DNA of 37,604 nt from Negativicutes bacterium (GTDB lineage Bacteria; Bacillota_C; Negativicutes; Acidaminococcales; Acidaminococcaceae). Shown here piece by piece: positions 1 through 37,604 of this stretch (its first letter is position 1; every line of letters begins with the position of its first letter). The translations under genes were made by a program, and so were the position numbers. The DNA is taken from positions 1-37,604 of the forward strand of contig RZYP01000013.1 of assembly GCA_009930275.1 (NCBI GenBank), given 5' to 3'. Under the pieces are notes generated by a model. The model was not told where the DNA came from. It ran no database searches and saw nothing but the letters and a program-made list of their open reading frames with translations.

Positions 1-359
1 ATTTCAAACGAAAGGTATATTGACTTGGCGTGAGCAAGGTCAGCAGCATCCTCTGCCGCCACTTCCAGCAGCATTCCCGTCGAAGATATGTCCTTGCCGA
101 CAGCCTGGCAATGAATTTTTGCGCCGTCTTCGCCTCTATATTCCACAGCAACATCATAATCGACCAAATAGCGAGTGCCGCTATGTTCCTGGTCCATCAG
201 TGTCTTAAGGTCAACCGCAGTACCAGCCTCGTCAAGGCCACGTCTCTCCTTGTTGACACGCAGTCCTTCAGCATCAGGCACTTTGGACAGCAGCCGTCGG
301 TCAGGCTTTTCAACCAGCAAAATATCTTTATATTCTTTATTTTTCAAAATATTTTTCAT
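1..359 (-). CDS. PilZ-like domain protein, partial (C-terminus off the left edge)
   Basis: The frame is open from an ATG at 359 down to the window edge, giving 119 residues with no stop. Residues about 62-100 read GTRYLVDYDVAVEYRGEDG followed by a DISSTG motif, which matches the layout of PilZ domains (an arginine-rich start, then D-x-S-x-x-G). PilZ domains bind cyclic di-GMP. Here the usual RxxxR pair is incomplete: the second arginine position holds Asp in RYLVD, so binding may be weak or lost. The start is 16 bp after the stop of the deacetylase gene with a modest GGCGGG upstream, so it is the fourth gene of the polysaccharide operon. By analogy with Alg44 and cellulose synthase subunits it could control a polymer synthase. 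The rest of the protein is missing, so a fused glycosyltransferase or membrane domain cannot be judged. Confidence 0.6.
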   Translation of the reverse strand, partial: MKNILKNKEYKDILLVEKPDRRLLSKVPDAEGLRVNKERRGLDEAGTAVDLKTLMDQEHSGTRYLVDYDVAVEYRGEDGAKIHCQAVGKDISSTGMLLEVAAEDAADLAHAKSIYLSFE

Positions 360-375
360 AATTTACCCGCCATGC

Positions 376-3060
376 TTATCTGTTTTGCTGGATAAGCGCC
401 AATTTTCTCTCTGCCTCAAGTCGCAGGCTCTTTTTGGGATTACCCTGGTCATAGCCATCACGCAGGTAGTCGGATAGTCGGCCGACCTTGAACTTGCCTG
501 GATCTGCATCACTTTTCTGTTCATTTCTCGTCAGGATAAAATCCAATGCTTCTGCCGCTATGTCAGCACTGGCATTGCCCATGTGCAGAACAAAGATTGA
601 ACCCTTGCGCAGGCTGCCATCGTCCCGGTAGAGCTGCTTGTCAATGGAATATCTGATCTTGAGATAGCTCTTTGCGATATAATCCTTGGTGCTATAACCT
701 TCGATTATATATTCAAAGCCACTCGCAAGCACGCATTCCAACCCGGTTTTGCTGATTACCAGCGTCGGCGGGCGGAAAAATCTCGTCAGAGAATATTTCC
801 CATTAACCTCTACATCCCCCACAACCCTTGCCAGCTTGTTATAGCTTTCTTGCAAATCCAGCATATATTCGTCCCTGTTGACGATGGAGACGTAATTCTT
901 GGTATTGCTGTCATACTTAGTCATCAGCAAATGCTTATCAGTGTGCGAGCCGATTTCATGACCGTCGGCAGCAATGGCCCGCAAAAGATTCGGATTGTAG
1001 TGAACGTTATTGGTACGTATAAAGAAGGTGGCCGGGGCATTGTGCTTCCTTAAAACATACAAGAGCTTATTAATGGCGTCATCGCCGCCCCAATCATCAA
1101 AGGTAAGAAATATCACATTATCGTTGGTATGTACCAGTCCCGCCGCATCCAGACGCTTGACCTCCTGCCGGGAGAACCCGGGTGCCTTATCTACGCTGTT
1201 ACTGCCGCCTTTGCCTATAAAACGTTTGTTGATCAAATCAATCAAATTATCATCAGCCACTTTGAAACTCCTGAAGTCGCTTCTTAGGTGCTGCGGCACT
1301 TTTGCTTCCTGTACCGGGTATTCATAAGTATAGCGATCGTTATGCAGCATTTCACCTACAGTTTTCAGACTATAGCTCGAGTCGTTCTTTGGGTTGATGC
1401 CGGTATTATCGCTGCTTGTCGCATAGGCAATATTATCAACCATAGTGCTTTGCAATTCATGCAAAAGTTCGCTGCACATCAAGGGATTGGTATAAAAATC
1501 CAGACGGAAGAAAATCTGCTGGCCGATACTGAAGGAAGTGATCCCTTTCGGAAAAAGCTCCTTCCTGATAGCCTGTGCGGAATTATAGTCCTTGTGTTGC
1601 TTCTTGGTTATGGTATAGACTTGGCCAACAAGATATTTGCCTGTCGCAGAAGCTGCTTCCCTCGTTTCCTCGGGTACTGTGCCCCATAATTGTTTGACGA
1701 TGTCCGTGGTAATGCCAAATTTTGTGCGCAGCAATTCATCACAGCGCAAAATTTCCGCCGCTTCCGTATAGAAATTGTCGCCTTCATTGAAGACGGTCGC
1801 TATGCCGATTTCATTGCCGGAATTAATGATCTTAGCGATTGCTTGGGGATATTTATTAATATCTTTTTCGGTAACGAAAAAGGTGGCCTTGCCGTTTAAT
1901 TTTTCTAAAGCAGTCAGCACAGCGTTCAAAGATACTTCATTGGCAATACCGGCAAAGCTATAGTTGATAGCTCTCTCCGTAGTATGAATAGTCTTGATCT
2001 CCGTGGCCAATCTGCCATTATTCTTAACACGCAACTCCTCCAGGCCTTCCCGAACAGGTGTGGCATAAGCGGTTTTGCAGCCAATAAGCTCACCCGCTTT
2101 TTCCTGCAGCAAAGCCAGCTCTGCCAATAAGTTCTCAGACCAGGAAGCTGCTGCCAGTTGTGGTTTGGGCACTTCCAAAAATACAGTGCTTACTTGCTCG
2201 TTCTTACAAGCTTGCAAAAACAGTTCGACAGTCTTGAGGATTTCTTTTTCGCCGCTGTCCTTAGCACTATCTTTATTCAGCTCTTTCAGACCGGGCTGTT
2301 TGTCTTTCGCCGGCTGCTGCTCTGAAATCTTGACCGCCGGCAGCTTTTCAGCCTTAGGCCGTTCCAGCCGGAAGGAGACAATGCTCCCTTTTTGGATCTT
2401 TCGCACATAGCCCACCGCCGCTTCATAGCTTTGCAAACTGCGGGCTTCCAGCACTTTGTCAGATTTTACGGCAGCAGCTAAGCCACAGGCTTTAGCAACC
2501 TGCAGCAAATTATCCGTATAAACAGTGCCCTCCGCCTTGAGAAATACGGGCGAAGAGTTGCTTGTCACCTTAATTATTTTTTGTGCGGTACATAGCTCCT
2601 GCACCAGTTCCTCCTGGGGCAGTTTTTCCAGAGCGATACGACCGGACAAAGAATAGTTTTCCACCCTATGCCCTGCCTTGACAATCTCGCTGACCAGTTC
2701 AGTTTCTTCAGCCGCTCTCATGCCTGCGACGAAGAAGGTCGCTTTAGCGTCATACCTTTGCAGTAAATCGAGAAGCTGCCTGGTCGTGGCAGCATCCGCA
2801 AGACCATCGAAGGTCAGGACGATGCCATTGGCTGCCGAGTTCATACCGCTTATTATCTGCGCTTTTTCCGGTTTAGCGCGCAAATTGGCCGTTGCTTCTT
2901 TGATTTCAGCATCAGCATTATATAAAGATGGCAGATGCGCGCTGCCGGTTCTCCCTTTGCCCAAAGGGCTGGAAGAGAACAGATAGCTGAAAACCGCAGC
3001 CATTATCGCTAAGGCCGCAACACCTGCCGCCAAATAAATCAAAGTTCGTTTGCTTCTCAT
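376..3060 (-). CDS. Membrane-anchored polysaccharide deacetylase with three NodB-like modules
   Basis: The protein has 894 aa. An N-terminal membrane segment (about residues 7-29) places it in the envelope, facing the periplasm. Three NodB-type segments can be seen. The third (about 649-870) keeps the metal and catalytic motifs: TFDDW at 653-657, HTDKH at 706-710, RFFRPP at 760-765 and a late LHMGN. The first (TFDG at 83-86, then KATFF) and the second (SFAG at 368-371, then KATFF) keep the fold signature but lack the second Asp and the HxxxH motif, so they are probably inactive. The family removes N- or O-acetyl groups from polysaccharides such as poly-GlcNAc. The gene lies 19 bp after the nucleotide-sugar dehydrogenase and 16 bp before the PilZ gene. 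The ATG is supported by GGGAGGG nine bases upstream. Deacetylation of an amino-sugar polymer made by this operon is inferred. Confidence 0.85.
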   Translation of the reverse strand: MRSKRTLIYLAAGVAALAIMAAVFSYLFSSSPLGKGRTGSAHLPSLYNADAEIKEATANLRAKPEKAQIISGMNSAANGIVLTFDGLADAATTRQLLDLLQRYDAKATFFVAGMRAAEETELVSEIVKAGHRVENYSLSGRIALEKLPQEELVQELCTAQKIIKVTSNSSPVFLKAEGTVYTDNLLQVAKACGLAAAVKSDKVLEARSLQSYEAAVGYVRKIQKGSIVSFRLERPKAEKLPAVKISEQQPAKDKQPGLKELNKDSAKDSGEKEILKTVELFLQACKNEQVSTVFLEVPKPQLAAASWSENLLAELALLQEKAGELIGCKTAYATPVREGLEELRVKNNGRLATEIKTIHTTERAINYSFAGIANEVSLNAVLTALEKLNGKATFFVTEKDINKYPQAIAKIINSGNEIGIATVFNEGDNFYTEAAEILRCDELLRTKFGITTDIVKQLWGTVPEETREAASATGKYLVGQVYTITKKQHKDYNSAQAIRKELFPKGITSFSIGQQIFFRLDFYTNPLMCSELLHELQSTMVDNIAYATSSDNTGINPKNDSSYSLKTVGEMLHNDRYTYEYPVQEAKVPQHLRSDFRSFKVADDNLIDLINKRFIGKGGSNSVDKAPGFSRQEVKRLDAAGLVHTNDNVIFLTFDDWGGDDAINKLLYVLRKHNAPATFFIRTNNVHYNPNLLRAIAADGHEIGSHTDKHLLMTKYDSNTKNYVSIVNRDEYMLDLQESYNKLARVVGDVEVNGKYSLTRFFRPPTLVISKTGLECVLASGFEYIIEGYSTKDYIAKSYLKIRYSIDKQLYRDDGSLRKGSIFVLHMGNASADIAAEALDFILTRNEQKSDADPGKFKVGRLSDYLRDGYDQGNPKKSLRLEAERKLALIQQNR

Positions 3061-3079
3061 CTAAAGCAACCCTCCCGCA

Positions 3080-4402
3080 TTACAAATTCCAATAGATATA
3101 GTCGTTATTCTTAAAGGTCTTTGCCTCAAAAATACTCTTCACATCAATTACTACTCTTTTACTGTTCGCTAATTGCCGATTAAATAAGGCGTCAATCTCA
3201 GCCAACCGGAGCTCTCTGAATTGTTTGTGCGCAACGAGAAATATCAGGCAGTCTGCCTCCTTGACTTCCTCCATGCTGACAAGTTCAAGGCCAAATTCCT
3301 GCTTTGCTTCCTTCTGGTCAGCCACAGGGTCAACAACCTTGGTCTGAATGCCATATTCTGCCAGACGTTTCAAAACGTCAAAAGCCCTGGAATTGCGGAC
3401 ATCCGGACAATCTTCCTTGAAGGTAATGCCAAAAACATAAATGTTCGCATGACGAACGTTCTGGTCGGCCTGAATCAGACTTTTAATCACGGCATCACCG
3501 ACAAAACTGCCCATACTGTTATTGATTTTCCTGCCCGCAGCAATAATCTGGGAGTGATAACCCAGCATTTTCGCTTTGTAAATGAAATAGTAAGGATCGA
3601 TGCCGATGCAGTGCCCGCCTACCAGGCCGGGATAGAAACCCAGCGCATTCCACTTGGTATTCATCGCGTCAATCACGCTTTTCGTATTAATGCCCATCAG
3701 CTCGCAAACCATCGCAAATTCGTTCATGAACGCAATATTGATATCGCGCTGTGAATTTTCTACGAGTTTCGCCGCCTCAGCGACTTTGATGCTCTCCGCC
3801 TTGTAAACTCCCGCCTCGATAATCAGCTCATAAACCGCGGCTATTTCTTCCAGCGTTTCTTCATCCATGCCGGCAACGATCTTGATGATGTTTTCCAGAC
3901 GATGCACCTTGTCCCCGGGATTGATTCTTTCCGGCGAATAACCGATTTTGAAGTCCTGCCCGCAGCGCAGTCCGGATTCTTGTTCCAGAGTCGGTATGCA
4001 AATATCTTCCGTCACGCCGGGATAGACAGTCGACTCAAAGACAATGATGCTGCCTTTGGTAAGATTCCTGCCGACAATCCTGCTCGCACCCACGACCGGA
4101 TTGAGATCCGGCGTTTCATCGCCATTGACCGGCGTCGGTACCGCTACAATAATAAAAGCGGCCTTCTGCAAGTCTTTTTCATCCGTAGTGAATTGCAGCG
4201 GAGTTGCTTTGATTTTCTCGTCACCGACTTCTTGCGTCGGGTCTATGCCGCTTTGGTAATTAGCAATTTTCTCCGCATTGACGTCAAAACCAATCGTATT
4301 TACTTTGTCTGCAAAGGCAACGGCGAGCGGCAGCCCCACATAGCCCAGGCCAACCACTGCTACATTCGCTTCTCTGTTGATTATTTTGTCATATAGTCCC
4401 AC
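3080..4402 (-). CDS. Nucleotide-sugar 6-dehydrogenase, TviB/WbpA type
   Basis: The 440-aa protein matches UDP-sugar dehydrogenases that oxidise C6 of UDP-GlcNAc or UDP-GalNAc to the uronic acid with two NAD+. The N-terminal Rossmann motif is VVGLGYVGLPLA (16-27), followed by VAVPTPV, ESTVYPGVTE and GYSPERINPGDK. The catalytic cysteine lies in GGHCIGIDPYYF (about Cys265). ESTVYPG and SPERINPGDK are typical of the TviB/WbpA/CapL group rather than UDP-glucose dehydrogenases, so an N-acetylhexosaminuronic acid is the likely product. The start is a GTG preceded by AAGAGG. The gene follows the porin stop by 12 bp and precedes the deacetylase, so it supplies precursor to the same polymer pathway. 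The exact sugar (Glc or Gal) cannot be read from the sequence. Confidence 0.9.
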   Translation of the reverse strand: MGLYDKIINREANVAVVGLGYVGLPLAVAFADKVNTIGFDVNAEKIANYQSGIDPTQEVGDEKIKATPLQFTTDEKDLQKAAFIIVAVPTPVNGDETPDLNPVVGASRIVGRNLTKGSIIVFESTVYPGVTEDICIPTLEQESGLRCGQDFKIGYSPERINPGDKVHRLENIIKIVAGMDEETLEEIAAVYELIIEAGVYKAESIKVAEAAKLVENSQRDINIAFMNEFAMVCELMGINTKSVIDAMNTKWNALGFYPGLVGGHCIGIDPYYFIYKAKMLGYHSQIIAAGRKINNSMGSFVGDAVIKSLIQADQNVRHANIYVFGITFKEDCPDVRNSRAFDVLKRLAEYGIQTKVVDPVADQKEAKQEFGLELVSMEEVKEADCLIFLVAHKQFRELRLAEIDALFNRQLANSKRVVIDVKSIFEAKTFKNNDYIYWNL

Positions 4403-4414
4403 TTTTATCGCCTC

Positions 4415-5617
4415 TTAATCGATTTTGAAGTTGAAAATAACCTGTGTCCAGATAGTCCTGTTCTTTTCATCCGTTATCTTGTCCCGCAGGTCGTAATAAT
4501 CTACCCCCAGCACAATGTTTTCCGCAAGGGCATACTGCGCACCCACGCAGTAGCCTTTGAAACCATCCATGTAGTTGGCCAGACCGGTCATTGTATGTGA
4601 TAGATAAGTATGAACAGGCTGCTCATAATATTTGGTGTAAATCTCGTAAGTGCCGGCTTTCCATGACTTCACCCTGCCGTGCTTGAAGGTCAGAACATAG
4701 CCATCCCGGTCGCCCTTGGCATCCCTTTCGCTGGCATGTAGATACATCGCCCCCAGGGAATAATTGCCGAAATCATAATTACCGCCGGCAGTCCAGATGG
4801 TGTTATCCTCAGGAGCACCCTCGTCGTAATTAAGACGGTGGTAGCCGACTGCAGCGTCATAGTCATAATCTTTGTAGGAGGCTGTCGCCACGATCATCTT
4901 GTTATCCCGTTCAATATCCGCCTCACCATAGAGAAGACTGTATTTGAGAACGTCGCCGAATTCGAACCGAATACCGTCAAAACCTGTATCATAAATATTA
5001 CCCTCTGCCATCAGGCTGCTGAAAGCACCGGCTGTAACCTTGACAATGCCTATCGGGCCAGTGACATAAGCACGTTCAAAGGCCGTTTTTCCCTCTTCCG
5101 CATTGGTATGAAAGTCATGCTTATTCTCCAGCATCGCATGGTAGTCCCACGCCTCGTTGACTTTGCCGTTGATGTAAAGACGCGAACGCAGTTGATGGTC
5201 GTCATTGCTGTCGTGCCTGCTTCTGTAATTATCAACATAGTGCCATCTTATTTGACCGTTGAAATTAACGTTGTCATCGGCTGCTTCCAGCTTGGCAATC
5301 CGTACGCCTAAGTTATTCAGTTCATCGGCAAATTCGTCAGTGAGTTTCGGCAAAACGTTATGCTGCACATCAGTGCTGTATTTGTCCTTATTAGCTAGCG
5401 CCGCGCCGACTAACTGCGCCATATCATAGCGTGTAATTATTTTGTTTCCGTCATAATCTTTGCCAGCCGGCAAAACTTTGTCTTGTTCCAGCCTTGTCAA
5501 CGCAGAGTAAGCCCAGTGTCCTTGCGGTACGTCCGCGAAAGGATTAGCTGCCGCTGAGACAACCGAAGTCATTAATAAAGTTGCCGCAACCGTCATTAAC
5601 GCAGTCTTTTTGATCAT
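4415..5617 (-). CDS. SLH-domain outer-membrane porin
   Basis: The protein has 400 aa. It has a signal peptide (about 1-23, ending SVVSA-AANPF), then an SLH domain (PFADVPQGHWAYSAL, about 26-75), a short coiled linker (LGVRIAKLEAADDN), and a long region with alternating aromatic residues and turns (GQIRWHY, DYDAAVGYHRLNY). That region looks like a transmembrane beta-barrel and ends in VIFNFKID. This architecture is characteristic of Negativicutes, where the SLH domain tethers the outer membrane to peptidoglycan-linked polyamine or pyruvylated polymer. The ATG has GGTGG upstream. It is the first gene of the operon that continues with the nucleotide-sugar dehydrogenase. It could be a general porin or take part in polymer export; its placement at the head of a polysaccharide operon favours a linked role but does not prove it. 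Confidence 0.88.
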   Translation of the reverse strand: MIKKTALMTVAATLLMTSVVSAAANPFADVPQGHWAYSALTRLEQDKVLPAGKDYDGNKIITRYDMAQLVGAALANKDKYSTDVQHNVLPKLTDEFADELNNLGVRIAKLEAADDNVNFNGQIRWHYVDNYRSRHDSNDDHQLRSRLYINGKVNEAWDYHAMLENKHDFHTNAEEGKTAFERAYVTGPIGIVKVTAGAFSSLMAEGNIYDTGFDGIRFEFGDVLKYSLLYGEADIERDNKMIVATASYKDYDYDAAVGYHRLNYDEGAPEDNTIWTAGGNYDFGNYSLGAMYLHASERDAKGDRDGYVLTFKHGRVKSWKAGTYEIYTKYYEQPVHTYLSHTMTGLANYMDGFKGYCVGAQYALAENIVLGVDYYDLRDKITDEKNRTIWTQVIFNFKID

Positions 5618-5690
5618 GGCACACCACCAATTTGCTTTATTTATTGGGAAATTTCAATCGTTTTTTCCTCAAAACATCGTATTGATGCCC

Positions 5691-5708
5691 TTTGTCGCCT
5701 GCGACAAA
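5691..5708. promoter_or_regulatory. Dyad symmetry upstream of the porin operon
   Basis: TTTGTCGC and GCGACAAA form an 8-bp inverted repeat separated by two bases, about 75 bp upstream of the porin start. It could be an operator for a dimeric regulator or a short hairpin in the 5' leader. I do not recognise the cognate regulator. The surrounding stretch 5618-5820 otherwise holds only AT-rich promoter-like sequence with no convincing -35/-10 pair. Confidence 0.4.
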
Positions 5709-5820
5709 CTGTAAACTCTCACAACTTCGACATCTTTGCGCCTTCTTCCTTCTCCGCTCCGCAAATATTATTAAAAAACAAACTTTATTTCTAAGGCTTT
5801 TTTACAGTGCAAGACTGAGC

Positions 5821-5858
5821 AATAAAAAATAGCAGACCGTTATATTGTGTCTGCTAGC
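5821..5858 (-). terminator. Rho-independent terminator after the GNAT gene
   Basis: A perfect 8-bp stem (TAGCAGAC 5830-5837 with GTCTGCTA 5849-5856) and an 11-nt loop is followed, on the minus strand, by ATTTTTTATT. It lies about 65 bp past the GNAT stop and would end the 7593-to-5921 transcript before the porin operon. Confidence 0.7.
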
Positions 5859-5883
5859 TTTTATCACTTCAATGCCATCCATA

Positions 5884-5911
5884 TTATTTAATTTAAATTA
5901 TTTAATTTAAA
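5884..5911. repeat. 14-bp perfect tandem repeat, two copies
   Basis: TTATTTAATTTAAA occurs twice back to back in the 3' untranslated region of the GNAT gene. It is low complexity and has no obvious function. Confidence 0.6.
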
Positions 5912-5920
5912 TCCTAAACT

Positions 5921-6529
5921 TCATTTTAGCTGCGTAGCCGTAACGTGTTTTTCTTTGTACGGAAATGCCTTGTCGAATTCTTTCAAGTCCTCCTCGTTCA
6001 CATTGAAAGCCTCATCTTCATGGAAGCTGCCCGTTATGCCCCGGAGGCTGCCCTTGGATAACTCTAAAGCCATGAAATAATCGAAGTTCTCGCCGTCCGC
6101 AGTCTTGATGCCAAATTGTTCAGCATTCACGAAACCAAAACGGTGATAATAATCCGGATTGCCGTAAATGACGATGCCCTTGTAACCAAGTTCCCTCGCC
6201 TTACTGATGGCTTTATTGATAAGCAAGCCACCAATACCTTTCCCCTGATAGTCAGGCAGAACAGCCAAAGGGCCCATACTTAGGACTTCAAAATCTTGTT
6301 TATCAGCATTAATTACTTTCGCCTTCGAGCAGACTACGTTACCGACAATTCTTACACCGTCACAGACAACGAAATCCAGCTCCTTCACAAATGCAGGCAC
6401 ATCGCGCAGCTGGTGCAAAACAAGATGCTCCGTACAGCCAGGATGATACACATCCCAAAAGGCCTCACGCGTAATGTACTCCGTCTCAAAATAATCTTTT
6501 TCATTTTCCGGGCGTATTGTAATATACAT
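5921..6529 (-). CDS. GNAT-family N-acetyltransferase (YhbS-like)
   Basis: This roughly 200-aa protein has the GNAT acetyl-CoA site in LAVLPDYQGKGIGGLLINKA, which carries the Q-x-x-G-x-G signature, followed by the GYKGIVIYGNPDYYHRFGF segment common in YhbS-type acetyltransferases. The substrate is unknown. The frame also has an ATG at 6538, but the ATG at 6529 (MYITIRPE) is preferred because AAGGGA sits eight bases before it and GNAT proteins usually begin with such a strand. It is the last gene of a minus-strand operon after the DJ-1/PfpI gene (gap about 78 bp) and is followed by a hairpin terminator. Confidence 0.85.
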   Translation of the reverse strand: MYITIRPENEKDYFETEYITREAFWDVYHPGCTEHLVLHQLRDVPAFVKELDFVVCDGVRIVGNVVCSKAKVINADKQDFEVLSMGPLAVLPDYQGKGIGGLLINKAISKARELGYKGIVIYGNPDYYHRFGFVNAEQFGIKTADGENFDYFMALELSKGSLRGITGSFHEDEAFNVNEEDLKEFDKAFPYKEKHVTATQLK

Positions 6530-6607
6530 ATGAATCATCCCTTAAAGCAAAATTCCTGACTAAACAAAAATCATCTCGTGACAATGCAAACCGTCCCCAA
6601 ATAGCCA

Positions 6608-7186
6608 TCAGATTTTAGTTACATCAATGTCATATTCGATCTTATCTGCGACTTCCTGTGCCAAAGCCACGCCAAATTCTTCTTTTAATAAATAAAGTCC
6701 CAGTTCAATGCCGGAACTGACACCGGCAGCAGTAACAATATTATCTTCATGAACCACTTTTTGCTGCAACACCTGCACCGAATATGCTGCCAATTCCGCA
6801 AAGGCCGTGTGATAGGTAGTCGCCTTTTTCCTTTTCAGCAAGCCAGCTTCGGCAAGCAGAAATGCTCCGGTGCAAACGGAAGTAACATATTTCGCTTTTT
6901 GTGCCTGCCGCTGAATAAATTCTTGTATTGCGGTATTTTTCATTGCGGCATATCTGCCTTTGCCGCCCGGAACTACTAAGATATCCAGCTGGGGGCAGTT
7001 CGCCATGGTCACATCAGGAATGACTTTCATCCCGTTAAAGGCTTCAACAGCCTCCGCCGATTCGGCAATAAGAAGAACCTTCGTGCTTGCTGGTTTGATC
7101 TTATTAATATAACTCAGGACCTCGAACGGCCCAACAGAATCCAATTCCTCCACTTGCGGGAACAATAAGATACCTATCGTTAACAT
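6608..7186 (-). CDS. DJ-1/PfpI family protein, isonitrile hydratase-like
   Basis: The 192-aa protein shows the class I glutamine amidotransferase-like fold of DJ-1/PfpI. FPQVEELDSVGPFEVL is the N-terminal strand with the conserved acidic residue, LVVPGGKG follows, and the nucleophile elbow SVCTGAFLLAEAGLL contains the conserved Cys. The TTYHTAF and TAAGVSSGIELGLYL segments are typical of the isonitrile hydratase/AraC-N-terminal subgroup. Members include isonitrile hydratases, glyoxalase III-like enzymes and stress proteins, so the reaction is uncertain. It lies between the uncharacterised gene at 7216 and the GNAT gene, all on one strand. Confidence 0.88.
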   Translation of the reverse strand: MLTIGILLFPQVEELDSVGPFEVLSYINKIKPASTKVLLIAESAEAVEAFNGMKVIPDVTMANCPQLDILVVPGGKGRYAAMKNTAIQEFIQRQAQKAKYVTSVCTGAFLLAEAGLLKRKKATTYHTAFAELAAYSVQVLQQKVVHEDNIVTAAGVSSGIELGLYLLKEEFGVALAQEVADKIEYDIDVTKI

Positions 7187-7215
7187 CTAGGTCACTCCCT
7201 TTGCTAATAGCTCGA

Positions 7216-7593
7216 CTATTTCACTAAACTCTTTAATCTCTTTGCCAACTTAAGCAGTTTCCCTGATCGTAGCCTCGCTCCAATAACATCATCGGAAACA
7301 AAATGCTGTTCACGATGAATGCAGATAAGAGTAGCAACGCAACTATTCAAGTCTAGCTTTTCAACGTTGTCCAAGTTATGATCAATGGCTCTTCTCGATA
7401 ATTCAATATACTCGCTATATTGCCCAGGTCCACGCCAGTCCGTATAATTTTGCGCAATTAAATCTGTAAGTTTTATATACTTTGCTTCCAAATTTGATAT
7501 TTTTCTATTTAAGCGCTCTGGTTCACAAAGAAAAAGCAGCTCTTCTATTAGGTTCGCATTTCCGTCTTTCTTATCTTCGCACATATTTTCCAT
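7216..7593 (-). CDS. Uncharacterised 125-aa protein, DUF6508-like C-terminus
   Basis: I do not firmly recognise this protein. It is mostly helical and charged. Its C-terminal part (NSCVATLICIHREQHFVSD, then GARLRSGKLLKLAKRLKSL) resembles the end of DUF6508 proteins, where a conserved R-x-x-x-F pair precedes a helix; this is a weak resemblance made from memory. The start ATG has AGGTG about 12 bases upstream, and a second ATG three codons in is possible. It is the first gene of the operon leading to the DJ-1/PfpI and GNAT genes. Confidence 0.6.
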   Translation of the reverse strand: MENMCEDKKDGNANLIEELLFLCEPERLNRKISNLEAKYIKLTDLIAQNYTDWRGPGQYSEYIELSRRAIDHNLDNVEKLDLNSCVATLICIHREQHFVSDDVIGARLRSGKLLKLAKRLKSLVK

Positions 7594-7821
7594 GTTTATA
7601 TATCACCTGTTCCGGCAAACATTGAATTGTATAAATCACCAACTATATCAAAGATATACCTTCTTGCTTTAATTTGCAAGATTCAGATTAATTATGCAAA
7701 GCGTATAGTCCTATTTTGAGGACATCAATATTATTTTATGAGCTTTTGCCACTTAATAGCAAATGCACATCTTCGATTATTGCGCTATAATATACTTGAT
7801 ATTTTGAGAGGATGTGATTTT
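7594..7821. other. Intergenic region between divergent genes
   Basis: This stretch separates the minus-strand operon starting at 7593 from the plus-strand acetyltransferase unit. It is AT-rich and holds a perfect TATAAT at 7786-7791 pointing towards the acetyltransferase. I see no other gene in it. Confidence 0.5.
7786..7791 (+). promoter_or_regulatory. -10 element for the acetyltransferase unit
   Basis: A perfect TATAAT lies about 100 bp before the acetyltransferase start. No good -35 is seen at 16-18 bp spacing, so activator help or a weak promoter is possible. Confidence 0.45.
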
Positions 7822-7869
7822 ATGCCTTTGATAATTTGTGCGAAAAAAGATTATGATGGCCCGACATAG
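7822..7869 (+). CDS. 15-codon mini-ORF before the acetyltransferase gene
   Basis: ATG at 7822, preceded by GAGAGG, opens a 15-codon frame (MPLIICAKKDYDGPT) that stops 19 bp before the acetyltransferase start. Its place between the promoter and a xenobiotic acetyltransferase recalls leader peptides of inducible cat genes. It could equally be the stub of a deleted gene. No attenuator hairpin hiding the downstream ribosome site was identified. Confidence 0.25.
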   Translation: MPLIICAKKDYDGPT

Positions 7870-7888
7870 AAAATATTACTGAAAGAAG

Positions 7889-8536
7889 ATGAGTTCAATG
7901 CAGCCAGATGCTGGCAAAATTTATCCAAGAACAAACGATAGCACCATTTGCTATCTTAAAAATATTATTAATAACCCCAATATCATCGTAGGAGATTTCA
8001 CCTTTTATAATGATTATGTGCATGATCCCAGGGATTTCGAGAAAAATAACGTCTTATACCATTATCCCTACGTCAATCACGACCGCCTGATTATCGGCAA
8101 ATTCTGTTCAATCGCCTGCGGCGCGAAATTTCTCTTTAACAGCGCCAACCACACCTTGAATTCATTGTCCGCCTATCCATTCCCTATCTTTCCGGAAGAA
8201 TGGGATGAAAGTATGCCGGTGACCGATGCCTGGGATAATAAAGGCGATATCGTTATTGGCAACGATGTCTGGATAGGTTACGAAGCTGTGATAATGGCAG
8301 GAGTTCATATCGGCGATGGAGCAATTATAGGCACCCGCGCTGTCGTTACGAAAGATGTGCCGCCTTATGCAATTGTCGGCGGCATCCCTGCCAAAAAAAT
8401 ACGCAGCCGCTTCGACGACAAAACAATCGAGCTATTGCAGCAATTACAATGGTGGGATTGGGATATCGCAAAGATAAGAAAAAGTTTAAATGCAATCAGA
8501 AAAGCTGATATCGAAACACTAAAGAAACTGCTTTAG
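7889..8536 (+). CDS. Vat/CatB-type xenobiotic O-acetyltransferase
   Basis: The 215-aa protein is a left-handed beta-helix acetyltransferase. YHYPYVNHDRLIIGKFCSI, the active-site region NSANHTLN (catalytic His), KGDIVIGNDVWIG and the hexapeptide repeats up to YAIVGGIPAKKI follow the order seen in virginiamycin/streptogramin A acetyltransferases (Vat) and CatB chloramphenicol acetyltransferases. WWDWD near the C-terminus is also typical. It would transfer acetyl from acetyl-CoA to a drug hydroxyl, but many such homologues are not proven resistance enzymes. Start choice is between ATG 7889 and ATG 7898 (MQPDAGKIYP), both with weak purine-rich sequence upstream. A near-copy of its last 13 codons survives as a scar at 11833-11874. 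Confidence 0.85.
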   Translation: MSSMQPDAGKIYPRTNDSTICYLKNIINNPNIIVGDFTFYNDYVHDPRDFEKNNVLYHYPYVNHDRLIIGKFCSIACGAKFLFNSANHTLNSLSAYPFPIFPEEWDESMPVTDAWDNKGDIVIGNDVWIGYEAVIMAGVHIGDGAIIGTRAVVTKDVPPYAIVGGIPAKKIRSRFDDKTIELLQQLQWWDWDIAKIRKSLNAIRKADIETLKKLL

Positions 8537-8556
8537 TGTTTTTCCCCACTTTATAC

Positions 8557-8602
8557 AAAAGAGGCAAGTCATCCGTCGATTAATGGATGGCTTGCCTCTT
8601 TT
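8557..8602. terminator. Bidirectional hairpin terminator
   Basis: AAAAGAGGCAAGTCATCC pairs with GGATGGCTTGCCTCTTTT around a 10-nt loop (one G-U pair), with A and T tracts at both ends. It closes the acetyltransferase transcript. Confidence 0.85.
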
Positions 8603-8685
8603 GCGGTAAACGCAATATTTTAATTCGTATTATTTTTATTATACCCTTTTAAATCAATTTTATTTATATGAAACGTATTATTTTG

Positions 8686-8713
8686 TTGCTTTTTATTCCC
8701 GCAGTGCTATAAT
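8686..8713 (+). promoter_or_regulatory. Promoter of the ATPase-TOPRIM pair with extended -10
   Basis: TGCTATAAT (TATAAT at 8708-8713) is a perfect extended -10. TTGCTT at 8686 gives a 16-bp spacer. Transcription would start about 15-20 bp before the ATPase start, which has AGAGGAGG upstream. Confidence 0.65.
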
Positions 8714-8736
8714 TATAAAAAGAGGAGGTTTAAATC

Positions 8737-10035
8737 ATGAAACTTATAAGTTTTAGAATTGGTGGTTTCAAAAATTTAAAAGATACAAAAATTGAGCTTG
8801 ATGGTCTTACCTCATTGGTTGCCTTCAATAACTATGGCAAATCTAATTTATTTGATGCGCTACAATTCGGTTTAAATTTTATCAGCAGCAACAATAAAGC
8901 AAAATTGAACATGATGAAAGTAATCGAATGTATACCAATTAATAAAAATTTAGCTAACGAAAACTATAAATTAGAATTAGAGATAGCTTTTGCAGAAAAT
9001 GAAAACGCTGATTTCTCTTATTGTCAATACGGGTATGAGTTTAAATGGGAAAAAAGCGACAAGTCAGGCTCAAGAATCATCTCTGAGTTCTTAAAGATTA
9101 AGCCCAGAGGCGAAAAAAAGAAATATGAACAAATTATTAAACGAGATGAAAATACTGTTCAATACAAGCGAAATAGTTCCGGCAGATGCAGCCACCATAT
9201 ATCGATTGAAAAAAATGAATTGGTTATCAACAAGCTTAAAGCATTTGACAATTTATACTACATGGATATTTTAAACAAAATTGAGGAGATAAACTTCATC
9301 CTTGAACGTCACCTTGATGCCAGCCAAATGTATAATATGACTCCTTTCAAGATGAGAGATGAAAATATTTTTGATATGGATGATTTACCCAGAACATTAG
9401 CTTCTTTAAATGAGAATTATAAAGATCGTTATGAGTTGCTGAAAAATTCTTTCATCCAGCTTTTCCCCAACATTCGAGATATTCAAATCAAAAGTCACGA
9501 ATTCAAAAATGGTAAAGAGTATGAGAAATTACTAAAAAATGCTCCTTTTGTTATCAAAGACGAAATCCACAAGCTCTTAGTTATAGATGAAAACCTAAAT
9601 CAGCCTATTGATTTTCGCATGATGTCAGACGGAGTAAAACGCATGTTAGCTTTATTGACCAGAATAGTTACTTCGGAATTAGAGAATTGTTCCCTTGTTG
9701 CTATTGAGGAACCCGAGAATTCCATTCATCCAACTTTATTAAAAGCATTCTTAACTATAGTAAATGAACTAAAAGGTAACAGCCAAATTTTATTTGCCAG
9801 TCATTCTCCATTCTTAGTCCAATACCTAGATTTAAAAAACATCTATTTTGGTGTGCCTAACAATCGTGGAATTGCTTATTTCAAAAATATTAAATCAATT
9901 CATGAACGCAATAAAATACTAAAAGAGGCAATAAGCTGCGATATGAATATCGGTGAATATTGTTTTGATTTGCTTGTTGACGCAACCAATGATAATGAAA
10001 GATTCATATCAATATTTGGAAGTGATATTGAGTGA
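8737..10035 (+). CDS. AAA/ABC-type ATPase of a two-gene defence pair
   Basis: The 432-aa protein is an SMC/ABC-class ATPase of the AAA_15/AAA_21 type. The N-terminus KLISFRIGGFKNLKD leads to an unusual Walker A, AFNNYGKSN (29-37), where Ala replaces the first Gly. Late motifs are a signature-like MMSDGVKRMLALL, Walker B LVAIEEPENSIHP and an H-loop FASHSPFLVQ. ATPases of this kind sit next to TOPRIM or RloB-type effectors in OLD/Gabija, PARIS, AbiL and RloAB systems, where they sense phage and release the partner. Here the next gene overlaps by 4 bp and has TOPRIM-like motifs, so the pair is probably a defence module. It stands alone with its own promoter and terminator. Which known family it belongs to was not decided. 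Confidence 0.8.
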   Translation: MKLISFRIGGFKNLKDTKIELDGLTSLVAFNNYGKSNLFDALQFGLNFISSNNKAKLNMMKVIECIPINKNLANENYKLELEIAFAENENADFSYCQYGYEFKWEKSDKSGSRIISEFLKIKPRGEKKKYEQIIKRDENTVQYKRNSSGRCSHHISIEKNELVINKLKAFDNLYYMDILNKIEEINFILERHLDASQMYNMTPFKMRDENIFDMDDLPRTLASLNENYKDRYELLKNSFIQLFPNIRDIQIKSHEFKNGKEYEKLLKNAPFVIKDEIHKLLVIDENLNQPIDFRMMSDGVKRMLALLTRIVTSELENCSLVAIEEPENSIHPTLLKAFLTIVNELKGNSQILFASHSPFLVQYLDLKNIYFGVPNNRGIAYFKNIKSIHERNKILKEAISCDMNIGEYCFDLLVDATNDNERFISIFGSDIE

Positions 10036-10658
10036 ATCACTACGCATTATTATTAGTCGAAGGCTCTACTGAAGAAGCATTTTATCGTAATGTTTTAAGT
10101 GAACTGCGCAATATTAACAACGGCCCTTTTGATAGAATTAAAATAAAAATTAAAAATCTAAAAGGTGTAGGCAATTATAAGCGTGATGCAGTAAATTCTT
10201 TAAAAAGATACATAATAAGCGAGAAAATAAGAGACGATGATACCACAACGGTTCTTTTATGTTATGACAAAGATGTTTTTTCTCAACCGTCCAAGATTCC
10301 TCCCGTCAATATGAGAAATGTTGCAAACGCTTTAAAAGCAGCCGGAGCAACAAAGGTCATTAGTATTGTCGCATCAGTATCTATCGAAGATTGGTTCATC
10401 GTCGATAGGCAAGGGCTAAAAAAATATTTTGGCTCTAAAATACCTGATAAGGAATTAGTTGGCATTGGACAGGAAATTATTAAGAATCTTATGAAGAAAT
10501 ATAAGCATACTGTTTATATTAAGGGTCAAAGAGTAGAAGGTTTTTTGTCAAAATTAGACATACGGACAATAATGGGTTCTAACTGCAGAGACATCAAGCC
10601 ATTATGCAAAACATTACATGTTAGATGCCACGGGAATGGCATTTGCGAAAAGAAATAA
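10032..10658 (+). CDS. TOPRIM-like/RloB-type partner of the ATPase
   Basis: The protein has 208 aa. It starts with GTG inside a GTGA overlap with the ATPase stop, which implies translational coupling. LLLVEGSTEEAFY (Glu10) and LLCYDKDVF (Asp79, Asp81) fit the E ... D-x-D metal site of a TOPRIM fold, as in OLD nucleases and DUF4276/DUF4435/RloB proteins. SIEDWFIVD (about 117-125) is the downstream acidic motif seen in RloB-like proteins. It is probably the nuclease effector released or activated by the ATPase. The C-terminus (NCRDIKPLCK, then a Cys/His-containing tail) may bind metal. The subfamily is uncertain. Confidence 0.7.
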   Translation: MNHYALLLVEGSTEEAFYRNVLSELRNINNGPFDRIKIKIKNLKGVGNYKRDAVNSLKRYIISEKIRDDDTTTVLLCYDKDVFSQPSKIPPVNMRNVANALKAAGATKVISIVASVSIEDWFIVDRQGLKKYFGSKIPDKELVGIGQEIIKNLMKKYKHTVYIKGQRVEGFLSKLDIRTIMGSNCRDIKPLCKTLHVRCHGNGICEKK

Positions 10659-10683
10659 TCAATTACATTGCTAAATAAAAGAA

Positions 10684-10715
10684 AAAATCTTGTGAGCGGC
10701 AACTCACAAGATTTT
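10684..10715 (+). terminator. Terminator of the ATPase-TOPRIM operon
   Basis: A perfect 13-bp inverted repeat (AAAATCTTGTGAG / CTCACAAGATTTT) around the 6-nt loop CGGCAA lies 25 bp after the TOPRIM stop. Confidence 0.85.
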
Positions 10716-10784
10716 ACCGGAAACATCTTGGCCCTCAATCGCTCGAGGTAGAAGTCCCCCACTTGGATTTTTATTATATATTTT

Positions 10785-10865
10785 AAAGAGCAATGCGTCA
10801 ATATAATGTTTTCGGCAAATCTAGGCTGAAAGGAGAATATTGCTAACGCCTTGCTCTTTTGTTTT
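10785..10865 (+). ncRNA. Long nested hairpin, possible structured RNA
   Basis: About 75 nt fold into one long rod. AAAGAGCAA (10785-10793) pairs with TTGCTCTTT (10851-10859), GCGT with ACGC, CAATAT (10799-10804) with ATATTG (10837-10842), and TTTCGGC (10810-10816) with GCTGAAA (10825-10831, one G-U). A TTTTGTTTT tract follows. It lies upstream of the DUF3892 gene, about 40 bp before its start. It may be a leader or attenuator, a terminator, or a separate small RNA. No promoter directly before it was identified, and I do not recognise the class. Confidence 0.4.
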
Positions 10866-10906
10866 ACAATTCGACATAGATAATAAAAATAAAGCAGGTG
10901 ATTTAG

Positions 10907-11182
10907 ATGAAAGCAACAAAAATCAAAATGATGTCAGGATGTTCTAATTCCAATAATTTATTAGAAATTGATGAGATCTATATTGAAGAGTGCACAAATC
11001 CAGGTTTTTTCAAAAAAGCCGCTATTCATGATCATGTGAAAGCCCATCCAGGTAGTATAAAAGTGAACATATATCCTTTTCCTGATGTTGTTGATGCAAT
11101 AAGTGTAAATCATGAAAAGTATGTAAAATCTTCACCAAATTCTACAACCAAAGACAATTTATTGAGTTTGCCTAGAACATAA
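10907..11182 (+). CDS. DUF3892 family small protein
   Basis: The 91-aa protein begins MKATKIKMMSGCSN and ends DNLLSLPRT, the two ends that define DUF3892 proteins; the middle has KAHPGSIKVNIYPFPD. The function of the family is unknown. The ribosome site is GCAGGTGA, seven or eight bases before ATG. It heads a three-gene cluster of very small proteins, all on the plus strand, ended by a shared hairpin at 11501. In other genomes DUF3892 genes often lie in accessory DNA near defence or mobile genes, from memory only. Confidence 0.75.
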   Translation: MKATKIKMMSGCSNSNNLLEIDEIYIEECTNPGFFKKAAIHDHVKAHPGSIKVNIYPFPDVVDAISVNHEKYVKSSPNSTTKDNLLSLPRT

Positions 11183-11212
11183 TTTATAAGAAAAGAGAAA
11201 GAGGTATATATT

Positions 11213-11332
11213 ATGGCAAAAACACAAAGCAGTGTTAACGGCAAACAGCAAAAGAAAATTGTACCAGTAAAAGGTTATGTCAAACAAAACGGCACAAAAG
11301 TATCCCCACATAGACGTTCAACTCCAAACTAA
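11213..11332 (+). CDS. 39-aa basic protein, middle gene of the small-protein cluster
   Basis: ATG at 11213, preceded by GAAAGAGG, encodes 39 aa rich in Lys, Gln and Arg with a C-terminal KGYVKQNGTKVSPHRRSTPN. The pattern GYV..NGT.V..H.RS is common in tiny uncharacterised bacterial proteins, sometimes phage-linked. The good ribosome site and the position between two small genes support it being real. The charge suggests binding to nucleic acid, which is only a guess. Confidence 0.55.
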   Translation: MAKTQSSVNGKQQKKIVPVKGYVKQNGTKVSPHRRSTPN

Positions 11333-11353
11333 TAAATGAAAGAAGGTTTTAAA

Positions 11354-11497
11354 ATGTCACATAGTACCGGTGAGAAACCTGGCAAAGGAAAGTACCAATG
11401 CACTAACTGCGGACAAATAGTTTACTTAGATGATTCAACAGATACTTTACCACCTTGTCCCAAGTGTAATAAAACAACCTACATAAAAAAATCTTGA
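11354..11497 (+). CDS. 47-aa zinc-ribbon protein
   Basis: ATG at 11354, with AGAAGG upstream, opens a 47-aa frame. YQCTNCGQ and PPCPKCNK give two CxxC pairs about 20 residues apart with a LDDSTDTLP loop, a rubredoxin-like zinc ribbon. The start GEKPGKGKY resembles small zinc-ribbon proteins that accompany DUF3892 genes. It is the last gene of the cluster and stops just before a strong hairpin. A role in nucleic-acid or protein binding is plausible but unproven. Confidence 0.65.
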   Translation: MSHSTGEKPGKGKYQCTNCGQIVYLDDSTDTLPPCPKCNKTTYIKKS

Positions 11498-11500
11498 TTA

Positions 11501-11531
11501 AAAACACCTGACTGTTGAAGTCAGGTGTTTT
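11501..11531. terminator. Bidirectional terminator between the zinc-ribbon gene and the 59-aa gene
   Basis: AAAACACCTGAC (11501-11512) pairs perfectly with GTCAGGTGTTTT (11520-11531) around a 7-nt loop. A and T tracts on both sides let it serve both converging genes. Confidence 0.85.
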
Positions 11532-11551
11532 TCTCATATATTCTTAAAACC

Positions 11552-11731
11552 TTATACCTTAATATACACGTTAAGACCTATTTTGATATCATCATTTTCG
11601 GTAATTGCTTGATTGCCTTCGCTGCTTGCAATAATTATACTCTTGCCACTGCTCGACTTACCATAGCGCTGCGACAAATCAACCGTTATCGTCAGCTTTT
11701 TACCTTCGACATTCATCTCAATATTTTTCAT
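11552..11731 (-). CDS. 59-aa conserved small protein, copy 1
   Basis: The start at 11731 (MKNIEMNVEGKKLTITVDL) is chosen because AGGAGG lies seven bases upstream; the same frame has an earlier ATG without support. The protein is one domain with LSQRYGKSSSGKSIIIASSEG and a closing IKIGLNVYIKV. I know no function for the family; the GKSSSGKS stretch is not a usable P-loop. A paralogue at 17799-17978 matches 52 of 59 residues. Copy 1 is followed by the hairpin at 11501. Upstream of it lies the decayed tail of a LUD gene, the same neighbour that copy 2 has intact. Confidence 0.7.
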   Translation of the reverse strand: MKNIEMNVEGKKLTITVDLSQRYGKSSSGKSIIIASSEGNQAITENDDIKIGLNVYIKV

Positions 11732-11778
11732 ATTAATTCCTCCTATGGCAAACATATTCTCATATGATTTATATGTTT

Positions 11779-11817
11779 TTAATATACCAGTTCCTGATCT
11801 ATGATAATGATTTTGAT
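11779..11817 (-). pseudogene. Decayed 3' tail of a LUD-domain gene
   Basis: On the minus strand the last 12 codons before TAA at 11779 read IKIIIIDQELVY. The intact LUD gene at 18027 ends IKIIIVDQELGY. Upstream of 11817 the similarity stops. Together with the adjoining 59-aa gene this shows that a LUD + 59-aa unit once lay here and lost almost all of the LUD gene. Confidence 0.75.
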
Positions 11818-11832
11818 GTTTAGTGCATAATA

Positions 11833-11874
11833 ATCAGGAAAGCTGAAATTGAAACGCTGAAAAAAATGCTTTAA
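11833..11874 (+). pseudogene. Decayed 3' tail of a Vat/CatB-type acetyltransferase gene
   Basis: On the plus strand IRKAEIETLKKML followed by TAA matches the last residues of the acetyltransferase at 7889-8536, IRKADIETLKKLL, at 11 of 13 positions. Similarity ends just before 11833. The fragment is joined almost directly to the LUD tail on the opposite strand. Confidence 0.7.
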
Positions 11875-11935
11875 TCTTTTTATATACCTGTTTTTTCTCA
11901 AATGTAATATTTTTTTTACAATAGCTAACTTAAAG

Positions 11936-11987
11936 AAATAGAAGAAATACCCGGGAGATTTTTATCCCCCGGGTATTTCTTCTATTT
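11936..11987 (-). terminator. Terminator overlapping the YitT stop
   Basis: AAATAGAAGAAATACCCGGG (11936-11955) pairs perfectly over 20 bp with its complement at 11968-11987 around a 12-nt loop. The right arm covers the end of the YitT gene. Confidence 0.8.
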
Positions 11988-12518
11988 CGCTCTTTTCTTT
12001 GCTTTTCTTTGCATATAGCCGATCAGGCTTGAAGATACTATAACGGTAATGACAGAATAAATAATTTTTGCGGCTGGGATATAGCTCATGCTCAGTCCAA
12101 GAACTACTGCGTCACAAGCAAAATAGGCTACAGACAATCGGCAGCCGCTTTTCTTGGCTATAATCAGGGCCAAAGTGTCGTCGCCGCCGCTGCTCCCGCC
12201 TTCACGAATAATAATTCCCACACCAAACCCAACAAATAAACCACCTAACACTGCCGCGGCTAATGGTGTATTGGATAGATTTGGTATTAGCGGCGGGAAT
12301 ACTTCCCAAAACCTGTAAGAAGCTGCAAAAAGAATAGTAGAAACCGCTGAAATAATCAAAAACTTTTTCTCAAGATATGCCATCGCTAATAGATAAAAGA
12401 TGGAATCCAATATTGGTGCAATAATTGCAACGGAAATATCGAACCAACGATTCAACAAAAGATTAAGACCAAAAACTCCGCCTTCGGTAATACCTGTCTG
12501 CTGATGGAAATTATACAT
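11982..12518 (-). CDS. YitT-family membrane protein with an interrupted 5' end
   Basis: From ATG 12518 the frame gives 178 aa with about five hydrophobic segments and the YitT/DUF161 pattern: GITEGGVFGLNLLLNRW, then GLFVGFGVGIIIREGGSSGGDD and the Lys/Arg tail MQRKAKKRAK. These are bacterial inner-membrane proteins of unknown substrate; the C-terminal DUF2179 domain of longer members is absent. The frame upstream of 12518 continues to code for the first membrane helix (LIFKGARLVLGASILSFG). It runs back to ATG 12614, which has AGGAGG nine bases before it, but is cut by TGA at 12597-12599 (MGHEY-stop-ASKAKQYPL). The gene is therefore either a nonsense pseudogene or starts internally without part of helix 1. 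It is divergent from the MerR gene and has a MerR-type promoter. Confidence 0.75.
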   Translation of the reverse strand: MYNFHQQTGITEGGVFGLNLLLNRWFDISVAIIAPILDSIFYLLAMAYLEKKFLIISAVSTILFAASYRFWEVFPPLIPNLSNTPLAAAVLGGLFVGFGVGIIIREGGSSGGDDTLALIIAKKSGCRLSVAYFACDAVVLGLSMSYIPAAKIIYSVITVIVSSSLIGYMQRKAKKRAK

Positions 12519-12628
12519 ACCAAAAGAAAGGATACTGGCTCCAAGAACGAGCCTTGCCCCTTTAAAAATTAAAGGGTACTGCTTGGCTTTACTTGCTCAA
12601 TATTCATGTCCCATGGTGTTTTTCCTCC

Positions 12629-12657
12629 TTGTATCTAAGTATAAACCCTAGTATAAT
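12629..12657 (+). promoter_or_regulatory. Promoter of the MerR gene
   Basis: TTGTAT (12629-12634), a 17-bp spacer and TATAAT (12652-12657) point at the regulator gene. The promoter overlaps the operator, so autoregulation is likely. Confidence 0.6.
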
Positions 12658-12668
12658 ACTAAGGACAA
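12638..12668 (-). promoter_or_regulatory. MerR-type 19-bp-spacer promoter and operator for the YitT gene
   Basis: On the minus strand TTGTCC (12663-12668) and TATACT (12638-12643) are 19 bp apart. The spacer holds a near-perfect palindrome, CCTTAGTAT-T-ATACTAGGG (one mismatch). This is the classic layout activated by MerR-family proteins, which untwist the overlong spacer when the inducer binds. The regulator is encoded next to it. Confidence 0.8.
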
Positions 12669-12678
12669 GGAGAATGTT

Positions 12679-13485
12679 ATGGAAAAATATTTTACTATCA
12701 GTGAAATTTCAAAACTATTCAATATAGGTCTTGATTCCCTGCGGTACTATGAAAAGATTGGATTAATCTCGCCTAAACGAGGACCCAACAATTACCGTCT
12801 CTACCGTTTGGGCGAGATGTACAGGCTGAATATAATTGCCGAATTGCGGAAGCTGCATTTTTCTCTCGAGCAGATAAAGGAATACATGGATAACCAATCG
12901 CTGAATCACACGCTGATGCTTCTCAGTAACGAAAAGGACGAAATCAAGAAAGAAATAACCAGGCTCAGACGTCAAACAGCGGCTATCAACGCACAAATAG
13001 AGATGATCAAAGAATACCAGACGAAAGAAACGAATGTCGTATCGATCAAACACTACGAGCCGAGATATTCGGTGCAATTGGAAACGAATTTCACTATTGA
13101 TGAAGAATTCGACTTTTCTATTCGCTGTCTGCTCAAGAAGCATGGGTTTGCCTTGCATCAGTTTGATAACCTGAAAATCGGTGCGAGCATTTCTCTGCAT
13201 GATGTTAAAAATGGTATCTGCGGCAAATATCTAAATGTCTTCGTAGTACAAAATCAGGAAATGCAAGTACTGCAGGATATTATGCCCGGCGGCGATTATC
13301 TCTGCTACTGCTATCGTGGCAGTTATCGCAATCTGTCAAAATGCATTCATGACATACTGACTTTTGCTGAGCAAAAAAATCTAAAGCTTGACGATGTTAT
13401 CCATGAATATTATTTGATTGATAACAGGTACACAGTACGCACGGAAGAATTCTTGACGGAAATTCAGATAAGGATAATTGAATAA
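12679..13485 (+). CDS. MerR-family regulator with an effector-binding C-terminus (BmrR-like)
   Basis: The 268-aa protein starts with the MerR winged helix (YFTISEISKLFNIGLDSLRYYEKIGLI shortened: ISKLFNIGLDSLRYYEKIGL, about 8-30), continues with NNYRLYRLGEMYRLN, and has a coiled dimerisation helix around 75-115. The remaining 150 residues form a GyrI-like effector domain (GGDYLCYCYRGSYRNLS, EYYLIDNRYTVRTEEFLTEI). Proteins of this architecture sense hydrophobic or cationic drugs and activate a divergent transporter gene. AAGGAG lies before the ATG. The shared operator with the YitT gene makes that membrane protein its probable target. A hairpin at 13492 ends the gene. Confidence 0.9.
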   Translation: MEKYFTISEISKLFNIGLDSLRYYEKIGLISPKRGPNNYRLYRLGEMYRLNIIAELRKLHFSLEQIKEYMDNQSLNHTLMLLSNEKDEIKKEITRLRRQTAAINAQIEMIKEYQTKETNVVSIKHYEPRYSVQLETNFTIDEEFDFSIRCLLKKHGFALHQFDNLKIGASISLHDVKNGICGKYLNVFVVQNQEMQVLQDIMPGGDYLCYCYRGSYRNLSKCIHDILTFAEQKNLKLDDVIHEYYLIDNRYTVRTEEFLTEIQIRIIE

Positions 13486-13491
13486 TTCGAC

Positions 13492-13532
13492 AAAAAAGCC
13501 ATCAAAGATAAAAAATCTTTGATGGCTTTTTT
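13492..13532. terminator. Bidirectional terminator between the MerR and XRE genes
   Basis: AAAAAAGCCATCAAAGAT pairs with ATCTTTGATGGCTTTTTT around AAAAA. It serves both converging genes and touches the XRE stop codon. Confidence 0.85.
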
Positions 13533-13900
13533 TATTTGTCTTCGAAATATTCTGCGAAGGCTTTCTTTATTTGCACCTTAGCCCAGGAGCGAATATCAGG
13601 GTCAGAATCATTGAGCAAAGTACGCAATTTGCCCAAAATTTCTTCTGTTTCGAATTTGTAGTCAGGTGCCGTTGGAGGAATACATTGTATTTGTCTGCCG
13701 GCTAACAACCAGTCAAAAGAAACATTACAGGTTTCTACTACTGTAAACAAATATTTAATACTAGGCTTTGCCCCATTCTCAGTATTTTTGATATAAGACG
13801 CGGAAACCCCCATAATATCAGCAAGCTGCTGTTGTGAAATATTTATATTCTTTCTTGCTTCCCGTAAACGCTTACCTATTTCTAAATAATTTAATTCCAC
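13532..13900 (-). CDS. XRE-family (HTH_3) transcriptional regulator
   Basis: The 122-aa protein has a Cro/CI-type helix-turn-helix in residues 8-62: IGKRLREARKNINISQQQLA, then MGVSASYIKNTENGAKPS. The C-terminal half is a helical tail (EEILGKLRTLLND, KKAFAEYFEDK) that may dimerise. The start is GTG at 13900 with AGGAGG eight bases upstream. It is divergent from the ornithine decarboxylase operon, and its 5' end is only 40 bp from that operon's -35 box. Control of itself and of speF-potE is therefore a reasonable inference; a 9-bp direct repeat in the gap could be its operator. An unrelated regulatory target cannot be excluded. Confidence 0.85.
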   Translation of the reverse strand: MELNYLEIGKRLREARKNINISQQQLADIMGVSASYIKNTENGAKPSIKYLFTVVETCNVSFDWLLAGRQIQCIPPTAPDYKFETEEILGKLRTLLNDSDPDIRSWAKVQIKKAFAEYFEDK

Positions 13901-13917
13901 AAATAAAACCTCCTAGT

Positions 13918-13956
13918 AGCATAAATTAATACTCCAAGTGTTGACTAAGCATAAAT
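13918..13956. promoter_or_regulatory. Direct repeat AGCATAAAT flanking the speF -35 box
   Basis: AGCATAAAT occurs at 13918-13926 and 13948-13956. The second copy sits between the -35 and -10 boxes of the speF promoter and the first just before the XRE gene's ribosome site. The arrangement suits an operator for the neighbouring XRE protein; this is an inference. Confidence 0.35.
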
Positions 13957-13969
13957 ATATGTCTATAAT
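13941..13969 (+). promoter_or_regulatory. Promoter of the speF-potE operon
   Basis: TTGACT (13941-13946), a 17-bp spacer and TATAAT (13964-13969) form a near-consensus vegetative promoter about 140 bp before the speF start. The leader is therefore about 130 nt. Confidence 0.8.
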
Positions 13970-13976
13970 TAAACCT

Positions 13977-14043
13977 GTAAGTTACTTAGCTCAAACATTC
14001 CACACAACTTGGCCGGCCGGTGGAGTAGTGCTGAGGGACTTAC
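13977..14043 (+). promoter_or_regulatory. Foldable 5' leader of speF-potE
   Basis: GTAAGT (13977-13982) pairs with ACTTAC (14038-14043), enclosing CTCA/TGAG and TTCCAC/GTGGAG pairings and a GC-rich GGCCGGCC apex. The fold is modest and I do not recognise a riboswitch class. In E. coli the same operon is controlled by a leader (speFL), so a cis-acting ornithine or polyamine control is conceivable here. Confidence 0.3.
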
Positions 14044-14105
14044 TAAAAAATTAACTAATACTTTTTATAAAAAGGAACCAGCTAATAAAAATTTGGAGGA
14101 AACGT

Positions 14106-16262
14106 ATGAAACAATTCAAAATTGCCTATGGACCTGAAGCAAAAAAGTATTTTGAAACTACGCGTGAATTGGTACAGGTCGGGGAAACTGACTATACTGA
14201 TGTTGCAGCGGCGGTACTGACCAATGAAGAAAGTACCTATGTAGACGAGATACAAGCAACAAAATTTGATATTCCAATATTCATTGTCCTGGTGAATAAT
14301 GCCCAGCTTGATGAAAAGCTGTTGGGCAAGGTATATCACGTGATGGACAATGTCGATTTCGACCTGCGTCTTTATAGTCGGCAGATAGAGTCTGCCGCCA
14401 GTCAATACGAGGAAAATGTTCTTCCTCCGTTCTTCAAGGCACTGAGCGAATATGTGGAAAACGGCAATGCTGCTTTCGACTGTCCGGGACATCAGGGCGG
14501 GCAGTTCTTCCGCAAGCATCCTGCCGGAAGATATCTTTATGATTTTTACGGTGAAAATCTTTTCCGTTCAGACATCTGCAATGCCGATGTCAAACTGGGA
14601 GACCTCTTGATACATGAAGGCTATGCCTGCGAAGCACAGAAACATGCGGCTAAAGTCTATCATGCGGATAAGACCTATTTCGTTCTGAACGGTACATCAG
14701 CCTCGAACAAGGTTGTAACCAATGCTTTACTGACACCGGGAGACTTGGTGCTTTTTGACCGCAATAATCATAAATCTATTCATCAGGGGGCATTAATCCA
14801 AGCTGGTGCTTCTCCTGTCTATCTGGAAACGGCGCGTAATCCTTTTGGTTTCATCGGCGGCATCGACAGCCACTGTTTTGACGAAAAGTACCTGCGTAAA
14901 GCGGCAGCCAAGGTTGATCCGGTCAAGGCAAAAGAAGAGAGGCCTTTCCGCCTGGCAATCATCCAGCTCGCGACTTATGACGGTACTATCTACAATGCAA
15001 GGCAGGTAGTCGATAAAATAGGACACTTGTGTGATTATATTTTATTCGATTCCGCATGGGTTGGCTACGAGCAATTTATTCCTATGATGAAGGACTGCTC
15101 GCCACTATTGCTTGACCTGACGGGAAAGGATCCCGGCATCATCGTTACGCAGTCTGTACACAAGCAGCAGGCTGGTTTTTCACAAGTCTCGCAAATCCAC
15201 AAGAAAGACAGTCACATCAAGGGTCAGCAGCGTTATTGCGAACATAAGAGATTTAACAACGCCTTTATGCTCCAGGCTTCAACCAGCCCTTTTTATCCGC
15301 TGTTCGCGGCTTTGGATGTCAACGCCAAGATTCATGAGGGGGATGCAGGGAAACGGTTGTGGATGGATTGCGTGAAGATGGGTATCAGGGCACGCAAGTC
15401 TATCCTGCGGAATTGTTCCTTGATCAGGCCTTTCATTCCGACAAACGTCAATGGTCGAAAATGGGAAAACTATACAACCAATGAAATCTCTAATGATTTG
15501 GCTTTCTTTGATTTCAAACCAAACGAAAAATGGCATTCTTTCCCCGGCTATGCGGAGCATCAGTATTTCGTAGATCCTTGCAAGCTGCTTTTGACTACTC
15601 CCGGCATTGACGTCAATACCGGTGAATATACTGGTTTTGGTATTCCGGCAACAATTCTTGCCAATTATCTGCGCGAAAACGGTATCATCCCGGAAAAATG
15701 CGATTTAAATTCCATTCTGTTCTTGCTAACGCCTGCGGAAACGCCGACCAAGATGCAGAATCTGGTATCACAGCTATCACGTTTTGAGCTCTTTATTAAA
15801 GAAGATGCCCCGTTGCGTGAGGTTTTGCCGACTGTGTACAAGAACAACATCGAGCGTTATGAGAATTACACAATCCGTCAGCTCTGCTTAGAAATGCATG
15901 ATTTCTACAAACGCAACGACGTTAAACGCTTGCAGCAAAATCTTTTCCGTGAAAAGAGCTTCCCGCAATATGATTTGAGTCCTCAAGAAGCGCAATGGGC
16001 GTTTATTCGGGGCGAAGGAGAGCTTGTCCCGCTGACGGAGATTGTAGGGCGTACTGCTCTGGAAGGAGCGCTTCCTTACCCTCCTGGCATCATTTGCGTT
16101 GTACCGGGTGAAGTCTGGAATGATACTGCTCAAAAATATTTCCTGACGCTGGAAGAAGGGATCAATCTGTTCCCGGGATTCTCACCGGAGATTCAGGGTG
16201 TTTATCTCGAGCAAGAAGGAAACAAGGCCAAAAGCTACGGCTACGCTTTGAAAAAAAAGTAA
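14106..16262 (+). CDS. speF: Ornithine decarboxylase, inducible (fold type I, PLP)
   Basis: The 718-aa protein matches enterobacterial SpeC/SpeF along its whole length. It has an N-terminal wing domain (about 1-105), CPGHQGGQFFRKHPAGR, FFRSD-like FRSDICNADVKLGDLLIHEG, YFVLNGTSASNKVV, DRNNHKSIHQGALI, and the PLP lysine in TQSVHKQQAGFSQ. The C-terminal domain includes GFGIPATILANYLRENGI and GALPYPPGIICVVPGE. It decarboxylates ornithine to putrescine, consumes a proton and so helps resist acid. TTTGGAGG precedes the ATG. With potE 27 bp downstream it forms the same operon as in E. coli, and the close likeness to gammaproteobacterial proteins suggests transfer. Putrescine may also serve the peptidoglycan polyamines known in Negativicutes, though those species usually use a different decarboxylase fold. 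Confidence 0.95.
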   Translation: MKQFKIAYGPEAKKYFETTRELVQVGETDYTDVAAAVLTNEESTYVDEIQATKFDIPIFIVLVNNAQLDEKLLGKVYHVMDNVDFDLRLYSRQIESAASQYEENVLPPFFKALSEYVENGNAAFDCPGHQGGQFFRKHPAGRYLYDFYGENLFRSDICNADVKLGDLLIHEGYACEAQKHAAKVYHADKTYFVLNGTSASNKVVTNALLTPGDLVLFDRNNHKSIHQGALIQAGASPVYLETARNPFGFIGGIDSHCFDEKYLRKAAAKVDPVKAKEERPFRLAIIQLATYDGTIYNARQVVDKIGHLCDYILFDSAWVGYEQFIPMMKDCSPLLLDLTGKDPGIIVTQSVHKQQAGFSQVSQIHKKDSHIKGQQRYCEHKRFNNAFMLQASTSPFYPLFAALDVNAKIHEGDAGKRLWMDCVKMGIRARKSILRNCSLIRPFIPTNVNGRKWENYTTNEISNDLAFFDFKPNEKWHSFPGYAEHQYFVDPCKLLLTTPGIDVNTGEYTGFGIPATILANYLRENGIIPEKCDLNSILFLLTPAETPTKMQNLVSQLSRFELFIKEDAPLREVLPTVYKNNIERYENYTIRQLCLEMHDFYKRNDVKRLQQNLFREKSFPQYDLSPQEAQWAFIRGEGELVPLTEIVGRTALEGALPYPPGIICVVPGEVWNDTAQKYFLTLEEGINLFPGFSPEIQGVYLEQEGNKAKSYGYALKKK

Positions 16263-16289
16263 AATTGGCCTGAGAAAGGATGGTTCCCC

Positions 16290-17624
16290 ATGTCGGAAAA
16301 CAAAAGTAAAATGAGTGTCACGCAGCTTACCTTTTTAACTGCGATCAATATGATGGGCTCAGGTATCATAATGCTGCCGACCAAGCTGGCTGAAGTCGGC
16401 ACAATTTCAATCATTTCCTGGCTGGTCACGGCGACAGGCTCCATGGCTCTGGCCTATGCCTTTGCTAAATGCGGTATGTTCAGCAAAAAAACCGGTGGTA
16501 TGGGAGGCTATGCTGAATATTCTTTTGGCAAGGCCGGCAATTTCCTGGCAAATTATACCTACGGCATTTCTTTGATCATCGCCAATACTGCTATCGCCAT
16601 TTCCGCGGTAGGTTACGGTTCCGAATTTCTTGGCGTAACGCTGCCACCAATGATGGTCAGTATTTGGACAATCTTCACGCTGTGGTTAGCCACTGTTTTA
16701 AACTTTGGCGGTGCCAGGATTACTGGAAGAATAAGCTCTTTTACCATTCTCGGCGTTATAATTCCTGTAGTCGGCTTGAGTATATTCGGCTGGCTCTGGT
16801 TCAGCGGCGACCTCTACATGAGCTCATGGAATCCTCACAACTATCCGCAGTTCGAAGCAGTCGGCATGTCTATCTCCATGACTTTGTGGGCATTCCTGGG
16901 ATTGGAATCTGCCTGCGCTAATACTGATGCTGTTGAAAATCCGGAGAAAAATATCCCGATTGCCGTCCTTGGCGGTACGCTGGGCGCTGCTGTCATGTAC
17001 ATCGTATCTACGAATGTCATGGCCGGCATTGTGCCGAATGCAGCCTTGGCGAATTCCACAGCTCCGTTCGGTCTTGTCTTTGCCGCCATGCTTGGCGACA
17101 ACATCGGCAAGATCGTCATGGCGCTGATGGTTATCTCTTGCTTTGGTTCTTTGTTGGGCTGGCAGTTCACTATTGCCCAAGTCTTCAAGAGCTCCGCGCA
17201 GGAAGGTTATTTCCCTAAGCTGCTTGGCAGAGTAACCGGAAACAATGTACCAATCACCGCTATGCTGATCATCACTGCTATTCAGACTGTATTAGCTTTG
17301 ATGACGATGAGTCCATCTCTTACCAAGCAGTTCAATGTCTTGGTAGATTTGGCAGTTGTAACCAATGTCATTCCTTACCTGCTATCGATGGCGGCCGTCG
17401 CTGTCATCCAGGCCGAGGCTGGCATTGATAAACATAAAGCTAAACTAACAAACATTATTGCCTTTATCGGTTCTGTCTACAGCCTGTACGCATTATATGC
17501 GGCGGGACTGGTGGCAATGACCTATGGCGCAATCATTACTTTTGCCGGTTGGACTTTTTATGGATTCGTTTCCAAGAAGTTTGATTTAAAAACTTCGCGC
17601 ACAGATACCTTTTCAAGTCTATAA
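16290..17624 (+). CDS. potE: Putrescine/ornithine antiporter (APC family)
   Basis: The 444-aa protein has about 12 membrane segments and follows E. coli PotE closely: NMMGSGIIMLPTKLAEVGTI, GGMGGYAEYSFGK, NFGGARITG, LWAFLGLESACANTDAVENP, STAPFGLVFAAM and GSLLGWQFTIAQVFKSSAQE. It exchanges internal putrescine for external ornithine, which makes the decarboxylase cycle proton-consuming and electrogenic. AAAGGA lies before the ATG and the gap to speF is 27 bp. The operon ends in a strong hairpin at 17713. Confidence 0.95.
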   Translation: MSENKSKMSVTQLTFLTAINMMGSGIIMLPTKLAEVGTISIISWLVTATGSMALAYAFAKCGMFSKKTGGMGGYAEYSFGKAGNFLANYTYGISLIIANTAIAISAVGYGSEFLGVTLPPMMVSIWTIFTLWLATVLNFGGARITGRISSFTILGVIIPVVGLSIFGWLWFSGDLYMSSWNPHNYPQFEAVGMSISMTLWAFLGLESACANTDAVENPEKNIPIAVLGGTLGAAVMYIVSTNVMAGIVPNAALANSTAPFGLVFAAMLGDNIGKIVMALMVISCFGSLLGWQFTIAQVFKSSAQEGYFPKLLGRVTGNNVPITAMLIITAIQTVLALMTMSPSLTKQFNVLVDLAVVTNVIPYLLSMAAVAVIQAEAGIDKHKAKLTNIIAFIGSVYSLYALYAAGLVAMTYGAIITFAGWTFYGFVSKKFDLKTSRTDTFSSL

Positions 17625-17712
17625 CGTCCATTACCGTAGATTTCCCCAGTCTAAAAAAGTAATTTTGCGTCAGAAGACAATAATCAACATTAGTATAGCA
17701 TATTAATTAAGC

Positions 17713-17761
17713 AAAACGGCAATAGCCCGACCAATTTTATTGGCCGGGCTATTGCCGTTTT
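17713..17761 (+). terminator. Terminator of speF-potE
   Basis: A stem of 23 bp (one G-U pair) with a 3-4 nt loop: AAAACGGCAATAGCCCG at the outside of the left arm and its complement ending in GCCGTTTTA on the right. The T tract is on the plus side and the A tract may also help the converging 59-aa gene. Confidence 0.85.
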
Positions 17762-17798
17762 ATTGTGAATGTACTCGCGCAGTATATTCGCAATAACA

Positions 17799-17978
17799 TT
17801 ACGCCTTGGTATATACGTTAAGACCTATTTTGATGTCATCATTGCCAGGAATCGCTTGATTGCCTTCGCTGCTTGCAATAATTATACTCTTGCCACTGCT
17901 CGACTTACCATAGCGCTGCGACAAATCAACCGTTATCGTCATCTTGTTCCCTTCAACCTTCATCTCAATATTTTTCAT
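17799..17978 (-). CDS. 59-aa conserved small protein, copy 2
   Basis: ATG at 17978, preceded by AGGAATC-type GGAGGAATCAA, encodes MKNIEMKVEGNKMTITVDL and ends IKIGLNVYTKA. It matches copy 1 (11552-11731) at 52 of 59 residues, including the invariant QRYGKSSSGKSIIIASSEG. The function is unknown. It follows the LUD gene on the same strand with a gap of about 50 bp, so the two are probably co-transcribed. The same order is found in decayed form at 11.6-11.8 kb, which suggests the pair is an inherited unit. Confidence 0.7.
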   Translation of the reverse strand: MKNIEMKVEGNKMTITVDLSQRYGKSSSGKSIIIASSEGNQAIPGNDDIKIGLNVYTKA

Positions 17979-18026
17979 GTTGATTCCTCCAATGCTAATA
18001 AGATGATTATGTGCTTTATAAACACT

Positions 18027-18644
18027 TTAATACCCCAGTTCCTGGTCTACAATAATGATTTTGATCCTGTCCTTAAGGAATTGATTAGCTATAAGGACGA
18101 AATCATTGCAAATTCTTTCTTTGTGGTTGCAATCGATGCAACGACCTAATTTAGCGCACGGCGTACCTTTGCCCAAACGCTTGGCATCCAATGGTGCCGC
18201 TATCTGTCTGACTCTCTTGATAGCTTCATCGACGTTTCCCGTTATTTTGTTAGTACCGACCACTATGATGACCTGCTCCGGTCCGTATATCATCGGCGCA
18301 ACTCTGCTGCTATTACCGTCGATATTAAATATCTTGCCATCCATAGTAATCGCATTGGTGCCTGTGATAAAAGTATCTGCCGTAAAATTGCGCAAATAAA
18401 TCGCACGCTTGTCCTCATGACTTAAACCAGGCCGGTATTTATCTAAAAAGACAATATCTCTTTTTCTTAGATAGTCGAAGACGCCCGTCTGTTCAAGCGT
18501 AACCGAGTCACGGCAGCCTACCGCAGTTCCATCCTTAATAAATTCATTCAATATGGTAAGCAACTCTTGAGAATTGCTGACTTGAAAAACCGCCATATTG
18601 TGTTGTTCAAAATTACGCTTAAGTTTATCAATAGATTGTTGCAT
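18027..18644 (-). CDS. LUD-domain protein (LutC/YkgG-like)
   Basis: The 205-aa protein has the LUD (DUF162) pattern: GTAVGCRDSVTLEQTGVFDYL, then ADTFITGTNAITMDGKIFNI, DGNSSRVAPMIYGPEQVIIV and VGTNKITGNVDEAIKRVR. These are typical of the stand-alone YkgG type. A Cys-rich tail (KLGRCIDCNHKERIC) might bind metal. Relatives work with iron-sulfur proteins in lactate use, but single LUD proteins like this are uncharacterised. The start MQQSIDKLKRN at 18644 is chosen for its AGGAGA; the frame extends further upstream without support. It precedes the 59-aa gene. Confidence 0.85.
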   Translation of the reverse strand: MQQSIDKLKRNFEQHNMAVFQVSNSQELLTILNEFIKDGTAVGCRDSVTLEQTGVFDYLRKRDIVFLDKYRPGLSHEDKRAIYLRNFTADTFITGTNAITMDGKIFNIDGNSSRVAPMIYGPEQVIIVVGTNKITGNVDEAIKRVRQIAAPLDAKRLGKGTPCAKLGRCIDCNHKERICNDFVLIANQFLKDRIKIIIVDQELGY

Positions 18645-18743
18645 AATGATTGATTCTCCTAATAATAACGATTCAATTATTATAACTTGTACTGAAGAGG
18701 TAAAACAAATGGTTACATGCTTGTTTATTTGCAAATATTTTAT

Positions 18744-21146
18744 CTACATTTGTTTAATAATACGACAAAATTCTTCATTTTTCGATTTTTTAATGAAGAT
18801 ATCTTTCAATACTTTCCAGGATTTATCGCCAACATTCTCTTTTAGGGCAATACATACAGTTGATATAAATTGCTTTTCGAATTTCAACCAAACATTATCA
18901 TAAATTATTTGTGTGCGAGTAGAGTTAAGATTCAGATCATTTGTAGATCCAATATCCAAACGAAATCGTATAGGAAATGGTAATTCTAAAACCGCTTTCT
19001 GGTTATAATTTGTGTAATTTCTAAACAAACTGCAAGGCACATTGATTCCGTGTATAGAAATGCTGGATGCAGAATTATTAATTTCACGGTAGCTACTATT
19101 AGTTTGAACGGAAGCATTCTCATCTATTTCTAAATTGATTGAATGCTTATGGATACAGTTGTCAGCATAAGAAATACTAGAAGATAAGGTGTAAAAATTG
19201 CCATCAACTTCAACATTTTTTTTGCAAATATCAAGTGATTCCATAATTTCACCATTATTGCTGACTATAAACGCTATTTCTGCTTTTCCAGAAAATCCTT
19301 GTTCTGGACAATCTAAACTTATACTAACAGTTTTAATATTATCTTCTCTGCTCCACGTATAGTCATGATCTAATTTTAGATCAAGTTTCATAAAAGAATC
19401 TGGTGCGCAAATTTCAACAGTATTTGCTGCTTTAACTTCAATGTTGAACGGTGGAAGCGGAATAAGTTTTTTTACGCAATTAACAAAATCCTCTTTACTC
19501 ATCCGCTGCCAGGGATGTGTTTTTCTCAATTTAAGCGTTGTTTTGGTCCCAGGCTCTGTCCTAATTCCATTAGTTATAACAAATAAGCTATCATAACCCT
19601 CTATAGAAATTTTTAATGCTTCATCAGTACTATATGGTCCACAAATTTTTTTTGTTTCGACCTTCATGCTATCACATACCATGAAACATGCCAATATACC
19701 TATGCCAAATCTAGAAATAGGTTTGAATTTTTGATTGGTTTCTGCCATTAAATCCAAAAATTCTGTTGATGTGTAATATGATTTACCAATATTTGTGTAA
19801 TAATTATCAACAATATTTTGGTTCATTCCTATACCATTATCTTCTATTATTAAGTAATCAATGTCGCCTTGCGTGTCCAATGTAACTTTAATATAAGGAT
19901 TATAATTATCTTTCCATACAACGCTTAAACTCTTCCTAAGTAAACATGCATCAATAGAATTTTGCAGTAGTTCACGGATTGCAACCTCTGGATTTCCATA
20001 TAATTTTGTTCCCATCAATAAATCTATAACTTGCTTTTTGTTTAAAGTAAATTTTGTATCATGATAAATATAAATAGGTTTACCGGAAACAATATCCCGT
20101 TTTGCACTAATTTTCTTTCTATTTACATACGCAGGCAATTTTATTTTATAACAATCAACATCACATATATCACTATAAAGATTCGCTAAAACTAAAGTGC
20201 AATTACGTAATTCATCATCAATCAAATCACAAAATCCTCTTATAGTAGCCTCAATAGCAGGATGACTACACTGAGCTGAAAACGTAATTGTGTCTTTTCC
20301 AAACGACCAGGCAGATACTGACTGATGTTTTAACCATTCTGATAGAGAGACAGGGTCCTTTATTGCAAGATGCGAAAATAATACAGATGGGGTTCTTTTG
20401 GTATCAAAGTCCATAATATCAGTTAATCTAAGTACGACTGCCACAAAAGGAAGGCATAAATATGTGTCCTCTCCACAAAGCTTCGTCGTTTCCATATCTA
20501 ACAATGCCGTGTGCCCCTCATTATGACTAAAACAAATTTCTGCCAAATCAGCAGTCAAGTCTATATTATGATATTTAATTTTTCCGTTCCAATATTGCTC
20601 AATAATTTTTCTAGCTCTATCGGCATGCGTCATTCTAATGTATTGTGTTACAATATAATCTAAAATTAATTGAGCTTTCGAATATTCACCTATATTATTG
20701 AAGGAATCAATTTCTTCCAATTCATGTATAAATGCTTTTTTAAACCGCTCAAATGCGTTTATTTCTTCTTCGAATTCTAGCTTCCTTTCTTCCCCTAATT
20801 GATTCTTCCAAGCCATAATAACTTCTCTTTTTGGCGACATTCCAATATCATGTAGAAAAATTGAAAGTATAATCATCATTAAATCTGGCGTTGATATCTT
20901 CACCAGTTTTTCTTTTGGTATTAATTTACCTGCCAAATACAACATATTAAACAAATGCTTTTCATCATGCAAAGTATATTCAGGCATATTTATGATAATA
21001 GCCTTAGATAAATCAATTGAATATTCTGCCACCTCATTTACTAATGTCAGTATTGAAGATAGAGTTGGCGAACTAGAACATCTATTTTTTAATTCTTTAT
21101 AGAGAATGCTTCTATTTAACTCCATATCTAAGGTTGGTTCCTTCAT
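18744..21146 (-). CDS. HD-domain / Hsp90-type (GHKL) ATPase fusion
   Basis: This roughly 800-aa protein joins two catalytic modules. The N-terminal part (about 40-260) has HD-type metal motifs: HDEKH, FLHDIGMS, FSHNEGH and RLTDIMDFD. The part from about 370 has the Bergerat ATP site of Hsp90/MutL/histidine kinases: AIRELLQNSIDA (N box), IEDNGIGM (G1) and FGIGILACF (G2), followed by Hsp90-like middle segments. An HD phosphohydrolase could cleave a nucleotide or a nucleic acid, and the GHKL module would act as an ATP-driven clamp. ATG 21146 is preferred for GGAGGG just upstream; ATG 21158 is an alternative. It follows Res by about 78 bp on the same strand and is the last gene of the defence operon. 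I know no named system with this protein as partner of type III restriction. Confidence 0.75.
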   Translation of the reverse strand: MKEPTLDMELNRSILYKELKNRCSSSPTLSSILTLVNEVAEYSIDLSKAIIINMPEYTLHDEKHLFNMLYLAGKLIPKEKLVKISTPDLMMIILSIFLHDIGMSPKREVIMAWKNQLGEERKLEFEEEINAFERFKKAFIHELEEIDSFNNIGEYSKAQLILDYIVTQYIRMTHADRARKIIEQYWNGKIKYHNIDLTADLAEICFSHNEGHTALLDMETTKLCGEDTYLCLPFVAVVLRLTDIMDFDTKRTPSVLFSHLAIKDPVSLSEWLKHQSVSAWSFGKDTITFSAQCSHPAIEATIRGFCDLIDDELRNCTLVLANLYSDICDVDCYKIKLPAYVNRKKISAKRDIVSGKPIYIYHDTKFTLNKKQVIDLLMGTKLYGNPEVAIRELLQNSIDACLLRKSLSVVWKDNYNPYIKVTLDTQGDIDYLIIEDNGIGMNQNIVDNYYTNIGKSYYTSTEFLDLMAETNQKFKPISRFGIGILACFMVCDSMKVETKKICGPYSTDEALKISIEGYDSLFVITNGIRTEPGTKTTLKLRKTHPWQRMSKEDFVNCVKKLIPLPPFNIEVKAANTVEICAPDSFMKLDLKLDHDYTWSREDNIKTVSISLDCPEQGFSGKAEIAFIVSNNGEIMESLDICKKNVEVDGNFYTLSSSISYADNCIHKHSINLEIDENASVQTNSSYREINNSASSISIHGINVPCSLFRNYTNYNQKAVLELPFPIRFRLDIGSTNDLNLNSTRTQIIYDNVWLKFEKQFISTVCIALKENVGDKSWKVLKDIFIKKSKNEEFCRIIKQM

Positions 21147-21223
21147 AGTACCCTCCATTTTTGAAATTTAGCAGTCTAGTAATATTATTTAAAAAGTTAA
21201 CTGCAATATTCATTACTTGCTTT

Positions 21224-24190
21224 TCATTTTGCAGATGTTATATCCATAAACCTATCAAATCTATCAGCTTTTCCGAATACTACATGACTGCCAAGTGCTT
21301 CGAAGTGCTTATAACCGCAGGCAATTTTCCCTGATTCCGTTGGACGCAGTGATTCAAACAAAGTATTGCCTTTTGTTTCAAGCACAAAGTACAATTTTTT
21401 CTCATCATCTTGTTCAATCAAAATTGCCCAATCTGGGTTATATGTTCCAATTGGCGTCGGAATTCTAAACCAATCCGGCAGCTTTGCATATAATTTAATG
21501 TTATCATTAGCTTCGAAACTTTCGGCAAAGTTTCTTTCATTTTCACTATCATAAACAACATACTCGTACACTGACTTCTTACTTTCAACCATGTTTCGTT
21601 CAAAATAACCAGTTAATTCTTCCGTTTCGAACAATTCTTGTGCGTAGTATTCTTCGTCGCCAAGTTTGGTATATTTTATTCCGTTTACAATCATAAGCCG
21701 CATTTCAGAAGAAATCATTTCTGCTACTTCTTCCATATACCTTTGTGGATTTTTCTTAAACAGATTCAGAGTGTCACTTTTAACCAAAATCTCGACAAGC
21801 GTTTTACGTGTCAAATTAGTACGATTCTGCAAATAAGTAATAACATCTGGCAAAATTTCTACATGCTCTACTAAAACAAGCGCGTTGTTTGCAACTTCTC
21901 GCGCTAATAAGCCTCCTTCAGTCACACTATAACGAGCCTTCAAGTATTTTAGTTTTGCAGCAGAAATATTAAGGCTCTCTTGCAATCTTCTTGCACATTT
22001 TTCGATTAATACGCTACTATCAAAATCAACGGCATATGTAGTCTTATACTTTATTCGCTCCCACAAATCTTGGAATTCGGGGCTAATATAAACAGCTTTA
22101 TTAAGTTTAATTTTCTTTTTATCATCAGCTGATTTGATATTAAGTTTCGAACTTGCTTTTTTGCATATTGCTATAATAGCTGACTTAGATTCATTAACTT
22201 CTGCAGGAACAACCAAAACATTTTCTTTAATAGCTTTTTGTAAACTAGGCTGGATTTTGCCATAGGAATCTATATGGTTTTGCTCTTCAAAGCATTTATA
22301 AATTTGTATTGATTTTTCAATGCCAAGGTATTTATTAGTTCCGTCGGTCTGCTTAACAGGTATATTGGCAAAAGAATGTTTCTCCAAAATACCGAAACGA
22401 ATTCCTTCTTCTTCCTCGTATTCTTTTTGAAGTTTAGCGGCAAACTCCTCATAACTTTCATTAGCCATGACAGTCAAAGTATTTACGGCAAAGCCGAACT
22501 GTCGCTCACCTTTTTGATTAACGCACAATCGAAGACCTCTGCCGATTTCTTGTCGTTTTTTTACATTACTATTAGTTTCATTTAGCGTGCAAATTTGAAA
22601 AACATTCGGATTGTCCCAGCCTTCACGCAGAGCAGAATGCGAGAAAATGAACCGCAATTTGCTATCAAAAGACAATAGATATTCCTTCTCTTTCATAATA
22701 GTATTGTAAGTACTATCGTCAGCTTGAGTATTGCCTTTTGTATCTTTAATTTGCTTTTTGCCGTCAATGGAAAAGTAACCATCATGGACATCCTGAGCCG
22801 CTGTATCTAAATCTATTTCACCGAAAAGCGTCCTGTACTTCGGGCGTCTAATTAGCTCATTATAGTGTTTCTCAAAGAGTTTTGCATATATGCCTTTTTG
22901 CGCTTTGCCATCAGCATCGTAAATACGGTAATTAGCTACACGATCAATAAAAAATAAGCTCAATACTTTTATACCTTTGGGATTAAGAATTAATTCTTTG
23001 TTGAGATGCTCTTCTATTGTCTTCCGGATTTGTTGCTCCTTAATAGCCAGATCATCAATATCACCTTGCGCTTTTCCTATGCGTAAAATATCTGGTTTGC
23101 TAGTAAAAGAAACATACTCATTGCCCTCTTCACAATATATTTCATCAACTATGTACCCCTCATAGACATCGCGACTTCCTGATTTCTCATACATGTCATC
23201 ACCAGCTTTAACTTCTACTACTTTACGCTTGACTGCTCTATTAACAATAGCATCTATCTCTATTTTTGCTTTTATTGGGCTTCTCCTATTATTCATAGAC
23301 TTCAATAGCATATACGCATTGTTATGGTAATCCTGGGAGACAAAACTTGCTACTTCAATTTGCTTGACTAATTCCAAATCAAAGCTGTCAACTGCATCTA
23401 ATTTATAAATCAAATTATGTTTGTCTACATGAGTAGCAGAATAACGAAACGTACATAATGGATTAAGCGAAGCAATTGCTTCCTTTGATTTTGGGGTTGT
23501 GTCTACGCTTTGGGGCTCATCAACTATGACTATAGGATTTGTTTCTTTAATTAGATCAATTGGCCTCATACCATTAAGGCTATCCTTACTTCTGTGAATT
23601 ATATTGGCTTTATTTTCCGCGTCCGGATTATCAAAACTTTTGCGGAAAGAATCTATATTAATAACCATAATAGAAATATAATCGTTAACAGCAAAACTGC
23701 GCACCTGTTCTAATTTGCTGCTGTCGTAAACAAAATAATCATAAATAGTATTATCATATAAACCCGCAAAATGCTCTTTGGTTATTTGAAGCGATTTATA
23801 TACGCCTTCCTTAATGGCAATACTCGGCACTACAATAATAAATTTAGAAAAGCCATAGTTATTGTACAATTCCAATATTGAGCGCAAATAAACATAAGTC
23901 TTACCGGTGCCTGTTTCCATCTCAATGTCAAAATCATATTTGCCTTTTGCAAGTTTTTCCATTTGCGCAATACCGTTACGCAACTGTATTTCTTGCAAGT
24001 TATCCAAAATATCTTCTTCGTCCAGTTCGAGTTTGTTACCAATGCCGTTTTCATTCCATGCAGTCCCCTGTTTAGTATAATCAGCAACTGAAAAATTAGC
24101 TTGTTTTGGGGTTTGGCCTTTAAATAAATCAACTACGGCGGAAACAGCTTCTTCTTGATATGCTAAGTTGGCATCAAATTGCAGCTTCAT
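21224..24190 (-). CDS. res: Type III restriction enzyme, Res subunit
   Basis: The 988-aa protein is a superfamily 2 helicase-nuclease. Motif I is ETGTGKTYVYLR (about 91-102), motif II VDEPQSVD, then SATH, and motif VI QEIGRGLRLCV. The C-terminus has YNPDWAILIEQ and VLETKGN, the D ... E-x-K centre of a PD-(D/E)XK endonuclease. With Mod it translocates or slides on DNA and cuts when two unmethylated sites are found. The start MKLQFDANLAYQ at 24190 has AAGGAGG before it, and its ribosome site overlaps the Mod stop; the longer frame upstream is unlikely. All key motifs look intact, so the system should restrict. Confidence 0.92.
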   Translation of the reverse strand: MKLQFDANLAYQEEAVSAVVDLFKGQTPKQANFSVADYTKQGTAWNENGIGNKLELDEEDILDNLQEIQLRNGIAQMEKLAKGKYDFDIEMETGTGKTYVYLRSILELYNNYGFSKFIIVVPSIAIKEGVYKSLQITKEHFAGLYDNTIYDYFVYDSSKLEQVRSFAVNDYISIMVINIDSFRKSFDNPDAENKANIIHRSKDSLNGMRPIDLIKETNPIVIVDEPQSVDTTPKSKEAIASLNPLCTFRYSATHVDKHNLIYKLDAVDSFDLELVKQIEVASFVSQDYHNNAYMLLKSMNNRRSPIKAKIEIDAIVNRAVKRKVVEVKAGDDMYEKSGSRDVYEGYIVDEIYCEEGNEYVSFTSKPDILRIGKAQGDIDDLAIKEQQIRKTIEEHLNKELILNPKGIKVLSLFFIDRVANYRIYDADGKAQKGIYAKLFEKHYNELIRRPKYRTLFGEIDLDTAAQDVHDGYFSIDGKKQIKDTKGNTQADDSTYNTIMKEKEYLLSFDSKLRFIFSHSALREGWDNPNVFQICTLNETNSNVKKRQEIGRGLRLCVNQKGERQFGFAVNTLTVMANESYEEFAAKLQKEYEEEEGIRFGILEKHSFANIPVKQTDGTNKYLGIEKSIQIYKCFEEQNHIDSYGKIQPSLQKAIKENVLVVPAEVNESKSAIIAICKKASSKLNIKSADDKKKIKLNKAVYISPEFQDLWERIKYKTTYAVDFDSSVLIEKCARRLQESLNISAAKLKYLKARYSVTEGGLLAREVANNALVLVEHVEILPDVITYLQNRTNLTRKTLVEILVKSDTLNLFKKNPQRYMEEVAEMISSEMRLMIVNGIKYTKLGDEEYYAQELFETEELTGYFERNMVESKKSVYEYVVYDSENERNFAESFEANDNIKLYAKLPDWFRIPTPIGTYNPDWAILIEQDDEKKLYFVLETKGNTLFESLRPTESGKIACGYKHFEALGSHVVFGKADRFDRFMDITSAK

Positions 24191-24201
24191 TATTTTCCTC
24201 C

Positions 24202-26142
24202 TTACACCGTAGTAAAAGCTTCTTCTTTTAATCCAGCGCATTTTAGTATTTCTTTGATATTTGTCTTGTTGCTATCCGATGCAAACCCGTTGTCTTTAAA
24301 GACAACTTTCCATATTTCTGGTTGTAATTCATTTCTTAATTTAATCATGCCTTGAGCAACATCAGTTGTTATTTCATCGTCAAGGCACATCATAAGCCCG
24401 CCAGCACCTATTTCATATACTTTTTTATCAGCAATTATATGCTCTACAACAGGATAAGTAAGATCAAGGCCCATCTTAATCATTATTTCATAGACGACAT
24501 CCATTTCGGTTCGTCCGTCGATATAGTTATTGATACTGTCATACATGGATGTCTCTAAATCATTGTAATCTGGATTCCACTTTTTAAGATTTGAACTATC
24601 AAGTTTAAATACTTTAAACCCAACATCTAAATCTTGCCCCATAAGCCCTGCTTCTTCTTTTATTTTTTCGCCAGCTCGACGAATGCGTTCCTTGCCAATC
24701 TCACAAATATTAGCAAATCCCCTTTTATATGCTTCTGACTGCTTGCGGCATGGCTCAGGAAGTTGAACGATTATGAATTTAATTCTTCTTCTATCTTTTA
24801 CATTTGATTGGATAATTGCATGAGCAGTTGTTGCCGATCCAGAAAAAAAATCTAAAATTATATCGTTATCATGCAAACCAACCATTTCTATGGCTCGTCT
24901 AATAAGATATACTGGTTTCGCATAGTCAAAAGCTCCACTAGCTAACAAATTTTTGACTTCAACAGTTCCGTTTTGATAATTAATTTCTTTCTCATCCCAA
25001 ATTGACTTTGCCTTCGTTCTTCTAGTACCATTTTCATCTGCTACCAAATAATCCTTTTGAAAAATATCCCATACTGTAGATTCATTTCGTTGTACACGTT
25101 TTGCAATCAATTCATGTGAGCAATTTGATACTTTATCTTTACTCCAACGCCAAGTTCCATCATCCATTGTTGATGGCTGAATTGGTAAGACCGGAATCAT
25201 GTCATTTGATATTTTTGTTAATGAAACCCCACCTGTGGTTTCATTAACATATAATGGATAATATAAATTAGGTCGCTCGCTTCTCCGCCAAAATCCTCCT
25301 CTTTGTCTTAATCCTAGTAACCTATATTTTTTACCATCTTCCTCAAATTTATATTCACTCAACATATCTTCAGAAAGAGCATGCCCAATAATGTTTACAT
25401 TAAGCAAATTTTTTGCATATACCATTAAATATTCATGCAGCTCAGCAATTTCTTTTGTTGACTGGGATCCCCTTGGATTACTTTTTACAATAATGTTGCC
25501 AATGAAGTTATTTTCACCAAATACCTCATTACAAATCTTTTTTAAATTTTCAATTTCATTATCATCAATGCTTATAAAAATTACCCCATCCTCAGTAAGT
25601 AAATTCCTTGCAAGTTTCAGACGTGGAAACATCATATTCAACCAGTTAGTATGGTATCGTCCACTAGTTTCACTATTAGAACTGACTCGACTTCCATCTT
25701 CACTAATTTGTCCGGTTATTCTTTTGTAATTATCTATATTGTTAGAAAAATCATCTGTATAAACGAAATCATTACCAGTATTATAAGGGGGATCGATATA
25801 GATCATCTTAACTTTTTTATGATAGCTTTTTTGTAAAAGCTTCAAAACTTCTAAATTGTCACCTTCGATATAGAGGTTTTGAGTATTATCCCAGCCTTTG
25901 CTCTCTTCCCTACAAGGGCGTAAGGTTCCAGTAGATGGAGTTTGTGCAAAACGCAAGGCCCTGCCTTTCCCATTCCAAGTAAAATTGTAGCGCTCCTTGT
26001 TATCATCTATATACTCACCAAGCACTTGTTTCAACTTATCAAAATCAATTTTCCCCTCAGTAAACACTTCGGGAAATAACTTCTTTAGTTCTTGGATATT
26101 ATCTTGGGCAATATCCGGTGTCATTCCATTTAATTCAGTCAT
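24202..26142 (-). CDS. mod: Type III DNA methyltransferase, Mod subunit
   Basis: The 646-aa protein is a beta-class amino-methyltransferase. The catalytic motif IV, IDPPYNTGNDF (DPPY at 117-120), comes before the S-adenosylmethionine motif DFFSGSATTAHA (about 430). The long segment between them would be the target-recognition domain. The N-terminal leader and C-terminal tail are those of type III Mod proteins, which methylate adenine (N6) in a 5-6 bp asymmetric site. Its ATG overlaps the HerA stop by 4 bp and its stop is 11 bp before Res. The recognition site cannot be read from sequence. Confidence 0.92.
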   Translation of the reverse strand: MTELNGMTPDIAQDNIQELKKLFPEVFTEGKIDFDKLKQVLGEYIDDNKERYNFTWNGKGRALRFAQTPSTGTLRPCREESKGWDNTQNLYIEGDNLEVLKLLQKSYHKKVKMIYIDPPYNTGNDFVYTDDFSNNIDNYKRITGQISEDGSRVSSNSETSGRYHTNWLNMMFPRLKLARNLLTEDGVIFISIDDNEIENLKKICNEVFGENNFIGNIIVKSNPRGSQSTKEIAELHEYLMVYAKNLLNVNIIGHALSEDMLSEYKFEEDGKKYRLLGLRQRGGFWRRSERPNLYYPLYVNETTGGVSLTKISNDMIPVLPIQPSTMDDGTWRWSKDKVSNCSHELIAKRVQRNESTVWDIFQKDYLVADENGTRRTKAKSIWDEKEINYQNGTVEVKNLLASGAFDYAKPVYLIRRAIEMVGLHDNDIILDFFSGSATTAHAIIQSNVKDRRRIKFIIVQLPEPCRKQSEAYKRGFANICEIGKERIRRAGEKIKEEAGLMGQDLDVGFKVFKLDSSNLKKWNPDYNDLETSMYDSINNYIDGRTEMDVVYEIMIKMGLDLTYPVVEHIIADKKVYEIGAGGLMMCLDDEITTDVAQGMIKLRNELQPEIWKVVFKDNGFASDSNKTNIKEILKCAGLKEEAFTTV

Positions 26143-28229
26143 TTTATTGAGCCTCCAATTTCTAATTTTTCTTTATTCGCATCTTCATTAATATCAGGTA
26201 CCTCAAAGATCATTGGCACCGTCGATCGGAATGCTTTGCCCATTGCTATCGCTGTTTTGAATTTTAGTGTAGGCAACACAGCAATAAAATCACCACCCAA
26301 ATAGTTAGATAGAAAATCACTGCTTGTTTTATCTAATTCTTGGAACGCAACTATAGAATTACATTGTGTTAAAACCGTCTTTGAAACATTTGCTGTTCTT
26401 TGTGCAATTACAATGAATCCAATATTGTATTTTCTCCCTTGCAAGGCGATTTGGGCAATACTATTAACTGTGGCTTTTGAAGCATAGTCTGATACCCCCA
26501 TTGTATTCACTTCTGGGATTATTGTATGGGCTTCTTCTATAACAACGCATACTCTTTTTCCAAAACTGTTCTTATTTTTAGCTGTTTTGAACAACGCCAA
26601 AAAAAACCATTTAGTATATTCAAGAACATCAAAACTATTCGATATATCTGGTATCTCAAATATTCCCTTATTTTTGTCGCTTTCTAAGAAATTCTTTATA
26701 GAGCTATCAAATGCATCTTTAATGTCTTTTTCATTACTTTCAATCAATTCCATCTTTTGTTGGTTTGCAAACTTAGCTTTTTCTTTTGCAATATTTCCTA
26801 TAGCTTTAAATGCCGTCTTTGCATCTGCATCTGAAACTATTGATTCAATATTATCAAAACACTTTTTGTACTCTCCTGTTAAATCCACAATAATTACTTT
26901 TGTGCTATCTGTGGCAATTTCGCTAATAAGATTTCTGGCAAATACTGATTTGCCAGCGCCAGTTACGCCTAAAATTGCCGTGTGATGGGTAACTGCAATT
27001 TCTTTATTAATAATAACAGGGTAGTTAGTACCCGGTATATATCCTATAATAAATTCACTTTCGGTAATCGATGGATCCGCAATATTTGAAGCCAAAAAAA
27101 TTGGGGTATTAATGCTTGGAACCCAACCGAATTGACTAAAACAAGCTCTGCATTCATCCCACTCGCCTAGTTGAATCGCTTCACCAATTATAAAACCAGA
27201 CTCATTCTTATTTTCAAGTTGTTCAATCTTTGTCATACCTTGCACAATTTGATATAAAATCTTATGTGATCCAATAGACAGTTGAACAAGTTGTCCATTT
27301 CTTACTTCAACTTTCGAGTTGTAAATAAACTTAATTTTTTCTATTAATGAATTCTCTGCAACTATTCCTATAAATCGTTTAAGATAATCTGATTCCTTTT
27401 GTGGGACAATTTTATAGACAATATCTGGTTCATATTTTCCAAAATCACCATTAAACAAAGCATCTATTTCTTTGGTGCACAAAACTTTAATCCATTGTTC
27501 TTGATTAAGTAAATATACATCCAAGACTAATCCTGTTCTTTTCCGTTTATCTATTGAATATTTAAATGCAACAAAATCAAAAATACTCATCGGTGTTTTT
27601 CTATTTTCGTATAACTTAACTAAGAAAGTATTTTTTGATTGTACCCCCAAAATTTTACCTACTGCATTTTCATTAATTTTATATGTTTCTTTGCTAAGCA
27701 ATTCTTCAATAGTTGAAGCCAAAGAAGGTATATTTAAAATCATAAAAATAACCCAAAACCATAGTAAGGCATTGAATTCTATTGAATTCATTGTATATTG
27801 GCTAATTGCTCCCCACAAAAAGAATGAAGAAAAAATAACTTCTGGTTTTCCAATTTGCCTATTAATCCTAGAAAAAATTTGTACGATTTTTATTTCATTT
27901 TTTAACTCACCGTTACGAAGTAGCATTAGTAGATAACTACTAATTATAAGATAAAATGTACAAGAAAAGAATAATACAAACACAAAATCTCGTTTTTCAA
28001 CAGGAACTAATAATAAAGAAATTCCTGCAGTTACAGCGTTGACAAACACATTTGAATCTTTTGAAAAATGAGGCTGATCTACTAATGATAAAAGAATTAG
28101 TAGAAGAAATCCTGCGGTGAACCAAAAATCATTAATCAAAAAAGAAAAATCTTGATTAATGAACCATCCTATTACTACCAATATAATTATCGCTAATATC
28201 ATCAAAATATATCTGTATTTTCTACTCAT
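26139..28229 (-). CDS. HerA/FtsK-like ATPase with an N-terminal membrane domain
   Basis: The 696-aa protein has a C-terminal HerA-type motor (DUF87). Walker A is GVTGAGKSVFAR (about 421-432), Walker B is VVIEEAHTIIPE (562-573), followed by LQGRKYNIGFIVIAQR with the putative arginine finger. The first 190 residues hold about five or six hydrophobic helices (ILMILAIIILVVIGWF, FTAGFLLLILLSLV, FVFVLFFSCTFYLIISSYL, LLWFWVIFMILN). Known defence HerA proteins (with DUF4297, Sir2 or NurA partners) are soluble hexamers, so a membrane anchor is unusual. The middle part (200-400) resembles the HAS-barrel region. It overlaps DUF4391 by 8 bp and Mod by 4 bp, so it is clearly in the operon. Confidence 0.85.
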   Translation of the reverse strand: MSRKYRYILMILAIIILVVIGWFINQDFSFLINDFWFTAGFLLLILLSLVDQPHFSKDSNVFVNAVTAGISLLLVPVEKRDFVFVLFFSCTFYLIISSYLLMLLRNGELKNEIKIVQIFSRINRQIGKPEVIFSSFFLWGAISQYTMNSIEFNALLWFWVIFMILNIPSLASTIEELLSKETYKINENAVGKILGVQSKNTFLVKLYENRKTPMSIFDFVAFKYSIDKRKRTGLVLDVYLLNQEQWIKVLCTKEIDALFNGDFGKYEPDIVYKIVPQKESDYLKRFIGIVAENSLIEKIKFIYNSKVEVRNGQLVQLSIGSHKILYQIVQGMTKIEQLENKNESGFIIGEAIQLGEWDECRACFSQFGWVPSINTPIFLASNIADPSITESEFIIGYIPGTNYPVIINKEIAVTHHTAILGVTGAGKSVFARNLISEIATDSTKVIIVDLTGEYKKCFDNIESIVSDADAKTAFKAIGNIAKEKAKFANQQKMELIESNEKDIKDAFDSSIKNFLESDKNKGIFEIPDISNSFDVLEYTKWFFLALFKTAKNKNSFGKRVCVVIEEAHTIIPEVNTMGVSDYASKATVNSIAQIALQGRKYNIGFIVIAQRTANVSKTVLTQCNSIVAFQELDKTSSDFLSNYLGGDFIAVLPTLKFKTAIAMGKAFRSTVPMIFEVPDINEDANKEKLEIGGSIK

Positions 28230-28947
28230 TTTGTCTCCTTATTAAGTTAACCCTTGTTTGTTCTAGTTGCTTTATCTCAATATTTATTTCCATTCTTCGG
28301 TTAAATTGCGTTTCTTTTTTCAACGCAACTCTTAATGCTGCAATCCTTTGATTGATGTTAGCAATTTTACTTATTAATTTTCTTGCTTCCTCGCCAGATA
28401 TTTCTGTGTTTGCACCCGTTATCAACTTAGCATTATATTTGCTTATTGTATCGACAATATCTGCATATAGCGCAAAACAATTGTTCTGATTCAGCTTCCT
28501 TATATCTAAACTTTTAAATATTTGATCTTCTGCAGTTAACCATTGGGTTTGCACGAATTCGTCTATCGTATTTTTGCTGTTATCATTCAAATTGATTCTT
28601 TGATGTCCTGACCAAATTTGGAATTTATTTTCTAGTCCAAATATCAATACCATTGGATAAGGAATTGATTTCATGATTACTTCAGCTAAACGATTTAAAC
28701 TCTTAATTTTTGCTAGTTGAACTAAAAATATTTCTATTTCTGAATAATCTCGAGTCTCATCTATGTATGATTGAATATTTATTGTCTCCGGTTTTAAACA
28801 GTACGCCCACGTAATTTTTTCTATAGAATTGGTAAATAAATCTTTATCAGTATTTGATAAAGCAGCATTCTCATAAAAAAGCTTCTTGAACACTGTCTTA
28901 TTCACTTTGCAGTTTTGTGGAATATAAAATTCATCAAAAATATCCAT
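28222..28947 (-). CDS. DUF4391-family protein
   Basis: The 241-aa protein matches DUF4391: IEKITWAYCLKPETINI, then IEIFLVQLAKIKSLNRLAEV and IPYPMVLIFGLENKFQIW, with a charged helical C-terminus (INIEIKQLEQTRVNLIRRQ). Genes of this family are commonly found inside restriction and helicase operons that also contain SNF2 helicases and type III Mod/Res; the biochemical role is unknown. The helical tail suggests a protein-protein adaptor. The ATG has AGGAGC upstream. It overlaps the HerA start by 8 bp. Confidence 0.7.
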   Translation of the reverse strand: MDIFDEFYIPQNCKVNKTVFKKLFYENAALSNTDKDLFTNSIEKITWAYCLKPETINIQSYIDETRDYSEIEIFLVQLAKIKSLNRLAEVIMKSIPYPMVLIFGLENKFQIWSGHQRINLNDNSKNTIDEFVQTQWLTAEDQIFKSLDIRKLNQNNCFALYADIVDTISKYNAKLITGANTEISGEEARKLISKIANINQRIAALRVALKKETQFNRRMEINIEIKQLEQTRVNLIRRQNE

Positions 28948-28966
28948 AATTAATAGCTCCTAATAG

Positions 28967-29722
28967 TCAATGTTTAATTATAACTAATCTTATATTTCCA
29001 ACATTTTCTATATCTCTTTTGAACTCATCTTCATTCTGTATAACACCCAAATCATAGACAACAAACAATTGTCGCTCGTAAATTTTACTATAAGCTGTAA
29101 TGTCTGCGCTTATTTCTTCAATGATTTGAGATTTTTTACCTTCTCTTAATAACTTAACTTCCACACTGGCTTTTAGGTTATAAATTACAAAATCTGGGAT
29201 GAATTCTTTTCCTGAAAACTCAAGCTTACCTGTTTCTCTATCATAATCCAACCCCTTGTTCATACCACGCCCAATAAATAAAGATTCAAGCCCATTCTGT
29301 ACTTCTACTTCTTTTTCAGGCTTTTTAAACATCATCGTACGCAGTCTTGATGCAATGATGTTTTCTAAATTTTCAAATTCATCTTCAACAAAATCCAGGT
29401 TGCCTTCCAAAGATGCAAAAAGCATTTTTGCGCTCACTAAAACTTGTTCCAATATTCTTTTTTGTTCTCCCCACAGAGTATCCATATATCCTTTCATGCT
29501 CCCAGTGTCAAATTTAAAAAATATTGATGGTACCCGAGCCATTACCGCAACTTGATCAGCAAGATCATTATAAATGCTTGCCATATCTTTAAATGATACA
29601 TACCTTGAATGTTCAACTGATTTCTCATTATTTAGTATTTCTTCAACGCTAACAATGAAACTTTCAATCTGTCTAAGCAGTACTTTTAACTTTCTTGTTT
29701 CTTCTAAAGAGAAATTTGACAT
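28967..29722 (-). CDS. PD-(D/E)XK-like nuclease subunit of the defence operon
   Basis: The 251-aa protein has a helical N-terminal half with long amphipathic segments and a C-terminal nuclease-like module. FIPDFVIYNLKASVEVKLL gives the D ... E-x-K active site, and IIEEISADITAYSKIYERQL and FVVYDLG continue the fold as in restriction endonuclease-like proteins. It is not the Res nuclease and is encoded separately, 12 bp after the SNF2 gene and 19 bp before DUF4391. It could be the cutting subunit driven by SNF2 or by HerA (as NurA is by HerA). The family name was not recognised. The start has AGGAGA. Confidence 0.65.
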   Translation of the reverse strand: MSNFSLEETRKLKVLLRQIESFIVSVEEILNNEKSVEHSRYVSFKDMASIYNDLADQVAVMARVPSIFFKFDTGSMKGYMDTLWGEQKRILEQVLVSAKMLFASLEGNLDFVEDEFENLENIIASRLRTMMFKKPEKEVEVQNGLESLFIGRGMNKGLDYDRETGKLEFSGKEFIPDFVIYNLKASVEVKLLREGKKSQIIEEISADITAYSKIYERQLFVVYDLGVIQNEDEFKRDIENVGNIRLVIIKH

Positions 29723-29734
29723 AAATATCGTCTC

Positions 29735-32700
29735 CTATTTCAGCACTAAAAATGTTATTAATTCGAAATCCTCGATATCGTCGTATAGATTTGATTGTAA
29801 AGTAGTGCCGCCTTTGCTAAAAAGACTTGCCACCCCTATTTCTTGCTTCTTACCAACCAAATTTTCTATTGCCAGTTCTAATAAATCTGAGTAATGTTTC
29901 ATATTATGTCCATCGTTAGTTTCACGATTAAATTCTGCAACAAGCTCGGTTACAACAGATTCTTGTCCTGAACATAGCTTTTTGAGATAATCCAGTATTT
30001 TTTTTGCATGCAGAAAAGATAATTTTACTTCTCCATCGTCTGCTATATAAAGCAAATAGTATGGGAACAAAGCGTTCTGCTCTTTGCTTTGTTCAAGCCC
30101 TTTTACCTGTCTGAGTACATAGATGACTCCTGGTTTTATTGTTTCACGCAAGTTATCATCTATGCCTACAACTGCATATAGGCCTGTAGGCGTTTCCTCT
30201 AAAAGTTCTCGATTGTCCTTCATAAACTCCATAAGGTCAACCTTAAAATCATTAAATGTTAAATCAGTAATCGAAATGCCACCCGAAATATCTTCCAAAT
30301 CTACCACTTCAGATTGCAGCTTTTGCAATTGCTTCTTACGATATTCCAAATCTTTCATTTCTTTGCCTTCATCTCGTTCTATTATATTTTCTTCTCCTGT
30401 TGCTGAAACGTCCAACAAAACCATGCGTCCTTTTACACGCCTAGCTAGATTTATGTAAGCATCTAGATCTTCCATGGGCCAGAAATTAACGAGTTGAATA
30501 ACTTCGTTAGTAGAACCAATACGGTCAATGCGTCCAAATCTTTGGATTATTCGTACTGGATTCCAATGGATATCATAATTAATCAAATAATCACAGTCTT
30601 GCAAGTTTTGCCCTTCAGAAATACAATCAGTTGCAATTAATAAATCTATTTCAGCATCTACTGCCGAAAATATTTTGCTGCATTCTTTTGATTTTGGAGA
30701 AAATAACATCAAGAGAGAAGTTAAATCGGACATACGAACAGACCGCTTAATTTCCTTGTTCAAAGGTATATTCGAGCGGTTATCTCCGGCACCAGTAACA
30801 AGGCCGGTATATATTCCATAATTCTCTAATTCTTCTGCTAGATTTCCATACAAATATTTTGCTGTATCAGCAAAAGCCGTAAATACTATAATCTTTTTGT
30901 TATTTCCATTTATAGGATTACGTATTTTTTCTAATATCATCTTTTTCAATTCAATAAGTTTATTATCTCTATCAGTATTTATGCATTGCGCCTCTTTTAG
31001 GATATTTTCAAGCTTTTCTTTATCTTCTTCCAAATCTTGTTTCCACTTGATAAGATCCATGTCTTGCAATAATACTTTAACATTGTTACCAAACATCAGA
31101 TTTTCAAATTCGTTGTCATCAAAATCTATTTCTTCAATCTTCATCTCAGGATTATAGCTGTATTGCTGATCATCTATTACTGCTAATGTATCGTTAATCT
31201 TGGCAATTATTCTTTCTACTGTGAGAGCAAAAGAATAGATAGAACTTTCCATTCGCTTCAGAAGACCTACCCTGATCAAGCCAATAAGATGCGTTTCTCG
31301 ATCAACCTGCCTAAATACTGATTTTCCATTACCAACTGCTACATCATATTTTCGTTCGTATTCTTCTCTCTTCATAGATAGCACATAACGTAAAGGCGAG
31401 TATATTCCTAGTGACAATTTATTGATTAGTTTATTTACTTGTTCTATCGGCGGAAACTGTCCTAAAGTATCAATTTTACTATATTTATTTTGAGGTTTTA
31501 GCCTCGTTGGGAATTTACCTATTTCATCGATATTGTAGTATTTTTCAATATGTTTTCTAGAACGTGCAATCGTAACAGTATCAAGCAATTTGAAATAATC
31601 AATATTCATCATCTCAACGAAGCTTTCTGTCGTCCGCCCCTCTTCAGGTAATGCTGTCCATTTATTAAAAACGAGCTGTGCCTTTCTTAATAAATTTTCA
31701 ACACTATTAATTCCGACCTCAGCAAATGCATTGTCTCGCCCTTCTGTTATAAAAGAAATTTGATTCTTGATATCGTTCATCTTATTGTTTACAGGTGTAG
31801 CAGAGAGCATCAAAACTTTGGTCTTGACCCCATCTTTAATAATATCGTTCATCAGACGTTCATATCTCGTCATATGATCTTTGACTGGAGGGTTATTTCT
31901 AAAATTATGGCTTTCATCTATAACTACGAGATCATAATTTTTCCAATTTATCGTTGCCAGATTTATTTCTCCGGAGAAACCTTTAGTACGGCTTAAATCA
32001 GTATGGTTCAGGACATCATAATTAAAACGATCACCACCAAAAATATTCCGCGTATCATTTTGCGTATAAATACTCCAATTGTCCCTAAGTTTTTTGGGGG
32101 CAAGCACAAGAACGCGGTCGTTCCGTAATTCATAGTATTTGATAACTGCTAAGGCTGTAAAAGTCTTGCCTAAACCAACGCTATCAGCAAGAATACAGCC
32201 GTTGTATTTTTCAATTTTATCAATAGCTCCCATTACGCCGTCTTTTTGGAATTTGTACAATTTATTCCAAATCAGCGTATTTTTAAAGCCTGTGCGCGTT
32301 TTTACAATATTATCTTCCGTTAATTCCCCTAAATAAGCGCTGAAAATATTGTATAGGGTAATAAAATAAATAAATTCTGGAGGATTTTCCTTATATAAAA
32401 TTTTCATTTGCCCTAACACTTTGTCTTTTACATCTTCTACTGCAGTCGTATTATTCCAAAGTGCGTCGAACATCTGTAAATATGCCGCAGTAAACTCTTT
32501 GCCATAAATACAAGTATTAAAATCAATTCGATTGGAAGGAGCAGCACCTAAGCCATCAGTCGTAAAATCAACTGAACCGTTAACGGCAATACTATCTTCT
32601 CCATTATCTATATAAAAAAGACGTGGCTGAGCCATATTTTCATTTTTTAGTGATTTAATTTTTACTTTTTCTCGCAACCAGTCTGAACACTCTTTGGCAA

Positions 32701-33004
32701 TAGCAGATTGCTTCATTTCATTGCGCAATTTTATTTCAAACTCGTTGCCAGAAATAGTTTTCTCGTTATGGTGGTCTATATAGAATTCTCTGAGCAATTC
32801 CTTATTTTGCTTAACGAATGTTGGTGCTGTAAAAATAAAACGCATTTCATCAATAAGTGATAGTTCTCTCTTTAATTCCGCAAATGCGTAGATTGTAAAA
32901 TAGGCAGATATTACTAACGTTTTTGAACCTTTTCTAATATTTGCCCTTAGCTCATCAATTACTTTGCCGTTTGCTTTATTGTCTAGTATTTTGGGAACAC
33001 GCAT
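29735..33004 (-). CDS. SNF2-type helicase with a PLD-like N-terminal domain
   Basis: This 1089-aa protein is a Swi2/Snf2 ATPase. Motif I is ADSVGLGKTFTALAV (GLGKT about 277-281), motif II VIDESHNFRNN, motif III LMLSATPVNN, motif V SEGQNLQDCDYLI and motif VI QRFGRIDRIGS. The first 190 residues resemble a phospholipase D nuclease domain (KTLVISAYFTIYAFAEL, then DSIAVNGSVDFTTDGLG), but the HxK motif is not visible, so it may only bind DNA. Proteins of this layout ('helicase-related') occur with DUF4391 and type III Mod/Res. ATG 33004 is preferred with GGTGG upstream; GTG 33016 is possible. It is the first gene of the seven-gene operon. It would remodel or translocate DNA for the associated nucleases. 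Confidence 0.88.
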   Translation of the reverse strand: MRVPKILDNKANGKVIDELRANIRKGSKTLVISAYFTIYAFAELKRELSLIDEMRFIFTAPTFVKQNKELLREFYIDHHNEKTISGNEFEIKLRNEMKQSAIAKECSDWLREKVKIKSLKNENMAQPRLFYIDNGEDSIAVNGSVDFTTDGLGAAPSNRIDFNTCIYGKEFTAAYLQMFDALWNNTTAVEDVKDKVLGQMKILYKENPPEFIYFITLYNIFSAYLGELTEDNIVKTRTGFKNTLIWNKLYKFQKDGVMGAIDKIEKYNGCILADSVGLGKTFTALAVIKYYELRNDRVLVLAPKKLRDNWSIYTQNDTRNIFGGDRFNYDVLNHTDLSRTKGFSGEINLATINWKNYDLVVIDESHNFRNNPPVKDHMTRYERLMNDIIKDGVKTKVLMLSATPVNNKMNDIKNQISFITEGRDNAFAEVGINSVENLLRKAQLVFNKWTALPEEGRTTESFVEMMNIDYFKLLDTVTIARSRKHIEKYYNIDEIGKFPTRLKPQNKYSKIDTLGQFPPIEQVNKLINKLSLGIYSPLRYVLSMKREEYERKYDVAVGNGKSVFRQVDRETHLIGLIRVGLLKRMESSIYSFALTVERIIAKINDTLAVIDDQQYSYNPEMKIEEIDFDDNEFENLMFGNNVKVLLQDMDLIKWKQDLEEDKEKLENILKEAQCINTDRDNKLIELKKMILEKIRNPINGNNKKIIVFTAFADTAKYLYGNLAEELENYGIYTGLVTGAGDNRSNIPLNKEIKRSVRMSDLTSLLMLFSPKSKECSKIFSAVDAEIDLLIATDCISEGQNLQDCDYLINYDIHWNPVRIIQRFGRIDRIGSTNEVIQLVNFWPMEDLDAYINLARRVKGRMVLLDVSATGEENIIERDEGKEMKDLEYRKKQLQKLQSEVVDLEDISGGISITDLTFNDFKVDLMEFMKDNRELLEETPTGLYAVVGIDDNLRETIKPGVIYVLRQVKGLEQSKEQNALFPYYLLYIADDGEVKLSFLHAKKILDYLKKLCSGQESVVTELVAEFNRETNDGHNMKHYSDLLELAIENLVGKKQEIGVASLFSKGGTTLQSNLYDDIEDFELITFLVLK

Positions 33005-33313
33005 CAACTCAACCACCTATCAATATTATTGCGCACAAAATTCTGAAATTGCATGTCATTCCTAGCTTGAAACAGCTCACCTTTCAGAGGTTCGCCACTT
33101 ATTTTTATTTTCCTGCGTAAAAACTCGTATTTGTTAAAGATGTCCTATTTTTCACCACTGTTCTTTTTTCTATATCAATCAAACATTATTACTCATTCTC
33201 ATTGTTGATTTATATTTTCCCCCAATTTATTTTAATCAGAATATACCGAAAAATTAATAAAGGTGCTATTATATAGGTAAATATACTTATCTGGTTCAAG
33301 GAGGGGTTACCAC
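33005..33313. other. Intergenic region between the defence operon and the DUF1508 gene
   Basis: This AT-rich stretch of about 300 bp must carry the promoter of the minus-strand defence operon and that of the plus-strand DUF1508 gene. I see TAATAT and TATTAT boxes but no convincing -35 partner. No gene, repeat or hairpin of note was found. Confidence 0.5.
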
Positions 33314-33685
33314 ATGGGGAAATTTCTAATCAAGAAAGCAGCTAACGGGTTCAAATTCGGTCTATTAGTCGCAAATGACGAAATCATTCTTAATTCGGAG
33401 ATTTATTCCTCGGAAGCCGCCTGCCGGGCCGGAATTGAGAGCATAAAAAAGAACGTGCTGGTTGCAAAGATTGAAGATCAGACAGTAAAGGAGATTAAGG
33501 TTCAGACCAATCCCAAGTTCGAAATCTTCTACGATAAAAAGGGCATGTTCCGGTTCCACCTGAAAGCTCGCAACGGCGAAATCATTGCGGCTTCGGAAAG
33601 CTACGCTAAGATGGAGAATTGCTTGATGGGCATCGAAATCATCCGCAAATATGGGCCTGATGCCAGAATTGTGGAGGAATCATGA
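33314..33685 (+). CDS. YegP-like protein with two DUF1508 repeats
   Basis: The 123-aa protein contains two DUF1508 units: GKFLIKKAANGFKFGLLVAN with SEIYSSEAACRAGIESIKKN, and PKFEIFYDKKGMFRFHLKAR with SESYAKMENCLMGIEIIRKY. Each has the pattern F-x-x-x-N-G-E-I-I-x-x-S-x-x-Y. YegP of E. coli has the same double layout; its role is unknown. AAGGAGG lies before the ATG. The next gene overlaps by 4 bp. GC content is higher than in the defence operon, which suggests this is resident rather than island DNA. Confidence 0.88.
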   Translation: MGKFLIKKAANGFKFGLLVANDEIILNSEIYSSEAACRAGIESIKKNVLVAKIEDQTVKEIKVQTNPKFEIFYDKKGMFRFHLKARNGEIIAASESYAKMENCLMGIEIIRKYGPDARIVEES

Positions 33686-33918
33686 TTAATGCCGATACAA
33701 AGGTTCAGATTGATAAATTGGTGAACGTAATTAAGGATAATCCTTTTTTGCTGACCGCGTTCAGAGATGATCCTTTTATCACCGTCATTTCACTGCTGCC
33801 GGATGACTTGACCGAGGAACAGGCGGTGGCAATCATCAGCGGCGTTCGTGCCAAGCTGGAGAGCAACGGGCCCTCGAAACAAACGGATGACAATATGGAC
33901 AATTTTCTGGGAACCTGA
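33682..33918 (+). CDS. 78-aa uncharacterised protein coupled to the DUF1508 gene
   Basis: The start overlaps the DUF1508 stop by ATGA, implying coupled translation. The acidic, helical protein has VIKDNPFLLTAFRDDPFITV and LPDDLTEEQAVAIISGVRAK. I do not recognise a family. The ordered helices and tail look like a small soluble partner. A hairpin terminator follows 10 bp later. Confidence 0.65.
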   Translation: MINADTKVQIDKLVNVIKDNPFLLTAFRDDPFITVISLLPDDLTEEQAVAIISGVRAKLESNGPSKQTDDNMDNFLGT

Positions 33919-33927
33919 CTATATAAG

Positions 33928-33964
33928 TAAAAGAAGCTTGCACAAATTTGTGCAGGCTTCTTTT
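33928..33964 (+). terminator. Terminator of the DUF1508 operon
   Basis: AAAAGAAGC-T-TGCAC pairs with GTGCA-G-GCTTCTTTT around a short AT loop, ten bases after the 78-aa stop. Confidence 0.8.
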
Positions 33965-33971
33965 AGTTATA

Positions 33972-34014
33972 GTGTAATCTTTCGCAATTTGGTTAACCCC
34001 TTTACGAAACTGCA
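33972..34014 (-). pseudogene. 43-bp fragment of a rhuM gene
   Basis: This stretch matches 36053-36095 at 41 of 43 bases. On the minus strand it still reads LQFRKGVNQIAKDYTI, against VQFRKWVNQIAKDYTI in the intact RhuM. Sequence on both sides is unrelated. It is a remnant of an earlier rhuM copy, and with the intact gene it brackets the DUF4143 ATPase gene. Confidence 0.8.
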
Positions 34015-34110
34015 AGCTCGAGCTCTTTTTATTTTTTGTTAAATACGTTTTATAAAAGTTGATAATTTATTGTTTTTGTGATATGCTTTTCACGAAATGA
34101 AGGTGATTGT

Positions 34111-35310
34111 ATGAAGAAAATAATACAACGGCCTCAATATTTAGAGGCACTACAAAACTTTAAAGATAAAAAACTTATTAAGGTAGTCACTGGTATTCGC
34201 CGTTGCGGCAAATCGACCTTATTCGATTTGTATTGTGATTATCTGCAAAAGAGCGGAATAAAAGAAAATCAGATTATCCGCCTTAATTTGGAAAGTGGCG
34301 ATTTTTATGCCATAAAAGATTATGAGCAACTCTATTCTTACATCAAAAAACTGGTTAAGCCAAATCAAATGAATTATATTTTTATTGACGAAGTACAGAA
34401 TATTAAAGATTTCCAAAAAGCCGTGGACAGTTTGTTCGTTTTAGACAATTGTGATATCTATATAACCGGTTCTAATGCTTACTTGCTTTCCGGCGAACTC
34501 GCTACGTTGTTATCTGGCAGATATGTGGAAATAAAGATGCTGCCGCTTTCTTTCAAAGAATATCTATCCTTTTTTCCGGAGCAAACCGATCTGATTCGTA
34601 AATACAACAACTACTTGCAAAATAGCTCTTTCCCCTATACGTTGTATCTGGCAGGCAAAAGTGAAATTATCGCCTATCTTGAAGGTATTTATCATACTAT
34701 CTTGGTCAAGGATATTGTAGCTAGAAAAAAGATAGCTGATGTTTCTATGTTGGAAAGTATTATAGAGTATCTTTTTGATAATATTGGTAATCTCTGCACT
34801 TCCACAAAAATTGCCAATACCTTAACCTCCGCAGGCCGCAAAATATCAGTTGCAACTGTCGAAACTTATATCAATGCTCTTCTGGAAAGCTTTGTCATAT
34901 ACAAGGCCGGCCGCTATGACTTAAAAGGTAAGCAATACCTGACCACGGGCAGCAAATACTATATCGCTGACATCGGTCTGCGTTACTACTTGTTGGGCGC
35001 AAAAAAGGCTGATTTGGGGCATATATTGGAAAATATTGTTTATCTTGAACTTTTGCGTCGCGGTTATAAAGTATATGTTGGCAAATTATACACTGCAGAA
35101 ATAGACTTTGTCGCCACAAATAATGAAAGCACGGAGTATTATCAAGTTGCCTATACTGCCGTCGAAGGTGATACGCTCAAGCGTGAACTAGCGCCTTTGG
35201 AATCTATTAAGGATCATCACCAGAAATATTTACTGACGATGGATTTTATTCCTCCTGTCTCCCATAATGGCATCCACCAAATCAATGTCTTAGATTGGCT
35301 CATGAAATAA
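34111..35310 (+). CDS. AAA_14/DUF4143 ATPase
   Basis: The protein is 399 aa from ATG 34111 (MKKIIQRPQYLEAL), chosen because GAAGGTG lies just upstream; the frame has an earlier ATG at 34078 without support. Walker A is GIRRCGKST (28-36), Walker B YIFIDEVQNI, then ITGSNAYLLSGELATLLSGR (sensor region). The C-terminal DUF4143 module has AEIDFVA and YYQVAYT, a remnant PD-(D/E)XK-like fold. This large family is widespread, often mobile and of unknown function; some members have been linked to stress or toxin-like behaviour. It is a single-gene unit with its own terminator. It lies between the rhuM scar and the rhuM gene. Confidence 0.88.
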   Translation: MKKIIQRPQYLEALQNFKDKKLIKVVTGIRRCGKSTLFDLYCDYLQKSGIKENQIIRLNLESGDFYAIKDYEQLYSYIKKLVKPNQMNYIFIDEVQNIKDFQKAVDSLFVLDNCDIYITGSNAYLLSGELATLLSGRYVEIKMLPLSFKEYLSFFPEQTDLIRKYNNYLQNSSFPYTLYLAGKSEIIAYLEGIYHTILVKDIVARKKIADVSMLESIIEYLFDNIGNLCTSTKIANTLTSAGRKISVATVETYINALLESFVIYKAGRYDLKGKQYLTTGSKYYIADIGLRYYLLGAKKADLGHILENIVYLELLRRGYKVYVGKLYTAEIDFVATNNESTEYYQVAYTAVEGDTLKRELAPLESIKDHHQKYLLTMDFIPPVSHNGIHQINVLDWLMK

Positions 35311-35340
35311 CTTGGAGCAATTATTGACCAATAATGTTTT

Positions 35341-35381
35341 ACAGCCCGACCTACACAACTGTGTGGGTCGGGCTGTTTTTC
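35341..35381 (+). terminator. Terminator between the ATPase and rhuM genes
   Basis: ACAGCCCGACCTACAC pairs with GTGTGGGTCGGGCTGT (one G-U pair) around AACT, followed by TTTTT. It can stop the ATPase transcript and lies just beyond the rhuM stop. Confidence 0.85.
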
Positions 35382-35397
35382 ATGATAGCTGTATCAT

Positions 35398-36429
35398 TCA
35401 CTTCTTGCCTTTTTCTTCCAATTCCAGCAAATATTTATCAAAATCTGATAAAAACTGCCGATCCTGAACGATGCGGTACTTCTCAAATTCGCTTTCGGCG
35501 TGTAGTTTGGCAATAGCGGCAGTTACTTTGCCTGCGTCTTTTAATAAACCGTATTCAAACATTTCGATAAAGGCGTTGAGGCGAGTTTCCCAGTCTTGCA
35601 TGGTTAGCGGTATTTTGCGTTTCGTCATATTTTCCGCATAATCCAGGTAAGCGCTCACCATGCGGTTGAGTTGTTCCAGTTCAAATTCTGTCAGATAGTT
35701 TTTGGCAACCGTTACGTCGGTTATTTTTATTTTGCCATCCGGTGCATCCTGCCAAGTAGTTAGTCCCATATGTTCTTTTTCGCTGTTTGCCCTGTCCATA
35801 ATCAATTCAGCTGCAGTGTGACCATGTACGGCAAAGTGCATTTTATTTTGCACCGTGGCATAAAACCGTTTGGTAGTCTTAGCATTTTTATCATAATCAA
35901 CAGCCGTAACATACAAATCGGTAACCTTCTGATAAAATTTGCGCTCACTGGCACGAATTTCCCTGATTCTCGCTAACTGTTCTTCGAAATATTTGTCAGT
36001 GAGGTAGGTTCCTCTTTTGAGGCGCTCGTCGTCCATTACCCAGCCTTTGATGGTGTAATCTTTCGCAATCTGGTTAACCCATTTACGAAACTGCACCGCG
36101 CGCTCGGAATTAACTTTAAACCCGACTGCGATAATCATCTGCAGGTTATAATGCTTTGTATTATAACTTTTACCGTCGCTGGCAGTTATTCGATAATTTC
36201 GAATAACTGCACTTTCCTGTAATTCGGAATCCGCAAAAATCTTCTTAATATGGTAGTTAATAGTGTGCGTTTCTACGTCATACAAGGTCGCCAACATCTT
36301 TTGCGTCAGCCAGATATTCTCGTCTTCATAGCGCATTTCTATATTTTCGGTATTTTCGCCTGTTGCGGCGACGAAAGTGAGATATTCAGCAGCAGAACTG
36401 CGAATCGTTATTGCTTGTTTCTTTGCCAT
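35398..36429 (-). CDS. RhuM-family protein
   Basis: The 343-aa protein matches the RhuM/virulence-protein family: IWLTQKMLATLYDVETHTIN, YHIKKIFADSEL, TKHYNLQMIIAVGFKVNSER, VNQIAKDYTIKGWVMDDERL, and a C-terminal DYAENMTKRKIPLTMQDW. RhuM was first named from Salmonella pathogenicity island 3, but the family is common in accessory DNA of commensals and its role is unknown; the N-terminus has a helix-turn-helix-like segment. The ATG has AAGGAG upstream. A 43-bp copy of its central part lies at 33972. Confidence 0.88.
   Translation of the reverse strand: MAKKQAITIRSSAAEYLTFVAATGENTENIEMRYEDENIWLTQKMLATLYDVETHTINYHIKKIFADSELQESAVIRNYRITASDGKSYNTKHYNLQMIIAVGFKVNSERAVQFRKWVNQIAKDYTIKGWVMDDERLKRGTYLTDKYFEEQLARIREIRASERKFYQKVTDLYVTAVDYDKNAKTTKRFYATVQNKMHFAVHGHTAAELIMDRANSEKEHMGLTTWQDAPDGKIKITDVTVAKNYLTEFELEQLNRMVSAYLDYAENMTKRKIPLTMQDWETRLNAFIEMFEYGLLKDAGKVTAAIAKLHAESEFEKYRIVQDRQFLSDFDKYLLELEEKGKK
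36053..36095. repeat. Source copy of the 43-bp repeat inside rhuM
   Basis: It matches 33972-34014 at 41 of 43 bases in the same orientation. The two copies are 2.08 kb apart and bracket the DUF4143 ATPase gene. Confidence 0.8.
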
Positions 36430-36506
36430 AAAGCAAGAACTCCTTTAGTTTGGTTTTATATAGTTACAAGCTTTCTATTCGCTCCCAAACCTGCTTTCCC
36501 TGCTTT

Positions 36507-37604
36507 TTATCTAACTTTTCGTCCGTGCGTATAGGTCGGTAATAATAATGGCGATACTTTGTCGGTCTTGATGCCTGCCGCGATGAGTTCTGCCGCGAAC
36601 CTGTCGATATGGGCCAGCGTCAGCTTGCCGAGTTTGGTTTCTTTGCTCTTCTTAGCTGCGCTCTTGCCGGCAATCCTGCCAAAGACGATGATGTCTAAGA
36701 GCGAGTTGCCCATCAGGCGGTTCTTGCCGTGGATGCCGCCGACGGCTTCGCCTGCTACAAAGAGGTTCTCAATTTTCGTGCCGGCCTCTTCATTGATCAG
36801 CATGCCGCCGTTCTGGTAGTGCAGCGTCGGATAGACGAGTATCGGCTGCTTACGCAGGTCGATGCCGAACTTGGCGTACATGCGCAGCATGCCCGGCAGT
36901 CTCTTCTCAATCGTGCCCTCGCCGTGGATAATCTCAATCATCGGAGTATCGAGCCAGACGGCGCTGCCACCGAGTGCTGGTACGCCCTTGCCCTTGGTGG
37001 TGCACTCGCGAATGATTGTCGCCGCGGAAACATCGCGCGTTTCCAGTGGATGCATGAAGGCCTCGCCTTCGGAGTTGACGAGCATGGCGCCCAGAGAACG
37101 GACTTTCTCGGTAACCAGCGCGCCAAAGATCTGTGCCGGATAAGCAACTCCGGTCGGATGATATTGTATGGCGTCGGCATAGATCAGCTCCGCGCCGACA
37201 CGGTAGCCGAGAACCAGACCGTCAGCTGTTGCGCCGTAGTGGTTTGAAGTCGGGAAGCCTTGGTAGTGCAGGCGTCCTGCACCGCCGGTAGCGATAATTA
37301 CGGTCTTGGCCTTGGCTACCAGGTATTCGCCCGTATCAAGATTCATCAGCACCGCTCCTGCCGCCTTGCCTTCTTCGTCAAGAATCAACTCGACAGCCGG
37401 GGCATAGTCGATAGTGCTGATGCCGCGATTAACTACTTCGTCACGCACCACTCTCATGATTTCGGCTCCGGTATAGTCGGCCGCAGCGTGCATCCGTTTG
37501 CGGGAAGTGCCGCCGCCGTGGGTAGTGACCATGATGCCTTTTTCATCTTTATCAAACATGACGCCTAAATCATTCAGCCATTTGATGGCCAAAGGTCCGT
37601 CGTT
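36507..37604 (-). CDS. Fumarate reductase/succinate dehydrogenase-type flavoprotein, partial
   Basis: The frame runs open through the right edge, so only the C-terminal 365 residues are seen; the TTG near 37592 is not a real start. Visible motifs are THGGGTSRKRMHAA, IIATGGAGRLHYQ, DAIQYHPTGV (substrate His), ETRDVSAATI (catalytic Arg region) and RLMGNSLLDIIVFGRIAG, the C-terminal FAD signature. These are shared by fumarate reductase, succinate dehydrogenase and L-aspartate oxidase flavoproteins. The protein ends soon after the FAD signature, without the long SdhA C-terminal domain, which suits a soluble or flavocytochrome-like enzyme. GC content is higher than in the island. In Negativicutes such enzymes take part in succinate/fumarate respiration. 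Confidence 0.88.
   Translation of the reverse strand, partial: NDGPLAIKWLNDLGVMFDKDEKGIMVTTHGGGTSRKRMHAAADYTGAEIMRVVRDEVVNRGISTIDYAPAVELILDEEGKAAGAVLMNLDTGEYLVAKAKTVIIATGGAGRLHYQGFPTSNHYGATADGLVLGYRVGAELIYADAIQYHPTGVAYPAQIFGALVTEKVRSLGAMLVNSEGEAFMHPLETRDVSAATIIRECTTKGKGVPALGGSAVWLDTPMIEIIHGEGTIEKRLPGMLRMYAKFGIDLRKQPILVYPTLHYQNGGMLINEEAGTKIENLFVAGEAVGGIHGKNRLMGNSLLDIIVFGRIAGKSAAKKSKETKLGKLTLAHIDRFAAELIAAGIKTDKVSPLLLPTYTHGRKVR

Follow-up and report, generated by a model that had tools for sequence, protein, structure and literature searches.

Does the run of seven genes found in a stretch of a Negativicutes genome encode a single antiviral machine, as the sequence-only reading had proposed, or a smaller restriction system that carries other defence genes between and behind its own? 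The window, that is, the whole stretch of 37,604 nucleotides analysed, holds seven ORFs that lie on the minus strand and span 18744-33016, in the order SNF2, nuclease, DUF4391, HerA, Mod, Res and HD-GHKL, with domains assigned by Pfam, PADLOC and NCBIfam. Judged from sequence, the locus is probably a mobile type III-like restriction-modification (RM) core of four genes that acts as an embedding platform for other defence genes.

29735..33016, minus strand: SNF2-family helicase with a degenerate N-terminal PLD/HKD-like domain (core gene 1), 1093 aa
28967..29722, minus strand: PD-(D/E)XK nuclease with a DpnII/MboI-type C-terminal domain, embedded at the SNF2/DUF4391 junction, 251 aa
28222..28947, minus strand: DUF4391 protein (core gene 2), 241 aa
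26139..28229, minus strand: HerA-type translocase with N-terminal hydrophobic helices, embedded at the DUF4391/Mod junction, 696 aa
24202..26142, minus strand: type III Mod methyltransferase (core gene 3), 646 aa
21224..24241, minus strand: type III Res endonuclease (core gene 4), start probably at 24190
18744..21158, minus strand: HD-CE domain plus Hsp90-type GHKL ATPase, after Res, 804 aa

The tight same-strand arrangement and the gene order described by the sequence-only reading hold, with distances from SNF2 to HD-GHKL of 12, 19, -8, -4, -40 and 65 bp. The SNF2 gene starts with GTG, and an in-frame ATG at 33004 matches the operon end given in that reading. The 40 bp overlap of Mod and Res is probably an artefact of the annotated Res start: AAGGAGGA precedes Met18 (24190), and a start there turns the overlap into an 11 bp gap. 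The claimed low GC of the operon relative to its flanks likewise stands (0.333 versus 0.456 at 1-7800 and 0.466 at 14106-17624), and two further low-GC blocks lie nearby, at 7889-10658 (0.345) and 33300-36429 (0.401). A LUD-domain gene on the same strand (18027-18734), which begins 9 bp past the HD-GHKL stop, presumably belongs to the host background.

Among the core proteins, Mod matches PF01555 (1.9e-34) and PADLOC MTase_III (5.1e-211) and carries the motifs DPPY and FSGS, and Res matches PADLOC REase_III (E=0, 1121.6 bits), RE_endonuc (5.4e-36) and EcoP15I Res (4zcf_C, 6e-64), with the motifs GTGKT, DEPQ, PDW and ETKG present. As in type III RM systems of the EcoP15I type, Mod has DPPY and AdoMet motifs and Res joins an SF2 helicase to a C-terminal PD-(D/E)XK domain, but the core in the window adds SNF2 and DUF4391, fixed upstream, as well as embedded genes. 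Cleavage by type III RM enzymes requires two inversely oriented unmethylated sites. The SNF2 protein (Pfam Helicase_C 6.7e-14, SNF2-rel_dom 1.4e-10) matches PADLOC C3a139 'HKD+Snf2' at 6.2e-137 and has the motifs GLGKT, DESH and RFGR. HxK, the catalytic motif of PLD nucleases, is absent at the aligned position of its 'PLD' domain in all 29 core homologues aligned, and likewise in the window. Thus, where 'two or three nucleases' had been counted, two with intact motifs are left, Res and the small nuclease, and the SNF2 protein drops out. DUF4391 (PF14335, 1.6e-64) is a fixed core partner, whose confident AlphaFold2 model (pLDDT 96.3, pTM 0.90) predicts an alpha/beta domain and a C-terminal helical hairpin, with no PDB match at E<=0.001.

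That SNF2, DUF4391, Mod and Res recur as a set had been given as known in the sequence-only reading, and the comparison confirms it: the four genes keep the same fixed order in bacteria and one archaeon, and the 104 SNF2 loci fall into 91 groups at 95% SNF2 identity, of which 59, the window included, have a complete core (L001 and L026, described below, lie outside the 104 loci). Among 391 genomes of the class of G002, 27 are DUF4391-positive; of 24 regions retrieved from them, 21 have SNF2 directly upstream of DUF4391, in one case with a 90-aa ORF between the two. The full core is also present in all five plasmid regions opened (68 records with a match). The core is probably mobile. Within the 104 SNF2 loci, HerA is found in two (the window and L172), and the nuclease and HD-GHKL in one each, the window itself. 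None of the six cores closest by SNF2 identity has the nuclease or HerA adjoining DUF4391, and none of the four among them whose sequence extends past Res has HD-GHKL there. The cores of L148 and L149 are bare, with SNF2 73% and Res 70% identical to those of the window, and these two together with L152 and L191 (SNF2 63-73% identity) have an empty core interior and no HD-GHKL after the core.

Gene content across the cores shows the junctions to be recurrent insertion points, many of the inserts being recognizable as known defence genes. With inserts defined as 100 aa or more and counted with a simple ORF caller, the internal junctions are bare in 34 of the 59 complete cores and occupied at least once in 25, with inserts at SNF2/DUF4391 in 4, DUF4391/Mod in 19 and Mod/Res in 14; DUF4391/Mod is preferred over SNF2/DUF4391 (p=8e-4). 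A same-strand gene follows Res within 100 bp in 25/59 cores. The insert differs even within groups: L144 has none and L198 one of 179 aa, and in a second group L215 has none and L216 and L217 one of 223 aa. The inserts of L265 make up a complete Gabija system (GajA 3.9e-208, GajB 6e-236), that of L193 is an AbiP2-type reverse transcriptase, that of L250 IetA, which with a subtilase is among the junction cargo, and that of L236 HEC-06/GmrSD; families among the 42 inserts scanned include RhuM (3), GmrSD (2), TIR (2) and Schlafen (2). Given that 11 of the 26 internal junction genes scanned singly have no Pfam match, the inserts are not all known defence genes, and mining the core junctions could provide a short list of unnamed, likely antiviral genes.

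The three additional genes of the window have homologues elsewhere. The small nuclease matches PF18742 (4.1e-9), and its D177, E188 and K190 are invariant across 32 aligned sequences; in both close genomic loci examined, out of 524 database homologues, it lies in a conjugative-type element, and in neither beside the core. In the HD-GHKL protein (HD-CE 1.9e-52, HATPase_c_3 1.6e-11), H103/D104 are kept in 38 of 39 aligned sequences, and H178/D247 and the GHKL residues E396/N400/D403/D440/G442/G444 in all 39; among NCBIfam models the GHKL part fits those of HSP90/HtpG best, and the gene is separate from the core in each of the 11 loci inspected (two of them close homologues) out of 2139 database homologues. 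HerA has the HerA core fold, and in 12 of the 79 loci analysed its directon also includes type I RM genes. Homologues of all three are thus shown to occur without the core as well. In the sampled loci they stand mostly without Mod/Res neighbours (in a directon with core genes in 2/79 HerA loci, beside the core in 0/2 nuclease and 0/11 HD-GHKL loci), and the claim that they extend the core into one larger machine is not borne out; a one-off seven-gene machine gives way to a testable rule, a core operon with preferred insertion points that gathers other defences.

In such an arrangement, Mod would mark host DNA at a short site, and Res would act as an EcoP15I-type, ATP-driven nuclease that cuts unmarked DNA, with the SNF2-DUF4391 pair as an obligatory second motor or adaptor and the dead PLD domain of SNF2 binding DNA rather than cutting it. 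The three extras, made along with the core, would most likely be separate or backup effectors: the 251-aa enzyme may act as a DNA nuclease; HerA may pump DNA as a membrane-anchored hexamer, at the place where DNA entering the cell is first encountered; and HD-GHKL may link ATP-driven sensing to a phosphohydrolase, perhaps serving as the effector of last resort. Jointly they could catch phages that escape restriction.

The spacing of the extras from the core (-8 to 65 bp) also fits co-function and counts against the platform, as does the presence of HerA at DUF4391/Mod in L001 and near the core in L023 and L026. In one integrated seven-gene system, HerA would feed DNA to the nucleases and HD-GHKL would supply a signal or chaperone step. 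The single strand, close spacing and low GC agree with this, as does L001 (Mod 64% identical to that of the window over 43% of length, DUF4391 57%), where HerA occupies the same junction, but the empty cores of L148, L149, L152 and L191 and the rarity of the extras among the SNF2 loci argue against it, and we regard it as highly improbable. Mere clustering in a defence island, hot-spot neighbours with no functional gain, would account for the further defence candidates in the window (a HEC-01-like pair, PDC-S01 and RhuM/PDC-S05) and the other low-GC blocks; the uneven use of the junctions and the position of two of the three extras inside the operon, on its strand rather than beside it, speak against this explanation, which is very unlikely.

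HerA, perhaps with a nuclease, could alternatively be a true optional subunit that upgrades several RM classes, leaving the nuclease and HD-GHKL as separate cargo. Type I RM directon sharing by 12/79 HerA loci versus 12/271 control ORFs from the same loci (p=0.002, the controls not being independent) points in this direction, and so do its directons with DUF4391-core genes (L001, and L023, where it is one gene away from DUF4391) and its position 151 bp after a Res-like gene in L037 and 22 bp after a DUF499-DUF1156 protein-PLD/SNF2 operon in L049. Against it, 54/79 HerA loci have no modelled RM gene detected within 8 kb, although other RM types could escape detection and 23/79 loci are at most 1.5 kb from a contig edge, and sister HerAs occur in differing contexts (L001/L002, L023/L020); partial integration is unlikely. 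In L026, HerA lies roughly 1.5-2 kb downstream of a decayed core (SNF2 70% over 54%). These contexts draw attention to a membrane HerA associated with several RM classes. Somewhat speculatively, and with more doubt than belief, the membrane-anchored HerA may be a portable add-on taken up independently by unrelated RM types (the DUF4391 type III core, a DUF499-type operon, and type I, in the last often between hsdS and hsdR). It would seize entering DNA at the membrane and either draw it in or retain it for the restriction enzyme already there; if so, it would make a cytoplasmic RM system an entry-gate defence.

Returning to the four-gene core with embedded genes, several known systems share parts of it. 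DISARM comprises DrmA/DrmB with DUF1998, and none of the seven proteins has DUF1998 among its Pfam matches; SNF2 scores 142 bits against DrmD (cut-off 610) and 1.1e-22 against DrmA in PADLOC, both through the helicase part. The window HerA differs from those of SIR2-HerA/Nezha, HerA-DUF4297 and the HerA/FtsK capture systems by its N-terminal hydrophobic-helix domain, and Pfam finds neither SIR2 nor DUF4297 in the seven proteins. BREX-related type 2 systems, which according to PMC12839542 consist of DUF499, an N6-MTase with DUF1156, HKD-SNF2 and DUF3780, also join an SNF2 protein with an N-terminal PLD-type domain to a methylase; the window has Mod/Res instead and has lost the PLD motif, and PglZ, BrxC, DUF499 and DUF3780 are absent from the Pfam lists of its seven proteins. 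A figure legend in PMC11090510 names SWI2/SNF2, PLD and Mod/Res as neighbours in CoCoNuT superoperons, but the seven proteins contain no McrBC/CoCoNuT domain (Pfam).

The embedding of defence genes in defence operons is an already published principle. Published work describes TgvAB as tested defence genes embedded in type I RM (PMC11411939), DarTG2 between hsdS and hsdR as a tested embedded case (PMC12255303), and 'guilt-by-embedding' as the name of an approach (PMC12988326). In these, as in the Hma-embedded and PDC candidates, extra genes lie between those of a host RM operon, likewise here; the host differs in being an SNF2-DUF4391-type III core, and the cargo in being a membrane HerA, a DpnII-type nuclease and HD-GHKL. 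Embedding, in the sense of lying between genes of a defence operon that also exists bare, describes the nuclease and HerA, and HD-GHKL, following Res, only at the operon edge. A literature search found neither the seven-gene set as one published system, nor SNF2-DUF4391-Mod-Res as an embedding host, which may already be listed in the Payne 2024 preprint, nor a membrane HerA as cargo. With the prokaryotic MORC/paraMORC proteins of RM operons (PMC2292703), a GHKL ATPase is likewise encoded next to genes for an SF2 helicase and a methylase, but the GHKL protein of the window has an HD-CE domain in front, and its GHKL part best fits HSP90/HtpG.

The seven same-strand genes that the sequence-only reading had proposed, and the order it gave them, were confirmed as minus-strand open reading frames (ORFs) at 18744-33016, with successive genes spaced by 12, 19, -8, -4, -40, and 65 bp. 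In operon order, domain searches name them as follows:

Minus strand, gene 1: SNF2 helicase
Minus strand, gene 2: DpnII/MboI-type nuclease
28222-28947, minus strand, gene 3: DUF4391
Minus strand, gene 4: HerA/DUF87 (the membrane HerA)
Minus strand, gene 5: type III Mod
Minus strand (start probably at 24190), gene 6: type III Res
Minus strand, gene 7: HD-CE + GHKL ATPase (HD-GHKL)

The left and middle flanks have a GC content of 0.456-0.466 and the operon one of 0.333, and further low-GC blocks lie near the operon in the window. The PLD domain ascribed to the SNF2 protein is degenerate: HxK, the consensus motif of this domain, is missing in 29/29 aligned core homologues. The predicted structure of DUF4391 is of very high confidence (pLDDT 96.3) and has no clear match in the PDB.

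The SNF2-DUF4391-Mod-Res core recurs well beyond the window. DUF4391 is present in 27/391 genomes in the class of genome G002, apparently Clostridia (26 above the family cut-off), and SNF2 lies directly upstream of it in 21 of the 24 regions fetched from these 27, a 90-aa ORF intervening in one of the 21. On plasmids (68 records with a DUF4391 match), all five regions opened read helicase, DUF4391, methylase, DEAD helicase, with one extra gene between DUF4391 and the methylase in an archaeal plasmid region. An SNF2-alignment scan added 76 loci on viral-classed contigs, from the best 80 of 105 relatives; together with the 21 class regions, the five plasmids, locus L172, and the window, these make 104 loci. 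When grouped at 95% SNF2 identity, 59 of 91 groups have the complete core; the remaining 32 include some cut by contig ends and some (L239, L241, and L249) without a recognised DUF4391. Within the literature searched, neither the SNF2-DUF4391 core as a host operon nor this membrane HerA as cargo was found described, which does not prove absence; the term 'guilt-by-embedding' appears in PMC12988326, which cites a 2024 preprint.

Of the 59 complete cores, a count that takes in the window, 34 are free of internal inserts of at least 100 aa and 25 have one or more, and 25 of the 59 have a same-strand gene of at least 100 aa no more than 100 bp past Res. Inserts lie between SNF2 and DUF4391 in 4 cores, between DUF4391 and Mod in 19, and between Mod and Res in 14, which departs from an even spread (p = 0.009), the first two junctions differing at p = 8e-4. 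These counts come from a simple ORF caller, include some noise from split Mod genes (L204 and L254), and use one representative per 95% group, picked by locus number. Members of two groups differ, which is a sign of turnover: L198 carries an insert of 179 aa and L144 none, and L215 lacks the 223-aa insert of L216 and L217; counting these inserts gives 27/59 cores with an insert.

Of the internal inserts, 42 were scanned as a set, and among the first 25 of 42 families listed, RhuM occurs three times, GmrSD, Schlafen, TIR, and DUF2971 twice each, and YhcG, AbiV, OLD-TOPRIM/AAA_15, UvrD, subtilase, reverse transcriptase (RT), and others once each. RhuM occupies the Mod-Res junction in L156 and L193. 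A complete Gabija system (GajA 3.9e-208, GajB 6e-236) sits between SNF2 and DUF4391 at L265:13160-16886. Other inserts hold an AbiP2-type RT (L193), IetA followed by a subtilase gene (L250), and HEC-06/GmrSD (L236). Scanned singly, 26 internal junction genes gave Pfam matches in 15 cases, some weak, and none in 11.

The HerA, nuclease, and HD-GHKL extras are portable. By SNF2 identity, the closest six of the 103 other loci (L148, L149, L150, L152, L191, and L192; 63-73%) have neither the nuclease nor a HerA adjoining DUF4391, and HD-GHKL is absent from the four in which it was judged, since the L150 sequence stops past its DUF4391 neighbour and that of L192 at Res. The nuclease has matches in 2/391 genomes, one of them weak, and, in the family to which the strongly matching genome belongs, in 2/18 genomes. 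Its close homologues (65%) in loci L084 and L185, from two genomes of that one family, lie as single cargo in apparent conjugative elements, flanked by a VirB4-like gene and a peptidase; this reading was made by eye from sequences for L084 and from gene order for L185. Neither has an adjoining core gene, a 20-bit Mod match lying ~4 kb off in L185. At 1e-40, HD-GHKL is found in 5/206 genomes, including two with 58-59% identity, and with the six best profile-search loci (25-29% identity) none of 11 loci has it beside core genes within the 10.9-19.9 kb fetched. Profile matches in 140/391 genomes were left out, since most of them cover just the GHKL part, which HtpG also has. Both context sets are small samples given 524 nuclease and 2139 HD-GHKL database homologues. 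In two database proteins, P0343 and P0361, the HD-GHKL part follows N-termini unrelated to each other, DUF4391 in one and lysozyme-like in the other, which makes it probable that one or both are chimeras.

For HerA, 80 of 150 relatives were kept from a genome-collection scan, and 79 loci were analysed, as L064 has no single HerA ORF. The HerA directon includes type I restriction-modification (RM) genes in 12/79 loci, compared with 12/271 control ORFs from the same loci, an excess over background for the type I link (p = 0.002, with controls not independent). SNF2/type III genes share the directon in three loci (L001, L023, and L049), ten further loci have labelled RM genes within 8 kb, and no labelled RM gene lies within 8 kb in 54; a contig end is no more than 1.5 kb away in 23 of the 79. 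The DUF4391 core accompanies HerA in L001 and L023. Sister HerAs diverge in context: L001 reads DUF4391-HerA-Mod, whereas L002 has no same-strand neighbour, and L020, sister to L023, is without the core. The main fact favouring a closer HerA-core tie is the placement of HerA in L001, which is near the window by Mod and DUF4391 and has HerA at the window's junction; it falls outside the nearest six because SNF2 is missing from its short contig.

Other HerA neighbourhoods vary. In L037, a Res-like gene lies 151 bp upstream. Fragments of a core close to the window's, upstream of HerA at L026:4832-12130 (SNF2 70% over 54%, Res 65% over 14%), are possibly a decayed window-like locus. At L049:732-14257, HerA lies 22 bp past a DUF499, DUF1156 protein, PLD/SNF2 operon that is likened to published BREX-related type 2 systems. 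The gene just upstream of HerA in L020 (where a 162-aa ORF intervenes), L023, and L050 forms one cluster, DUF2779/Cas4-like in its L023/L172 copy, and could supply the membrane HerA with a partner nuclease.

Further genes were noted in the window. An AAA ATPase and an overlapping TOPRIM/DUF4276-like gene (8737-10658), inside a second low-GC block, resemble PADLOC HEC-01A/HEC-01B (5.7e-29 and 3.1e-7). Adjoining the operon at 34078-36429 are PDC-S01 (AAA_14/DUF4143, 1.1e-162) and RhuM/PDC-S05 (1.1e-146). A LUD-domain gene on the operon's strand (18027-18734; GC 0.397) starts 9 bp past the HD-GHKL stop, possibly marking where the acquired block ends.
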